Of a DNA stretch of 61,531 nucleotides, positions 1-61,531 are shown one piece after another. Every line of letters starts with the position of its first letter. The first letter of the stretch is position 1. Source of the DNA: Lysobacterales bacterium (lineage in GTDB: Bacteria > Pseudomonadota > Gammaproteobacteria > Xanthomonadales > Rhodanobacteraceae); contig JAFKMZ010000017.1 of assembly GCA_017305055.1 (NCBI GenBank), positions 1-61,531 on the forward strand, in the 5' to 3' direction. Both the position numbers and the translations under genes were made by a program. The notes below the pieces were generated by a model. The model saw only the letters and a list, made by a program, of their open reading frames with translations, searched no databases and was not told the origin of the DNA.

Positions 1-1033
1 GTTCCTCGCCTTGACGAAATCACTCGGCGGCCATGTCGCCGCGGCGGAATTCTTCAACGAACCGGACATGCCGACCTACGGCGGCGCGCCCGCGGGGTAC
101 AGCGCCGCCGACTATGCGCGTGACTTCGCGGTGTTCCGGACGTTCGCCAAACAGGCCGCGCCCGACATGCGGATCGTCGGGCCGGGCTCGGTCGGCGAAG
201 GCGTGCTGATGCCGAAGATGGGTGGCGCTGGACTGGCCGCTGGCCTGGTCAAGACCGAGGACATGCTCACCGCCACGCCGCGGCCGATGTTCGACATCTT
301 TTCGTACCACTTCTACGGCGCGGCCTCGCTGCGCTGCGCCGCGATGGGCGCGGGCGCGCAGACCACGCCCGCAGCCGCCCTGTCCGAGGAATGGCTGACG
401 CGCACCGAGACCAGCTACGCCTACTACGTGAAGGGCCTGCGCGACCGCTATGAACCGGGCGAGCCGGTGTGGATCACCGAAACCGCCGACGCCGCCTGCG
501 GCGGCAACCCCTGGGCGGCCACGTTCCTGGACAGCTTCCGTTATCTCGACCAGATGGGACGCCTGGCCAGGCATGGTGTGAAAGTCATCTTCCACAACAC
601 ACTGGCATCCAGCGAATACGGCCTGCTTGACCAGAACACCTTCGAGCCCCGCCCCAATTACTGGGCAGCCCTGCTGTGGCACCGGCTGATGGGCACGACC
701 GTGCTGGACGCCGGCCCTTCCAGGCCCGGCCTGCACCTCTACGCGCAATGCCTGCCGGGACACCCTGGCGGCGTGACCTTGCTGGCGATCAACAACAGCC
801 GGTCGCAATCCGCCTCGGTCGAGCTGCCGCTCGCGGCACAGCGCTACACCCTGAGCGCCGCGAAACTGCAGGACCGCCGTGTCCAGCTGAATGGCCATGC
901 GCTGGCACTCGGCAGCGACGATGCGTTGCCACCGCTGCAGGGCGCGCCGGTGACAGCCGGCCGGATCGCATTGGCGCCAGCCACCATCAGCTTCCTCGCG
1001 ATGGCGGACGCCGAAAATCCGGCATGCCAATGA
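1..1033 (+). CDS. GH79-like glycoside hydrolase, C-terminal part (5' truncated by window)
   Basis: The frame is open to the left edge of the window, so only about 343 C-terminal residues are present. An FFNEPD motif near the start fits the acid/base glutamate of clan GH-A. A later WITETAD motif fits the nucleophile glutamate. The stretch from there through YGLLD and ALLWHRLMG resembles heparanase/beta-glucuronidase (GH79) proteins, and the last ~100 residues look like their beta-sandwich domain. The natural substrate is probably a polysaccharide or glycoside carrying uronic acid, but this cannot be fixed from sequence alone. A frameshifted relic of a similar C-terminus lies at 23955-24070. 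Seen: the motifs and the open 5' end. Inferred: the family. Confidence 0.75.
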   Translation, partial: FLALTKSLGGHVAAAEFFNEPDMPTYGGAPAGYSAADYARDFAVFRTFAKQAAPDMRIVGPGSVGEGVLMPKMGGAGLAAGLVKTEDMLTATPRPMFDIFSYHFYGAASLRCAAMGAGAQTTPAAALSEEWLTRTETSYAYYVKGLRDRYEPGEPVWITETADAACGGNPWAATFLDSFRYLDQMGRLARHGVKVIFHNTLASSEYGLLDQNTFEPRPNYWAALLWHRLMGTTVLDAGPSRPGLHLYAQCLPGHPGGVTLLAINNSRSQSASVELPLAAQRYTLSAAKLQDRRVQLNGHALALGSDDALPPLQGAPVTAGRIALAPATISFLAMADAENPACQ

Positions 1034-1268
1034 TTGCATCGCAACGGTATGGGCAACGGCACCGCCAGGCCCAAAATTCTTGCCGGTGCTCCATCCGCGG
1101 CCTGACTCCGGCGCCCAGACCTTCATCATCGCCACGCTTGCATGGTTGAAGCCGCAGGAGTCGGGGGTATGCAGGCGCCATGGCCAGAATGACGATAGTC
1201 GCGCCGCCATGTCGAACCCAGCCCGTGCGACTTGTCGCACGACGGCTGCGCGGCCCTGGACTGCCCGC

Positions 1269-2909
1269 ATGACGGCTATCGAACTGGTGTTGGCGATGTT
1301 GCTGGCCGTGGTGCTCAGCGGCGTCATCGTCCGTGCGCTGCCGTTTTCCCTGCCATTGCCAATTTTGCAGATCGCGCTCGGTGGCGTGATCGCCGGCGTA
1401 TTGCATCACGGCGTGGTGCTCGAACCAGCCATCTTCTTCCTGCTCTTCCTGCCGCCGCTGCTGTTTCTGGATGGTTGGCGGATTCCCAAAGACGATCTGT
1501 TCCGGGACCGGTGGGTGATCCTGCAACTGGCACTGGGGCTGGTGGTGTTCACGGTGATTGGAGCGGGCTACCTGATCCATGCCCTGATTCCAGCCATGCC
1601 GCTCGCGGTCGCATTTGCACTGGCAGCGATCGTGTCGCCCACCGACCCGGTGGCCGTGTCGTCGATTGCCTCGCGCGCGCCCGTGCCGAAGCGGCTGATG
1701 CACATCCTGGAAGGCGAGTCGCTGCTCAACGACGCGTCGGGACTGGTGTGCTTCCAGTTCGCGGTTGCCGCTGCGGTCACTGGCACCTTTTCCATGCGCT
1801 CGGCGTCACTGACGTTCCTGTGGGTGGCGCTTGCCGGGCTTGCTGCGGGCGTGGCGTTCACCCTCGCGGTCACCGTCGTGCAGCACTGGTGGTCACGCCG
1901 GTTTGGTGAGGAGAGCGGCTCCTCCATCCTCATCAGCCTGCTGATTCCATTCGGCGCCTATCTGCTGGCTGAGCAGCTGCAGGCTTCCGGCATCCTAGCG
2001 GCGGTCGCTGCCGGCATCACCATGAGCTATACCGACCTCAGCGGTCGCAGCATGCCAAATACCTGGATCGAGCGCAGCGCGGTATGGAGCACCATCCAGT
2101 TTGCCCTGAACGGCATCATGTTCGTGCTGCTGGGCGAGCAGCTGCCGAACATCCTGAGCGCTGCCATCGCGGCCATGGCCAACGAGACCCATCATCCGCG
2201 CTGGGTGCTCGCAGGCTACGCCATCGCCATTGCGGCCGCCCTCGCGGTGCTGCGCCTGATCTGGGTATGGGTGTCCTTGCAGATCAACCTCCGCCGACAG
2301 CACCGGAGCGAAAGCCAGGTGGGAAAGGTCGGCTGGCGATTGCTCTGTGCGATTTCGCTGGCGGGGGTACGCGGCGCGGTCACGCTCGCCGGCATCCTCA
2401 CCCTGCCCCTGCTGCTCCCCGATGGCAGCGCCTTTCCGGCACGCGACCTGGCCATCTTCCTGGCGGCTGCCGTCATATTGATCTCCCTGGTCGGCGCCAG
2501 CCTTGGGCTGCCGGCCCTGCTGAAGGGACTGGACGTACCGGACGATTCGGCGCGCGTACAGGCAGAAGACCAGGCTCGCGCCGCGGCGGCACGCGCAGCC
2601 GTCAAAGCAGTGAAACAAGCCGAGAACGAACTGCTTGAACACGCTGACGCCGACGACCCGGACATTGCCGCCAATGCTGCCAGCCGGGTAATCGAGGTTT
2701 ATCAGCGACGCGTCCACGATGGCACCCAAACCGCCAGCGATGCGCAACGCCTGTGCAAGGCCGATGCGGCCGAACGGGTGTTGCGCCTGGCGGGGCTGGG
2801 CGGCGAGCGTGAGGCGATTCTCGCATTGCGCCGGCAGCGGAAGATTGGCGACGAAACCGCGCGCAAGCTCACCCGCGAGATCGACCTGCTCGAATCGCGG
2901 TACCGGTGA
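1269..2909 (+). CDS. Na+/H+ antiporter, CPA1 family
   Basis: An inner-membrane cation/proton antiporter of 546 residues for pH and sodium homeostasis. About 12 hydrophobic segments fill residues 1-420. The conserved SPTDPVAV and GESLLNDASG motifs (about residues 120-155) hold the ion-binding acidic residues of CPA1 exchangers. A roughly 120-residue charged cytoplasmic tail follows and is probably regulatory. The frame is open 63 codons further upstream, but that stretch is hydrophilic and unlike the family. The ATG at 1269 opens directly into the first membrane helix, so I chose it. No operon partner is evident. Confidence 0.88.
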   Translation: MTAIELVLAMLLAVVLSGVIVRALPFSLPLPILQIALGGVIAGVLHHGVVLEPAIFFLLFLPPLLFLDGWRIPKDDLFRDRWVILQLALGLVVFTVIGAGYLIHALIPAMPLAVAFALAAIVSPTDPVAVSSIASRAPVPKRLMHILEGESLLNDASGLVCFQFAVAAAVTGTFSMRSASLTFLWVALAGLAAGVAFTLAVTVVQHWWSRRFGEESGSSILISLLIPFGAYLLAEQLQASGILAAVAAGITMSYTDLSGRSMPNTWIERSAVWSTIQFALNGIMFVLLGEQLPNILSAAIAAMANETHHPRWVLAGYAIAIAAALAVLRLIWVWVSLQINLRRQHRSESQVGKVGWRLLCAISLAGVRGAVTLAGILTLPLLLPDGSAFPARDLAIFLAAAVILISLVGASLGLPALLKGLDVPDDSARVQAEDQARAAAARAAVKAVKQAENELLEHADADDPDIAANAASRVIEVYQRRVHDGTQTASDAQRLCKADAAERVLRLAGLGGEREAILALRRQRKIGDETARKLTREIDLLESRYR

Positions 2910-3221
2910 CTCCGCGTCCGCGCCGGATCGGACGAACCGGCGCACCGTGGTGATTCGACGCCGCGCCCGGCACGGACGACGACGCGGCTGAGGCAGGCGG
3001 CATCCCACGTACCGCTAAGTATTGCGCCCGCCGTCGTCACCACCAACCATCGACTGGCGGCGCAAGACGTCGAGCCGGGACTGGCCGTTGTGCATGCAGC
3101 ACGATGCGGGTGGAAGTACGCTGTCGGGCAGCCGTACCACGACCGCCTGCGGGTCCGCTCACGACGTTGCACGTCGGGATGGGCATTCGCGCAGGTGGCA
3201 CAGCTCGAAAGGACACAGGCG
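2910..3221 (+). other. intergenic, no gene seen
   Basis: This 312-base gap lies between the antiporter and the NADH dehydrogenase. Short open frames on both strands have arginine-rich, low-complexity translations typical of non-coding high-GC DNA. I see no RNA gene and no convincing terminator. Confidence 0.5.
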
Positions 3222-4541
3222 ATGAATCCTCCCATTGAGGCACCCCGCATAGTCATCGTCGGCGGCGGTGTGGCCGGCCTCGAACTCGCAACGGTGCTGG
3301 GGCGACGTTGTCGCAGGCAGGCAAGGCGGCGTGTCGGTACACCCACGGTGACGCTCGTCGACCACGATGCCGCGCACGTGTGGAAGCCGATGCTGCACAC
3401 CATTGCCGCGGGCACGAGTGATGTTTCGCAGCAGCAGACCACGTACCTCGCGCAGGCGCGCGAGGCTGGCTTCGCCTTTCGCCCGGGCGAGCTGGGCGAG
3501 CTGGATCGCTCCGCGCGTGAGGTTCGTCTGCGCGCGCTGTACGCGCCGGATGGCCGGCTGGCCGTACCGGAGCAGATCATCGCCTACGACACGCTGGTCC
3601 TTGCCGTGGGCAGCAAGGCGAACGACTTCGGCACCCCAGGTGTGCTGCAACATTGCCTGATGATCGACTCGCGCGTGCAGGCCGAAGCTTTCAATCGCGA
3701 AGTGCGTCTGCGCATGCTGCAGTGCCTGACCCAGGGCGCGGATTTGTCGATCGCGATCGTCGGTGGCGGGGCGACCGGCGTTGAACTGGCGGCATCACTG
3801 GTGCAATTGACGGTCAGCGCAGCCGCCTATGGGGCGCGCGGTTTGACAGATCGGCTGTCGATCACGCTGGTCGAAGCCGGCCCGCGCCTGCTGCCGGCGT
3901 TCCCGGAGGACATCTCCGCGGCCGTGCAGACCCAGCTCGAAGCGTTGGGCGTGCAAGTGCGCATCGCGACGCCCGTCACCGCAGTGCAGGCGGATGGCCT
4001 CGTGCTTGGTGCTGGCAACCTCATCGCTGCATCACTGATGGTCTGGGCCGCCGGTGTCAAGGCTCCGGATTTTCTCGCCAACCTCGATGGCCTGGAAACC
4101 AACCGCAACAACCAGTTGGTGGTGAAGCCAACGCTCGCGACGACGCAGGATGCGAACATATACGCGCTCGGCGACTGCTCCAGCCTGAAGCTTCCGGGTG
4201 CCGAGCGTCCGTTGCCGCCGACCGCGCAGGTTGCGCATCAACAGGCACAACACCTGATCCGATACCTGCCACAGGTCGTGGAGCAAGGCAAACCCATGCC
4301 CGATTTCGCCTACCACGATTTCGGATCACTGGTGTCGCTGGCCGACTACGATGCGTTTGGATCGCTCGGGAATTTTGGCCTGTTCAAGGGCGTGACGTTG
4401 CACGGCCGGCTGGCGCATTTCAGCCAGGTCATGCTGTACCGGAGCCACCAGGCCAGACTGCACGGCTTCTGGCGCGGCAGCCTGCTCTGGCTGGTCGACC
4501 GGATCAACACCCACGTGCGGCCATCGATACGGCTGGACTGA
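3222..4541 (+). CDS. ndh: NAD(P)/FAD-dependent oxidoreductase, NDH-2 type
   Basis: A 439-residue, single-subunit, non-proton-pumping NADH:quinone oxidoreductase of the type II family, peripheral on the inner membrane. An N-terminal Rossmann motif (IVGGGVAGLE) binds FAD. A second motif (IVGGGATGVE, about residue 180) binds NADH. The ALGDCS motif and a PTAQVAHQQA segment are typical of NDH-2, and the C-terminus carries the amphipathic membrane-contact region. The ATG at 3222 follows a purine-rich stretch (GAAAGGACACAGG). The longer upstream frame adds residues unlike the family. Length matches the usual ~430 residues. Confidence 0.85.
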   Translation: MNPPIEAPRIVIVGGGVAGLELATVLGRRCRRQARRRVGTPTVTLVDHDAAHVWKPMLHTIAAGTSDVSQQQTTYLAQAREAGFAFRPGELGELDRSAREVRLRALYAPDGRLAVPEQIIAYDTLVLAVGSKANDFGTPGVLQHCLMIDSRVQAEAFNREVRLRMLQCLTQGADLSIAIVGGGATGVELAASLVQLTVSAAAYGARGLTDRLSITLVEAGPRLLPAFPEDISAAVQTQLEALGVQVRIATPVTAVQADGLVLGAGNLIAASLMVWAAGVKAPDFLANLDGLETNRNNQLVVKPTLATTQDANIYALGDCSSLKLPGAERPLPPTAQVAHQQAQHLIRYLPQVVEQGKPMPDFAYHDFGSLVSLADYDAFGSLGNFGLFKGVTLHGRLAHFSQVMLYRSHQARLHGFWRGSLLWLVDRINTHVRPSIRLD

Positions 4542-4809
4542 AGCCGTCGCCACCGATCGGCGGCCAACGGCGGCGCACGCCGGCGTTGTGGCGGCGGACG
4601 CTCGTCTGCCATTGGCATCACGCTGCCCGTTCCAGGCTCATGTGTCGTCGGAAGGGACTGTCATTTGACACAACGTTCACCTGCCCGGTTCCATCGTGTG
4701 GGGCGCAAGGATCAGAGATCCCAGTGCCGTCCCACTGCCGACCCCGTTGCCTGGCCTGCACCATGGAGGCGCTACGCAATCCGCGCGGCGCCCGGCTCGT
4801 GAACATCGC

Positions 4810-5091
4810 ATGTACGAACAAATCGAACCGGGCTTCATGGTATTTCCCGCCGACGGCGAAGAGGGCATCGGCTCCGTGCGCGAAGTGCGGCCCGACCTGC
4901 CCGGGTTGCTGATCTGCATCGAGAACGCCGGCGACTTCCCGGTGCCGACGTCGGTGATCACGGCGGTGCATTCGGGCAAGGTGATCCTCGACTGCGCACG
5001 TCTGGAGCCACGCGTGCGCGAGGCGCCCGCCGATGCACGCAACCCGGAAGACCCCTCCTACACCGCACCGGCCGCCGACGCGAACGAATGA
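4810..5091 (+). CDS. hypothetical protein, 93 residues
   Basis: I do not recognise the family. The protein is small, acidic and soluble, with a beta-rich N-terminal half (residues 1-60) reminiscent of a small beta-barrel and a disordered C-terminus rich in Pro, Ala and Asp. It lies 21 bases upstream of the DksA-like gene, on the same strand and in front of the peroxiredoxin and thiol-oxidoreductase genes. It may therefore be the first gene of that stress-type cluster. The start at 4810 was chosen because the upstream extension (from 4696) is low complexity; no clear ribosome binding site is visible. Confidence 0.55.
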   Translation: MYEQIEPGFMVFPADGEEGIGSVREVRPDLPGLLICIENAGDFPVPTSVITAVHSGKVILDCARLEPRVREAPADARNPEDPSYTAPAADANE

Positions 5092-5112
5092 CGGCAGAAC
5101 CGAGGCTATCCC

Positions 5113-5493
5113 ATGTCGAAACAGCACGCCGGATTGAGTCCGCAGTTCATCGAACAGCAGCGCAAGCGCCTGCTGGCATTGCGCCGCCAGTTGCTCGGCG
5201 GCGAGCAGCACACGCTGGCCACCGAGCGCAGGTTCCAGCAGGAGCACGGTGACGAGGCCGAGGAATTCGAGGACAAGGCGCAGGACATGGCGCAGCTGGA
5301 AATCGACCAGGCGCTGCATGACGTGGACGACGGCCGCATCGCCACGATCGAACGCGCCCTGCAGAAGATCGAGGATGGCAGCTACGGCCTGTCCGACCTC
5401 AGCGGCGAGCCGATCCCCAGGGCCCGGCTCGAAAGCACGCCGGAGGCGATCCTCACCGTGCAGGAAGAACGCAGCCGGGAATCCGGACGATGA
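5113..5493 (+). CDS. DksA/TraR-family protein lacking zinc-finger cysteines
   Basis: A 126-residue protein with a long N-terminal helical hairpin (residues 8-85, rich in Glu, Gln and Lys) and a DxxDDGR-like helix tip. Its C-terminal segment aligns with the DksA zinc-finger region (GSYGLSDLSGEPIP...RLES.P). DksA binds RNA polymerase through the secondary channel and modulates transcription during stringent response and stress. Here the four zinc-binding cysteines are all replaced, and the protein contains no cysteine at all. Cysteine-poor DksA paralogues that keep function without zinc are known in other bacteria. Its neighbours are thiol-redox genes. Confidence 0.75.
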   Translation: MSKQHAGLSPQFIEQQRKRLLALRRQLLGGEQHTLATERRFQQEHGDEAEEFEDKAQDMAQLEIDQALHDVDDGRIATIERALQKIEDGSYGLSDLSGEPIPRARLESTPEAILTVQEERSRESGR

Positions 5494-5565
5494 CGGTGGC
5501 CCGACCGCCTGTTCGCCCATATCACTGCCCAATCCATGCCGCCACCGCCATCCGAGCCAATCACC

Positions 5566-6078
5566 ATGAGTATCCTTTCCGCTGGAACCACCGCCCCGGA
5601 ATTCAGCCTGCACTCCACCCCCGACCAGTCCGTTGCGCTGAAGGAATTCCGTGGCCGCAACGTGATCCTGGCGTTCTATCCCGCCGACTGGAGCCCGGTG
5701 TGCAGTGACCAGCTGTCGTTGTACAACGAGTTGCTGGAGGAGTTTGCCCGCTGCAACGCGCAGCTGCTGGCGATCTCGGTCGACGGCGTGTGGAGCCACG
5801 CCGCGCTGGCGCGCGAGCGCAAGTACCACTTTCCACTGTTGTCCGACTTCGAGCCCAAGGGCCAGGTGGCACGCGCCTACGGCGTGTATGACGAGGCGGC
5901 CGGCGTCGCCCAGCGCGCGCTGTTCGTGATCGACGGCGACGGCGTGATCCAGTGGAGCTACCTGTCGCCGATGGGCGTGAACCCCGGAGCCGGCGGCATC
6001 GTCAAGGCGCTCGAGGCGCTGCCCTCGAACAACATCCAGAAGGCGCTCCCGGCGGACGCTGTGCAGGAGAATCCATGA
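5566..6078 (+). CDS. peroxiredoxin (AhpC/TSA family)
   Basis: A 170-residue thiol peroxidase that reduces hydrogen peroxide or organic peroxides. It has the thioredoxin-like fold, and the peroxidatic cysteine sits in YPADWSPVC (about residue 46), one residue off the usual P-x3-T/S-x2-C pattern. The PMGVNPGAGG segment near the C-terminus is typical of BCP/AhpE-like enzymes. No obvious resolving cysteine is visible, so it is probably a 1-Cys type needing an external thiol. Its stop codon overlaps the start of the next gene (ATGA at 6075), which indicates translational coupling with the DsbA-like gene and suggests they work together. The start at 5566 was preferred over the in-frame ATG ten codons upstream. 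Confidence 0.85.
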   Translation: MSILSAGTTAPEFSLHSTPDQSVALKEFRGRNVILAFYPADWSPVCSDQLSLYNELLEEFARCNAQLLAISVDGVWSHAALARERKYHFPLLSDFEPKGQVARAYGVYDEAAGVAQRALFVIDGDGVIQWSYLSPMGVNPGAGGIVKALEALPSNNIQKALPADAVQENP

Positions 6079-6626
6079 TGTCCGGCGAAGATGCGATCCT
6101 GACCGTGCCGGTATCCGCGCGCGATCACATGGAGGGCAACGCCCATGCGGTGGTGACCCTGGTCGAGTACGGCGATTTCCAGTGCCCGGCCTGCGGCATG
6201 GCCTACCCCGCGGTGAAGCAGATCCAGCGCCGCTACGCCGGCAACCTGCGCTTCGTATTTCGCCACTTCCCGCTGAGCCAGGCGCATCCCTACGCCCGCA
6301 TGGCGGCCGAACTGGCCGAGGCTGCAGCGGTCGAGGGCCAGTTCTGGCCCATGCACGACTGGTTGTACGAGAACCAGGATGACTGGGTGGCCAGTGGCAG
6401 TGCGGGTCTGGAGGCCGGCGTGCGCGCGCTGGGCCTGGACGAGGAGGCGCTCGCCGCCACACTGCGCAACCCCGACATCGACACCCACATCCGCCGCGAC
6501 TTCATGGGCGGGGTACGCAGCGGCGTCAACGGCACGCCCAGCTTCTACGTCAACGGCTACCTGTTTCAGGGCGACTTCGACGCGCTGGTGCACGGCATCG
6601 GTCGAGTGATTGCGCGCCAGGCCTGA
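6075..6626 (+). CDS. DsbA-family thiol oxidoreductase (thioredoxin domain)
   Basis: A 183-residue protein with a CPAC active site in the context EYGDFQCPACG (about residue 37) and the cis-proline segment GVNGTPSFYVNG near residue 155. This is the layout of the DsbA/DSBA-like thioredoxin_4 group. No signal peptide is visible, so it is probably cytoplasmic. It likely serves as a disulfide reductase or electron donor, plausibly to the peroxiredoxin it is coupled to. Two adjacent ATG codons (6075 and 6078) could serve as starts; the first overlaps the upstream stop. Confidence 0.87.
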   Translation: MMSGEDAILTVPVSARDHMEGNAHAVVTLVEYGDFQCPACGMAYPAVKQIQRRYAGNLRFVFRHFPLSQAHPYARMAAELAEAAAVEGQFWPMHDWLYENQDDWVASGSAGLEAGVRALGLDEEALAATLRNPDIDTHIRRDFMGGVRSGVNGTPSFYVNGYLFQGDFDALVHGIGRVIARQA

Positions 6627-6701
6627 CCGGGGCGCGATACGCCGCTGCCGGTCGATCGGCTGCGGTGTCCACCCAAGACAGGTGAGTCCCGTCGCAGATT
6701 C

Positions 6702-9308
6702 TCAGGGCCGACCAGCAGCGGCAGCCTGCCAACGCGACTTTTCCGGAGCAGATCCCTCCTGACGGCCGGCGTGCAAGCGAACGCTGCGCAGGCGCAGCGC
6801 GTTGGTCACCACCGACACCGACGAAAAACTCATCGCCAGCGCCGCGATCATCGGCGAGAGCACGATGCCGAAGGCCGGGTACAGGACGCCCGCGGCAATC
6901 GGCACGCCGACCGCGTTGTAGGCAAACGCCCAGAACAGGTTCTGGTGGATATTGCGCACCGTCGCCTGCGACAGCGCGCGGGCCCGCGCAATGCCCGAGA
7001 GATCGCCGCGCACCAGGGTCACCTGGGCGCTTTCCATGGCAATGTCGGTGCCCGTGCCCATGGCGATGCCGACATCCGCGGCGGCCAGCGCCGGGGCGTC
7101 GTTGATGCCATCGCCAGCCATGGCCACCTTGTGCCCTTCGCGCTTGAGCGCTTCGACCACCGCCGCCTTGTCGGCCGGCGACACCTCGGCGTGGACCGCG
7201 TCGATACCGAGCTTGCCGGCGATCGCGCGTGCGGTGACGGCATGGTCGCCGGTCAGCATCACGATGTGCACGCCTTCACTGCGCAACGCCGCCAGCGCCT
7301 CCGGGGTATCGGACTTGATGCGGTCGGCCACCGCCAGCACCGCGGCCACCTGCTGGTCGACGACCAGATACATCACGGTTGCGCCCTCGCCGCGCAGCAC
7401 CTCGGCGTGCGCAGTCCCTGCACCATCCGCAACCACACCCAGCGTGTGCAGGAGCCTGGCGTTGCCGACCGCCACGTCGGCGCCGGTGACGCGCCCGCGT
7501 ACGCCACTGCCGGTCAGGGTCTGGAAATCTTCCACCTCCGGGATGGTCAGCCCGCGCGCCTCGGCGGCGTTGACAATGGCGCGCGCCAGCGGATGCTCGC
7601 TGGGCCGCTCCAATGCCGCGGCCAGGGCCAGTGCACGGGCTTCATCGAACCCCCCCAGGGGTTCCACCACCTGCAGGGAAGGCTTGCCCTCGGTGAGGGT
7701 GCCGGTCTTGTCCACCACCAGGGTATCGATGTCGCGCAGCGCCTCGATCGCCGCCGCGTCACGAAACAGCACGCCCATCTGTGCGCCGCGCCCGCTCGCC
7801 ACCATGATCGAAATGGGAGTCGCCAGGCCAAGTGCGCATGGGCAGGCGATGATCAACACCGATACCGCGGCAATCAGCGCGTGGGGGAATGCGGGCTCCG
7901 GGCCGACGGCCAGCCAGACGCCGAACGCCAGCACGGCCACGACCACCACCGCGGGCACGAACCACGCCGCCACACGGTCGGCCACCCGCTGCAGTGGCGC
8001 CCTGCTGCGCTGCGCCTGTGCGACCAGCGCGACGATCTGGGCCAGCATGGTGTCGCCGCCGACGCGCTCCGCGCGCATCGTCAGCGCGCCGTCCTGGTTG
8101 ATGGTGCCGCCGGTCAGTTTGTCACCGCGGGCCTTGGCCACCGGCAACGGTTCGCCGGTCAGCATCGATTCGTCCACGTGACTCACGCCGTCGGTGATCT
8201 CGCCGTCAACCGGGACCTTCTCGCCCGGGCGTACGCGCAGCGTGTCGCCTGCCTGCACCGTCTCCAGCGGCACGTCGGCCTCGCTGCCATCAACGGCAAT
8301 ACGGCGCGCGGTTTTTGGCGCCAGGCCCAGCAAGGCCTGCAGGGCCGAGCCCGTGCGCCGGCGTGCGCGCAGTTCCATGAAGTCGCCCAGGGTCACCAGG
8401 GTGACGATCACCGCGGCCGATTCGAAATACACGCCCACCCGGCCATGCATGTCGCGGAACGCCGGCGGGAACAGGCCCGGGAACAGGAAGGCCACCGTGC
8501 TGTACAGCCACGCCACGCCGGTGCCCAGCGCGATCAGCGTGTACATGTTGGGCGACCAGGGTTTGAGCGAGCGCCAGCCGCGCACGAAGAACGAGGCCCC
8601 GCCCCAGAGCACCACCACCGTGGAGAGCACCGCCTCGACCCAGGCAGCCACCGTGTCCCACGGCGCCGGGAACTGCCAGCCGAACAGGTGCGGGCCCATG
8701 GCCAGCACGAACACCGGGATGGTCAGGGCGACCAGCACCCAGAAGCGCGTCGCCAGCTTGCGCACGTCGCTGCCGTCATCGGCCTCGGCCGTCGGCAGCA
8801 GGGGCTCCAGCGCCATGCCGCACTTGGGGCAATGTCCCGGGCCAACCTGCCGCACCTCGGGATGCATCGGGCAGGTGTAGATCGTGCCGGCCGGCACCGG
8901 GGCGGCCTGCGCGTGCGCGCCGTGCGCATGCCCGGCGTGGCTGGCGGCCGGTGGGTCGAGATACCGCTCCGGATCGGCCACGAATTTGTCGCGGCAACCC
9001 TGCGAACAGAAGTTGATCTGCTTGCCGTCCTGGGTCGCGCTCCAGCGCGGGTGCGCCGGATCAGTCGCCATGCCGCACACCGGATCCAGCCGGCCCGCCT
9101 CGATGTCGCGGCGGCGGGCCTTGGCCAGGATCGCCTCGGGGTCGGCCTCGAACTTGCGCTGGCAGCCGTCACTGCAGAAGTGCCAGGTGTTGCCGTGGTA
9201 TTCGACATGCCGCTGTGACGGCAGCGCCACCCGCATGCCGCAGTTCGGGTCGATGGCAAAGGCCGCGCCTTCCGCAGCGTGGTCGTCGTGGGCGTGATGG
9301 TCATGCAT
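6702..9308 (-). CDS. copper-type P1B ATPase with two YHS domains
   Basis: An 868-residue heavy-metal exporter of the inner membrane. The N-terminus starts with a His-rich tract, then two YHS domains (about residues 20-62 and 74-117, each DPxCGM...FCSxGC) and a heavy-metal-binding segment (144-166, YTCPMHP...CPKCGM). Then come about eight membrane helices, the TGE actuator motif, the IIACPCALG transport motif, the DKTGTLT phosphorylation site, the SEHPLA motif and [11 protein letters not shown] plus this layout points to Cu+ (or Ag+) export. The usual HMA domain (GxTCxxC) is absent and the YHS pair takes its place. The gene overlaps the upstream MerR gene by 8 bases, so the two form one transcription unit. 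Confidence 0.93.
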
Positions 9309-9735
9309 GGTCGTGCGTCTCCTCGCCGCCGAGCGCGCGCAGGATAGGGCAGTGTTCCAGGGCGCCGTGTCCGGGGCAGGCGTCGATGAGTTGCTGCAGG
9401 CCGCGCCGCATGCGCTGCAGCTCGCGGATGCGCTGGTTCACCTGGTCGAGGCGAACCTGGGCGCGTTGCTTGACGCTTTCCACGCCCCGCTCGCGATCGG
9501 TGGAAAGCGCCAGCAATTCGCGGACCTCTTCCAGCGTGAAACCGAGATCCTTGGCGCGGCGGATGAAGCGCAGCCGCTCGACCATGTCCAGGCCGTAATC
9601 ACGGTAGCCGGATGCGCGCCGTCGCGGCGGCGGCAGCAGCCCCTCGCGTTCGTAATAGCGGATGGTGTCAATGCCGACACCGGCACGGCGCGCGACGCCG
9701 CCGATGGTGAGGTGCTGCGTGGTTTGCGTGTCCAT
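9301..9735 (-). CDS. MerR-family metal-responsive regulator (CueR-like)
   Basis: A 144-residue MerR activator/repressor. It has an N-terminal winged helix-turn-helix ([22 protein letters not shown]), a dimerisation coiled coil (about residues 80-118) and a C-terminal metal loop ([10 protein letters not shown]) with two cysteines, as in the Cu(I)/Ag(I)-sensing branch. It is first in the operon with the copper ATPase, overlapping it by 8 bases, and should activate that operon on copper stress. Its promoter (9742-9773) has the long spacer expected for MerR control. The predicted transcription start falls almost at the ATG, so the message may be leaderless. Confidence 0.92.
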
Positions 9736-9741
9736 GCCGTC

Positions 9742-9773
9742 ATGCTAAACCCTTGACCATGGTCAAGAGTCAA
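9742..9773 (-). promoter_or_regulatory. MerR-type promoter and operator of the regulator/copper ATPase operon
   Basis: On the minus strand a -35 box TTGACT (9768-9773) and a -10 box TTAGCA (9743-9748) or TAGCAT (9742-9747) are separated by 19 or 20 bases. The spacer holds a perfect 16-base palindrome, CTTGACCATGGTCAAG (9752-9767). An over-long spacer filled by a dyad is the hallmark of MerR-regulated promoters. The coding start at 9735 lies only 6-8 bases beyond the -10 box. Confidence 0.82.
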
Positions 9774-9908
9774 GCATTGCTTTCAGGTCCATCATGGAGC
9801 GCCCCATCCGCCCGTCACACACCCAGCCGGGCACTGGCGGCGACAACCGGCTGCTATAGAATCCACCGACCCCGCCCAAACCGCCGTGAACCGCCACCAG
9901 GAGCAACC

Positions 9909-10454
9909 ATGGTCATCACCGCGCCGGCCCGCTATACACGCACCGCAATCGTCCTGCACTGGCTCATTTTCCTGCTGCTGATCGTGCAGTTCATCGTCGG
10001 CTGGAGCATGCCGCATATCGGCCGCAACACACCGGTGACCACGCTGATCAGCGTGCACTTCTCGCTCGGCGTGTTGATCCTGGCGCTGATCGTCGTCCGC
10101 CTGGCCTGGCGCCTGACCCATGCCGCCCCGCCGCAGGACGCCAGCGTCCCGCGCTGGCAGGCGAACCTGGCGCAGGTCGTCCAATGGCTCCTGTACCTGC
10201 TGCTGCTCGTGGTGCCGCTGCTGGGCTGGCTCAACGCTTCGTATCGCGGCATGCCGATCACGTTCTTCGAGATGTTCCCGGTGCCACCGTTGCTCGCCAC
10301 CCACGCAGCCGGATGGAGCTGGACTGGCGACATCCACATCGCGGTCGCCGAATACGGCATTCTGGTCCTGGCGGGTCTGCACATTGCCGCCGCGCTGTAC
10401 CACCATTTCATCCGCCACGACCGGGTGCTGCAGCGCATGTTGCCGGGTGCCTGA
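9909..10454 (+). CDS. cytochrome b561
   Basis: A 181-residue integral membrane diheme cytochrome b of the CybB type, which passes electrons from the quinol pool, for example to oxygen or superoxide. Four hydrophobic segments are visible (about residues 14-33, 45-65, 85-105 and 140-165). Candidate heme-ligating histidines are in VLHW, ISVHFSLG, DIHIA and LHIAAALYHHF. The ATG at 9909 follows AGGAG with good spacing. The gene diverges from the MerR/copper ATPase operon. Confidence 0.88.
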   Translation: MVITAPARYTRTAIVLHWLIFLLLIVQFIVGWSMPHIGRNTPVTTLISVHFSLGVLILALIVVRLAWRLTHAAPPQDASVPRWQANLAQVVQWLLYLLLLVVPLLGWLNASYRGMPITFFEMFPVPPLLATHAAGWSWTGDIHIAVAEYGILVLAGLHIAAALYHHFIRHDRVLQRMLPGA

Positions 10455-10485
10455 AGCCGCCGCGACGTCAGGTGCCCAGTCAGCG

Positions 10486-11880
10486 CTAGCCGGCCTTGGC
10501 CGGCACCTTGCCAAACAGCGCATTCAGCCCTTCGGCCATGGTGGGATGCGCCAGGATCGCGTCGCGCAGCGCGGTGTAGGGAAGCTTGGCAGCCATGGCC
10601 GTCTGCACCACGGCCATGACCTCGCCGGCTTCGGCACCGAGCATGCCGAAGCCGGCGATCCGGTCGTCGTCATCCACCAGCGCCTTCATGAAACCGGCGG
10701 TTTGGGACGTCGTGCGCGTGCGCAGCACGGCCTTCGCCGGCAGCTTCGCCACGCGCACCGCGACACCCGCGGCACGCGCCTGGGCTTCGTCCAGTCCAAC
10801 CCTGGCCAGCGGCGGATCGATGAACATGCAATACGGCACCATGCGTCCCGTGGTGGATCGCTGGCCACCCGCCAGGTTGTCGCGGATCACGCGGAAGTCA
10901 TCGAGCGACATGTGGGTGAACTGCGGGCTACCCGCGCACTCGCCGATGGCCCAGGTATCGGCGGCGGTGGTCTCCAGCCGGTCGTTGACCCGGATATAGC
11001 CGCGCTCGTCGAGCTCGATGCCGGCGGCCTCGAGACCGATGCCCTGCGTGTTGGGCGTACGCCCGGCGGCGACCAGCAGATCACTGCCATCGACCATGCG
11101 CTGGCCAACGGCAGTGCGTACCTGCACGTCCACCTGCCTGCCCGATAGCCCGCCCACCCGCTCGACCTCGGCGGACAGCAGCACGTCCACCTGTTCCGCC
11201 TGCAGTACGCGCTGGATCTCGTCGGACACATCCGGATCCTCGCGCGCAGCCAGGCGCGGGCCGCGCTCGATGACGGTCACCCGGCTGCCAAAGCGCCGAT
11301 ACGCCTGGGCGAACTCAAGACCCACGTAGCCACCCCCGAGCACGATCAAATGCTGCGGGACCCGGTCGAGTTCCAGCAGCTCGATGTTCGTCAGCGGCTT
11401 GGCCTCGGCCAGCCCGGCGACGGGCGGCACACTGGCTTGGGTGCCGAGATTGAGAAACAGCTTGCCGGCGACCAGCGTGCGCGTGCCGCCGTCGTTCAAA
11501 GCCACCTCGACCGTCAGCGGCGCGACGAGGTGCGCAGTGCCCATGATGAGTTCCGCGCCACTTTCCCGGTAGCGGTCGCGATGGAAGGCGACCAGCCCCT
11601 CGACCATGTCCCGCTTGCGTTGCAGGACCTTGCCCATGTCCACGGTGACGGGGCCCGCGGTCACTCCGTACGCCGCGGCGCCAGCCACGGTGTGGGCGAC
11701 ACCGGCGCTCCAGATCTCGTTCTTGCTGGGGAGACAGTTGATGTTGGGGCAGGAACCGCCGATCCAGCGGCGTTCGACCACGGCCACCTTCTGGCCTGCC
11801 TCGGCCAGGTGCCAGGCGAGGTACTTGCCACCCTCGCCACTGCCAACCACCACGGCATCGTACGATTCGGCTTGGGACAT
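10486..11880 (-). CDS. pyridine nucleotide-disulfide oxidoreductase (dihydrolipoamide dehydrogenase/mercuric reductase-like)
   Basis: A 464-residue class I flavoprotein disulfide reductase. It shows an FAD-binding GSGEGGKYLA motif at the N-terminus, a redox-active pair in GGSCPNINCLPSK (C-x4-C, about residues 42-47), an NAD(P)-binding GGGYVGLE motif in the middle and the C-terminal dimerisation domain ending with the catalytic His in AHPTMAEGLN. There are no N-terminal HMA domain and no C-terminal cysteine pair, so mercury reduction is unlikely. No 2-oxoacid dehydrogenase genes are nearby, so the partner is unknown. The ATG at 11880 matches the family start; 31 upstream in-frame codons are ignored. 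Confidence 0.88.
   Translation of the reverse strand: MSQAESYDAVVVGSGEGGKYLAWHLAEAGQKVAVVERRWIGGSCPNINCLPSKNEIWSAGVAHTVAGAAAYGVTAGPVTVDMGKVLQRKRDMVEGLVAFHRDRYRESGAELIMGTAHLVAPLTVEVALNDGGTRTLVAGKLFLNLGTQASVPPVAGLAEAKPLTNIELLELDRVPQHLIVLGGGYVGLEFAQAYRRFGSRVTVIERGPRLAAREDPDVSDEIQRVLQAEQVDVLLSAEVERVGGLSGRQVDVQVRTAVGQRMVDGSDLLVAAGRTPNTQGIGLEAAGIELDERGYIRVNDRLETTAADTWAIGECAGSPQFTHMSLDDFRVIRDNLAGGQRSTTGRMVPYCMFIDPPLARVGLDEAQARAAGVAVRVAKLPAKAVLRTRTTSQTAGFMKALVDDDDRIAGFGMLGAEAGEVMAVVQTAMAAKLPYTALRDAILAHPTMAEGLNALFGKVPAKAG
10490..10505. terminator. GC-rich hairpin between convergent genes
   Basis: GCCGGCC-TT-GGCCGGC forms a perfect 7-base-pair stem that overlaps the last codons of the disulfide oxidoreductase and lies 36 bases beyond the cytochrome b561 stop. 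It sits where convergent transcripts would end. There is no T-tract and the loop is only two bases, so the call is tentative. Confidence 0.3.
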
Positions 11881-12085
11881 GACGGACTCCGTTGCAGGCG
11901 GCGAAGGGGACAGGTGGACGGATCGTGGTGGCTCGGACGTCGCTTGGCACCGGGCACGCGCCACCGATGCCACCGGTCACCACTATCACTTCCGCACGTC
12001 AACGGGAAGTCACGGGCCTTGCCTGCACCGGGGTGCGCGGACGGCGCCGGAAGGGAACTCCCGGGTGGACAGGCCACCGGTCAGC

Positions 12086-12979
12086 TCAGCCGCGGTACCT
12101 CAGCGCGTCGATGACCAACGCCAATGCCGGCGCCACTTGCCGGCGGCTGGTGTAGTAAAGATGCAACCCCGGCAACCGTGGCCACCAGTCCTTGAGCACC
12201 GGCACCAGGCGACCGGCATCGAAGTCGGGCTGCACGATGTCGAGCGGCAGGTAGGCGAGCCCCTGGCCGTCGAGCGCGGCCTGTCGCATCAGGAAGCTGT
12301 TGTTGAACACGGTCTGGCCACGGACGCGCACCGCCGTGGCCTTGCCTTTGCGTTCGAAATCCCAGGCATACAGGCCGCCCAGCGTAGGCAGGCGCAGGTT
12401 GATGCAGTCGTGGCCGGTCAGATCCCGGGGCGCTGTCGGCGGCGTCTTGCTGTCGAGGTATTGCGGCGCCCCCACCACCGCCATGCGCAGGTCCGGACCG
12501 ATGCGCACCGCGATCATGTCCTTGTCCACCACATCGCCGTTGCGCACGCCGGCGTCGAAGTGCTGGGCCACGATGTCGGTGAGGCCATAGTCCACGCTCA
12601 ATTCCACCTGGATGTCCGGGAACTGGCCCAGCAGCGTCCGCAGTTTGGGCCACAGCACCGTGGCGATGGCATGGTCGGTGGCGCTGATGCGCACGCTGCC
12701 CGCCGGCCTGTCGGCCAATGAACGCAGGGAGGTCAGTTCCGCGTCCAGATGCCCGAACATGGGCGCGAGCGAGGCGAGCAGACGTGCGCCCGCCTCGGAG
12801 GTGGCGACGCTGCGCGTCGTGCGTGTGAGCAGCCGCACGCCGAGGCGCGCTTCCAGCGCCGTCATCGCGTGGCTCAGGGCCGAGCGCGACATGCCCAGTT
12901 GCGCTGCCGCGCGGGTGAAGCTGCGCGCCTGGGCCACGGCTACGAAAGCGCGCAGATCGTTGAGGTTCTCGGCAGCCAT
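12086..12979 (-). CDS. LysR-family transcriptional regulator
   Basis: A 297-residue LTTR with an N-terminal helix-turn-helix (residues 6-64, including RSFTRAAAQLGMSRSALSHAM) and a periplasmic-binding-protein-like effector domain (about 90-295). It is divergent from the carboxymuconolactone decarboxylase/cupin/AKR/SDR/RibD operon starting at 13056, with a 76-base shared intergenic region. That is the classic LTTR arrangement for controlling the adjacent operon. The inducer is unknown, although similar clusters are often linked to reactive carbonyl or quinone stress. Confidence 0.92.
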   Translation of the reverse strand: MAAENLNDLRAFVAVAQARSFTRAAAQLGMSRSALSHAMTALEARLGVRLLTRTTRSVATSEAGARLLASLAPMFGHLDAELTSLRSLADRPAGSVRISATDHAIATVLWPKLRTLLGQFPDIQVELSVDYGLTDIVAQHFDAGVRNGDVVDKDMIAVRIGPDLRMAVVGAPQYLDSKTPPTAPRDLTGHDCINLRLPTLGGLYAWDFERKGKATAVRVRGQTVFNNSFLMRQAALDGQGLAYLPLDIVQPDFDAGRLVPVLKDWWPRLPGLHLYYTSRRQVAPALALVIDALRYRG

Positions 12980-13055
12980 TGGTGCACCTCACGCACAAGC
13001 TTGTTCTGATTTTCCCATCTTATCAACCAATCGTCCCGTGCCTAGACTTGCGGAC

Positions 13056-13865
13056 ATGGTCTGTCGAGGCATTCGACACTTTGGTGAACGCCGCGTGGCT
13101 GCCCGCTCCCTCGGCATCATCGGGGCGGCGGCACTCGGCGTGTCGCTGGCGTTTGGCGCCGCGGCGCAAACCCAACACGCGAAGGAGTCCGGAAACATGA
13201 CCGCACAACGCACAACGGCCGCCGCCGAAACCTTGAGTGCGCAGCAGCAAGCCATCCTACCCATCGCCGCCTTTGCGGCGGCGGGCGACATGGACAAGCT
13301 CGATACCGCGCTGAACCAAGGGCTCGACGCGGGCCTGAGCATCAGCGACGAGCGTGAAGTGCTGATCCAGTTGTACGCCTACGCCGGCTTTCCACGCAGC
13401 CTGAATGCGCTCACCGAATTGATGAAGGTGGTGGACGCACGCAAGCAGCGCGGCATCCACGACGCACCGGGCCGCGCACCCCGCCACGCCATTCCCACCG
13501 GCGATGCGCTGCTGGCCGCAGGCAAGGCCAACCAGACGAAGCTCGTTGGCCAACCCGTGGCCGGCCCGATCTTCGAGTTCGCGCCGGCCATCGGCGAATA
13601 CCTGCAAAGCCATCTCTTCGGTGCGATCTTCGAGCGCGACAACCTCGGCTGGCAAAGCCGCGAGCTCGCGACCGTCGGCATGTTGTCCGCGATGCCAGGT
13701 GTCGAAGCACAACTGCAGTCGCACATGCACATGAGCATTAACACAGGGCTCACGGCCAAGCAGATGCAACAGGCCGTCGAGGTACTGGATGCGCGGGTCG
13801 GTGCCGACAGCGGACGACGCGCCCGCGAGGCGCTGCGGCGCGCGTTGGCGTCTGCGCAACATTGA
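13056..13865 (+). CDS. carboxymuconolactone decarboxylase-family protein with signal peptide
   Basis: A 269-residue protein. Residues 13-42 form a signal-peptide-like segment (basic n-region, hydrophobic core, AQ-type cleavage near AAAQ). Two AhpD/CMD-like repeats follow. No CxxC redox pair is visible, so peroxidase activity of the AhpD type is not supported. It is first in an operon with cupin, AKR, SDR and RibD-like genes. The start is uncertain. The ATG at 13056 encodes the signal peptide but has no ribosome binding site, and a weak promoter (TTATCA at 13020, TAGACT at 13043) would make it nearly leaderless. The ATG at 13197 has a strong AAGGAG but would give a cytoplasmic protein. Confidence 0.8.
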   Translation: MVCRGIRHFGERRVAARSLGIIGAAALGVSLAFGAAAQTQHAKESGNMTAQRTTAAAETLSAQQQAILPIAAFAAAGDMDKLDTALNQGLDAGLSISDEREVLIQLYAYAGFPRSLNALTELMKVVDARKQRGIHDAPGRAPRHAIPTGDALLAAGKANQTKLVGQPVAGPIFEFAPAIGEYLQSHLFGAIFERDNLGWQSRELATVGMLSAMPGVEAQLQSHMHMSINTGLTAKQMQQAVEVLDARVGADSGRRAREALRRALASAQH

Positions 13866-13897
13866 ACGCCACTTCGAAACACCGCTGCGGAGGCATC

Positions 13898-15165
<1,268 letters not shown>

Positions 15166-15215
15166 TCCGACGCTGCGGCGGCAACTGATCAAGACAAACC
15201 ATGTGGAGAACAAAC

Positions 15216-15956
15216 ATGACCGACAACATCCAAGACAAAGTCGTCGTGATCACCGGCGCATCGAGCGGCCTCGGTGCCGAAACCGCGCGCCACCTGGTCA
15301 AGGCCGGCGCCAGGGTCGCACTTGGTGCGCGTCGTCTCGACCGCCTGCAGGCGCTGGCAAAGGAACTGGGCGAAGCCAACGCCACCGCCTTCCAGGTCGA
15401 CGTGACCGACCGCCAGCAGGTGCAGGCGTTCGTCGACCACGCAGCCAAGACCTTCGGCCGCCTCGACGTGATGATCAACAACGCGGGCCTGATGCCGCTC
15501 GCGCCGCTGGAGATGCTGCGCTTCGACGAATGGAACCAGTGCATCGATGTCAACATCAAGGGCGTGCTGTGGGGCATCGCGGCGGCGCTGCCGCACTTCA
15601 AGGCGCAAAAGAGCGGCCACTTCATCAACGTCTCGTCGGTGGCCGGACACACGATCAGCGCCGGTGGCGCGATCTATTCCGCCACGAAGTATTCGGTGCG
15701 CGTGATCTCCGAGGCGCTGCGCAAGGAGGTCAAGCCCTACGGCATCCGCACCACGGTGCTCTCCCCTGGCGCGGTGGACACCGAACTGCCGGCTTCCGTC
15801 GGCGCACCCGGGGTCAACCAGGCCATCGCCGACTACTACCAGCACAACGCCATCCCCGCCGACAGCTTCGCGCGCTGCGTGCTGTTTGCCATGAGCCAGC
15901 CCGACAACGTGGACATCAACGAGATCCTGTTCCGCCCGACCGTACAGGAGCTTTGA
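15216..15956 (+). CDS. short-chain dehydrogenase/reductase
   Basis: A 246-residue classical SDR. It shows the cofactor motif TGASSGLG (about residue 13), NNAG (about residue 90), the catalytic Ser in INVSSVAG and the YSATK pair (Tyr-x3-Lys, about residue 155). GARRLDR after the second strand suggests NADP preference. The ATG at 15216, preceded by GGAGA, is preferred to the in-frame ATG at 15201. The substrate is unknown. It ends 2 bases before the RibD-like gene, so the two are probably translated together. Confidence 0.92.
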
Positions 15957-15958
15957 CC

Positions 15959-16723
15959 ATGTCCGACCGCCCCTACATCGTCTGCCACATGCTGACCGCG
16001 CTGGACGGCAAGATCACCGGCCCATTCATGAAGTCGTCGGCGGTCGATGGCGCGTCCGGCGAGTACGAACGCATCAACGCCTCGTATCAACCACAGGCCT
16101 GGCTCTGCGGGCGGGTCACCACCGACGCGAATTTCACCCACTACCGGAAGCCGGCGCTGGACGAAAGCGCCAGCGTGCCCGCAGGCGACTTCGTGGCCGT
16201 CGAAGGCGCGCCCATGCACTACGTCTCGGTCGATCCTTCCGGCAGGCTCGGCTGGGAATCCAACACCCTGCACTATGAGGATCGCCCGCCCGCGCACGTC
16301 GTCGAGGTGCTCACGGAAAGGGCCAGCCCGGCCTACCGTGCCTTCCTGCGCCGTCTGAACATTTCCTACCTCATCGCCGGCAAGGACCAGCTCGACTGCA
16401 AGCTCGCGGCCGAGAAGCTGAAAGACCTGTTCCACATCGAGACGCTGATGCTCTCGGGCGGGGGTTTCATCAACTGGTCGTTCCTGCAGGCGGGCCTGGT
16501 GGATGAACTGAGCCTTGTGCTTGCCCCGGTGGCCGACGGCGAGAACGACACCGTGACCTTGTTCGAGAAATCCAGCTACCTGCCCGACCATGTACCTATG
16601 ACGTTTGCGCTCAAAGCCGTGGAAAAGGGCCAGGGCGACAGCGTCTGGCTGCGCTACGCCGTCAACAACACCCCTGGCCAGGCCGGTAATCCACCGTCTG
16701 CCGTCGGATGCGGGCACCCTTGA
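15959..16723 (+). CDS. RibD C-terminal/dihydrofolate reductase-like protein
   Basis: A 254-residue member of the RibD-C fold (MLTALDGKITG at the N-terminus, LSGGGFINWSFLQAGLVDEL toward the C-terminus). These proteins are NADPH-dependent reductases related to pyrimidine reductase RibD, but stand-alone members beside AKR/SDR genes are not known to make riboflavin. It starts 2 bases after the SDR stop and is the last gene of the LysR-linked operon. Its role is probably reduction of an unidentified small molecule. Confidence 0.85.
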   Translation: MSDRPYIVCHMLTALDGKITGPFMKSSAVDGASGEYERINASYQPQAWLCGRVTTDANFTHYRKPALDESASVPAGDFVAVEGAPMHYVSVDPSGRLGWESNTLHYEDRPPAHVVEVLTERASPAYRAFLRRLNISYLIAGKDQLDCKLAAEKLKDLFHIETLMLSGGGFINWSFLQAGLVDELSLVLAPVADGENDTVTLFEKSSYLPDHVPMTFALKAVEKGQGDSVWLRYAVNNTPGQAGNPPSAVGCGHP

Positions 16724-16825
16724 ACACCCACCCGCACCAGCGCCACTGGCCGCCTGTCGGGTGACCTGAGGGTCGGGTACGATGTCCCGGCCCGGGTGCT
16801 CCCCCTTCCACTGCAGGAGGCCGAC

Positions 16826-18031
16826 GTGTCCACGAGCCCTGAACGCACGGAAATGAAGACGTTCTCCTGGTTTGTCTTTGGCCTGATGTCCTCCGTGACC
16901 TTCGTCGGCATTCTTTCGGAGCTGGTCCCGTCTGGCATCCTGCCGCAGCTGAGCGAGGGACTCGGCATTGCCGACACCCAGGTCGGCTTCCTGGTCGGTG
17001 TCTACGCGCTGGCCTCCGCCGTATGTGCCATTCCACTCGTCAGCGCGACCTTGGCGGTCAATCGCAAGAAGCTGCTGTTGGCGCTGCTGATCGGCTTCGC
17101 GCTGTCCAATATCGTCGTCGCCCTTTCCTCGTCCTATCCGGTCATCGTTGCCTGCCGCATTCTCGGCGGCATTTGTGCGGGCGTGATGTGGCCAATGATC
17201 GCGGCGTACGGTACGCGGCTGGTACCGGAAGACATGCAGGGCAAGGCCATCACGGTGATCATGGCGGGCAATACCCTCGGTATCAGCATCGGCATGCCCG
17301 CGATGACCACGATCGGCGTCAGTTTCGGCTGGCGCGCCGAGTTCATGGTCCTCGGCCTGCTCGTAGCGACCATCGCCGTGGTGTCACATTTTTTCCTGCC
17401 ATCGGTTGAAGGCGCAAGACTGAGCAAGAGCAACTCGCCGTTGGCGGCACTTCGGAACCCCGGAATCCTGATCGTCCTGTTGTTGACCTTCCTGACGGTC
17501 ACGGCGCACTACAGCATCTACACCTACATCACCCTGCTGGTGGAGAAGATCCAATTCCCCGGCGGTATCGGCGTGGCGCTGCTGTTCTTCGGCGCCGGCT
17601 CGATTCTCTCGGTGTTCGGATCGGCGAGGTATGTTGACGCCCACCTGCGCGGCCTGATCGTGTCCATGCTGGTCACTGGTGTGGTCGCGATGGCCCTGTT
17701 CCTGGCTTTCGCGGGCACACCCGGCGTCTCACACGTCGCGTTCTTCCTGTGGGGCGTGGCGTTCGGCCCGCTCGTATCGATGTATCAGGCCGCCGTCAGC
17801 AAGATGGTGGACGAAGCCAAGGACGTTGCCACCTCCGTGCAGTCAAGCGTCTTCAACTTCTCAATCATGATCGCCACCTGGGTTGGCGGCCTGTTGTTGA
17901 CGTATTTCCCGACCTCCGGCGTCAAGGGCATTGTCTACCTGGCGCTGGCCTGTTTCGTCGCGGCCATCGTCGTCGCGCTCGTGGTGTCACGCACCATGCG
18001 CGCTTCCCCACCGGTGGTGGGCAATCCATGA
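16826..18031 (+). CDS. MFS transporter, probable nucleobase or related compound carrier
   Basis: A 401-residue permease with 12 predicted membrane segments and an MFS loop of the type R-K-K between helices 2 and 3. The GTG start at 16826 is well supported by AGGAGG seven bases upstream. It resembles the AraJ/NepI (purine ribonucleoside exporter) branch. Its stop overlaps an ATG at 18028, and the CodA-like gene starts 11 bases later. It therefore probably moves the substrate or product of that deaminase; direction cannot be told from sequence. Confidence 0.87.
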   Translation: MSTSPERTEMKTFSWFVFGLMSSVTFVGILSELVPSGILPQLSEGLGIADTQVGFLVGVYALASAVCAIPLVSATLAVNRKKLLLALLIGFALSNIVVALSSSYPVIVACRILGGICAGVMWPMIAAYGTRLVPEDMQGKAITVIMAGNTLGISIGMPAMTTIGVSFGWRAEFMVLGLLVATIAVVSHFFLPSVEGARLSKSNSPLAALRNPGILIVLLLTFLTVTAHYSIYTYITLLVEKIQFPGGIGVALLFFGAGSILSVFGSARYVDAHLRGLIVSMLVTGVVAMALFLAFAGTPGVSHVAFFLWGVAFGPLVSMYQAAVSKMVDEAKDVATSVQSSVFNFSIMIATWVGGLLLTYFPTSGVKGIVYLALACFVAAIVVALVVSRTMRASPPVVGNP

Positions 18032-18042
18032 AGGAGATCGCC

Positions 18043-19302
18043 ATGAAGAAGTTCACCAACGCCCGCATCTATCGCCAGCACGACCAAGTCAGCGAAATAC
18101 TGGTAGAGAACGGGGCCATCAAGGAGATTGGCAAGGATCTGTCCAAGGCGGATGAGGAAATCGACCTCAAGGGCCGGCTGGTCGTGCCACCCTACGTCGA
18201 TGCCCATCTGCATCTCGACTACGTGTACACCGGTCGCACCACGGGCGCCACGAACACGAGCGGCACACTGTTCGAAGGCATCGCCCGCTGGCACGACGTC
18301 AAGAAAACCCAGACCTTCGAAGACGCCCGGACACGTGCACTCAAGGGCATCCGGGAAGAGGTGTCCAGGGGTGTGCAGTTCATCCGCACCCATATCGACG
18401 TGGATGACCCCAAGCTGACTGGTCTGAAGGCGATGCTCGAGATCCGTGAGCAGCTCAAGGACAACGTCACCATCCAGATCGTGGCGTTCCCGCAGGAGGG
18501 CATGTACGCGTACAAGGGTGGCGATGCGATGGTCGAGGAAGCGCTGAAGATGGGCGCGGACTGCGTCGGCGCCATTCCGCATTTCGAATGGGCCCGCGAG
18601 ATCGGGGAGAAGTCCATCCACCGCACCGTGGAGCTGGCGGTCAAGCACGACAAGCTGATCGACGTGCACTGCGACGAAACCGACGACGTGATGAGCCGCT
18701 TCGTCCAGTTGCTCAATGCGCTCGCGATGGCCGAAGGCATCGGTACGCGCACCACCGCCAGCCACACCTGCTCCTTCGGCTCGGCGGACAATGCCTACGC
18801 CTTCCGCATGATGGGACTGTTCCAGCAATCAGGCTTGAACTTCATCTCCCTGCCCACCGAGAACGCCTACCTGCAGGGTCGTCAGGACAGCTATCCCAAG
18901 CGCCGTGGCCTGACCAGGGTGAAGGAGCTGTGGGAAGGCGGCGTCAACGTCTGCTTCGGCCAGGACTCGATCAACGACCCCTGGTACCCGGCCGGCAACG
19001 GCAACCTGATGAACATCCTGGACAACGGCATCCACCTGGCGCAGACCATGTCATTCGGGGAGCTGGACCGTTGCCTGGATCTGATCACCTACAACGGCGC
19101 CAAAACGCTGAATGTGGAGGATCAGTACGGTATCGAAGCGGGCAAGCCCGCCAATTTCCTGGTGCTGGACGCCGACAGCCCGTTCGAGGCGGTGCGCCAG
19201 CGTGCCGATGTGCTTGCCTCAATCCGCAACGGTGAGTACCTGTTCAAGCGCCCCGAGCCGCGCTACGAGGTCGAGCTGGACGTCTTCCGCAAGACGCGGT
19301 GA
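18043..19302 (+). CDS. codA: cytosine deaminase-like amidohydrolase (CodA family)
   Basis: A 419-residue metal-dependent deaminase, colinear with E. coli CodA. Metal ligands are visible at HLH (55, 57), HCDE (209, with Glu212), SHT (241) and D308. The substrate-binding Gln (about 151, AFPQEG) and Trp314 (DPWYP) are kept. The residue after the catalytic Asp, an Asp (314) in E. coli, is Ser309 here, and the preceding His is Gln. Changes at that site are known to alter specificity in E. coli CodA, so the substrate may be isocytosine, creatinine or another cyclic amidine rather than cytosine. The start at 18043 follows AAGGAG with 6-base spacing. It is coupled to the MFS gene upstream. Confidence 0.85.
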   Translation: MKKFTNARIYRQHDQVSEILVENGAIKEIGKDLSKADEEIDLKGRLVVPPYVDAHLHLDYVYTGRTTGATNTSGTLFEGIARWHDVKKTQTFEDARTRALKGIREEVSRGVQFIRTHIDVDDPKLTGLKAMLEIREQLKDNVTIQIVAFPQEGMYAYKGGDAMVEEALKMGADCVGAIPHFEWAREIGEKSIHRTVELAVKHDKLIDVHCDETDDVMSRFVQLLNALAMAEGIGTRTTASHTCSFGSADNAYAFRMMGLFQQSGLNFISLPTENAYLQGRQDSYPKRRGLTRVKELWEGGVNVCFGQDSINDPWYPAGNGNLMNILDNGIHLAQTMSFGELDRCLDLITYNGAKTLNVEDQYGIEAGKPANFLVLDADSPFEAVRQRADVLASIRNGEYLFKRPEPRYEVELDVFRKTR

Positions 19303-19322
19303 GAACGGGATCAGCCCCCTCC

Positions 19323-19532
19323 CCGCGTACCAATGGCAAGGCCGAACGACCTGTGCAGACCAGCCTGCGCGGGTGGGCTTGTGCCCGCTCCCATGCCAGT
19401 TCCCAGCAACATGCCGGCGCCTTCAGCGGGTGGCTGCAGCACTACCATTGGCACCGACCCCATGCCAGTCTCGGCTTTCGTCCCCCCATTTCCCGCGTCC
19501 CACTGGACAACGTATTGGGTTTACACGCCTAG
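19323..19532 (+). pseudogene. IS481-family transposase C-terminal remnant
   Basis: About 70 codons translate to the typical end of an IS481 transposase: PRTNGKAER, QTSLRGWA, HYHWHRPHASLG, PPISR and LDNVLGLH. The catalytic DDE core and the 5' part are missing. The remnant begins about 20 bases after the deaminase stop, so the deaminase gene itself appears complete. No terminal inverted repeats could be identified. It is a dead relic of an insertion sequence. Confidence 0.85.
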
Positions 19533-19538
19533 GCAGCC

Positions 19539-20795
19539 TCATGAGGGCATGACACCACGGTCGATGGGCAGACGTGTCTTCCTGCGGCCCAGCGCCACGA
19601 GGGCCGCGCCGGCCACCAGCAGCGGCGCGAACGACACCCACAGCACGGCCTGCCAGCCGTAGCCGGCCAGCAGGCCACCCGAGGCGAACGACCCGATGGC
19701 CATGAGGCCGAACACGATGAAGTCGTTGAGCGACTGCACCCGGGTCTTCTCGGCGGGTGTGTGGCATTCGAGCACCATCGCGGAGGCACCCAGAAAGCCG
19801 AAGTTCCAGCCCAGCCCAAGCAGCACCAGCGCCGCGTCGTAGTGCGCCACGTCCACGCCGCGCAAGCCCACCATGGCCGCCAGCGCGATCAGGGCAAGCC
19901 CCATGCTGGCCATGCGCTGCGCGCCAAAGCGCGCGATCAGATGCCCGGTGAAGAAGCTGGGCGCATACATCGCGATCACATGCCATTGCAGCGCCGTGTT
20001 GGACGCCGCCTGCGCATGCCCTTGCATGTGCATGGCCAGTGGCGCGGCAGTCATGATGAAGTTCATCAGCAGATAGGACACCGCACCGGTGAGCACGGCG
20101 GCGACAAACCGCGGCTGACGGACAATCTGCGCCAGCGGCCGTCCAGGCCGGGTCCCGTGCTGCGTCGCCGCCGGGATGGGCAGCTGCACACCGAGCAGCA
20201 CGAGCGCCGACAGGGCAGCAACGGCAGCCTGGGCGATGAAGGTGGGCGCAAACGGAACCGCCGGCCACAGCGGCATGGTCCAGGTCACCAGCTGCGGGCC
20301 GACAACCCCGGCCGCGACGCCACCGGCCATCACCAGCGACAGGGCACGCGCACGCCGCGCGGGCACCACCCCATCGGCCGCAGCGAACCGGAACGACAGC
20401 ACCACCGCCGCATACGCCCCGCCAAGAAAGGTGGCCACGCAGAACAGCCAGAAACTTCCCACCACGACGGCTGCCGCCGCCAGCAGACCTGTGAGCACAC
20501 CCGCCAGGGTACCGGCGAGGAAGGCCGTGCGGCGTCCACGGCGCTGGGCGATGGCGCCAGCCGGAAGGATGCATGCCGCCATGCCGACCACGAAGACGGA
20601 GATGGGCAGCGTCGCCAGCACCGGAGATGGCGCCAGCTGTTCGCCGATGACCGCACCGGTGGCGTAGACGACCACGGAATTGGCGCCCGCCAAGGCTTGC
20701 GCTAGGGCAAGCCGCCAGATGTTGCCGCGCTGGACGGACGCCGGCAACAGCTCGCCATCACCCGGCTCGATGTCGCGCTCAGGCGTCATGTGCAT
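19539..20795 (-). CDS. MFS transporter
   Basis: A 418-residue inner-membrane permease with 12 hydrophobic segments and an R-R-G-R-R loop between helices 2 and 3 (AIAQRRGRRTAF). The substrate is unknown, and drug or metabolite efflux is possible. Two ATG codons (20795 and 20789) could start it, and no clear ribosome binding site precedes either. Its 5' end overlaps the tail of a decayed alcohol dehydrogenase reading the same way. The original promoter may therefore have been replaced by rearrangement. Confidence 0.82.
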   Translation of the reverse strand: MHMTPERDIEPGDGELLPASVQRGNIWRLALAQALAGANSVVVYATGAVIGEQLAPSPVLATLPISVFVVGMAACILPAGAIAQRRGRRTAFLAGTLAGVLTGLLAAAAVVVGSFWLFCVATFLGGAYAAVVLSFRFAAADGVVPARRARALSLVMAGGVAAGVVGPQLVTWTMPLWPAVPFAPTFIAQAAVAALSALVLLGVQLPIPAATQHGTRPGRPLAQIVRQPRFVAAVLTGAVSYLLMNFIMTAAPLAMHMQGHAQAASNTALQWHVIAMYAPSFFTGHLIARFGAQRMASMGLALIALAAMVGLRGVDVAHYDAALVLLGLGWNFGFLGASAMVLECHTPAEKTRVQSLNDFIVFGLMAIGSFASGGLLAGYGWQAVLWVSFAPLLVAGAALVALGRRKTRLPIDRGVMPS

Positions 20796-20799
20796 GCCG

Positions 20800-20910
20800 C
20801 ATGCTGGGCACCATGTGGTACCTGGCCTGGCCGGACTTCATGCGCTTGCAGACCTCGTGCGCGCGCTCAAGCGGCTGGGCTTCCATCCATGGTGTGGCGT
20901 CTGTGAGCAC
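20800..20910 (-). pseudogene. zinc alcohol dehydrogenase C-terminal remnant
   Basis: The 37-codon stretch ending at 20800 reads ...EAQPLERAHEVCKRMKSGQARYHMVPSM. This matches the usual last helix and strand of zinc-dependent medium-chain alcohol dehydrogenases (pattern LE.A.EAY.RM.SGKARFR.V). Nothing of the catalytic or cofactor domain is recognisable upstream. The match is short, so it is tentative. Confidence 0.5.
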
Positions 20911-21072
20911 GCTGCAGGCTAGCGCCTTTTCAATGTCGAAGGACAAGCAGGTGGTGGAGCTCCATACCTGGCGTACGCCACGCACGAGAAATCCGGCGGA
21001 AGCGGTCTGAGATTCCTTGCCGATGCCGAACACTGTCAGTGTACCTTCGGCGCCAGCCCCGGAACGAGCGCG

Positions 21073-21207
21073 GTGCGCCTGTTTCCAGGACTCAAGGTGG
21101 CATCCGCGTTGGGCTACTACACCGTGTACCGCACCGGGTGCGCGTCGATCCGCAAGGTGCAGGCCTTCCGCGAGTGGCTCACCCGGGAGGCTTCCCGCTT
21201 TGCCTGA
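21073..21207 (+). pseudogene. LysR-family regulator C-terminal remnant
   Basis: The 44 codons to the stop at 21207 (VRLFPGLKV, SALGYYTVYR, KVQAFREWL, ASRFA) match the end of GcvA-like LysR regulators. Further upstream the frame stays open but shows no LTTR homology I can recognise, and no helix-turn-helix is present. With the dehydrogenase tail at 20800-20910 pointing the other way, it looks like the two outer ends of a divergent regulator/enzyme pair after an internal deletion. Confidence 0.65.
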
Positions 21208-21233
21208 ACCCAGGCCGCTGGGACCGGACCGGG

Positions 21234-21920
21234 TCACTCCGCCTTGGCACCCGGCGGATAGACGCCGGCGAGGCGCGCGATCAGGATCGCGACGAACAGC
21301 GAGCCGACGATCTGCTCCACCGTGCACAGGCCGCGCGCCTGCCGGCCGAGCGGCGCCAGATCGCCGAAGCCGGTGCTGGTGAGGACCGTGAAGCTGAAAT
21401 AGACGAAGTCGAAAAACCCGGGGTTCGTCGGCTGGCCAGCCAGGGTGAACGAGCCCGGGTGGTAGTTCTCGACCAGCGCATACAGGAACGCCCAGAAGAC
21501 GCCGAGCAGCAGGTACATCGAGGCAGCACCAAAGAGCTTGTCCGCGGTCATCACCTGGCGCTGGAACACGTAGCGCATCAGGTAGCCGATCCCCATGGCA
21601 TACAGGGCTGCGGCAAACCAGCGCGATATGACCAAGGCATGCGGATCACCGGACTGGAGGGCGATCCACTGGTAGACCAGCCCGGGGCCGGCAAGCACCA
21701 GCGCCAGCACGAACGACAGCGTGTTGCGGCCGACCGAGGCCACCGTCGCCACCACGAGGAAGGCGTTGGCGCCCGCGATCACGATGCGCCCCAGCCGGGT
21801 CGGCTCGATGAACGAGACCACCGCAATGAAGGCCATCAGCATGAGGAACAGATAGAAGCAGCGCTGATAGAAAATGCCGCCTACGGCACGCCCCATACCC
21901 TGGATCAACATGGCTGACAT
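21234..21920 (-). CDS. two-TM-pore potassium channel (Ion_trans_2)
   Basis: A 228-residue membrane protein with several hydrophobic segments. The C-terminal pore module carries the selectivity filter TSTGFGDL (about residue 190), close to T-x-G-Y/F-G-D of K+ channels. No RCK/TrkA-N gating domain follows. It starts 1 base before the end of the upstream dehydrogenase gene, on the same strand, so it is probably translated from a shared transcript. The function beyond K+ or non-selective cation conductance is unknown. Confidence 0.85.
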   Translation of the reverse strand: MSAMLIQGMGRAVGGIFYQRCFYLFLMLMAFIAVVSFIEPTRLGRIVIAGANAFLVVATVASVGRNTLSFVLALVLAGPGLVYQWIALQSGDPHALVISRWFAAALYAMGIGYLMRYVFQRQVMTADKLFGAASMYLLLGVFWAFLYALVENYHPGSFTLAGQPTNPGFFDFVYFSFTVLTSTGFGDLAPLGRQARGLCTVEQIVGSLFVAILIARLAGVYPPGAKAE

Positions 21921-22838
21921 TCACCCGGTAGTCGTGCCCTGGTCATTCGCCCAGGCCAAGTAGTTGATGATGCCGCTGAAGTCCTGCTCGGCAAATTTCG
22001 AGGCGGTCATCTGCCCGTACAACTCACGCGCCTGGCTGCCCAGCTGGCAGTGGTAGCCGGCGGTCTCCATGGCTTTCGCGGCCAGGCCCAGATCCTTGGC
22101 CAGGGTGTGCGGTACCGCGCCTGGTGCAAAGTCGTGACTGGACGGCGCATCGGCAACGGTGCCCGGCACCGGGCTGTTGGTGGTGACCGACCAGCTCTGG
22201 CTGGTGGAGGTGGAGAAGATCTCGAACAGCTTCTTCGGGTCCATGCCCAGCCTGGCGCCCAGGTTGAACGCCTCGGCGGCGCCGATCTGGTTGATGCACA
22301 GGAGCATGTTGTTGCAGATCTTCGCGATCAGGCCGGCCCCGTGATCGCCGCAATACACGGCGTGCCTGCCCATCGCCGCGGTCAGCGGCTTGACGAAGTC
22401 GAAGTCGGCCGCATCGCCGCCGACCATGAAGGTCAGCGTGCCGTCGTCCGCCCCCACCATGCCGCCGGAGATGGGTGCATCGATCGCCCGCTGCCCGGCC
22501 TCGCGGGCCAGCCCGGCGGCCTCGCGCGTCTCGTCGACCCCGATCGTGGAGCAATCCATGAACAACGTGCCCTTGCGCGCCGCCCCCAGCAGGCCATCAT
22601 CGCCGTGCTCGCCACGATAGGCGGCAAGCACATGCTTGCCAGCGGGCAGCACGGTGATGACGACGTCCACGTCGGCCGCCGCCTGCGGGCCCGATGCCGC
22701 GGTGGCCATGCCGGCTTGCGCGGCGGCATCCATGGCCGGCTTGGCAAGATCGAACGCGGTGACCGCATGGCCGGCCTTGACCAGGTTCCTGGCCATGCCC
22801 ATGCCCATGTGTCCCAAACCAATGATGGCAACCTTCAT
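21921..22838 (-). CDS. NAD(P)-dependent 3-hydroxyisobutyrate dehydrogenase-like oxidoreductase
   Basis: A 305-residue beta-hydroxyacid dehydrogenase. It has the Rossmann motif GLGHMGMGMARNL at the N-terminus, the substrate-binding DAPISGGMVGADDG (about residue 118) and the catalytic Lys in GAGLIAKICNN (about residue 170). The ATG at 22838 follows AGGAGG directly. Substrates could be 3-hydroxyisobutyrate, tartronate semialdehyde or similar short acids. The upstream neighbour is a CMD-family gene and the downstream one is a channel gene. Confidence 0.9.
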   Translation of the reverse strand: MKVAIIGLGHMGMGMARNLVKAGHAVTAFDLAKPAMDAAAQAGMATAASGPQAAADVDVVITVLPAGKHVLAAYRGEHGDDGLLGAARKGTLFMDCSTIGVDETREAAGLAREAGQRAIDAPISGGMVGADDGTLTFMVGGDAADFDFVKPLTAAMGRHAVYCGDHGAGLIAKICNNMLLCINQIGAAEAFNLGARLGMDPKKLFEIFSTSTSQSWSVTTNSPVPGTVADAPSSHDFAPGAVPHTLAKDLGLAAKAMETAGYHCQLGSQARELYGQMTASKFAEQDFSGIINYLAWANDQGTTTG

Positions 22839-22909
22839 GCAACCTCCTGACAACCCTGTTTGCGTGCCGAACTTTCCGTGCACCACCGCGCCGTCTTCAT
22901 GCGTGCCGC

Positions 22910-23479
22910 TCACGCCTCCCCGGGCGCGGGCACGTCGTACGCGTTGAGCAGCACCGCCAACTGGGAATAGTTGGCGACCAGATAGACGAGTTCCGCCAGT
23001 TGCGACGCGCCAAGCGTCTGCAGCGCGAGTCGATAGGTCGCATCCGGCAGGATCTTGCCGTGGCTGAGCAGCGCAGCCACGTCGTAGCAGATGCCTTCGA
23101 GCGGATTGAGATCAGGCGGACGCTGCCCGGCAACGATGGTCGCGATCTGCGCCGCGGGGAGTCCCGCCTGCCCTGCCACGATCTCGTGCGCATACAGTTC
23201 GTAGCGTGACCCATAAGCCGCACCGACCACCAGGATCGCCACTTCGTGCGCAGCCTTGGGCAAGGTCGAATTTTCAGTCAGCGCCTGCACGTTGGCCCAG
23301 GCCGCCTTGCCAAACCCGGGGAAATGCAGCATCGGCGGAAATGGCCCGACGAGGGCGCCATCACTGCGCGCGGAGGTGAAGCTGCTGAGGTGCGCACGCA
23401 TCCCGCGCACGATTTCGTCATGCAGCGCGCGACGCTCGGGCGACAGCGCTTCCGGCGGCAACGGCTCCAGTCTCATCAT
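22910..23479 (-). CDS. carboxymuconolactone decarboxylase-family protein
   Basis: A 189-residue protein of the CMD/AhpD fold with the helical pattern around ENSTLPKAAHEVAILVVGAAYGSRYELYAHE. The typical AhpD CxxC-x3-H is absent; Glu and His remain in YELYAHE, as in decarboxylase-like members. Two adjacent ATG codons (23479 and 23476) follow GGAGACAGG. It precedes the hydroxyacid dehydrogenase by 71 bases on the same strand, suggesting a small catabolic operon. Confidence 0.83.
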   Translation of the reverse strand: MMRLEPLPPEALSPERRALHDEIVRGMRAHLSSFTSARSDGALVGPFPPMLHFPGFGKAAWANVQALTENSTLPKAAHEVAILVVGAAYGSRYELYAHEIVAGQAGLPAAQIATIVAGQRPPDLNPLEGICYDVAALLSHGKILPDATYRLALQTLGASQLAELVYLVANYSQLAVLLNAYDVPAPGEA

Positions 23480-23954
23480 CCTGTCTCCGGCGACGCCATG
23501 GCTTCTGGGAGGCGGAACGCCGAGCGCGAGTCTACGCTGCACGCCGGCGGCAAACCACCCACGGCAGCCCGTGACCAGTCGCTGCGCAGGTACCGGTCGC
23601 GCCACGTTTCAGCACCGCCTCCCCAAGCCGGGCCGGGCGTGCAGGAAATACGCGCAGCAGCCCATCGCATGGGGACGCCGAATGCCGCGACGCCGGCGGC
23701 TTTCACCGCGATCCTCGCAAGTGATCGGGGTACTGCACTGGCAGCACCAAAACGTAACGTTTCAGCGGCCACCGCTGGCTATACTCGAAACGCCCGTCGC
23801 GCGCATTGGCTGGCGGGCAGGCGTGTCCGACGCTTGCGCTGATGGATGATCAGCAAGGAAATGATGATGGGCAGTCGATCCATCCATTTGCCCGCCGTCG
23901 CGGCACTGGGCCTGTCGACCCCGCCCGCAGCACAATCAGTTGAAACCCGGTACG
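23480..23954. other. intergenic, no gene seen
   Basis: About 475 bases lie between the CMD gene start and the GH79-type relic. Open frames here have proline/arginine/alanine-rich translations without recognisable domains. The base composition is GC-rich like the neighbours. It should contain the CMD operon promoter, but I could not assign boxes. Confidence 0.45.
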
Positions 23955-24070
23955 GGGGACGTGTTGCCGCCGCTGGACGACACCCCATCGCCGCCGGGAC
24001 TATCGCCCTCGCGCCGATCAACATCACGTTCCTCCCGCTGGTCAAGGCCGGCAACGCGATCCGCGACTGA
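23955..24070 (+). pseudogene. frameshifted C-terminal remnant of a GH79-like glycosidase
   Basis: In one frame the DNA reads GDVLPPLDDTP. After a one-base shift near 23984 another frame continues IAAGTIALAPINITFLPL and ends at 24070. Joined, this aligns without gaps to the end of the gene at 1-1033 (DDALPPLQGAPVTAGRIALAPATISFLAM). Both halves are therefore the beta-sandwich end of a related glycosidase, broken by a single-base deletion. Nothing further upstream is recognisable. Confidence 0.7.
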
Positions 24071-24128
24071 CCCACACCATGGACCGGAAGGATTCCCAAC
24101 CACGTCTGTCCGCCAACTGGAGACCAGC

Positions 24129-24713
24129 ATGACTGCCCAAACCGATCGATCACCCTTGCTTCGCGACGCGTTGGACTTCGCCAAGACCAACTGGTGGCTG
24201 TTCCTGCTTGGTGGTGTCCTCTACATCCTGTTCGGCATCCTGGCCTTGGCCCGACCGGTCAGCGCGCTGCTAGCCCTGGCGGTGGTGTTTGCCATCTTCC
24301 TGCTGGTGGACGGCTTCTTCAACGTCGTTCGTGCCTTGGGGGCCAAGGGCACCGAAGGCCGCTGGTGGGTGTTTTTTGCCGGCCTGGTCAGCATCCTGAT
24401 CGGCCTGTATGCCCTGCTCGGCCCGGTGAACACGGTGCTGCTGTTCGTCTATGTGATCGCGTTCCAGGCCTTCCTGTTCGGCGTCATCATCTTCATGTTC
24501 GGCGTCAGCGTGCGCAAGGCGGTCACGGGCGAATGGCTGCTGTACCTGACCGGCGTGCTCTCGATCCTGTTCGGCCTGCTGTTGCTCTGGGCACCGGGTG
24601 TCGGCGGCCTGAGCGTGTCGATCACGGTTGGCGCCTGGGCCCTGGTGATCGGCATCCTGCGCGTGGTGTTCGCCTTCCGCGTGCGCAGCCTGGTCCGCCA
24701 GCAGCGGAACTGA
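24129..24713 (+). CDS. HdeD-family membrane protein
   Basis: A 194-residue integral membrane protein with six hydrophobic segments arranged as three hairpins, the DUF308/HdeD pattern (GGVLYILFGILAL, LVSILIGLYALL and LTGVLSILFGLLLL are internal repeats). HdeD is linked to acid resistance in E. coli, but the molecular role is not defined. The ATG at 24129 begins the conserved part. The upstream in-frame extension overlaps the glycosidase relic and is not coding. Confidence 0.9.
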   Translation: MTAQTDRSPLLRDALDFAKTNWWLFLLGGVLYILFGILALARPVSALLALAVVFAIFLLVDGFFNVVRALGAKGTEGRWWVFFAGLVSILIGLYALLGPVNTVLLFVYVIAFQAFLFGVIIFMFGVSVRKAVTGEWLLYLTGVLSILFGLLLLWAPGVGGLSVSITVGAWALVIGILRVVFAFRVRSLVRQQRN

Positions 24714-24798
24714 AGCCGATACCCCATGGGAAGCACGGCACGATAGTGAAGAGCCACAGCGCGATCGTCACTTGGGCGGGCCAGATCTGGGCCCCAGG

Positions 24799-25902
24799 GT
24801 GACCGCAGCGTTTGCGCGGGAAGGCGCGAACGACGCCCCATCGTCACACGGCGACAAGCGCCATGGATGGCCGCGCATCGCGGCCGCCACGCTCCTGTCG
24901 CTGGCGGTGGCCACGGCCACCGCCTGGGGCGGGTTCCTGCTCGGCTTCCAGTTGCCGGGGCCGCCGCTGCTGCGCACGACGCTGATCGCCATCTGGTGCC
25001 TGCTGGGCGCGGCAGCCTGCATGGCGTTGTCCTGGCGGCGCCTGCATGCGGTCCGGAGCCCGCTGCTGGTCGTGTTCGCGGCGGGATTCGCGGCAGTGCT
25101 GGCACTGTGGTTCAGCCTCACCCCCTCGCACGACCGTGACTGGGCCGACGATGTCGCCCGCCTGCTCGACGCCGACGTGCAAGGCGATCATGTGGTGCTG
25201 CGCAACGTGCGCAACTTCGAATGGCGCAGCGAGACCGACTACACACCGCGTTGGGACACCCGCGGGTACGACCTCACCCGCCTGACCACCGCCGACCTGG
25301 TGTTGTCGTACTGGATGGGACCGCACATCGCGCACACCCTGGTCTCGTTCGGATTCAATGACGGCAGCCGGGTGGTGTTCTCGCTGGAGATCCGCAAGGA
25401 ACGCCACGAAAGCTTTTCCGCGCTGGGCGGATTCTTCCGCCGCTTCGAGCAGGTACTCGTGGCCGCCGATGAACGGGACATCATCCGCACCCGCAGCAAC
25501 ATCCGCGGCGAGGACGTCTACCTTTACCGCCTGAACGTGCCACCAGAGGCGCTGCGGAAGATGTTCCTCGGCTTCGTGACCCAGGCCCAGGCGCTGCAGC
25601 GGCACCCGGCCTTCTATAATTCCCTGACCAGCAACTGCACCACTGTCGTTTTCGATATCGCCCGCCACGTCGCGCCCCGGCTGCCCATGGACATCCGCCT
25701 GCTGCTGTCAGGCCACTTCGCCGAGTACGTCTACGACCAGGGTGGTCTGACGTCAGACCACACGTTCGCGGAACTGCAGACGCGCGCCTACATCAACCCG
25801 CGCGCGCTGGCGGTGCCGGCCGATGCCGTCGACGAGACCGCTTTCTCGCGTGCGATCCGCCAGCAGGTGCCGGGCGTTCCGCCTGCAGAACTGGTGCCAT
25901 GA
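24799..25902 (+). CDS. DUF4105-containing membrane-anchored protein
   Basis: About 367 residues. Two or three hydrophobic segments occupy residues 25-115, followed by a periplasmic domain with the DUF4105 (Lnb N-terminal periplasmic) pattern, including VLRNVRNFEWR, YWMGPHIAHTLVSF and the cysteine motif SNCTTVV (about residue 285). DUF4105 enzymes resemble papain-fold thiol proteins. One family branch, Lnb, is a lipoprotein N-acyltransferase, which is a known precedent and not shown here. The start is uncertain: GTG at 24799 is proposed, and TTG at 24772 is an alternative. The stop overlaps the next gene by ATGA. Confidence 0.82.
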   Translation: MTAAFAREGANDAPSSHGDKRHGWPRIAAATLLSLAVATATAWGGFLLGFQLPGPPLLRTTLIAIWCLLGAAACMALSWRRLHAVRSPLLVVFAAGFAAVLALWFSLTPSHDRDWADDVARLLDADVQGDHVVLRNVRNFEWRSETDYTPRWDTRGYDLTRLTTADLVLSYWMGPHIAHTLVSFGFNDGSRVVFSLEIRKERHESFSALGGFFRRFEQVLVAADERDIIRTRSNIRGEDVYLYRLNVPPEALRKMFLGFVTQAQALQRHPAFYNSLTSNCTTVVFDIARHVAPRLPMDIRLLLSGHFAEYVYDQGGLTSDHTFAELQTRAYINPRALAVPADAVDETAFSRAIRQQVPGVPPAELVP

Positions 25903-27974
25903 CCGGTGTGCGAAAGCTGACCCGCCTGCTGTTGGCAGCCACGCTCCTGCTGTCACTTGGCGGCTGCGCCATCCTCAGCGAGTTCGCGCCACGGGTGCAG
26001 ACCGCGCCGCTGGGCCCGGGCGAGTACATCGCCATGAAGCGGGGCGACATCCTGACCGCCAACGAGCTCAGTGCGGCGGCCCGGGAGACCCTGCGGGTGG
26101 CCGGACTTGACGAGGGCGCCTGTGCGGCCCTGCCAGCGCCCGCGTGCATGCCGGCGCTGGCCGACGTCCCAGGCATCCGTGAGGAGCGGCGGCAGGCCGC
26201 CCTGGCCGAGTTGTGGACGCAGCAGGCCATCGCGCTGACGCCACGCAACACCGTACCCAGTGGTGACGCCCAGCTCGACGCCTGGCTGGAGGCTGCACGG
26301 CATGCCTACGCTTACCTGTTCTTCAGCGAACGCACCCCGGGCGAGCGGGCGTTCGAGGACCGGCAGACCCAGGTCCGCGACTACTACAACTACGCCGTGC
26401 AGCAGGCGGCCAGCGGCATGTTCGGACGCCTGCAGGGCAACCTTGCCCAGCACCCGGCCGGCGCCACTGCGGCTGCGGGCAACTCCTCCGCCGCAGGCAA
26501 CGGTGCCGTCGCCGCAACGAACGGCGTTGTCTCCGGCGACCGCGGCGAAGCCACGCTGCACATGGCAGGCTGGACCATCCATAGCGACATGTCCGACTTG
26601 CGCATGCCCGAGGGCATGGATATGCCGAAGGAACTGGTGCCGGCCTCGACGCTGAGTTTCGCCGGCCTGCGCAGCATCCACCGTCGCGACGGCTTCGGCG
26701 CCGAGGTGGTGGCGGTGATGGGCGACGACCCGGTGACGACCGTGGATGTGGCACCTCTACCAGGCGCGGATGGCCAAGGCGATGCTGATCGCCCACGCGG
26801 GCGTCGCCGCCCGCGCCCGCGCGCCTGGAGCGAGATGCCGTCGCCTGCGTTGACCGTGCTGATCCGATTCCCGGGCGACGACCTCGCCAGCGTCCTCGCC
26901 ACCCACGAACTCACCATCAGCGCACACGATCCCTACGTCGCGCACGCCATCGAGATCCACGGCCTGAGCGTACCACTGGCGGCCAACTACAGCGCCGGCT
27001 ACGGCCTGTGGCTGGCCCGCTCAGGCTTCGCCCGGCAATCGCTGCGGACGCTGTTCGGCAGGGAACATGGCATTACCCGCCCACACCTGTACATGATGCA
27101 GCCCTACGATCCGAATCGCCGGATCCTGCTGATGATCCACGGCCTGGCCAGCAGCCCCGAGGCGTGGGTAAACGTGGCCAACGAAGTGATGGGCGACGAG
27201 ACCTTGCGCCAGGAGTTCCAGATCTGGCAGGTCTACTACCCCACCAACATCCCGCTGGTGCTGAATCTGTCCGCGATCCGCCGCATCTTCACCGACACCC
27301 TGCACCACTTCGACCCGCAGGGTACGGCGCGGGCATCGCACGACACCGTACTGATCGGCCACAGCATGGGCGGCGTGCTGGCACGGCTGCTGGTGTCCAC
27401 GGCTGACGACCAGCTGTGGAACTGGGCGATGGAAAACTACAAGTTCGACCAGGGCCAGCTGCAGCGCGCCGGCCCAAGACTTGAACGGATGCTGCGCTTC
27501 AAGCCGCTGCCCAGCGTGGAGCGGGTGATCTTCATCGCCTCCCCGCATCGTGGCACGGCCGTGGCCGACAACCGGCTCGGACGCTTCGTCGCGCACCTGG
27601 TACGACTGCCGCTGACCGTGCTTGAGGAAGTGCGTGAACTCGTCGGCGGCAAGGACTTGCCGCACGGAAGACTGGTCATCTCCAACAGCATCGACAACCT
27701 CAGCGCAAACGACCCCTTCATACGCATCGCCGCCGATCTGCCGATCTCCCCGCACGTGCGCTACCACAGCATCATTGCCCAAGCCGACCCGAGCGTACCG
27801 CTGGAAGCGTCCGACGATGGCCTGGTGCCCTACCGCAGTGCCCACCTGCCCGGTGCGCTGTCGGAGAAGGTGATCGTTTCAGGGCATAGCGTGCAGGAGA
27901 CCGCGCAGGCGATCCTGGAGATCAGGCGGATCCTGCACAGGGATATCCGGGAGAGACCGGCGGCGGGGTACTGA
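25899..27974 (+). CDS. lipoprotein alpha/beta hydrolase
   Basis: A 691-residue protein with a lipoprotein signal peptide (lipobox LGGC, Cys about residue 24). A long helical N-terminal region follows, then a low-complexity Arg/Pro linker (about 290-310), then an alpha/beta hydrolase domain from about residue 405. The nucleophile elbow GHSMGG puts Ser at 489, and a downstream VSGHSVQ histidine could complete the triad. It looks like a large membrane-bound lipase or esterase of the PGAP1-like type. ATGA overlap with the DUF4105 gene indicates translational coupling, so both probably act on envelope lipids or lipoproteins. Confidence 0.85.
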   Translation: MTGVRKLTRLLLAATLLLSLGGCAILSEFAPRVQTAPLGPGEYIAMKRGDILTANELSAAARETLRVAGLDEGACAALPAPACMPALADVPGIREERRQAALAELWTQQAIALTPRNTVPSGDAQLDAWLEAARHAYAYLFFSERTPGERAFEDRQTQVRDYYNYAVQQAASGMFGRLQGNLAQHPAGATAAAGNSSAAGNGAVAATNGVVSGDRGEATLHMAGWTIHSDMSDLRMPEGMDMPKELVPASTLSFAGLRSIHRRDGFGAEVVAVMGDDPVTTVDVAPLPGADGQGDADRPRGRRRPRPRAWSEMPSPALTVLIRFPGDDLASVLATHELTISAHDPYVAHAIEIHGLSVPLAANYSAGYGLWLARSGFARQSLRTLFGREHGITRPHLYMMQPYDPNRRILLMIHGLASSPEAWVNVANEVMGDETLRQEFQIWQVYYPTNIPLVLNLSAIRRIFTDTLHHFDPQGTARASHDTVLIGHSMGGVLARLLVSTADDQLWNWAMENYKFDQGQLQRAGPRLERMLRFKPLPSVERVIFIASPHRGTAVADNRLGRFVAHLVRLPLTVLEEVRELVGGKDLPHGRLVISNSIDNLSANDPFIRIAADLPISPHVRYHSIIAQADPSVPLEASDDGLVPYRSAHLPGALSEKVIVSGHSVQETAQAILEIRRILHRDIRERPAAGY

Positions 27975-28016
27975 GTACCCGAGCACACTGGATTGCATTG
28001 CTGACCGGCAGAATCC

Positions 28017-28442
28017 TCATTCGGTCGTCGTCAGTCGCTTGCCGAGGCGCTCGAGTTCTGCCGTGACGCAAAAGAGGGCGAAGAGCGTCCCGAACAGCAG
28101 TACAAGATCGAGGGCCGAAAAGCTGAGCTTGTCGTAACGCACGAAGAAGATGACCGAGAAGAGTCCGCCCGGAACGATGAAGCTGAGGCGCGCGATGAAG
28201 AGGATCAGGTGACCAAGCCACCACCGCTGTCGCAGCGCGGGCAGCGGCGCCGTGCGGTAGCGTAGCCAACACCAATACAGCACCAGTGCTGACGCGAGCG
28301 CGAGCGCGAGAGTGGATGCGGGCGTCGATTCAACCGATCCATCGAGCAGCAATCTTCGGTAGGCGGGCACGGCAAGCCACAAAATGACCGCCGCACCTGT
28401 CAGTTGACCGACGAGCAGCCTCCAGTAGCGCGGGTATTTCAT
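28017..28442 (-). CDS. hypothetical membrane protein, 141 residues
   Basis: I do not recognise a family. Four hydrophobic segments are visible (about residues 12-28, 43-60, 72-97 and 107-127), with a charged C-terminus. The ATG follows GAGGAGCTTCG, a good ribosome binding site, and composition matches the neighbours. It converges on the lipoprotein hydrolase gene. It is probably a real small inner-membrane protein of unknown role. Confidence 0.7.
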   Translation of the reverse strand: MKYPRYWRLLVGQLTGAAVILWLAVPAYRRLLLDGSVESTPASTLALALASALVLYWCWLRYRTAPLPALRQRWWLGHLILFIARLSFIVPGGLFSVIFFVRYDKLSFSALDLVLLFGTLFALFCVTAELERLGKRLTTTE

Positions 28443-28733
28443 CGAAGCTCCTCATCGTCCCTGAAATACCGATGCGGGTCGCTGGCGAAAGTGTGCCGGC
28501 CTTAGGCCAGCGGGACGATTCGCGGGTTGGTGTGGTCTGGCTTGCACTTGGCGTGGGGAACGAAACTGTCTTGAATCTTCATGGTTTGCTTGATCCTGTG
28601 GCCCAAAGAGACTCCATGGCGGAAGCACCCCAGGATGTGGTCAGGACTGCTCGAGCACTGCAGCCGAACTGGCCGGGGGCGCCCATTATTGCGATTTCCA
28701 TGTCGTCTCGCATTCGTTGAAAAGGAGACTACC
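28443..28733. other. intergenic, no certain gene
   Basis: About 290 bases lie between the small membrane protein and the ALDH/GMC relic. A very short minus-strand frame (ending at 28502, starting MKIQDSF) has a weak AGGA upstream but no recognisable product. GC content is somewhat lower here than in the flanking genes, consistent with decayed DNA. Confidence 0.4.
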
Positions 28734-28940
28734 CATGCCACCCCACTCCAGCAGCAGGACGGTATTGGCGGGGTTCCCGGAAAAGCGATTCGCCAGTACT
28801 CAGCTGGCAGCACCGGGGAAGGAACACCGGGACGATGGCCTGTCCCGGTGTCCACCAATGCCCCAATCAGCGACCGGCAGCGCGACCGACTCGATGTCGG
28901 TCGCCGCGAGATGGCCTTCCTTGCAGCCCACGTTGTGAAA
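28734..28940 (-). pseudogene. collapsed relic of an aldehyde dehydrogenase-GMC oxidoreductase gene pair
   Basis: Reading on the minus strand, 28940-28866 gives NVGCKEGHLAATDIESVALPVAD. This matches the end of the intact aldehyde dehydrogenase at 30644 (YVGSREGYLALTNIKSVVLPVA). After 66 bases, 28799-28734 gives VLANRFSGNPANTVLLLEWGG. This matches the N-terminal FAD-binding region of GMC oxidoreductases (compare AARLTENPDTTVLLLEAG in the gene at 28953), with a degraded GxGxxG just before it. The order is the same as in the intact pair. All else of both genes is missing. Confidence 0.78.
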
Positions 28941-28952
28941 TGGAAATGACGG

Positions 28953-30539
28953 TCAGCCGGCCTTGACGAGGTCGGCGCCCTTTTCGGCGATCATCAGGGT
29001 CGCGGCGTTGGTGTTGCCCGAGACGATGGTCGGCATGACCGAGGCGTCGATGACACGCAGACGGTTTACGCCGCGCACGCGAAGCTCGGGATCGACCACG
29101 GCCAGGTCGTCTACGCCCATGCGCGCCGTTCCGGAATAGTGGAAAGCGGTGTCCGCATTGGCGCGGATATAGTCGAGCAGTTCATCGTCCCCGACCGGAC
29201 CCGGCCGGGTCTCCTTCAGGTCGAACCGGCGGAACGGTTCGGCCTCGGCGATGCCCCTGACCATCTTCATCGCATCCAGGATGGTGCGTACATCGGTCTC
29301 GGTGCTGAGATGATTGAACTGCACGGCCGGCAGAGCCTTCGCGTCAGGCGAGGCAATGCGGACATGGCCGCGGCTCTCGGGGCGGCTTTGATAGGCGGCC
29401 AGGCGGATGCCCGATCCCTTGCCGAGATCCCAGCCCTTGTCACCGGGCGTGAAGGGAATGAAGTGGAGCTGGATATCCGGCGCAACGACGCCGGGGTGCG
29501 TCTTGAAAAAGGCTCCACCGTCAGCCGCACCGATGGTGAGCACGCCGTTGCGCGGGCCGAGGTAATAATTCATCCCTGCCAGCGCCTGGGCAAAAAGGTT
29601 GCGCACCCGCACGTTGAATGTGTCCGGGCTGGACGTCGAGTAGAAGCGGCCGATCTGCAGATGATCCATCAGATTTTCGCCGACACCTTCCAGGGCGTGG
29701 ATCACCGGGATGCCGTTGCGTGCCAGCAGGTCGGCGGGGCCGATGCCGGACAGCTGCAGCAACTGCGGCGTCAACAGTGCGCCCGCGCTGAGAATGATCT
29801 CACGCCGGGCGGCGGCGCGATGGGTTTGGCCGCCCCGCTCGTAGATGACGCCCCTGGCCTCGCGGCCGTCGAACTCGATCTTGCTGACCGTGGCTTCGGC
29901 GAGAATATGAAGATTGTGGCGGCGACGGTTGGGCTTGATCATCTCCTCGGCGGTGGACGAGCGGCGGCCGTATCGGGTGTTCAGTGGCCAATAGCCCACA
30001 CCTTCGCGGATCGCGCCGTTGAAGTCGTCGTTGCGGGGAATGCCCAGGGCTTGTTGGGTGGAGGCGATGAAAGCTTCGGCCAGCGGCGTCCGCCAGCGCG
30101 CGTTTTCCACCGCGATCGGTCCATCGCCGCCGTGCAGGGCGTTGGCACCGCCGATCCAGTTTTCGTTCTTGCGAAAATAGGGCAGGACATCGTCATAGCC
30201 CCAACCCCTGGCACCCAGGCGCTCCCAAGTCTGGTAGTCGTAGGCATCACCCCGCACATAGACGAGGCCATTGATCGAACTGGAGCCACCGATCACCTTG
30301 CCATGTGGCAGACCGACGCGCCGGTTCTTGAGGTTCGGCTCGGGCTCGGATTCGTGATTCCACATGTAGCGTGGATCAAAAATGATCTTGGCGAATCCGA
30401 GCGGGATCTTCGTCCAGTAGCTGCGGTCTTCGGGGCCGGCCTCGAGCAGCAGCACGGTCGTGTCGGGGTTCTCGGTCAACCGCGCGGCGACGGTGGCTCC
30501 CGCCGAGCCGGCGCCAATGATGATGTAGTCGTATTCCAT
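28953..30539 (-). CDS. GMC-family FAD-dependent alcohol/choline dehydrogenase
   Basis: A 528-residue GMC oxidoreductase. It shows the FAD dinucleotide motif YIIIGAGSAGATVAARL at the N-terminus, the GMC signature around HGKVIGGSSSINGLVYVRG (about residue 80), a second signature near GALLTPQLLQLSGIGP (about 255) and the active-site His in AFHYSGTARMG (about 465). It oxidises primary alcohols, possibly choline or aliphatic/aromatic alcohols, passing electrons to quinone. It lies 104 bases downstream of the aldehyde dehydrogenase on the same strand, so the pair would take an alcohol to a carboxylic acid in two steps. Confidence 0.92.
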   Translation of the reverse strand: MEYDYIIIGAGSAGATVAARLTENPDTTVLLLEAGPEDRSYWTKIPLGFAKIIFDPRYMWNHESEPEPNLKNRRVGLPHGKVIGGSSSINGLVYVRGDAYDYQTWERLGARGWGYDDVLPYFRKNENWIGGANALHGGDGPIAVENARWRTPLAEAFIASTQQALGIPRNDDFNGAIREGVGYWPLNTRYGRRSSTAEEMIKPNRRRHNLHILAEATVSKIEFDGREARGVIYERGGQTHRAAARREIILSAGALLTPQLLQLSGIGPADLLARNGIPVIHALEGVGENLMDHLQIGRFYSTSSPDTFNVRVRNLFAQALAGMNYYLGPRNGVLTIGAADGGAFFKTHPGVVAPDIQLHFIPFTPGDKGWDLGKGSGIRLAAYQSRPESRGHVRIASPDAKALPAVQFNHLSTETDVRTILDAMKMVRGIAEAEPFRRFDLKETRPGPVGDDELLDYIRANADTAFHYSGTARMGVDDLAVVDPELRVRGVNRLRVIDASVMPTIVSGNTNAATLMIAEKGADLVKAG

Positions 30540-30643
30540 GGTGATTGCCTCGTGTCAGGGAGCCCCGGCGCGATGACTATCCGCGGCAGGGCGCAGTGGA
30601 AAGTGGCGCCGCACGATGCTGGCCGCGGCACCTGCCGGCAGCC

Positions 30644-32137
30644 TCATGCGGCCACCGGAAGCACGACCGACTTGATGTTGGTCAGGGCGAGATAGCCTTC
30701 CCGGCTGCCCACGTAGCCCCAGCCGGACTGCTTCATGCCGCCATACGGCGCGATCAGCACGGGGAAAGCGCCGCCAATGCCGAACGAGCCCGAGCGGACC
30801 CGGTAGGCGACGTCATGGGCCAGTTCTTCGTCATTGGTGAGCACGGTGCCGTACAGGCCGAAACGCGAGTCATTGGCGATGCGCACGGCGTCGTCGATAT
30901 CGTCGTAGGGAATGACGCAGTAGACGGGCCCGAACACTTCCTCCTGGGCGATCTCCATGTCGTTGCTGACGTTCACCAGCAGGGTCGGTTCGATGTAGAA
31001 GCCCTGGTCGAATCCAGCCGGACGCTTGCCGCCGGTGGCGATCTTCGCACCCGCGGCCACCGCGCGTTCGATGAAGCCTTCGGAGCGTGCCCGCACGCGT
31101 TCGCTGATCATCGGCCCGAACTCGGTGTCCGGGTCCAGCGGGGGGCCGATACGCATTGCCGCGAGCGCCTTCGACAGCTTCCCGACCAGTTCGTCGTGGC
31201 GCTTGCGCGAGACCAGGATGCGGCTGGTGGTGACGCAGACCTGGCCCATGTAGGCGGTCATGCTGCTGACCAGCTTGGGCACGGCTTCGTCCATGTCCAC
31301 GTCGTCGGCAACGATCGCCGCCGACTTGCCACCCAGTTCCAGCGTCACCCGTGCCATACGTTGCGCGCAGACCGCGCCAACCTCAGCACCCACAGCGCTG
31401 CCACCGGTGAAGTGCACCGCGTCGATGCCCGGATGGGCAACGAGGTATTTGCTGACCTCGGTGCCGGCGGTGATGATGCTCAGCACACCCTCGGGAAAAC
31501 CCGCCTGGGCTGCCGCCTCGGCCATGAAGTGGCCGATCAGGCGATTTTCCGGCGGCAGCTTGACCACCACGGGATTGCCGGTGAGCAACGCTGGGAACAC
31601 GCTCATGCCCAGCTCCGCCAGCGGGCCGTTATAGGTGAGGATCGCCAGCACCGGGCCCAGCGGCTCATGCCGGACTTCGACCCGGCCGCCGCGGGTTTCA
31701 CGAATCTCGCTCAGCGGAATTTCCCTGGCCAGCTCCAGCACGTCGTCGATGCCGAACATCGACAGCGCATACATCGCCTTGACCGTTTGCATCGGCATGC
31801 CACCGGAGATGGCCCAGGCGCGCTCGAAGCCATCCATCGCGGCAAGGCCATCGCGGAACCGGGTCGTGGCTTCCAGGCGCTGCGCGACCGTCATGCGTGG
31901 CCATTCGCCCTGATCAAACGCAGCGCGGGCGCGCTCCACCGCGTACGCCGCATCCTCGAGCGAGGCGTCGGGCAACGCGCAGACGACCTCCCCGGTATGT
32001 GGCGACACCACGTCGAGCAGCACCGCCGCACCGCGTGGTTTCTGCCAGCGGCCAGCGAGGAAGACCTCGCGGTGATGGGGGACGTCGACCTGTTCGTCGA
32101 CTGTTCCGGTTGCCTGTTCACTCATGTTCACGCTCAT
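30644..32137 (-). CDS. NAD(P)-dependent aldehyde dehydrogenase
   Basis: A 497-residue ALDH-superfamily enzyme. It shows the catalytic Glu in VTLELGGKSAAI (about residue 265), the nucleophilic Cys in MGQVCVTTSR (about 300) and the cofactor-binding EVFGPVYCV (about 400). The ATG at 32137 has GAGGTG upstream and the protein begins just before the conserved region; 33 extra in-frame codons further upstream are not coding. It is paired with the GMC dehydrogenase and divergent from a MarR regulator that probably controls it. Confidence 0.92.
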   Translation of the reverse strand: MSVNMSEQATGTVDEQVDVPHHREVFLAGRWQKPRGAAVLLDVVSPHTGEVVCALPDASLEDAAYAVERARAAFDQGEWPRMTVAQRLEATTRFRDGLAAMDGFERAWAISGGMPMQTVKAMYALSMFGIDDVLELAREIPLSEIRETRGGRVEVRHEPLGPVLAILTYNGPLAELGMSVFPALLTGNPVVVKLPPENRLIGHFMAEAAAQAGFPEGVLSIITAGTEVSKYLVAHPGIDAVHFTGGSAVGAEVGAVCAQRMARVTLELGGKSAAIVADDVDMDEAVPKLVSSMTAYMGQVCVTTSRILVSRKRHDELVGKLSKALAAMRIGPPLDPDTEFGPMISERVRARSEGFIERAVAAGAKIATGGKRPAGFDQGFYIEPTLLVNVSNDMEIAQEEVFGPVYCVIPYDDIDDAVRIANDSRFGLYGTVLTNDEELAHDVAYRVRSGSFGIGGAFPVLIAPYGGMKQSGWGYVGSREGYLALTNIKSVVLPVAA

Positions 32138-32236
32138 TGCCGTCACCTCGTTGGTCTGTACCGCCGCGGCGGTTGTGGTAAGCCCGACTCCTCTCGCTGC
32201 ATGACATTGCCTCATCCATGGCATAATGTTTACCAC

Positions 32237-32255
32237 TCAATAATTGATGCGTCAA
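32237..32255. promoter_or_regulatory. candidate MarR operator
   Basis: An 11-base perfect palindrome TCAATAATTGA (32237-32247) overlaps a second dyad with arms TTGA and TCAA (32244-32255). It lies between the divergent marR-type gene (start 32262) and the aldehyde dehydrogenase. The position and AT-rich dyad fit a MarR-family site, but binding is inferred. Confidence 0.5.
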
Positions 32256-32261
32256 TAAACC

Positions 32262-32726
32262 ATGCATGACCCAAACTCGTGGAATTCCGATCTCACCTGG
32301 ATCCTCATGCCCGTTGGGCGGTTGTGGTGCCGAGCCGCAGGCGTCGCATTTGAACGCATGGGGGTCACGCTGTCGGCGGCAGCGCCAATCCTGTCGGTGG
32401 CAAGGCTTGGGGACGGCGTACGCCAGAACGTGGTCGCCGAGCAGATTGGCGTCGACAACGCGGCGCTCGTACGTTCGCTCGACAAACTCGAACAGGCGTC
32501 CCTGATCGAGCGGCGTGTCGACGCCGCCGACCGCCGCGCCAAGACGCTGCATCTCACCAGGGCGGGACGGGCGCTGGCCAAAAAGCTGGATGTGGCACTG
32601 AACGCCTATCTCGAACAGGTGTTTGCACAGGTCAGCGAGGCCGATGGAGAGGCGGCACTGCGCGTGCTGCGAATGATCGAGACGGCTTCGCTGAAGACTC
32701 TCGAGGAATTCCAGGGCCGCAGCTAG
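32262..32726 (+). CDS. MarR-family transcriptional regulator
   Basis: A 154-residue winged helix-turn-helix protein. The DNA-binding domain spans about residues 35-105 (QNVVAEQIGVDNAALVRSLDKLE, then the wing with RRVDAADRRAKTLHLT), flanked by dimerisation helices. It is divergent from the aldehyde dehydrogenase/GMC pair, with 124 bases between starts. Upstream palindromes suggest it represses that operon and itself. The ligand is probably an aromatic or phenolic compound, as is common in the family. Confidence 0.9.
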   Translation: MHDPNSWNSDLTWILMPVGRLWCRAAGVAFERMGVTLSAAAPILSVARLGDGVRQNVVAEQIGVDNAALVRSLDKLEQASLIERRVDAADRRAKTLHLTRAGRALAKKLDVALNAYLEQVFAQVSEADGEAALRVLRMIETASLKTLEEFQGRS

Positions 32727-32849
32727 AAGCCGATTGCCAGCGTAGCAAGGAGCTTGGGCGGCGGAAATCGCCCAGCTGACAACAATTTGCAAGACCCCAC
32801 GACTGCCCTTTGACGTGCGCCCCTGCCTGAACCTGCGGCATTTTGTCGC

Positions 32850-32878
32850 TTGACTAAAATAGAATGACCATTCATTCT
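32850..32878 (+). promoter_or_regulatory. promoter and TetR-type operator of the RND efflux operon
   Basis: TTGACT (32850-32855) and CATTCT (32873-32878) are 17 bases apart and resemble -35 and -10 boxes. Overlapping the -10 is a perfect inverted repeat, AGAATGA-CCAT-TCATTCT (32861-32878), like the operators of AcrR/TetR-type efflux repressors. The operon's own TetR gene is at 37408. Confidence 0.7.
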
Positions 32879-32917
32879 TTACGTGTCAATCACCCCTTTC
32901 CCTTCCCGGATCAACCA

Positions 32918-34123
32918 ATGACTTCCCGCCTCGCCCACCTGGCCCTACTGGCCATCGCCGCCGCGCTGTTGCTTCCGGCGTGTACCGGCAAGGCCCCACC
33001 CGCGCAGGACGCCGCCGTCCCGGTGAGCGTGGTCACCCTGGAATCCCGGGCGGTGACCCTGACCCGCGAGCTGCCCGGGCGCACCACACCGTTCGCCATC
33101 GCCGAAGTCCGCCCCCAGGTTTCCGGCATCGTCCGCAAACGGCTGTTCACCGAGGGCGGCGAAGTCACGCAGGGTCAGCAGCTCTACCAGATCGAGGACG
33201 CCAGTTATCGCGCCGACTACAACAGTGCGCGCGCCGCCTTGGCCCGCGCCCAGGCCACCCTGGTCACGGCGAGATTGCGCGCACAGCGCAGCACGGAGCT
33301 GGTCAAGGTCGCCGCCATCAGCCGGCAAAACAACGACGATGTCCAGGCCACCCTGCACCAGGCCGAAGCCGACGTGAAAGCGGCCCAGGCGGTGGTCGAC
33401 GGTACGGGGGTGACGCTGGGCTACACCCGCATCAGCGCCCCCATTGCCGGCCGCATCGGCAAGTCCACCGTGACCCAGGGGGCACTCGTCAATGCGGGCC
33501 AGGCTTCAGCCCTGGCCACGATCCAGCAGCTCGATCCCATCTATGTCGACCTGACCCAGTCCAGCCGCGAGCTGCTGGCCCTGCGCAAGGGCCTGGCCTC
33601 GGGCGCGCTGGACAGCACCAACGGACTGCCGGTGAAGATCCTGCTCGAGGACGGCAGCCAATTCGCGCACGAAGGCAAGCTCGCCTTCTCCGAGGTGACG
33701 GTGGACCCCTCGACCGGCAGCTACGCGCTGCGCGTGGTGGTACCCAATCCCGACGACGTGCTGCTGCCCGGCATGTACGTGCGCGCGGTGATCGGCGACG
33801 GCCAGCGTCAACATGCCGTCCTGGTGCCACAGCAGGCGGTCACCCGGGACCCGAAGGGCAACACCTCGGCGATGCTGGTCGACCAGGACGGCAAGGTGGA
33901 AGTCCGTGCGGTGCAGGTCAGCCGCACCGTTGGCGACCAGTGGCTGGTCGATGCTGGCCTGGCGGCCGGTGACCGGGTCATCGTCGAGGGCCTGCAGAAG
34001 ATCAAGCCGGGCATGCCGGTGCAGGCCACCGAAGTGCATGCGGCCAGCGTGCCGGCCACCGCTGTGGACACGACTGCCACGCCACGGCCCGGCCCCGCCG
34101 CGAAAGCGGCCGGCAGCCGGTAA
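32918..34123 (+). CDS. RND efflux periplasmic adaptor (AcrA/MexE-like)
   Basis: A 401-residue membrane-fusion lipoprotein. It has a signal peptide ending in a lipobox (LLPAC, Cys about residue 24). Next come a lipoyl half ([23 protein letters not shown]), an alpha-hairpin (about 100-165, Ala/Gln-rich), the second lipoyl half ([14 protein letters not shown]), and beta-barrel and membrane-proximal domains. It links the inner-membrane pump to an outer-membrane channel. The ATG at 32918 begins the signal peptide. It is followed after 13 bases by the pump gene; no outer-membrane factor gene is nearby. Confidence 0.93.
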
Positions 34124-34136
34124 GGGAGCGCACGGC

Positions 34137-37100
34137 ATGGCACGCTTCTTCATCGACCGCCCCGTCTTCGCCTGGGTCATCGCGATCATCATCATGCTGG
34201 CCGGCGGCCTGGCCATCTTCACCCTGCCGGTGTCGATGTATCCGACGATCGCGCCGCCCACGGTGCAGATCATCGCCACCTACCCCGGTGCCTCGGCCAA
34301 GGTGGTGGAGGACTCGGTGACCCAGATCATCGAGCAGAACATGAAGGGCCTGGACGGCCTGATCTACTTCTCGGCCAACAGCTCGTCCAACGGCATGGCC
34401 ATGATCACCCTGACCTTCGACAACGGCACCGACCCGGACACCGCGCAGGTTCAGGTGCAGAACAAGCTGCAGCTGGCCATGCCGCTGATGCCGCAGGAGG
34501 TCCAGCGCCAGGGCATCAACGTCGCCAAGTCGAGTTCCGGCTTCCTGGCGGTGCTCGGCTTCTTCTCCGACGACGGCTCCATGTCCAAGGCGGATATCGA
34601 CGACTACGTCGGCAGCAACGTGGTCGATCCGCTCAGTCGCGTGCCGGGGGTGGGCAATATCCAGGTATTCGGCGCGAAATATGCCATGCGCATCTGGCTC
34701 GATCCGGACAAGCTCGACACGTACCGGTTGTCCACCAATGAAGTCACCGCCGCGATCCGCGCGCAGAACGCCCAAGTCTCGCTGGGCCAGCTCGGCGGCA
34801 CGCCATCGGTCAAGGGTCAGCAGCTCAACGCCACCATCTCGGCACAGGACCGCCTGCAGACACCGGAGCAGTTCCGCGACATCGTCGTGCGCAGCAACGG
34901 CGACGGCTCGGCACTCAGACTCGGCGACATCGCCCGCGTGGAAATGGGCGCGGAAACCTACGATTTCATCACCCGCTACAATGGCAAACCCGCATCAGGC
35001 CTGGCCATTTCGCTGGCCACCGGCGCCAATGCGCTGGACACCTCCGCGAATGTGCAGGCAGTCCTGGACGACCTCCGTCCCAACTTCCCGCACAGCATGC
35101 AGGTGGTAACTCCGTTCGACACCACGCCGTTCGTCCAGGTATCGATCAAGAACGTGGTCAAGACGCTGTTCGAGGCCATCGTGCTGGTGTTCCTGGTGAT
35201 GTACCTGTTCCTGCAGAACATCCGCGCCACGCTGATCCCGACCATCGCGGTGCCGGTGGTGCTGCTGGGCACCTTCGGCGTGCTGGCGGTGCTGGGCTTC
35301 TCGATCAACATGCTGACCATGTTCGCCATGGTGCTGGCCATCGGCCTGCTGGTCGACGATGCCATCGTCGTGGTCGAGAACGTCGAACGCATCATGACCG
35401 AGGAAGGGCTTTCGCCGCTGGAGGCCACGCGCAAGTCGATGGACCAGATCACCGGTGCGCTGGTCGGCATCGGTCTGGTGCTCTCGGCGGTCTTCGTGCC
35501 CATGGCCTTCATGTCAGGCTCCACCGGCATCATCTACCGGCAGTTCTCGGCCACCATCGTCTCGGCCATGGCGTTGTCGGTGCTGGTGGCCATCGTGCTG
35601 ACCCCGGCGCTGTGCGCGACCATGCTCAAGCCGCTCGGCAAGGGCGAGCACCATGTCGCCCACGCCGGCCTTGCCGGACGCTTCTTCAACTGGTTCAACC
35701 GCAGCTTCGACCGCACCAGTGACAACTACCAGCGCGGCGTGCGCGGCATCCTCGGTCGCCCGAAGCGCTTCATGGCGATCTTTGCCGGCATGGTCGTGGT
35801 CATGGGCGTGCTGTTCGTGCGCCTGCCCAGCTCGTTCCTGCCCGGCGAAGACCAGGGCGCCCTGCTGTCCCTGGTGCAGGCACCGGCCGGCGCGACCCAG
35901 GAGCGCACGGTGGCGTCGATCGAGAAGATCGAGAACTACTTCCTGGAACACGAGCAGGCCGCGGTCGAATCGGTGTTCAGCGTGCAGGGCTTCAGCTTCG
36001 CCGGCATGGGCCAGAACAACGGCATGGCCTTCATCAAGCTCAGGGATTGGAGCGAACGCAGCGCGCCGGAACTACGCGCCGATGCCGTCGCCGCCCGCGG
36101 CATGGGAGCGCTGATGCAGATCAAGGATGCCATGGCCTTCGTGTTCGCGCCGCCGGCGATGCCTGAGCTGGGCACGGCCGAGGGCTTCTCGTTCTTCCTC
36201 AAGGACAACGGCAGCCATGGCCACGAAGCCCTGCTGGCCGCGCGCAACCAGCTGCTGGGCGCCGCGGCGCAGAGCAAGCTGCTGGTGGCCGTGCGCCCGA
36301 ATGGCCAGGAGGATACCCCGCAGCTGCGTGTCGATGTCGACACGGAGAAGGCTGCGGCACAGGGCCTGACCATGGACGCGATCAACGGCACGCTGGCCGC
36401 CGCGTGGGGCGGACAGTACATCGACGACTTCATCGACCGCGGCCGCGTCAAGCGTGTCTACCTGCAGGCCGAACAGGAAGCGCGCATGGTGCCGGAGGAT
36501 TTCCGCCGCTGGTCGGTGAAGAACGCACAGGGTGAGATGGTGCCGTTCACGGCCTTCGCCAGCTCGCACTGGGAATATGGCTCGCCGCGCCTGGAACGCT
36601 ACAACGGCGTGTCGGCGATGGAGATCCAGGGCCAGGGTGCGCCTGGCGTGTCCTCCGGCGATGCGATGGCGGAGATCGAACGCATCGTCAGCGAACTGCC
36701 GCCAGGCTTCGGCATCGAGTGGACCGCGCTCTCCTACCAGGAACGGCAGGCCGGCGCGCAGACACCACTGTTGTACACGCTGTCCCTGATGATCGTCTTC
36801 CTCTGCCTGGCCGCCCTGTATGAGAGCTGGACGGTGCCGACCGCCGTGCTGCTGGTGGCGCCATTGGGCATCCTCGGCGCCACCCTGGCGAACACCCTGC
36901 TGGGCATGGAGCGCGATGTGTATTTCCAGGTGGCCATGCTCACCACGGTGGGCCTGACCAGCAAGAACGCCATCCTGATCGTCGAGTTCGCCAAGGCCAA
37001 CCTGGAAAGCGGCATGGAGCTCATCAGCGCCACCATGCACGCGGTGCGCGACCGCCTGCGCCCGATTATCATGACTTCGCTGGCCTTCGGCCTGGGCGTG

Positions 37101-37304
37101 CTGCCGCTGGCCATTGCCGCCGGCGCCGGCTCCGGTGCGCAGCGCGCGATCGGCACCGGCGTGCTGGGCGGCATGGCGGTCGGCACCCTGCTCGGCGTGT
37201 TTTTCATCCCGCTGTTCTTCGTGGTGGTGCAGCGCCTGTTTGCCGGCAAGGCGCAGGCCTCGGAGCCCACGCCCGCCGCCACAGGCGAGGACACCCATGA
37301 GTAG
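34137..37304 (+). CDS. RND efflux pump, HAE1 family (AcrB/MexF-like)
   Basis: A 1055-residue proton-driven multidrug exporter with 12 membrane helices and two large periplasmic loops. The proton-relay aspartates are at residues 407 and 408 ([16 protein letters not shown]), the same numbers as in AcrB, and the partner Lys is at 943 (LTSKNAIL). The start [14 protein letters not shown] is canonical and follows TAAGGGAG. It works with the adaptor upstream and presumably a TolC/OprM protein encoded elsewhere. It is regulated by the TetR gene 103 bases downstream. Confidence 0.95.
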
Positions 37305-37360
37305 ACTCCCTGCCGCGCCGCGCATACTGACCACTGCGGCACCGACCAGGCAAACCTGCT

Positions 37361-37386
37361 GCCACGCACGGCAACCCGTGCGTGGC
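37361..37386 (+). terminator. strong hairpin between pump gene and TetR gene
   Basis: A perfect 11-base-pair stem, GCCACGCACGG and CCGTGCGTGGC, encloses a four-base CAAC loop. It lies in the 103-base gap after the pump stop and 22 bases before the TetR start. No T-tract follows, so it may be a Rho-assisted or partial terminator, or an mRNA-stability element that lowers expression of the repressor relative to the pump. Confidence 0.5.
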
Positions 37387-37407
37387 GGCCCGGATGGGTA
37401 GGAGACC

Positions 37408-38025
37408 ATGAGCGTGAAACCCCTCAGCAGCAAGGCAGAGGCCCGCATCCATGCGCAACGCCGGCGCATCCTGCTGGCCGCACAGCAGTGCTTCATCGAG
37501 TACGGGTTCCACGGCGCCAGCATGGCCAGCATCGCCGAGACTGCCGGCATGAGCGCGGGACTCATCTACCGCTACTTCGAAAGCAAGAACGCCATCATCC
37601 TGGCCATCGTGCGCCAGCAACTGGAAATGCTGCGTGGCGACCTCAGCCTGAACCGCAAGGTCGACCTGGCAGCGGAAATCGCCGCACACTATGGGACAGC
37701 CAACGCCCAGCGCGAACACGGCATGAACGCCGCGCTGCTGCTGGAGATCTCCGCCGAGGCCACCCGCGATCCCGCCGTGGCGGCCGCCCTGGACGAATTT
37801 GACGACACGCTGCGTACGGGCCTGATCGATTGGCTGTCCCGCCCAACGGGCAGCGGCGGCCAGGGCCTGCCCGCCACGCTGGCACCGCGGCGGGCGTTGA
37901 TCCTGCAATGCCTGGTCGAGGGCCTGAAGGTGCGGGAGACCCGCGAGCCGGATCTGGATCGCACGCTGCTGGCCACGGCGCTGCACGAGGTCGTGCCACT
38001 CCTGCTCGCGGCGCCCCGCAAATGA
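37408..38025 (+). CDS. TetR-family transcriptional repressor
   Basis: A 205-residue TetR/AcrR regulator. The N-terminal helix-turn-helix spans about residues 12-58 (RRILLAAQQCFIEYGFHGASMASIAETAGMSAGLIYRYF split over helices 1-4), followed by an all-helical ligand domain. The ATG follows TAGGAGACC. It is the third gene of the RND operon and is expected to bind the AGAATGA/TCATTCT operator at 32861, giving autoregulation of pump and repressor. Confidence 0.92.
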   Translation: MSVKPLSSKAEARIHAQRRRILLAAQQCFIEYGFHGASMASIAETAGMSAGLIYRYFESKNAIILAIVRQQLEMLRGDLSLNRKVDLAAEIAAHYGTANAQREHGMNAALLLEISAEATRDPAVAAALDEFDDTLRTGLIDWLSRPTGSGGQGLPATLAPRRALILQCLVEGLKVRETREPDLDRTLLATALHEVVPLLLAAPRK

Positions 38026-38036
38026 AGAACTGACCC

Positions 38037-38065
38037 CACGCGCAAGGTGATACATGCCGCGCGTG
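38037..38065. terminator. weak hairpin in convergent gap
   Basis: CACGCGC (38037-38043) and GCGCGTG (38059-38065) can pair across a 15-base loop between the TetR gene and the diheme cytochrome gene, which converge here. The long loop and missing T-tract make this a low-confidence termination element. Confidence 0.2.
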
Positions 38066-38134
38066 CGGATCGGACCACATCGAGCGGCGCCAGCCAATAC
38101 ATCGATGACATCGGTCCCACTGCACGCAGTGCCG

Positions 38135-38863
38135 TCAGAAGCTGGACAGATAGACCGACAGCGCTTTCAGGTCATCGTCGTCCAGGGTCTGCGCGACACC
38201 TTGCATGACCTTCGCGTTGCTGCTGCCGGCCCGCGCACCATCCTTGTAGTCGGCCAATTGCTTGGCCAGGTACAGGCTCGGTTGCCCGCGCAGGTGCGGG
38301 AAGGTGGCCCAAGGCGGCTGCGGCGCGCTGCTGCGATGCGGCTCGGGGCCCATGCCCGTCGGGCCATGGCAACCCTGGCAGGGCGGGATGCCCTTGGCCG
38401 GATCGCCGGCCAGATACAACTGTTCCCCGCGCGAACCGGCCGCTCCTGGTCCGGCAGCCTTGGGCGGCATGGCGGCGAAGTAAGCGGCAAGGTCGCGCAT
38501 GTCGGTGTCACTCAGCATCGTCGCCTGGGCCGTCATGACCGGATCGTTGCGCTCACCGGCGTGGAACTCGCGCAGCTGGACGTACAGGTAGGTGGCCGAC
38601 TGTCCTGCCAGGTTCGGGAAGTTCGGCGCAATGCCCACCCCCTGCGCGCCATGGCAGGCCGCGCAGACGGCAGCCTTGCCGGCACCCGCCTGCGCGTCGC
38701 CGTGGATTGGCTGCATGCGACGCAGATCCAGCGGCGCGGCGGTTGGCGTGGCCATCGGCGCGGCGTCGGCGACATCTGCGGCCTGCTGCGCCACGGTGCC
38801 GTCGGTGACGGCAGCCGCCAGCACCAGTACGCCGGTCAGCAGGATCTTGACGTGTAGAGTCAT
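38135..38863 (-). CDS. diheme c-type cytochrome (c4-like)
   Basis: A 242-residue periplasmic electron carrier. It has a signal peptide (residues 1-25) and two cytochrome c domains with heme motifs CAACH (about residue 67) and CQGCH (about residue 162). Each is followed by a Pro-rich segment with candidate Met ligands. It is the last gene of a three-gene operon, 10 bases after the MtrB/PioB-like porin gene. It probably shuttles electrons between the decaheme cytochrome in the outer membrane and the inner-membrane respiratory chain. Confidence 0.9.
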   Translation of the reverse strand: MTLHVKILLTGVLVLAAAVTDGTVAQQAADVADAAPMATPTAAPLDLRRMQPIHGDAQAGAGKAAVCAACHGAQGVGIAPNFPNLAGQSATYLYVQLREFHAGERNDPVMTAQATMLSDTDMRDLAAYFAAMPPKAAGPGAAGSRGEQLYLAGDPAKGIPPCQGCHGPTGMGPEPHRSSAPQPPWATFPHLRGQPSLYLAKQLADYKDGARAGSSNAKVMQGVAQTLDDDDLKALSVYLSSF

Positions 38864-38873
38864 GCCGGCCCCC

Positions 38874-41489
38874 TCACAGCCTGAGCTCGAGCATCAGCCC
38901 AACCATGCTGACGTCGTAGTGCAGTTGCCCACCGCGGTCGGTGTAGATGCGGTGGTCGTAACTGAGCGTCTGCTGGAAGCCGGCGTAGTGCCAGTCGCTG
39001 AAGGCTCCGGTCTGGTAGCGGCCAAAGAGGCGCACGCCCACGCTGGGATTGACGCGAAAGCTCAAGCCGAGATCCAGGGTGTTGCTGCGGTACTTGTTGT
39101 CGGGGAACCCGAGGCCGGCCGCCGCCACGCCGGCCGGGTCGCGGTAGGCCAACGCGCCGATTCCGGCATAGCTGTAGCCCACGTGGCCGCTCGAGCCGGT
39201 GTAGTTGTAGCTGAGGTCGAAGCGCATGCGGCCAAAATCATGGCTGAAGCTCAAACCCGCATCGCGGTTGCTCTCGCGGTCGTATTCCCACCACTGGTTG
39301 GCGTAGGGATACAGCGGGCCACCCAGATGCGGATCGGTCTGGCCGATGTTGGCGCCGACCAGGGCCTCGTTGTCGGCGACATTGCTGATGCCCATGCGCG
39401 AGCCTTCGATGCCCACGTAGGCATTGAGCGTCGTCGTCGGGGCCGGCTGCCAATCCCATTGCAGGGTGGCCCCGGTGGTCTGCGTGTCCTGGCGGCCGAT
39501 CAAGGCGGCGTACTGGTCGCGGTTGCCATAGAACGTGGCGGACAGGGTCGCCGACTCGCCCCAGGGGACGGTGACGATGGCGCGGGCCTTGCTCTCGGTG
39601 CGGTCCGAGAGGTCGTACTTGCGCATCTCGGCCACCGTGTGCGCCGGCAGGCCAACCGCGGGCATGACGAAGCCAGGAAGTGACTCGGAGAAGAACTGCT
39701 CGTACGGATCGTAATGGTAGGCATCGCCGTCGCGGCTGGCGTACTCCCAGCTCAGCCGCACCGTGGCGCCAACGACATCGCGGCTGACCCAGTCGAACTT
39801 GATGCGCTGGTCGTCGACGCGCTTGCGCTCGCGGTACTTGGGCTGGTTGTGGTCGTAGGTGTAGGTGACGCCAAGGGAGGACTTGCGGCCAAACTGCCAG
39901 TCGCCGCCCAGTTCGAGGATGGAATCGGTATAGCCGAACGGTGCATTGCGCACGGTGAAATTGGACGACCAGAACATGGGGTTGGTCGGATCGAAGAGGC
40001 CGACCTCACCCGGCACCACACTGCCCTGGGAGCCGTTCTCGGAGATGTAGCCGTACTGGCCCGTCAGCGGGTTGTAGGCGAGGTAGCGGGTCTTGTTGTT
40101 CTCGCGATACCAGCGCAGCCCGGCGTGCCAACCAAAGGTCGGTGTGGGCCGGAAGGTCGCGCGTACATCGAGGAGGCCGGTGTCGATGCGCGCATTCGCG
40201 TTGCGCTGCGACAGCGCCGCCGGTGTGTTCCAGTTTGCGCACTGGAAGGTGAAGTCCGCCGGCGGTGCGATGAAGACGCCGCCGACGCCGGTGCAGCTGG
40301 TCGGCGGCAGCAACGCGTCGTTCTGGCGCATCGTGCCCCAGGCGCCGGCCATGGTGAGCTGGCCATTCCCCTTCAGCTCGCGCGACAAGTCCAGGCGCAC
40401 GTTGTGGTAGTCGTTGTCGGGCTCCAGCGAAAACTGCCCGAACTTGATGTCGGCGACCTGAGGCGTGCCGACCACGTTCCACAGCGCAAACGGACTCTGG
40501 AAGTTCAGGTGGTCCTTGTGGTTGCGGAAGAATGAGCCGTTGTAGGTCGCCAGGAAGTGCCAGAGCTTGCCCACGCGGCGCAGGCTGAGGTTGACGTCGG
40601 TGGTGCGAAAGTCGATCGGACGCACTGTCTCCAGCACGCCGCCGTTGTCCGGGAAGGGATAATTGAAGAACATCGACCCGCCCCACAGGCGCGTGCCGCT
40701 GCGCTTCTCGTTGGTGATGCCGGCCGAGCCGATCCAGTCGCGAAACAGTGTTCCCTCGTAGCTCAGGCCCGCGCGGGTACGGGTAAGCCCGATGTCACGC
40801 CGGGGTTCGGCAGCCGAGACCGCGGCGACCTGGGCCGGGGTGCTGGCACCAGGCACCAGCGGTGCCGGCAGCGTCAAATCGCTCGTGCCCACGCCGTTCC
40901 AGATGGGGAAGGCGCTGGTGGACACGGTGTGTGGCATGTCGCGGTAAAAGCCCTCGATGCGGAAGCTGCCGTACCTGCCGCCACGCAGGCGGTAATACTG
41001 GTCATTGCCGCTGATCCGGCTGCCGCGCAAATCCACGTAGCTGCCGGTCTGGCGGTTGTTGAAATCCAGCGCAAACAGGCCCAGCACGGCGCCGCTCTTC
41101 CAGCCGTCGTACTGGCGGAAATACTCGGCGTCGCGGTCCCCGCCGACATGCAGATAGCCAAACTCGAGCAGCCCGTCCCAGGTCCAGTCACCCTGCCCCA
41201 GCGGTTTGCCCGGGTCGACCAGCGGCGGATACGGATACAGCATGCCGGTCGGCGTGCGCAGCATGCCGGCGTGCAGGTAGGACATGCCGTCGGGGTCCGC
41301 CGGATACAGCATCGGCGTCCAGCCGCGCGGGTCCAGGCCATTGCCATACTGCATGTCGCCGACCCGCATGGTGCCGCTGGTGTCGCTGGCCAGTGCCGGT
41401 TGCGCACCCAGGACACCGGTCAACAGGCCCAGGGCCAATGCCAGGGTCAGCGCCCTGGGTGCCATGCGGTTTGCTTTCAGCGCACGCAT
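38874..41489 (-). CDS. MtrB/PioB-family outer-membrane porin for a decaheme cytochrome
   Basis: An 871-residue outer-membrane beta-barrel. It has a signal peptide (residues 1-34, ending ALA), a glycine/aromatic-rich plug or linker, and then many amphipathic strands ending in a C-terminal aromatic/hydrophobic strand. The overall pattern (DFNNRQTGSYVDLRGSR, NDQYYRLRGGRYG and repeated YRENNKTRYLAYN-like strands) is that of MtrB/PioB proteins, which sheath a decaheme cytochrome across the outer membrane. The gene starts 11 bases after the decaheme gene stop, with GGAGG in the gap. It is longer than Shewanella MtrB (about 700 residues) and closer to PioB size. Confidence 0.9.
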   Translation of the reverse strand: MRALKANRMAPRALTLALALGLLTGVLGAQPALASDTSGTMRVGDMQYGNGLDPRGWTPMLYPADPDGMSYLHAGMLRTPTGMLYPYPPLVDPGKPLGQGDWTWDGLLEFGYLHVGGDRDAEYFRQYDGWKSGAVLGLFALDFNNRQTGSYVDLRGSRISGNDQYYRLRGGRYGSFRIEGFYRDMPHTVSTSAFPIWNGVGTSDLTLPAPLVPGASTPAQVAAVSAAEPRRDIGLTRTRAGLSYEGTLFRDWIGSAGITNEKRSGTRLWGGSMFFNYPFPDNGGVLETVRPIDFRTTDVNLSLRRVGKLWHFLATYNGSFFRNHKDHLNFQSPFALWNVVGTPQVADIKFGQFSLEPDNDYHNVRLDLSRELKGNGQLTMAGAWGTMRQNDALLPPTSCTGVGGVFIAPPADFTFQCANWNTPAALSQRNANARIDTGLLDVRATFRPTPTFGWHAGLRWYRENNKTRYLAYNPLTGQYGYISENGSQGSVVPGEVGLFDPTNPMFWSSNFTVRNAPFGYTDSILELGGDWQFGRKSSLGVTYTYDHNQPKYRERKRVDDQRIKFDWVSRDVVGATVRLSWEYASRDGDAYHYDPYEQFFSESLPGFVMPAVGLPAHTVAEMRKYDLSDRTESKARAIVTVPWGESATLSATFYGNRDQYAALIGRQDTQTTGATLQWDWQPAPTTTLNAYVGIEGSRMGISNVADNEALVGANIGQTDPHLGGPLYPYANQWWEYDRESNRDAGLSFSHDFGRMRFDLSYNYTGSSGHVGYSYAGIGALAYRDPAGVAAAGLGFPDNKYRSNTLDLGLSFRVNPSVGVRLFGRYQTGAFSDWHYAGFQQTLSYDHRIYTDRGGQLHYDVSMVGLMLELRL

Positions 41490-41500
41490 TGCCGCCTCCG

Positions 41501-42646
41501 TCACTTGTGGAACTTGGGTCCGGACGGATTGTTCGACCCGTGGATGTTGGTATGGCAACTGAGACAGCCACGCCCCATGATCCGCTCGTCAGGATGCGGG
41601 CCCGTGCCAAGCCCGGCCGCCGTCTGCAGGTCGTTCGGGTGCCGGGTCATGGTGTGGCACTGCTGGCACAGCATCGGGATCGGCGCCACCAGCAGGGTCT
41701 GCTGGTTGGAACCGTGCACGTCGTGGCAGTTGAGGCAATTGGCCCGCACCGGCGCGTGCTCGAACAGGAACGGTCCACGCTTCTCCGCATGGCAGCCGTA
41801 GCAGGTCTCGTTGACGGTGTCGGTCTTCAGCAGCGGCTTGGTGATCGAACCGTGCGGGTTGTGGCAATCGGTGCACGCCATCTGCCCTTCCGGCAGCGGC
41901 ATGTGCGAGCGGCGATTGAACTTGGCGCGGATGTCCTGGTGGCAGGTCGAGCACACCTCGTTGATCGAGGACTTGGCCAGCACGCCTTCGGGCGACAGCT
42001 TGGCCATCGGGTTGTGGCAATCGGTGCAGGACAGGCCGCGGTTCTGGTGCACCGAACCGGTCCAGTGCTGCCGGGCGCCGCCGGCATGGCAGCTAAGGCA
42101 CACGCCGGCCTGTACCGCCGGCGGAGTCTTGGCGTCGTGGGTAAAGGCGATGATCGAACCGGGCTTGGTTGGATCCTTCGCGTGCACCGAGCCCGGACCA
42201 TGGCATGCCTCACAGGCAGCCTGCGGACCGGTGTTGCCAGCCCCGGCGCGGAACGAGGCCACATGCAGCGAGTGTGAGGCCTGGATGTTTTCCTGCGCAT
42301 GGCAGGCCACGCAGGTCTTGGCGCCTACGGCGTCGGCATCCGGGGCCAGCGGATTGACTGGAATCAACGCGCCGTCGAAGGGTGTCGCCGGGCTGACGTC
42401 TGCCGCCGCGAAACCCGGATGCCCAGCGGGCGTTGCCGCGCCGGCACCCATGTCGGTGGCCGGCAACATCCGCTCGATGTCGCTTTGCGTGAGCTTGGTC
42501 GTGGGGCCGGATGCCGGGTGGGCCACGGCCACGGGAGCCGCGGCCGGCATCTCCTGGGCCACGGCATCACGCGGTTCCGACAGCAGGCCCGCCAGGCCGA
42601 TCGCCAGGCACCCCATGAGCACGACAAATAAGGAAAACACTCGCAT
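41501..42646 (-). CDS. decaheme c-type cytochrome (MtrA/PioA/DmsE family)
   Basis: A 381-residue periplasmic/outer-membrane cytochrome. After an N-terminal signal segment (residues 1-31) and a heme-free stretch to about residue 110, ten CXXCH motifs follow: CVACH, CEACH, CLSCH, CTDCH, CSTCH, CTDCH, CYGCH, CLNCH, CQQCH and CLSCH. Ten hemes in about 270 residues matches MtrA/MtoA/PioA/DmsE. Such proteins carry electrons through an MtrB-type porin. It is the first gene of the operon with that porin and a diheme cytochrome. No extracellular MtrC/OmcA-like cytochrome is present in the window, as in Fe(II)-oxidising Pio/Mto systems. Confidence 0.94.
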   Translation of the reverse strand: MRVFSLFVVLMGCLAIGLAGLLSEPRDAVAQEMPAAAPVAVAHPASGPTTKLTQSDIERMLPATDMGAGAATPAGHPGFAAADVSPATPFDGALIPVNPLAPDADAVGAKTCVACHAQENIQASHSLHVASFRAGAGNTGPQAACEACHGPGSVHAKDPTKPGSIIAFTHDAKTPPAVQAGVCLSCHAGGARQHWTGSVHQNRGLSCTDCHNPMAKLSPEGVLAKSSINEVCSTCHQDIRAKFNRRSHMPLPEGQMACTDCHNPHGSITKPLLKTDTVNETCYGCHAEKRGPFLFEHAPVRANCLNCHDVHGSNQQTLLVAPIPMLCQQCHTMTRHPNDLQTAAGLGTGPHPDERIMGRGCLSCHTNIHGSNNPSGPKFHK

Positions 42647-42800
42647 CTTCTGCAGTCCCCTGGCTGACCTGGATCACCCTCTGCGTCCCCCCAAGGCGCC
42701 CTGCTTTCGCTACGCAGCCAGTATTCACTCGCCGCCGCCGATTGATAAGCCCGTCAAGTTGCGTTTATTGTTCAAGATGTAAGGACAATCCTACAAAATC

Positions 42801-42824
42801 GTGCAATGCAGCAATACATTGCAC
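42801..42824. promoter_or_regulatory. LysR-type dyad in the decaheme/LysR divergent region
   Basis: GTGCAATG (42801-42808) and CATTGCAC (42817-42824) form a perfect 8-base inverted repeat with an 8-base spacer, which contains the T-N11-A pattern of LysR sites. It lies 45 bases upstream of the LysR start and 155 bases upstream of the decaheme gene. It therefore probably serves control of both. It also argues that the LysR start is 42869, not the earlier in-frame ATG at 42806 inside the dyad. Confidence 0.6.
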
Positions 42825-42868
42825 GGTGCCGCCGGAATCCGCTCAACGCAACCCTGCCAGGACCCCCG

Positions 42869-43828
42869 ATGCAGGATCTGACCGATATCCATTACTTCGT
42901 CCAGGTGGTCGAGCTGGGCTCGTTCACGGCCGCCAGCAAGGCACTCGGCGTCGCCAAGTCGCAACTGAGTTTCCGCGTGGCGCGTCTGGAGGCCGGTCTT
43001 GGCGTGCGCCTGATCCAGCGCACCACCCGGCGCTGCAATGTCAGCGAGATCGGCCGTCGCTACTACGAGCAATGCAGGCTGCTGCTGGCTGCAGCCGAGC
43101 AGACCCAGCGTGTCATCGACGATGCCCAGGCCACACCACGCGGCCGCATCCACGTGGCCTGTCCGGTCCTGTTCGCGCAATTGTTGCTGGCGCCGGTTCT
43201 CGTCGATTTCCTGAAACAACATCCGGATGTGCAGGTGGACCTGGACATCTGCCACCATCAGGTCGACGTGATCGCCGGCGGCTACGACATCGCCTTCCGG
43301 GTGCGCGATTCGATCAAGGATTCCAGTCTGGTCATGCGCAGCTACGGCATGGATCCGCACGTCCTGGTAGCCAGCCCGGCGCTGTTGCAACGGCTGGGTT
43401 GCCCAAGCCAGCCTCAGGAGCTCAAGGGCCTGCCCAGCGTCGACGTGATCAGCGCCGAAGGCCGGCATTTCTGGCATCTGCAGGCCGCAGACGGCCGTAT
43501 CCAGCAGGTCGAACACCATCCCAGCCTGATCAGCGATGATCTGCACGTGTTGTACCAGGCCGTGGTGGGCGGCATCGGCATCGCCCAGCTGCCGCAATTT
43601 GTCTGCCGGGCGGCCATTGCCGCCGGCCGGCTGGCGCCATTGCTGCAGGCATGGTCATTGCCGGCGGGCAACGTTCACGCCGTCTACCCCTCACGCCACG
43701 GCCACACCCCGGCGCTGGACAGCTTCCTTCAGTTCGCTGCGCAATACCTGCCGAACGTATTGCAGCGCACGCAGCAAGGCGAGCCGGCGGAAAACACGCA
43801 ACCACTCGGCAGACTGTTTGCCGATTGA
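42869..43828 (+). CDS. LysR-family transcriptional regulator
   Basis: A 319-residue LTTR with its helix-turn-helix at residues 5-60 (GSFTAASKALGVAKSQLSFRVARLE) and effector domain at about 90-295. The ATG at 42869 follows AGGA. It is divergent from the decaheme cytochrome operon, with a strong dyad in the shared region, so it is the obvious candidate regulator of that electron-transfer system. The inducer is unknown. Confidence 0.92.
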   Translation: MQDLTDIHYFVQVVELGSFTAASKALGVAKSQLSFRVARLEAGLGVRLIQRTTRRCNVSEIGRRYYEQCRLLLAAAEQTQRVIDDAQATPRGRIHVACPVLFAQLLLAPVLVDFLKQHPDVQVDLDICHHQVDVIAGGYDIAFRVRDSIKDSSLVMRSYGMDPHVLVASPALLQRLGCPSQPQELKGLPSVDVISAEGRHFWHLQAADGRIQQVEHHPSLISDDLHVLYQAVVGGIGIAQLPQFVCRAAIAAGRLAPLLQAWSLPAGNVHAVYPSRHGHTPALDSFLQFAAQYLPNVLQRTQQGEPAENTQPLGRLFAD

Positions 43829-43960
43829 CCCGATCCAGCGGCACGGTGCCTTGGGGTCACTCACCGTCGTGCGTACCATCCCGCCACGCGCAACATCGGG
43901 CAGAACTCGGCTCCACACCGATCGCTCGACCATGCACCGCAAACCCCGGGGTGATTCACA

Positions 43961-45616
43961 TCAGTTCGCCCTGCCCCTCGGGTCGACCAGGAAACGTGGT
44001 GGCTGCCGCCCATCGGCGAACTGCCAGGCGCTCAGATAGGCCAGCCTCAGGATCCTGGCCATCTTCGCGTAGTCGATCTTTTCGGCCGTATCCGTAATGC
44101 GGTGGTAGTCCGGATGGAATCCGGTAAACCACCAGAACGCAGGGATGTTCTTCAGCACGAACGGGAATTGGTCGGAGCGGAACAACACGTTGTTGACGGC
44201 GTCATGATCGAAGCGATCATCGAGGACCAGTCCCACGTGGGCGTTCTGTTCACCGACCGTGCGTCGGTAGTCCGGGCTGTAGACCGATCCGATCAGGTTC
44301 AGCCGGTTGGAGGTGTCGGCCGGCACTTCCATGATGCCGTCGGTCTGGATGCTGGGCTTCTCGTCGCGACCGATCATGTCGAAGTTGATGACGGCGCGGG
44401 TCGTCGCCAACGGGCGCAGCGGGTGGGCGGCCATGTAATAGGAGCCAAGCAGTCCGGGTTCCTCCGCGCCGAATACGACGAACAGGATCGAGCGCTTCGG
44501 CCTCGCCGGGTTTGCCATGAAGGCGTGGGCGAGCGCGACCACGCCCGCCGTGCCGGACGCATTGTCATCGGCGCCGTGAAAGATCGCACCATCCTTGTTT
44601 TCGCCATGGTGGTCGTGATGGCCGCTGATGATGATCGTTTCTGCCGCCAGTGCGGGGTCCGAACCCTGCAGCAGGCCGGCCACGTTCCAGGTCGTCCCCT
44701 TCTTTTCCACCCGCGAGGCAAAGTGCAGGCTGACCTCGGTGTCGGGAAGTGCGCGCGACTCCGGCTTGAGATCCTTGTCGATCGCCATCTGCAATTGGAC
44801 CGGCGTGCTGCCGCTGGTGGCCAGGAGCTCGGTCATGACCTCGGACGAGATCAGCATCGACGGAATGTGGATCTGGTCGTCCGCCAGTGCGAACGTTGCA
44901 TGCTCGGGGTGCGGCTTGCCCTTGTCTGCGTTGGCGTAGCGGGCGCTCCGCTGCATGGGTGACATGGCGCTGCCGGAGGGAACTGGCGCGATCAGTACGG
45001 CGACCGCGCCATGCGCCTGTGCCGTGAGCAACTTGACCCGGGCTGCGGCATTGCGTGTGTTGCCGTTGCCGTTGAAGATGGAATTCGGATCGTTCTCCTG
45101 TGGTTCCCCGGTGAACACCACGACAATCCTGCCCTTGACGTCCACGTTCGCGTAGTCGTCGTAGTGCAAGCCCGGGTCGGTGATGCCGTACCCGGCAAAC
45201 ACCACCGGTGCGTGCACGTCGAGGTCGGCAGGAAACCGACCGGAAACCTCCGGCGTTTTCCATGAACTGTGCTTGCCCTTGCGCACGAGCACCAGTCGGG
45301 TCGCTTCGCTGTCAGGCGAGTACGCGATGAGCGGCACCGGTTGCAGGAAACTGGCCTTGCCCTGCGCATCTGTCGCGGCGGGCTTGAGCCCCGCCTTGGT
45401 GAATTCGGAAACGACCCATTGCACGGCAATGTCGTCGCCCTGCTCCATGGCCAGACGGCCTTTCATGGCGTCCGATGCCAGGAAGCCGATATCGGCGCGC
45501 AAGTCCGCCTCACGGATTTGTGCCAGTCCCGTCTGCACGGGTGCCGGAACCGCATCCGTCGCGGTCACGGCCAAGGGCAGAAAACAGGCTAGCGCGACAA
45601 TCAGGCTCCGGTACAT
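43961..45616 (-). CDS. secreted M28-family zinc aminopeptidase with PA domain
   Basis: A 551-residue exported peptidase. The signal peptide is residues 1-20. A protease-associated insert lies at about 130-300 (VVFAGYGITDPGLHYDDYA). The M28 catalytic core carries zinc ligands in SGHHDHHG, GADDNASG, GAEEPGLLGS and NFDMIGRD, and a C-terminal His in HPDYHRITD. It removes N-terminal residues from peptides in the periplasm or outside the cell. The ATG at 45616 follows AGGAA. It is downstream of the TonB receptor on the same strand, consistent with peptide utilisation. Confidence 0.93.
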   Translation of the reverse strand: MYRSLIVALACFLPLAVTATDAVPAPVQTGLAQIREADLRADIGFLASDAMKGRLAMEQGDDIAVQWVVSEFTKAGLKPAATDAQGKASFLQPVPLIAYSPDSEATRLVLVRKGKHSSWKTPEVSGRFPADLDVHAPVVFAGYGITDPGLHYDDYANVDVKGRIVVVFTGEPQENDPNSIFNGNGNTRNAAARVKLLTAQAHGAVAVLIAPVPSGSAMSPMQRSARYANADKGKPHPEHATFALADDQIHIPSMLISSEVMTELLATSGSTPVQLQMAIDKDLKPESRALPDTEVSLHFASRVEKKGTTWNVAGLLQGSDPALAAETIIISGHHDHHGENKDGAIFHGADDNASGTAGVVALAHAFMANPARPKRSILFVVFGAEEPGLLGSYYMAAHPLRPLATTRAVINFDMIGRDEKPSIQTDGIMEVPADTSNRLNLIGSVYSPDYRRTVGEQNAHVGLVLDDRFDHDAVNNVLFRSDQFPFVLKNIPAFWWFTGFHPDYHRITDTAEKIDYAKMARILRLAYLSAWQFADGRQPPRFLVDPRGRAN

Positions 45617-45962
45617 GGTTGAGTTCCTGTGTGGGGGTGGGCGGAAACAAGGCAACGGTGGCAGATCCCGTCAAACACTGCGGCAAACTGGCCGGCTGAT
45701 GTCCGTGCGGACGAAGAGCGGCGCGGTCCGGGCACGTCTTGCGCACGATCGGGACGTCCTTGTCCACGACCAGACGCTGATTGCCCAAGTGGGACTTCAT
45801 GCAAATCCGGGTCCACACATGAAACCCCTGGGTTGGACAAATCAGGCCCCACCATCAAGAAGTCAGTGGGGTCGTCGCCAAGCAGGGGGAGCCGTTCAGC
45901 GTCCCCAGGGGGCGTGGCGGCGAAGGCCTCCTGCATGACGTCATACAACCTCCCTGACCCAC
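45617..45962. other. intergenic, no gene seen
   Basis: This 346-base gap lies between the M28 gene and the TonB receptor gene. Frames here give no recognisable product on either strand. It presumably holds the M28 promoter, but I could not assign boxes with confidence. Confidence 0.4.
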
Positions 45963-48912
45963 TCAGAAACTGACCGTGACGCGACCCCAGTAATAGCGGC
46001 CGATGTAGTCGAAGTTCGTCGGGTTGAGGTCATAGTACCCAACCGAATTGTACGGTGGCAGTTTGTCGAACAGATTGTCGACACCAACATCGAGACGCGT
46101 ATGCAGTGACTTGAAGTCATAGCCGAGCTGAATGTCGTGGTAGAGCGTCGAGGGATAGTCGAAGAAGACGCCATCCAGGTGCGAACCGGCCGGATGCACA
46201 TCCTGGTCCGGAGCAGGCGAACCCACCCGGAACTTGTTGATGAAGCGCATCTTCCAGGAAGCGCTCCAGTTGTCCATTTGCCAATTCACCCTGCCCTGCG
46301 CGCGAATGCGGGGGAACAGGCAGCCGACGCCTGGACATACCGACCCTTGAGGTGAGCCGCCAGGCAGATCATGGCCGGCATCGTGGTAAACCGTATTTCC
46401 TGGGGTACCCGGCGCGGTGTTCTGGTCATAACGCTTCAAATAGGTTGCGTTGACCAGGAAGGAGAACGAGCCAATCGCCGTGTCCGGCAGCCTGTATACC
46501 GCTGACCAATCCACGCCACCGACGTTGATGCTGCCCAGGTTGCCTGTCGGCTCGATGGTCTGCACGGCGATTTGTCCCTGTTGCGGACCACTGGGAATAC
46601 GCTTGATCAGTGCGCAGTAATCCATCTGCCCGGCCGTGCACAAATTCAACACGCTTTGCAATCCCACCCGGGAGATGATGTTGTTCAGATACAGATGCCA
46701 CGCGTCGACCGTCACCGACAGCCCGCTCAACCACGACGGGCTGTAGACCGCGCCGACGTCGAACGTCTTGCCCGCCTCGGGCTTGATCGGAAACCCGGCA
46801 TATTTGGAACCCGACGAGGTAACCGACAACTGGTTGTTGCTCGTTGTCTGCGTGTCGATGAAGCTGCCGTCGGTGGGAACGTTGACGCAGCCATGATTGA
46901 CCGGGTTGCCCGTATAGCCATCGCATGGGTCGCTCGCGGCGTATGGCGAATCGAAACCCGCCGCACCAAACACTTCATTGATGTCCGGTGCCCGGATGAC
47001 CTCGGCTACCGTTCCGCGCAGCAGCAGATCGTCGATCGGCTTCCACTCCACCGCAAACTTCTTGGTGTTGGCACTGCCAAACGTGCTGTAACGGGAATAG
47101 CGGTCACCGATGGTCACGTTCAATGAGCGAACGCCGGGAAGGTCGGTGAGCACCGGCACAAACAGTTCACCGTAGAGTTCCTTGACGTTGAAGCCACCCT
47201 GCAACCCCGATGCGCAGCTCGTGCCAAGAATGCAGGTGCCCGTGTTCGGGTCAAGCACCAGCATCGGGTCAATCCGCGATACCGTACGCTCTTTCCGGTA
47301 AGTGGCCCCCAAGGCCAACTGGGCCGTCCCGGCCGGCAGGTTGAACAAGCCGCCATTCACATTGGCACGCCATATCTTCTGCTGGCTGTACGAGTTGTTG
47401 ATTGCAGGCACTTCCGCCGCAAGCAACGCCGCCACCGAGCCTGGAGCGTCCAGAACGAAAGGATTGAAGTTCCCATCGCAGCCCGGGATCGGCGCACCAG
47501 GCGTACCGCACGTAACCACACCGGTCGCCGGATCCAGGAACGACGGGCCGAGATACAGCTTGGCCGTGTTCGGCAGCCCGGTATTCGTTCTCACCTGACT
47601 GCTGTGGCCATAATCCATGCCGACATCCCAGTTCCAGTCCTGGTCGAATATCATCAGGTCACCCTTGAAGCCCGTACTGAACTGTCCAACGGAGACTGCA
47701 TAGTTGGTTCCGCGCGGCCCCCCTGACGCCAGGCGCGCCCCGTATTTGAAACCTTTCGAACTGTAATTGACGCCAAACGGGTTCCAGTAGTTGTCGGGGG
47801 ATATATCGACACCATGGGCGCTGGTAAAGACACCCGGCGCCAACTGGTGGGCAGCCTTGGTCTTGCTCACATAGGCATCCAGATAGGCAGAGACATGATC
47901 CGTCAGTGCATACGACCCAAGTACGAAGAGATTGGTGCGTTCCTGCGGCTGGGAGATAATGTTGGTCGGCGCGAAATTGTACTTGTCGGTATTTGGGCCG
48001 CTGGTCTGATAGCAATGGTAGTCAGCAACTGGATCCATGCCATCCGTACCTGGGTTGCGTGCCAGAAAGTTCGACTTGCAACCAGGAAATGATGACTTGA
48101 AGGCAGGCGGGATTTGCAAATAGCCGTATGGAGACGATGTGGAACCACCGATGAATTGCTGAATGGGTCGCGTCGGGGTACCGCTGACTGTAATCGTGTT
48201 CTTGGTGAAGTCACGGTCAGCGCCCAGGATGGCCTCCTGCCTGTGGTATTCAACACCCCCGACGATGCTGCCCCTGTCAGAGGTCTGACCGAACGTGAAC
48301 GTATAACCCTTCCGCGCACCATCGTTGTGTCCTGACTTGCCGTAGTCCACGGAGAATTGCGCACCCTGATAATTCTTGCGCGTGATGAAGTTGACCACAC
48401 CACCAATCGCATCGGAGCCGTAGATGGCCGTCGCTCCCGTCGTCAGCACCTCGATACGCTCGATCATGCTGGAGGGAATGCTGTTCACGTCATCACTGAC
48501 CACGCGATGGCCGTCGACCAGGATGAGCGAGCGCTTCGACCCAAGGCCGCGCAAACTGATGGTCGTGCTGCCGGGACCACCGCCATTGTTGACCTGGGTA
48601 TTCTGGTGGCCACCCGTCATGGAAGGCAGATCCTGGACCAGATCGCCCACGGTCATTTTGCCACTGGCGACGATGGCAGCCCGATCGACGGTAACTACCG
48701 GGTTGGCTGTTTCCAGATCGACGCGCCGAATCAGCGACCCCGTCACCACGACGCTCTTCAATTCCTTCGCGTTCTGCGCATTGGGGGGGGGCGCCCTGCG
48801 CGCTGGTCACATCCTGTGCCAGCGCCGTACCCGATGCGGCCATGGCCAGCACTGTGCCCAATGCCAGTGCCGCATGCACAGCCGATGAAAGGTTCTTTAT
48901 CTTGGGATTCAT
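45963..48912 (-). CDS. TonB-dependent receptor, frameshifted near the N-terminus
   Basis: An outer-membrane active transporter of about 982 residues once a one-base shift is corrected. The start at 48912 encodes a typical signal peptide (ALALGTVLAMAASGTALAQ). After QGAPP the frame is lost in a run of nine C (on the coding strand; G at 48783-48791). The other frame then continues NAQNAKELKSVVVTGS and the plug domain (SLRGLGSKRSLILVDGHR, GSDAIGGVVNFI). The 22-strand barrel ends FDYIGRYYWGRVTVSF. Eight C would restore the frame. It may be phase variable, mutated or a sequencing error. Neighbouring peptidases suggest oligopeptide import. Confidence 0.88.
48783..48791. repeat. nine-base poly-G/C tract inside the TonB receptor gene
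   Basis: A run of nine G on the plus strand (nine C in the gene) falls between the signal peptide and the plug domain. Tract lengths of 8 or 11 put the two halves in frame; the 9 seen here does not. Simple tracts at this spot are the classic substrate of slipped-strand mispairing, and are also a common site of assembly error. Confidence 0.85.
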
Positions 48913-49222
48913 TCGAGTTTCCTGGATTTGAGGCAAAAGCTTCCGAACAGGCCGCCACCAATGTCAGTGGTATGGCCCGGGCTGGATGTGCATTACTCAG
49001 GTGACCCCGTGTGCCGCAGGTCAGGGGATTACGCCGCACGCAACCGTCGGCGTATTCAACCCTCGGCCGCAGCAGCGGACTTTGGCCCTGCCCGCGCCAA
49101 TGCAGGTCTTATGCGGTTCCCGCAGGCAGAGCCGTCCCGCGGTGTATCGGCGCCGAGGGACGATGCCGCGAATTCCAATGCGAACACCGCGCGATGACAG
49201 GGACGTCCTGTGACCCCACGCA
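48913..49222. other. intergenic, no gene seen
   Basis: This 310-base gap lies upstream of the TonB receptor gene and after the S51-like gene stop. Short plus-strand frames have no recognisable product. It must contain the receptor promoter; boxes could not be assigned. Confidence 0.4.
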
Positions 49223-50743
49223 TCACGAAGCGCCGAGAAGCTGGTCAAGAATGCGTTCAGACATCTGGCGCGCGTCGGCGTCCGCGTCGTTGGTCAGGAT
49301 GACGACTGTCACGTGACGGGAGGGAACGCGAACGAAGGCTGCCCGCTTGCCGTCTGGCGTCGCATAGGACGCCAGGCGCTGGAGGCCCCGGTACGTGTCC
49401 GCCGTCCATCCTTTTGCGTAGTCGACGTTGGGCCACGTCGTCGGCACCTCGAGGCCGAGTGAGAGGCGGTAGAGCTCGTCAACGTTGGATTGGATTTCGT
49501 CGTTGCTGGCGACGGTCCGATGCATGCCCACCGCTTTGGAGAGTTGCGTGACGCAACCCTGAAGTCGCGATGGCGCAGCGGCCGCCGCCCTGCCCTCGTT
49601 CGCGCTGGTCCCGGGGGGCAGCTGCGCGCAAAGCGCCTTGAACACTGCCGTGATGTGCCCGAGCTGGAACTGCGGCACCGTCGTTCTCGGCATGTACCGG
49701 GGCTGCGCAGGGATACCGAACGCACGGTCGACGAGCACGTTGCCGTCCCGCGCCACGAGCACCGTGGCGCCACCCGCGGCAGGTGCACTGTATTTCCCGA
49801 GCAGTGCCGTGATGTCCGGCGGCTTCACCGGCGAATGGTCAGCCGCACGGCCGATGACCCGCCGTGCATACAGATCGTACCGGTCGCCGGGATACAGCGT
49901 CAGGAACGGAGCTCCCGGGTCCGTCGGGTCATTGCCGTTGTAGACAAACGCCTTGTTGCGCCCGACGATGTGCGCAGTGTCACCCCGGATGACCCACGCC
50001 GTTCCCTCGTCCTCCGAGATACCCAGCAAGTGCGGATACTTCGGAATGATGGCGTTGGCCAGGTCGGGCAGGCGCGACCGGGCAACAACGTGCTGATCGA
50101 TACCCACGTTCCGGAGATAGCCGAAGCCCGTATCGGACCCGGGATAGTCCATGATGGAGTTGTCTTCGGATGGCGCGCCGCGAACCAGCAGGTCGCCCTG
50201 GATGGAAGCGCCAGCCGAAGTGCCGCCGATGACGCCTCCACGCTTGAGCACCTCCCTGAACGCGCGTTCGGTCTGCGTCCCGCCGTAGTCCTGGACGAGG
50301 AGATATTGGCGGCCGCCGTCAAACCAGATCCCACCGGCCTTCTTGATGATCGCGACAAACGCGTCACTGTCCGCGATTTTGCGGTCCTTGGTGAAGAGCA
50401 CGGAGACATTCCGCGCACCGTTCTCGCGCAAGCGCTGGCCTGCGCTCTCCGGCGCCTTGCCGTCGGCGCTGGGGACACCGGCGTTGGGCACGTCGAGGAT
50501 GAGCGCATCCGGCCCGCCAGCGGCATCGATAAAGGCCTTCCATACCCTGGGCCCAATGGCGCCGCCACCCACCACGACGAGTGTCCCCCTGGCTGGTCCG
50601 ACTTTGACCGGACCGCTGGCCAGTGGCCTGGCCTTGAACGCGGCAGGAGCTGGCGGGGTTGCCGGCTGTGCCACAACGGCAGCGGGAATGGCTACCGCAA
50701 GGACAATGGGCAGGACGATGGTGACGATCGTGTTCTTGTGCAT
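49223..50743 (-). CDS. cyanophycinase-like S51 hydrolase fused to a degenerate serine-hydrolase domain
   Basis: A 506-residue exported protein with a signal peptide (residues 1-26). Residues 52-310 resemble cyanophycinase/peptidase S51, with the nucleophile Ser176 in GGTSAGASIQGD and the DYPGSDTGFGYL segment. These enzymes cleave beta-aspartyl or cyanophycin-type bonds. Residues from about 325 (ATVLVARDGNVLVDRAFGIP) to the end resemble a class C beta-lactamase/serine hydrolase. Where that family has SxxK, this protein reads HITA (363-366), and the domain is shortened, so it is probably inactive and may bind ligand. The ATG at 50743 was chosen for the signal peptide; TTG at 50830 is less likely. 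Confidence 0.82.
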   Translation of the reverse strand: MHKNTIVTIVLPIVLAVAIPAAVVAQPATPPAPAAFKARPLASGPVKVGPARGTLVVVGGGAIGPRVWKAFIDAAGGPDALILDVPNAGVPSADGKAPESAGQRLRENGARNVSVLFTKDRKIADSDAFVAIIKKAGGIWFDGGRQYLLVQDYGGTQTERAFREVLKRGGVIGGTSAGASIQGDLLVRGAPSEDNSIMDYPGSDTGFGYLRNVGIDQHVVARSRLPDLANAIIPKYPHLLGISEDEGTAWVIRGDTAHIVGRNKAFVYNGNDPTDPGAPFLTLYPGDRYDLYARRVIGRAADHSPVKPPDITALLGKYSAPAAGGATVLVARDGNVLVDRAFGIPAQPRYMPRTTVPQFQLGHITAVFKALCAQLPPGTSANEGRAAAAAPSRLQGCVTQLSKAVGMHRTVASNDEIQSNVDELYRLSLGLEVPTTWPNVDYAKGWTADTYRGLQRLASYATPDGKRAAFVRVPSRHVTVVILTNDADADARQMSERILDQLLGAS

Positions 50744-50826
50744 TGCAAGCCCCCAGGTCTGATGCGATATGGATCCATCCGAGGTCGCAGCGGGCATAGT
50801 CCTTTGCCCACGCCGCCAGCCAGAAC

Positions 50827-51519
50827 TCAACTGATGTCACTCCCCTCGATCGCGGTGAGTGTGCGATCGGCAAGCAGATCAAGTGCATCGACGACTCGGC
50901 ACCGGTCCAAGTTCAACGCGCCAAGGACACTGAGGTCCGTGCAGCCGATGAGCAGCGTGCGTGCGCCGCGCGCCATGAGGGACCCTGCCACCTCAAGGAC
51001 ACTTGTACGGGCGTCTTCTCCCCGCTTGATTGCGTAAATGGCGCGCATCAGCGCTTCCTGTGCGCCTTCGTCCGGAACGACCAGCGCAGTGTTCCGTGCC
51101 GCGAACGCCTGCTGGAACAGCTTCATCTCGATCGTGGTCGTGGTTGCCAGGAGGCCAACCGATCCGTCGGCACGCCCCTCCGTGGCCAGCGCATCCGCGA
51201 TGACGTCAGGCATGCGGATGAGCGGCAGACCGGCCTCCTCTTCAAAGCGCTCCACGTAGCCATGGGCGGTGACGCATGCGATGACGCAAAAATCCGCGCC
51301 GGCATGCCTGAGGCGGCGCCCCATCCCCGCAATCGCGGCGGCCGGGCTGGGACCTTGCCCGCGCCAGGCCAGATTCCGGTCAGGGACGGTAGGGTCAATG
51401 TCGACCAGCAGGGGTGGGCGCTCCTGCTCGTCGCGCCCACGCGTGCGTGCATGGAACTTCCCGAGAAAGGCCAGCGTAGCCTCCGGGCCCATACCTCCCA
51501 GCACGCCGGCACGGCGCAT
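50827..51519 (-). CDS. Asp/Glu racemase-family protein
   Basis: A 230-residue cofactor-independent racemase fold protein starting with the typical GVLGGMGPEAT. The two catalytic cysteines are C82 in CVTAHG (usually CNTAH) and C193 in GCTDLS (usually GCTE). The variation suggests an amino acid or hydantoin substrate different from plain aspartate. It starts 18 bases downstream of the D-cysteine desulfhydrase-like gene and ends 84 bases before the S51-like gene starts. It fits a pathway that interconverts D- and L-amino acids released from peptides. Confidence 0.85.
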   Translation of the reverse strand: MRRAGVLGGMGPEATLAFLGKFHARTRGRDEQERPPLLVDIDPTVPDRNLAWRGQGPSPAAAIAGMGRRLRHAGADFCVIACVTAHGYVERFEEEAGLPLIRMPDVIADALATEGRADGSVGLLATTTTIEMKLFQQAFAARNTALVVPDEGAQEALMRAIYAIKRGEDARTSVLEVAGSLMARGARTLLIGCTDLSVLGALNLDRCRVVDALDLLADRTLTAIEGSDIS

Positions 51520-51536
51520 CGTCGTATGCCCCTGGC

Positions 51537-52559
51537 TCAAACCGATGCGCTCGGTCTGTTCGGTGGGAAATCCTTGCCGTACGCAAACAAGGCCGGCCAA
51601 CCGCCGGTGTGCCAGAACAGCACCTTGTCGTCTGCGGAGAAGTCCCCGCGCCGGATCATGCCGATCAGTCCGGCGGCGGTCTTGCCGGTGTAGGTCGGAT
51701 CGAGCAGGATCCCTTCCTCACTGGCAAAAAGATTGACTGCCTCGAGCGTCGACGCATCGGGAATCGAGTAGCCCGGCCCGACCCACTCGTCACCAACGCT
51801 CACCCATGCATCCGGAATCGCCGCGTCGCTTTCCAGGAAGGCCAGCGTCTCGCGCGCAAGCCCGGCGATATGCGCCGCCTGCACCGACTCAGGGTGACGC
51901 GTGCTGATGCCCAGGATCCTTCCGGGCCAGTTGAACAGCGCTTTGCCGGCAAGCAATCCACCGTGTGTGCCACCGCTGCCGCTCGCGACGACGATGTCGT
52001 CGAAGGCAAGCTGCCGCTGCTGGCACTGGCCAAGCAGTTCAAGCACCGCAGCAGCGTAGCCTGTCGCTCCAAGGGGATTGGACGCGCCACCGGGAATGAA
52101 CCACGGTTCGGCACCGGTTTCCTGCTTGACCGCCGCACGTGCCTTGGCGATCGACTGCTTGATGTCCGCACCGAAAGGCGAGACAAAGAGGCGCTCCGCC
52201 CCAAGCAGGTGAAAGAGGAAATTGTTGCCGCTGGCCTCGCGCGAGTAGCTGCCCTGGACCCGTTCCTCGACCACCAGGTAGCACTTCAGTCCTTCGCGCC
52301 TCGCGGCAGCCAGCGTAAGCCGGCAATGATTGGACTGCACGGCACCTACGGTCATGACTGCCTTTGCGCCCGCGGCCAGCGCCTCAGCCATCACATATTC
52401 GAGCTTGCGGGTCTTGTTGCCGCCGCCGGCAAGACCCAGCTGGTCGTCGCGCTTGATCCATATCTCCGGACCGCCCAGCGCCTTGCTCAGGCGCGGCATG
52501 GGTTCAAGCGGGGTAGCGAACTCGGTATAAATCCGACGCGGCAGATCCAACAACTTCAT
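51537..52559 (-). CDS. D-cysteine desulfhydrase/ACC deaminase-like PLP enzyme
   Basis: A 340-residue fold-type II PLP enzyme. The PLP-binding Lys is 49 in GGGNKTRKLE, followed by the AVQSNHCRLT motif (about residue 78) and a glycine-rich phosphate loop (ASGSGGTHGG). It most resembles D-cysteine desulfhydrase (D-cysteine to pyruvate, sulfide and ammonia), but 1-aminocyclopropane-1-carboxylate deaminase and L-cysteate lyase are in the same family. The ATG follows TTTGGAGAAGACT. It lies between a permease and a racemase gene, suggesting degradation of an imported D-amino acid. Confidence 0.87.
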   Translation of the reverse strand: MKLLDLPRRIYTEFATPLEPMPRLSKALGGPEIWIKRDDQLGLAGGGNKTRKLEYVMAEALAAGAKAVMTVGAVQSNHCRLTLAAARREGLKCYLVVEERVQGSYSREASGNNFLFHLLGAERLFVSPFGADIKQSIAKARAAVKQETGAEPWFIPGGASNPLGATGYAAAVLELLGQCQQRQLAFDDIVVASGSGGTHGGLLAGKALFNWPGRILGISTRHPESVQAAHIAGLARETLAFLESDAAIPDAWVSVGDEWVGPGYSIPDASTLEAVNLFASEEGILLDPTYTGKTAAGLIGMIRRGDFSADDKVLFWHTGGWPALFAYGKDFPPNRPSASV

Positions 52560-52585
52560 AGTCTTCTCCAAAGAAAGTTTCCGGA

Positions 52586-54106
52586 TTACTGGGATGGTGG
52601 AACCCGGAAACGGGCAAAAAAATCGTCGCCACGCAAGCTTGCGCGCCTGTTTGCCGCAATGGCCAACAGGACGGAAACAAGCGCCGCCACTGCGAGCTGG
52701 AACCAGGGTTGGAAGTACCAGTCCGTGCCGCGCTGGTGGATGACGGACACGATGAGGATTACGCCGATGATTACGGCGCACACGGCCATGACCTTCACGA
52801 AGACGCCACGCGTGCAATCCGGTGCGAACGTGCGCGCCCGGCGCCAGCTCGGCCACCAGGCCAGCAGCACGGTCGCCAGTCCCAGAGTCGAGAACACGAT
52901 CGCGATACTGACTGCGCGCAGGGTCACGCCGATCTGCCAGCCGCCGAATACGGCATCGATCAGGAACAGGCAGCTGAGGCTGGCGGCCAGCACGATGGCC
53001 GACGCCGGCGCATGCGCGGCATTGGTGGTGGCGAAGCGGCGCGGGATGAATCCGTCCTCTGCCCAGGCAAACAGGAAGCGGCTGGCGTCGAGCAGTTGTG
53101 GCGCAATGGTCTTGACCACGATGACCGCCACCAGGATGTTGAGGAACACGGCGATGGCGCGCGGCGCAAGCAGCCCGATCAACGCGGGCGTCGTGAGCAT
53201 GTACCCGTAACCGGACTCGAGTATCGGCAGTGCGCTCCACCACGGCACCGCGTGGAACAGCGCATACGAGACCAGGGTGTAGAGCACCAGGGCAATGGCC
53301 CAGCCGGCGACGATGCCGCGCGGCATGTTCCGACGCGCGTCGGCAACTTCCCCGCCGAGCGAGGTGGATGCCTCCAGCCCGCCATAGGCAAACATGAACA
53401 GGCCGACCACCGAAACAAACGCTGCAAACGAGGGGCTGGATGGTCGTGGCGTGGGGTGAAAGCCAACCACGTCGCCCAGTCGGGCCAGCGCGCTCGCGGG
53501 CGCGGTGGCGAAGCCAGTCACGATGACAATCCCCGCCGCGATGGTCACCAAGGCGCCGGCCGCGTAGATCAGGTAGCCATAGTTCTTGACGCCGCTCAGG
53601 TGCAGCGCGGTGATCAACCAGATCGCGGTGAGGCCCGTAATCAGATGCCCGCTGCGCGTCGTGAACCATTGCGTCGTGAAACCGCTTGCTTGCGCGGCAT
53701 CACCGATGAAAGTACCGGTGGCATATGCCAGGAAGCCGGTGGCCCCGCAGATTCCGACGAACCAGAGGAAGGCGACCGCAAATCCAATGTACGGACCGAG
53801 CCCACGTGTCAGCCACACGTAGGTGGAGCCCGCGCGTGGCATCACTGCCGAGTAGCGGGCGAAAAGCACGACCTCGGGAATGAGCACGAGGCCGGCCACC
53901 AGCATCGCCAGCGGCACCAGTCCCTCGGCGCCCGGATAACTTTCCAGGCTGCGCGGCATGACGAAGTTGATGCCGCTGCCATATTCCTGGGCAACTGCCG
54001 ACAGCGCCACGACGGCAACGCCCAAGGTCCGCACCAACCCCCTGCTCGCGGCAGCAGGGCGCTCCTTTTCCACGCGTCGTGTCTCGCTGGTTGTCTCCAC
54101 AGTCAC
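52586..54106 (-). CDS. APC-family amino acid permease
   Basis: A 506-residue inner-membrane transporter with 12-14 hydrophobic segments. The N-terminal helix-1 region (ALSAVAQEYGSGINFVMP) and the YSAVMPRAGSTYVWLTRGLGP segment are typical of APC amino acid/polyamine carriers. The GTG start at 54106 overlaps the upstream BNR gene stop (GTGA), so the two are translationally coupled. Gene order (permease, PLP enzyme, racemase) suggests uptake of the amino acid those enzymes process. Confidence 0.9.
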   Translation of the reverse strand: MTVETTSETRRVEKERPAAASRGLVRTLGVAVVALSAVAQEYGSGINFVMPRSLESYPGAEGLVPLAMLVAGLVLIPEVVLFARYSAVMPRAGSTYVWLTRGLGPYIGFAVAFLWFVGICGATGFLAYATGTFIGDAAQASGFTTQWFTTRSGHLITGLTAIWLITALHLSGVKNYGYLIYAAGALVTIAAGIVIVTGFATAPASALARLGDVVGFHPTPRPSSPSFAAFVSVVGLFMFAYGGLEASTSLGGEVADARRNMPRGIVAGWAIALVLYTLVSYALFHAVPWWSALPILESGYGYMLTTPALIGLLAPRAIAVFLNILVAVIVVKTIAPQLLDASRFLFAWAEDGFIPRRFATTNAAHAPASAIVLAASLSCLFLIDAVFGGWQIGVTLRAVSIAIVFSTLGLATVLLAWWPSWRRARTFAPDCTRGVFVKVMAVCAVIIGVILIVSVIHQRGTDWYFQPWFQLAVAALVSVLLAIAANRRASLRGDDFFARFRVPPSQ

Positions 54107-57100
54107 CCGCCCCTTGAAGCTGCTGGATGTTCGCCACGCGCAAGCAGCGCATTGGCTCGCGCAATATCCGCCCTCAGTCGTGCCACCCCGTCCCGCTCGT
54201 TGCCAATATATTCATTGGCCACTTGCTTCATCTCGGCGGTCGGCTGCACAAACGCAAAATCCACGCGGTTGTAGATCGCACTCAGCCAACTGCGCAACCG
54301 GGGGGGATACACGTCAAATCCCCTGCTGGACTGGATCCTGAAATTGATCACGGCATCGATGTCGCGATCGAGGTCCGCCAGCACGGATCGTTGCTCGTTC
54401 GCCGATGCCTGTCGGCCACGCACCGCCTGTTCAAGGCCACTGCGCAGAGCAGTCGCCTGATTCAGCGTGATGTCCAGCTCGTTTATGGCTGCCTGGATCC
54501 GCATCAGCAGGTCAAAGCGCTGCTCCAGCGCCGACTGCGTCGTGTCGAGCCTCGGATCGAGCTTGACCACAAACGGCTGGCGCCAACTCTGCCCGTTGTA
54601 GGTCAGCTCGGCATAGTACGTTCCGGGCACCACTTCCGGGCCGATCGGTACAGTGACAGAACGGCCCGCGTGATAGGCCCCCTTCACCTTTGTTGCGGTT
54701 GGATAGCGCAAATTCCACAGGATGTGATTCATCCCCGGATGCAGCCTGGTCGCAGCTGCGTGCGCCACCTGCGTATCGCTGTCGGACTCGCGCGGCAGGA
54801 TGCTGTTGATCAGCTTGCCACTTGCATCCGTAAAGCTCAGCTTGACCGGCGTGTGACCGTCGTAATCGGCCGGCAAGTGGAAAAATACCGTCAAGCCCGG
54901 GGGCAGGTTTTCACCCTCATTATGTTCTGCGCCACCGGATCCACCGACGCTGCGTTTCACCAACCATGTCTGTTGCGGCTTGAACAGATACGGGGCATTT
55001 TTCGACACCTGGGCCGTGCCGAGTTGTTCCAGGTACTGAAGCTGGTCCAACACCCAGAACGCGCGCCCATACGTTGCAAGCACCACCGCGTGCTGTTCGG
55101 GCTGAATCTCTATGTCCGTTATCTGTACTGTCGGCAGGTTGAGTGTGAGTGGCTCCCAGTGCGCACCACCATCCAGACTCATGTATGCCGTCTTGCTGGT
55201 CCCGACGAACAGCAGGTTGGGCGCATTTGGGTCCTCGCGTACGCTGGTGACGTACTGGTCGGGCGGCAACCCGGCAGTGATTTCCGTCCAGTGCTTGCCG
55301 TGGTCGGTGGTCTTGTACACATAGGGATGGAAATCACCCCACTGGTAGCGGCTCGCCGACACATAGGCTGTGCCCGCTTCGGTGTGCGAGGGTTCGATGC
55401 ACGTCACCGTGGACCAGGTCGGCAGCCTGGACGGCCGCACCTGGCTCCAGTGGGCACCGCCATCGGTGGTCACATGGACCAGGCCATCGTCAGAACCGGC
55501 CCAGATAGTATCGTCGGTCAGCGGCGAGACGGCGATCGAGGAGAGTGTGTCAAACATCTCCTGACCGACCATGTCTGCGCTGATCGGCCCACCCGAACGC
55601 TGCTGCTTGCTTTTGTCATTGCGCGTCAAGTCGGGACTGATCTGCTTCCACGGCACGACGCCTGCGTCCGACGTCTCGAACACCACGTTCGCACCGACCA
55701 GCAACCTGTTCGGGTTGTGTGGCGCGAATACAGCTGGCCGATACCAATAGCCCCAGCGGTACTTGATCTCGGTGCCGGCCAAACCAAACTTGAATTCGGG
55801 CCACGGACTCACCTGGGTGACCAGTCCAGTGCGTCGGTTGCCCTGGAACTCATCGCTGTAGTAATTGGCAGCGAACGTAATCCACGGTTCATTGGGCTTG
55901 GGTACCACCCAGCTGGCCTCGCCGCCCGCGACACGGGGCCACGTCGGTGGAAGGCCGCCGGCTGCGACGGCGCTCGGCCCGACGTACGAACCATCGTCCT
56001 GCTGGGATGCATAAATGTTGAACGGGAACTCAGCGTCGAGATTCGCGTGATAGAACTGCCCGGTTGGCTGGTTGAGTTCGGAGCTCCAGGTCCGGCCGCC
56101 ATCGCGCGTCACGGTCGCGCCGCCATCGTTCCCCTCGATGAATATCTGCGGGTTGTCCGGGTTGAACCAAAATGCGTGGTTGTCCCCATGGGGCGGCTGC
56201 ATTCTGCTCAGCGTCTTGCCGCCGTCATGGGAAACTTGGATGCTGGTGTTGGGAATGAAGATGGTATTGGGATCTTTGGGATCGACGTACACCCTCATGT
56301 AATACATTGCACGTTGCGTGATGGCCGGGCTGTTGTTCACCAGTTTCCAGCTTTGCCCTGCGTCATCGGAACGAAACAGGCCTCCTATCTCGCCCTGATA
56401 TTTGGCCTGCATCAATGTGTACACAACATTCGGATCGCTCGGCGCAACAGCCACCGTCACCTTTCCCCAGAGGCTCTCAGGCAACCCCGTGTTGTGCGAA
56501 ATATTGGTCCACGTGGTGCCACCGTCGGTGCTTTTATAGAGCCTGCTTCCGGGTCCTCCACTCGAGAGCATCCAGGGGCGGCGGTAGACCTCCCACGTCG
56601 ACGCGTACAGTACTTGCGGATTGGATGAATCCATCGCCAGGGTAATGGCGCCGGTCTTGTCATCCACGAACAGGACCTTCTTCCACGTCGCGCCACCATC
56701 CTCACTTTTGTACACGCCACGCTCGGGATTGGACGCCCACATATTGCCCATTGCGGCAACATAGACAACGTTTGCATCCTTGGGGTCCACGATGATCCAG
56801 CTGATGATCCTGGTATTCTCCAGGCCAATATGAGTCCAGGATTTTCCGCCATCAGTGGACTTGTACATGCCATCGCCGGTCAGGATGGTGTTGCGCCCGG
56901 CCGGATCACCCGTGCCCACATAGATGATCTCTGGATTGGAAGGGGCAACTGCGATGGCGCCGATGTTGCCCGTGCCAAAGTCCTTGTCGGAGATATTTCT
57001 CCAGTTGTTCCCGTAATCGTCGCTCTGCCACACCCCTCCGCCCGCGGTGGCCATGTAATACAGATTCTCTTGACCGGCAACGCCGGCCACCGAGGTCACG

Positions 57101-57246
57101 CGGCCGCCCCTGTACGGACCTATGCTGCGCCACTGCGCAGCACTGGCCAGCTCCGTTGAGGGCACGGTCGCCGCAAAAACAGGCGGTACGACCAGACACA
57201 GAGTGATGATCAATCCTGCGCTCGGGAAATAATTGCCCTTGCCCAT
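54103..57246 (-). CDS. secreted BNR/sortilin-like beta-propeller protein
   Basis: A 1047-residue exported protein with a signal peptide (about residues 1-26). Many Asp-box/BNR repeats follow (for example SDDYGNNWRNIS, STDGGKSWTHIG, SEDGGATWKKV, STDGGTTWTNIS, SLDGGAHWEPL), forming one or two beta-propellers over residues 40-760. A C-terminal region with beta-sandwich and coiled-coil features (NELDITLNQATALRSGLEQAV) follows. Such VPS10/sortilin-like bacterial proteins commonly accompany secreted peptidases, but their activity is not established. It is coupled by a 4-base overlap to the APC permease gene. Confidence 0.88.
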   Translation of the reverse strand: MGKGNYFPSAGLIITLCLVVPPVFAATVPSTELASAAQWRSIGPYRGGRVTSVAGVAGQENLYYMATAGGGVWQSDDYGNNWRNISDKDFGTGNIGAIAVAPSNPEIIYVGTGDPAGRNTILTGDGMYKSTDGGKSWTHIGLENTRIISWIIVDPKDANVVYVAAMGNMWASNPERGVYKSEDGGATWKKVLFVDDKTGAITLAMDSSNPQVLYASTWEVYRRPWMLSSGGPGSRLYKSTDGGTTWTNISHNTGLPESLWGKVTVAVAPSDPNVVYTLMQAKYQGEIGGLFRSDDAGQSWKLVNNSPAITQRAMYYMRVYVDPKDPNTIFIPNTSIQVSHDGGKTLSRMQPPHGDNHAFWFNPDNPQIFIEGNDGGATVTRDGGRTWSSELNQPTGQFYHANLDAEFPFNIYASQQDDGSYVGPSAVAAGGLPPTWPRVAGGEASWVVPKPNEPWITFAANYYSDEFQGNRRTGLVTQVSPWPEFKFGLAGTEIKYRWGYWYRPAVFAPHNPNRLLVGANVVFETSDAGVVPWKQISPDLTRNDKSKQQRSGGPISADMVGQEMFDTLSSIAVSPLTDDTIWAGSDDGLVHVTTDGGAHWSQVRPSRLPTWSTVTCIEPSHTEAGTAYVSASRYQWGDFHPYVYKTTDHGKHWTEITAGLPPDQYVTSVREDPNAPNLLFVGTSKTAYMSLDGGAHWEPLTLNLPTVQITDIEIQPEQHAVVLATYGRAFWVLDQLQYLEQLGTAQVSKNAPYLFKPQQTWLVKRSVGGSGGAEHNEGENLPPGLTVFFHLPADYDGHTPVKLSFTDASGKLINSILPRESDSDTQVAHAAATRLHPGMNHILWNLRYPTATKVKGAYHAGRSVTVPIGPEVVPGTYYAELTYNGQSWRQPFVVKLDPRLDTTQSALEQRFDLLMRIQAAINELDITLNQATALRSGLEQAVRGRQASANEQRSVLADLDRDIDAVINFRIQSSRGFDVYPPRLRSWLSAIYNRVDFAFVQPTAEMKQVANEYIGNERDGVARLRADIARANALLARGEHPAASRGG

Positions 57247-57375
57247 GGCCTGCCCTCTTCCGGTGGTCTGACACACTCAACCAAATGCGAAACAGCTGCC
57301 AGCGAGTCCCGCGCCTGAAAATCCATACCGGCGCCGGCATGGTCAGCCCGACGTGGTCAGGCTGTGTCGCTGCCA

Positions 57376-58956
57376 TTATTTTTTGCAGTTGGCCCTGATG
57401 AATGCCGCTGACGCGTCATGCAGACCTTTGTGTGATGCCGGGTCCAGATAAACCATGTGCCCTGACGGGAAGAACCGGTAGCTGATGTTCTTCTGCAGAA
57501 ATGCCTGCATGGGCAGCTGGCGCATCTCGTACTGTGCGGTATAGAAAGGCGTGGCCAGGTCGAAATAGCCACCCATGACCAGGATCTTGAGATTTGGGTT
57601 GTGCTGCATCGCCGAAGCCAGGTCGGGCATGACATTGGAGGTGCCCGTCGCCTGACGCCTGCCCGGTTGCCTGTGCGTGTAGTCCCACATCCCGGACACG
57701 TTGAGGTGGGTGTTGTAGATCATGCCCTTGCCGAAGCCGAGGGTGTTGCGCATGTAGCCATCGAACTCGGCGACCGTCGGCGCGCCGATCGAGGCGTTCA
57801 TCGGATCGTACGAGGAGGCGCGGGCCAGGGCATCCAGCGCGGGCCCGCTGTAACGCGAGTCGAGCCGCCCGGTCACCATGCCCTCGTCGTGCAGCAACTC
57901 CTGCGCGAACTCATTGCCGGCGATGCGCAAGTCCGCAGTCAGTATGTAGGCGGTGGGAAGCCCCGTGTACTGGTGCAGCTTCTCGGCGATCTGTTGTCTT
58001 GTGGCACCGGGAAGTTCGGCACCCTGATAAAGCGCACCCGCGTAGTCGGTGGCTGCGAACTGCCCGACTTCCTTCAGCAGCGCCTGCAGGTCATCCGGCT
58101 GCTGCGGCAGCTTGTGGTGATACCAGGCCGTGGCGGTATAGCTGGGCAGGCCCAGCACGTAGGGCAGGTTGGTGCCGGGATTGAGCTTCGGGTCATTGAC
58201 GCTGAGGGGACGATCCAGAACCGTGGACAGCAGCAGCACGCCGTTCAGGCGGACGCTGTCATCGCTCTCCAGTATGTTCGCCAGAATGGCCGAGCGGGTG
58301 GTGCCGTAGCTCTCACCGAACAGGAATTTCGGCGAATTCCAGCGGCTGTTGAGTGTCAGGTACCGGGTGATGAACTGGGCAAAGGCCTCAGCATCCTCGT
58401 CGTAGCCGTACACGTCCTTCGCCGTGCCCACGCCGCCGTGGTCCTTGTCGATCACCCGGCCAAACCCGGTTCCTGGCGCATCGATGAAGACCAGGTCGCT
58501 GGCGTCCAGCAGGCTCTCGTCGTTGTTGACCATCTGAAAGGGCGCAGGCGTGCCCGCCACCGCATTGCCGATCACCACGCGCTTTGGCCCAAAGGCAAGC
58601 ATGTGCAGCCACATCGTCGCCGAACCCGGACCACCGTTGTAGACGAAGGTGATCGGGCGCTCAGCGGGATCCTTCACGCCGTTCTTGGCATAGGCGACAT
58701 ACGACATGGTCGCGATCGGCTGTCGATCCTTGTTCCTCAGGACCAGGGTGCCGGCGGTCGCTGTGTAGTCAATGGTCTGGCCATCGATACGCACACTGCC
58801 GTGGGACGTCGCGCTCTGGTCGGTCGGCGCAGCGACCTGGCTTGCCGGTGCCATCGTGTCGCGGCCTTTGTCGCGCGTGGCGGCGAGCGCGCCGACCGCG
58901 CTGACCGCGACGGTCAAGGTGACAAACATGCATGACGTGGCAAGCAGGCGTTTCAT
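57376..58956 (-). CDS. secreted S10 serine carboxypeptidase-like peptidase
   Basis: A 526-residue exported alpha/beta hydrolase with a signal peptide (residues 1-26). The catalytic residues are Ser216 in FGESYGTTR, Asp in MGGYFDLATPF and His in FPSGHMVYLDP. The oxyanion region is FVYNGGPGSATMW. These are the S10 carboxypeptidase hallmarks. It would release C-terminal residues, complementing the M28 aminopeptidase of the same locus. It is the most upstream minus-strand gene of the peptide-linked block and is divergent from a LysR gene, which probably regulates it. Confidence 0.92.
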   Translation of the reverse strand: MKRLLATSCMFVTLTVAVSAVGALAATRDKGRDTMAPASQVAAPTDQSATSHGSVRIDGQTIDYTATAGTLVLRNKDRQPIATMSYVAYAKNGVKDPAERPITFVYNGGPGSATMWLHMLAFGPKRVVIGNAVAGTPAPFQMVNNDESLLDASDLVFIDAPGTGFGRVIDKDHGGVGTAKDVYGYDEDAEAFAQFITRYLTLNSRWNSPKFLFGESYGTTRSAILANILESDDSVRLNGVLLLSTVLDRPLSVNDPKLNPGTNLPYVLGLPSYTATAWYHHKLPQQPDDLQALLKEVGQFAATDYAGALYQGAELPGATRQQIAEKLHQYTGLPTAYILTADLRIAGNEFAQELLHDEGMVTGRLDSRYSGPALDALARASSYDPMNASIGAPTVAEFDGYMRNTLGFGKGMIYNTHLNVSGMWDYTHRQPGRRQATGTSNVMPDLASAMQHNPNLKILVMGGYFDLATPFYTAQYEMRQLPMQAFLQKNISYRFFPSGHMVYLDPASHKGLHDASAAFIRANCKK

Positions 58957-59187
58957 GGGAACCCCTTGATGGCAAAGCTGCTGCAACCGGCTTCCAGGCG
59001 TGAATGCCGCGATCAACAGGCATCTGTGCCAGCGACCCCGGGGTTCCGCGGCGCAGCATCCGCAGGCTCCTGCTGCTCGCGCGTTGCCCCTGCTGGTGAC
59101 ACAATCGATGCAGGGATTGCCGATATCGATCGAGGCTAGTCCCGGACTGGAGCTCGCGGAAGACTTTCGAACGGGAAGCACTATTTC

Positions 59188-60132
59188 ATGACAGGGACAA
59201 TCGAATCGCTCGACCTGAATCATCTGCGGGTGTTCGAACGCGTCGCCGTGCTCGGCGGCTTTTCCAAGGCGGCCCGGGCGCTGGGCCTGCCGAAATCCAA
59301 CGTCAGTCGCGCTGTCATGCAGCTCGAGGCAGCGTTGGGCGCGCGCCTCTTCCAGCGCACCACGCGCAACGTCGTGCTTACCGCAGCCGGCGGCGCCTTG
59401 CACGAGCGGTGCACGACCTTGCTCGAAGGGCTGGACAATGCCGCGCAATATGTGAGCGGCATCGCCGGCATGCCCCGGGGGCATATCAAGATCAGTGCCG
59501 GCATCGGTTTCGGCGTGAATGTACTGAGCGAAGTCCTGCCTGTCTTTGTCGCCCGCTACCCGGAAATACGGATGACGCTCAACCTGACGACGCGCCTGAC
59601 CGACATGGTCAAGGAGGGCGTGGATTGCGCCATACGCATCGGCTCCCTGCCGGATTCAAGCCTCGTATCCACGCGACTCGGCATGATGCCCCGTTATCTC
59701 TGCGCATCGCCCGCCTACCTGAAAGAGCATGGCGCGCCAGCCTCTGTGCACGAGCTTGCCAGCCACCAGCACCACACGTTGGAGATGCCGCGCCAGGACG
59801 GACGTCCGTTTTCCTGGATATTCCAGAAGGACGGGGAAACGGTACGTATCGACCCGCAGCCCCACCTGCTCGTCGACGATGCCCTGACCATCCACCGGTT
59901 GATCCGGAACGGGGTCGGCATCGGCATCGTTTCAGCCTACGCCTGCGCGCCGGACATCATGGCCGCACGCCTCACCCGGCTTTTCCCCGATTGGTCGCTG
60001 CCGGCGCGCCCGGTAACCCTGGTCTATCCCTGCCGGCACGAACTTGCACCTGCCGTTCGTGCTTTTGCGGACTTCATGAAGGAGACCGGCACCCGGGGAC
60101 AGCGCTGGTTGACCGACCCACTCACCGGGTAA
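59188..60132 (+). CDS. LysR-family transcriptional regulator
   Basis: A 314-residue LTTR. The helix-turn-helix covers residues 8-65 (GGFSKAARALGLPKSNVSRAVMQLE) and the effector domain about 95-300. It is divergent from the S10 peptidase gene, with 231 bases between the starts, and is the likely regulator of the adjacent peptide-utilisation genes. No clear dyad with T-N11-A could be singled out in the gap. Confidence 0.92.
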   Translation: MTGTIESLDLNHLRVFERVAVLGGFSKAARALGLPKSNVSRAVMQLEAALGARLFQRTTRNVVLTAAGGALHERCTTLLEGLDNAAQYVSGIAGMPRGHIKISAGIGFGVNVLSEVLPVFVARYPEIRMTLNLTTRLTDMVKEGVDCAIRIGSLPDSSLVSTRLGMMPRYLCASPAYLKEHGAPASVHELASHQHHTLEMPRQDGRPFSWIFQKDGETVRIDPQPHLLVDDALTIHRLIRNGVGIGIVSAYACAPDIMAARLTRLFPDWSLPARPVTLVYPCRHELAPAVRAFADFMKETGTRGQRWLTDPLTG

Positions 60133-60241
60133 GGCCTTTCGCGCGTCCGTGGACAAAACAGCGACGCCTGCCGGACCGTGGCATTGCACGCAACCGGGCA
60201 ACTGCTGGCTCCAGCGCCCGCGGGTGGCCAATGCCGCGCCC

Positions 60242-61183
60242 TCACTGCACGGTCTGGAAGCCGTACTTGCGGTATACCGTCTGCGCCTTCGGGCTGCGCA
60301 TGAACGCCATGAAGTCCTTTGCCGCCTGGGGGTGCGGAGCGGCCTTCATGCGCGCGGCGGTATAGGTGGCCATCGCATTCTGGTCCGCCGGAATGTGGAT
60401 GGTCTGTACCGGGTGATGCAGGATCTGCTGCTGGAAATACGCCTCGGTCGACCATACCGGCGCCGCATCCGACTGCCCCTGCAGTACGCGCAACGGCGAC
60501 TGTCGATGATGGATGCGGGTGAGATAGGTGGTGCCGGCCTTGACCTTGGTGTCCATGATGCGCTGGTCGAGCGCCTCGCCGCCGACCTTGCGGTAGCTGG
60601 CCTCGATCTGCCGCGCAATGCCCTCCCATTTCGGGTTCGGCATGCTCACCCGCACATCGGCGCGGCCCAGATCGGCCAGCCCCCCGATGTGCTTCGGATT
60701 GCCCGCGGCAACCAGGATCGCCAGCGGATTGCGCACGTAGTCGTATGTATCGGCAAACCAGTGCTGCTGTTCCTGCCTCTCGGCAATGGCGCCCTTGCCG
60801 GCGGTATAGATGTCCGGCTTCAGGGTGATGCGCAAGTTGCCCATCACCAGGACGCCGCCCTCGATCTGCTTGGCAAGGATGCCTGGCGGCAACGTCTCGG
60901 CGAACACCCGCTGGTACTGCGGGTACGCTTGCTTGAACGACGCCATCAGGTCATGCACCACCATGAACTGGTTGCCGGCGAAGAACACCACCAGTTGCGG
61001 ATCGTTGACATCACCCTGCAGGTCGGACACCGCATCCACCGGTGGCACGCTGAACTGCAGCCCGGTCGGTGGAGGGTTCCATGGCGGCAGGAAGTCGCCG
61101 TTGCCGGTTACGCTGGCGGCAGCGCTGGCCGCTGCGGGCAGCGCGCCAAGGGCAAACAGCACGATCAGAAGGGTGCGCAACAT
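60242..61183 (-). CDS. periplasmic substrate-binding protein (ModA/SBP_bac_11-like)
   Basis: A 313-residue exported solute-binding protein with a signal peptide (residues 1-21, ending AAASAA). It has the two-lobed ABC-type SBP pattern: VVFFAGNQFMVVHDLMASFKQAYPQ near the N-terminus, NPLAILVAAGNPKHIGGLADLGR in the hinge and AKDFMAFMRSPKAQTVYRKYGF at the end. The last part matches ModA-like molybdate or anion binders. No permease or ATPase gene is adjacent, so the transport partner and ligand are unknown. The ATG at 61183 follows GAGG. Confidence 0.87.
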   Translation of the reverse strand: MLRTLLIVLFALGALPAAASAAASVTGNGDFLPPWNPPPTGLQFSVPPVDAVSDLQGDVNDPQLVVFFAGNQFMVVHDLMASFKQAYPQYQRVFAETLPPGILAKQIEGGVLVMGNLRITLKPDIYTAGKGAIAERQEQQHWFADTYDYVRNPLAILVAAGNPKHIGGLADLGRADVRVSMPNPKWEGIARQIEASYRKVGGEALDQRIMDTKVKAGTTYLTRIHHRQSPLRVLQGQSDAAPVWSTEAYFQQQILHHPVQTIHIPADQNAMATYTAARMKAAPHPQAAKDFMAFMRSPKAQTVYRKYGFQTVQ

Positions 61184-61266
61184 GATGGCCTCGCAGGTAT
61201 AGGCGACGCGAGATCGCGGCGACACAGAATATGTCCACCATGTTTGATAAGTACATCTGATTTTAG

Positions 61267-61308
61267 TGATGGCCATCATCAGCTTTGATTATGTGTTGCT
61301 GATGGCCA
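61267..61308. promoter_or_regulatory. candidate operator upstream of the substrate-binding protein gene
   Basis: A perfect 12-base palindrome TGATGGCCATCA (61267-61278) is followed by a second copy of GATGGCCA at 61301-61308, 33 bases on, about three helical turns. A separate 10-base palindrome TGACATGTCA is at 61319-61328. The region is AT-rich relative to the window and lies between divergent frames. The cognate regulator is unknown. Confidence 0.4.
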
Positions 61309-61348
61309 GTGCGCGACATGACATGTCACAGGCACACGGACCGTGATC

Positions 61349-61531
61349 ATGCGTTCCAGGCGCCACGATGCCATGCGCCGCGACTCGGTCATCCCGGGCA
61401 TGGTGCTGTGGAACACCCCGCCCCAGGACCATGCCGGCATCCACGCCGCGCTGCGGGCCGCGTTCGTGACCGGCGTGCCGCACCAGGCCATCGCCGATGG
61501 GCCGTATGCAGCGCCGTCGTCCGGAATGCCA
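61349..61531 (+). CDS. unidentified partial reading frame, cut by the window end
   Basis: The frame opens with ATG at 61349 and stays open for 61 codons to the window edge. The product so far is Arg/Ala-rich with no motif I recognise. No good ribosome binding site is visible. It is divergent from the substrate-binding protein gene, where a regulator might be expected. Competing minus-strand frames exist, so it may not be real. Confidence 0.3.
   Translation, partial: MRSRRHDAMRRDSVIPGMVLWNTPPQDHAGIHAALRAAFVTGVPHQAIADGPYAAPSSGMP

Follow-up and report, generated by a model that had tools for sequence, protein, structure and literature searches.

A decahaem cytochrome, porin and cytochrome c4 operon in the Rhodanobacter group: a PioAB-like conduit with a proposed role in electron uptake

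The window analysed here, the whole stretch of 61,531 nucleotides, carries an operon that an earlier note had described as an MtrAB/PioAB-type conduit for electrons across the outer membrane, and the locus raises the question of which known system it stands nearest to and whether it takes electrons into the cell or sends them out. The features of the operon and its surroundings are as follows.

38135..38863, minus strand: C, dihaem protein assigned to cytochrome c4 (242 aa, two CXXCH)
38874..41489, minus strand: B, outer-membrane barrel of the MtrB/PioB type (871 aa; 26 long strands predicted; CXXC absent)
41501..42646, minus strand: A, decahaem c-type cytochrome of the MtrA/PioA/DmsE superfamily (381 aa, 10 CXXCH)
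42767..42789, no strand: proposed LysR operator ATTGTTCAAGATGTAAGGACAAT (consensus ATTGTTC-N9-GGACATT)
42800..42825, no strand: perfect 9-base dyad CGTGCAATG-N8-CATTGCACG, not conserved in orthologues
42869..43828, plus strand: LysR-type regulator divergent from the operon (ORF from 42806; start probably at 42869)

A, B and C form a single minus-strand operon with intergenic gaps of 11 (A-B) and 10 (B-C) bases, B starting at ATG 41489, and the ORF reading thus agrees with the earlier description of a ten-CXXCH cytochrome, an 871-residue porin and a dihaem c-type cytochrome separated by these gaps. A total of 61 named loci were collected, with L205-L211 excluded from the A-B-C counts as distant or unrelated multihaems. 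The A-B-C order was repeated in 44 of the 54 loci counted, and contig ends cut another four, so the arrangement is not due to chance. C, detected at E 1e-15 among ORFs of at least 150 aa, was present in 44 of the 50 loci carrying both A and B, the other six belonging to four Aromatoleum, one Azoarcus and one Burkholderiaceae MAG. In 43 of the 44 loci, B and C lie no more than 14 bases apart, with some ORF starts being first-start choices that are possibly too long. A-B-C is a conserved gene unit.

The decahaem A scored 258 bits against the NCBIfam model TIGR03508, 'DmsE family decaheme' (cut-off 192), and matched the MtrA structure 6r2q_A at E 5.5e-62. It has a signal peptide, as judged by eye, its first haem cysteine is residue 112, and the alignment revealed about 45 N-terminal residues beyond MtrA. 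The proximal histidines of the ten haems were kept in 75 of 75 tree rows and eight further histidines in at least 90% of them, while the AlphaFold model of A, with a pLDDT of 47, was set aside. The porin B matched Pfam MtrB_PioB at E 5.2e-94 and scored 238.7 against TIGR03509, marginally below the cut-off of 240.05. Its structure model is a large MtrB-like barrel with 26 strands of at least 10 residues, as counted from the model, and its top hit in the PDB is MtrB 6r2q_B (E 1.2e-36, TM 0.87 on the target). The assignment to an MtrAB/PioAB-type conduit is upheld by these matches of both proteins to the 6r2q complex, and A would be held inside the barrel of B.

The third protein, C, matched the cytochrome c4 structure 6q2u at E 5.7e-42, and its match to c4 (PDB 6q2u, 1etp and 8uf3) spans the whole dihaem domain, residues 55-240. 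The genome holds another c4 on contig C42, which is 43% identical to C and with which the Met positions of C align. Sharing both the whole-domain match and the aligned Met positions, C is a cytochrome c4 with two class I c haem domains and presumably His/Met ligation, as the earlier suggestion of a c4-like partner had anticipated; it differs as a second, operon-bound copy beside the other c4. The identity to two dihaems adjoining mtrCAB genes was 26-29%, and the NCBIfam PdsA model gave C 50.7 bits, far under the cut-off of 330. A PdsA-type dihaem was judged unlikely from a comparison with only two such rows, which were typed by context.

The tree of A splits Mtr, Dms and Mto from Pio, ABC and their kin with a support of 100/98, and the ABC clade within it has a support of 100/100. 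The same split was repeated in the tree of B (SH-aLRT 99), which holds 54 of the 69 extracted porins, with every second ABC row dropped and six loci giving no clean porin call. Seven Pio rows formed a branch separate from ABC in both trees (94/92 for A, SH-aLRT 100 for B). In the AU test on A, joining ABC with Mto was rejected (p 0.0009), and joining it with Mtr/Dms gave p 0.06, above rejection. A therefore lies in the MtrA superfamily on the Pio side with ABC apart from Mto, and the broad earlier placement among Mtr, Dms, Mto and Pio is narrowed to the Pio side, membership of Mto being rejected on the AU result and on both trees. Both trees put the operon beside, not inside, PioAB, across the split from Mtr, Dms and Mto.

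The group labels in the trees were taken from neighbouring genes. L129 was put in 'Mto_MtoC' and L143 in 'Mto_CymA' without a nine-haem or tetrahaem gene being seen, the contig of L143 ending there, while L125, labelled Mtr, sits among the Mto rows in each tree, and the Mtr and Dms rows interleave. The PioC-like label of L223, L224 and L228 rests on position and the four cysteines of the third gene only, which has no Pfam match at 1e-5; L225 was labelled by likeness, and no PioC-like gene was identified in L226, L227 and L229.

PioABC of Rhodopseudomonas palustris TIE-1 and Rhodomicrobium likewise combines a decahaem, an MtrB/PioB porin and a periplasmic carrier in a single operon without an extracellular cytochrome, lies on the side of ABC in both trees, and shows an extra N-terminal stretch in PioA as in A. 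However, the third gene of PioABC is PioC, a HiPIP, whereas that of ABC is a dihaem cytochrome c4, and the operon falls outside the alphaproteobacterial Pio clade. RuBisCO was found in only one of 23 ABC carriers, and the LysR gene accompanies ABC in a subset only. The cleaved N-terminal extension of PioA is given as about 200 residues in one source (PMC6831781), while the extra stretch of A over MtrA is only the 45 or so residues noted above. ABC is a PioAB-like conduit in which c4 replaces the HiPIP, a new version of a known conduit type. No description of the trio was found among the matches listed from the open-licence PMC literature, main texts being the scope of that search.

MtoAB-MtoD-CymA/ImoA of Sideroxydans lithotrophicus also joins a decahaem-porin conduit to a small periplasmic cytochrome, but as a separate lineage. 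Among the Mto-type loci, L122, L142 and L144 have a CymA-type tetrahaem gene, and L127, L128 and L130 have one with nine haems; the window has neither. In MtrCAB/DmsEFAB of Shewanella and MtrCAB-PdsA of Vibrio-like bacteria, A and B are homologous to the MtrA and MtrB of 6r2q, whereas MtrC/OmcA and CymA are unmatched in the ABC host and C is nearer to c4 than to the PdsA-like dihaems. CXXC is present in the L111/L112 porins and absent from B. The molybdopterin reductase of DmsEFAB was found at all three Dms loci scanned, and none occurs among the window ORFs scanned, both operon neighbours included.

The host, a soil bacterium, has Rhodanobacter as its named same-genus relatives, in line with the Rhodanobacteraceae host thought probable before. 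Of the 147 genomes of one family, 53 encode a decahaem related to A at an identity of at least 58%, which in the named loci examined is accompanied by a porin and a c4. A plasmid search returned two records only, from Photobacterium and Shewanella. L095-L098, L104 and L105 share genes for an ECF sigma factor, a subtilase, FolE2, an aminotransferase and an acetyltransferase, not each in all six, and these common genes gave no functional lead. The host assembly gave no match to PF03264 (CymA/NapC), to RuBisCO, or to TIGR03507, the MtrC/OmcA outer-surface decahaem model that both controls (f25) matched; the assembly is 97% complete, so these absences are not absolute. A PF03264 gene adjoins the decahaem in two of the three Mto-type genomes searched, the contig of the third ending after B, and a strong match lies elsewhere in the genome in five of 23 ABC carriers. 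The cbb3 oxidase genes ccoNOP are present in the host.

Both 42806 and 42869 are in-frame ATGs, and the HTH_1 match starts at residue 25 of the longer LysR ORF; the start is probably ATG 42869, which puts the dyad at 42800-42825 within the intergenic region. A perfect dyad does exist as noted earlier, with arms of nine bases instead of eight; plain shuffling of the intergenic sequence gave a 9-base dyad with a spacer of up to 14 in 52 of 5000 rounds. GCAAT-N4..16-ATTGC was found in none of the 32 stretches upstream of A in the named loci, and the dyad was rejected as the LysR operator for this lack of conservation. ATTGTTC-N9-GGACATT, by comparison, co-occurs with the LysR gene in 17 of 17 loci, and 42767-42789 is the sole zero-mismatch match to ATTGTTCN9GGACAWT in the assembly. 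We propose it as the better candidate operator, which LysR presumably binds. The divergent LysR gene was found in 13 of 37 loci in one survey and in 17 of 43 in another, ten further loci of the latter being scored 'no LysR' from the gene-context list only.

We moderately favour a PioAB-like uptake conduit, leading from an outside donor through A in B to c4 and an oxidase. With no surface cytochrome involved, A would sit in the 26-strand barrel and conduct electrons across the outer membrane; C, the c4, would accept them in the periplasm and feed them into the aerobic chain at its high-potential end, at cbb3 or another haem-copper oxidase. The donor may be Fe(II), Fe(II) minerals, or reduced humics or phenolics, and LysR would bind ATTGTTC-N9-GGACATT and switch the operon in response to a signal. 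The earlier argument that the lack of an outer-surface cytochrome favours uptake is strengthened by the missing MtrC/OmcA-type match, the direction, like the donor and the transfer from A to C, being our inference. Without RuBisCO in the host, uptake would be auxiliary to heterotrophic growth. Cytochromes c4 have potentials of about +200 to +350 mV. They also take electrons from bc1, so reverse flow would be possible if A had an unusually high potential. PMC13390432 gives the MtoA haems about +100 to -400 mV, proposes that a +155 mV carrier feeds a terminal oxidase, and reports no binding between MtoA of Sideroxydans and MtoD, its partner in the operon. The step from A to c4 would thus be downhill if A resembles MtoA, and a shared operon is no proof of contact.

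An outward conduit, in which quinol reduces bc1, c4 and A-B in turn and electrons overflow to a fairly high-potential external acceptor (Mn(IV), oxidised humics or phenolics) when oxygen is short, seems to us unlikely, albeit plausible. Dihaem carriers go with reductive MtrCAB clusters, as reported for PdsA in PMC8805035, dihaems lie beside mtrCAB genes at L121 and L123, the PdsA model gives C its 50.7 bits, and the AU test leaves open a grouping with Mtr/Dms. However, C is nearer to cytochrome c4 than to the two mtrCAB-linked dihaems, the host has no CymA/NapC or MtrC/OmcA match, and electrons would have to move uphill from c4 to reach a decahaem of low potential. The same AU value, together with a score of A above the TIGR03508 cut-off, speaks for an ordinary Fe(II)-oxidising Mto or DMSO-reducing Dms member, Dms being what 'DmsE', the name of the NCBI family, hints at. 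We regard this as highly improbable: the Mto placement is rejected, the same family holds Mto-type sets as a distinct lineage with A about 40% identical, and the window ORFs scanned lack the molybdopterin reductase of the Dms loci.

A further reading is redox protection instead of energy gain: at the cell surface the conduit, partnered by efflux pumps, would oxidise or remove reduced compounds that are reactive, such as Fe(II), phenolics or redox-cycling antibiotics. The operon is adjoined at 32864-38025 by an AcrAB-like RND set and a TetR gene, in L106/L178 (one locus) and L181 the genes after C on its strand encode an adaptor and a pump, and the absence of a RuBisCO match would fit. Nevertheless, pump genes lie near the conduit in only four of 37 loci, the window counted, with varying order and strand, and those of the window converge on the operon and are therefore not co-transcribed with it, which makes this reading rather doubtful.

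Returning to uptake, it is possible, though we hold it only tentatively, that this sister branch of PioAB, with c4 for HiPIP, lets soil heterotrophs (Rhodanobacter, Dyella, Frateuria and Luteibacter) harvest extracellular electrons that are burnt with oxygen via haem-copper oxidases. These bacteria are known as aerobic heterotrophs and, by their record titles, many A-B-C loci come from isolates, so electron uptake in ordinary soil bacteria becomes testable. A 2019 study found PioA-like decahaems with extended N termini confined to phototrophs; if the proposal is true, Pio-type uptake would extend beyond phototrophs, provided that A meets the length criterion of that study. The c4 partner would offer a simple path to oxygen with no quinone step, and the conserved operator may provide a handle on the signal that the cell senses.

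The operon encoding a decahaem cytochrome (A), an MtrB/PioB porin (B) and a dihaem cytochrome c4 (C) was recovered with intergenic gaps of 11 and 10 bases and with a LysR gene divergent from it, and the porin size, haem-motif counts, gaps and divergent regulator described in the earlier note were all borne out. The features are as follows:

42767–42789: proposed LysR operator, between A and the divergent LysR gene, ATTGTTCAAGATGTAAGGACAAT; predicted site, conserved with LysR
42646–41501, minus strand: A, 381 aa, ten CXXCH
41489–38874, minus strand: B, 871 aa
38863–38135, minus strand: C, 242 aa, two CXXCH

Profile searches matched A to the Pfam doubled-CXXCH models and to NCBIfam TIGR03508 (258 bits vs a cut-off of 192), B to Pfam MtrB_PioB (E 5.2e-94), falling just under the NCBIfam TIGR03509 cut-off (238.7 vs 240.05), and C to the class I c cytochromes. 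In the PDB, the three proteins matched MtrA (6r2q_A, E 5.5e-62), MtrB (6r2q_B, E 1.8e-14) and cytochrome c4 (6q2u, E 5.7e-42), respectively. The model of B, built from an alignment of 34 sequences (pLDDT 70.7, pTM 0.70), contains 26 strands of at least 10 residues by manual count, the number also given for the PioB and MtoB models in the available text of PMC10654088. MtrB 6r2q_B was its best Foldseek match in the PDB (E 1.2e-36, TM 0.66/0.87), with the runner-up at E 2.6e-9, and the porin models as a barrel. All ten proximal His of A are invariant in the 75 tree rows, and eight further His are kept in at least 90% of them, against ten distal ligands expected, a conservation pattern in keeping with bis-His haems.

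Two unrooted trees with some long branches were constructed, for A (75 rows) and B (54 rows), in which groups were typed by neighbouring genes and a few labels are loose. The A tree separated Mtr, Dms and Mto from Pio, the trio-carrying lineage (ABC) and related A-B loci at 100/98, and the same split was recovered for B (SH-aLRT 99, quick method). In the A tree, ABC formed a single clade (100/100) and Pio a separate one (94/92) on the same side of this split, so ABC lies beside Pio, as a neighbour lineage in both trees, rather than inside it. In the AU test on A, joining ABC and its kin to Mto was rejected (p 0.0009), while joining them to Mtr/Dms was not (p 0.06). The NCBI name 'DmsE' for the A-type decahaem is probably misleading in this lineage. 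Three genomes of the host's family (L142, L143 and L144) carry a different lineage, with the Mto-type order of one-haem cytochrome, decahaem and porin; a CymA-type tetrahaem is adjacent in two, the third contig stopping after the porin, and their decahaems, about 40% identical to A of the window, group with Mto in the A tree, as do their porins in the B tree.

The host assembly (3.5 Mb, 97% complete) contains a single match to A. Its same-genus relatives are Rhodanobacter sp. FW104-R8, OK091, B05 and R. panaciterrae, and the A tree puts its decahaem nearest to the ones from FW104-R8 and R. fulvus Jip2; the host is therefore Rhodanobacter or a close relative. A was matched in 57 of 147 family genomes and 16 of 26 genera (E 0.001), 53 of them at ≥58% identity, three at 42–44% representing the other type, and one marginal. 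Within the genus the distribution is patchy, with A in 6 of 11 listed genomes, the host among them. The TIGR03508 cut-off was exceeded in 27 of 398 genomes of the phylum sample, and B was matched in 91 of 299 genomes of the order at E 0.001, many weakly.

Among 54 loci with A, B is present in 50, the remaining four being cut off at contig ends, and C in 44, with exactly two CXXCH in every one. The A-B gaps range from −41 to 36 bases, and the B-C gaps are ≤14 bases in 43 of 44 loci. Trio hosts include Rhodanobacter, Dyella, Frateuria, Luteibacter, Fulvimonas, Dokdonella and Pseudoxanthomonas, together with one Desulfovibrionaceae MAG (A 54% identical), reflecting either lateral transfer or a mis-binned contig. 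C is missing from six A-B loci, of which four belong to Aromatoleum, one to Azoarcus and one to a Burkholderiaceae MAG. The Aromatoleum and Azoarcus loci are L197–L200 and L202; in L197 the neighbouring genes encode a ketoacyl synthase, an MMPL exporter and a LysR of another kind (YafC/TtdR-like). One Rhodanobacter genome (G093) harbors two A-type decahaem operons (L094 and L095). LysR accompanies one of them; the other has different neighbours, among them genes for an ECF sigma factor and a subtilase.

Cytochrome c4 genes usually lie between DsbA-like and EngB-like genes, and a second c4 of the host, 43% identical to C, is flanked by such genes on contig C42. The Met positions of C align with those of this c4. 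C is 26–29% identical to the dihaems beside mtrCAB in L121 and L123, which a branch of 2.8 splits from C and the C42 c4 in the dihaem tree; only these two mtrCAB-linked rows were compared, and the long branches make finer placement unsafe.

The divergent LysR gene was found in 13 of 37 loci in one survey, and among 32 named loci it was present in 16. Alignment of the A-LysR intergenic stretches revealed a shared ATTGTTC-N9-GGACATT, with 0–3 mismatches of 14 in all 17 LysR-linked loci, the window included, against 5–7 in 24 of 26 loci without linked LysR (exceptions L185 and L181) and mostly 5–6 in shuffled sequence; this contrast is sharp, though partly circular, the consensus having been derived from the same, related loci. 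In the scored sense the site of the window fits least well of all 17 (3 mismatches), but it has one mismatch on the opposite strand. With ATTGTTCN9GGACAWT, 42767–42789 is the sole zero-mismatch match in the assembly, and ≤2 mismatches gave eight matches in seven places vs four for the reversed control; the simplest reading is that LysR may be a regulator with a single target. The perfect dyad at 42800–42825, which the earlier note had pointed out with 8-base arms and whose arms are 9 bases long, is not conserved in related loci.

Next to the operon and converging on it are RND efflux genes (32864–38025) for an adaptor, an AcrB-like pump and TetR; in L106/L178 (one locus; L106:11503–16343) and L181, RND genes lie downstream of C in the same orientation. 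Genes at 43961–59484 (minus strand) encode peptidases, a TonB receptor, an Asp/Glu racemase, a PALP enzyme and a sortilin-like protein, perhaps an uptake cluster for peptides or amino acids. In a Lysobacterales MAG, the region upstream of LysR (L106:1061–4658) encodes the small subunit of an FAD-sorbitol dehydrogenase, together with a protein that has cytochrome c domains and three CXXCH; the pair may be a source of electrons from sugar oxidation.

No NapC/NirT/CymA match was detected in the 97% complete host assembly. Ten of 46 genomes pass E 0.001, eight strongly (5 of 23 ABC carriers, two Mto-type genomes and one genome without A), the other two matches being the decahaem itself. The gene is never beside ABC in carriers, whereas it directly adjoins the conduit in the two Mto-type genomes. 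The MtrC/OmcA type gave no match in the host, and none of the 46 family genomes exceeded the cut-off; the two f25 control genomes with mtrCAB were matched. RuBisCO was not found in the host and is present in 1 of 23 ABC carriers. Of five COX1-type matches in the host, one sits in a ccoN-ccoO-ccoP set exceeding all three cut-offs, and the strongest (contig C39) is probably an aa3 oxidase.

Among the literature matches listed, no description of A-B-c4 in these hosts was found, which does not prove its absence; the available parts of PMC5566968, PMC10654088, PMC6831781, PMC8805035, PMC4245776, PMC4503921, PMC9732548 and PMC13390432 do not describe it. For the Rhodanobacter of culture KS, Cyc2 and a porin-multicopper oxidase pair were reported, with no mention of MtrAB in the available text (PMC5566968).

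Electrons most likely enter the cell through the conduit, a direction that we infer from the Pio side of the trees, from the CymA-type quinol dehydrogenase and surface cytochrome not found in the host, from a c4 partner that we take to be of high potential, and from a cbb3 oxidase as drain. Counted against it are the Mtr/Dms grouping, which the AU test does not reject (p 0.06), and the finding in Sideroxydans that proteins sharing an operon do not necessarily bind each other, according to the available text of PMC13390432, which also gives a potential range of about +100 to −400 mV for MtoA and argues that a +155 mV carrier supplies an oxidase in Sideroxydans. If electrons do enter in this way, they would pass from an outside donor to A/B, from A/B to c4 (C) in the periplasm, and from c4 to an oxidase, with cbb3 as the drain.
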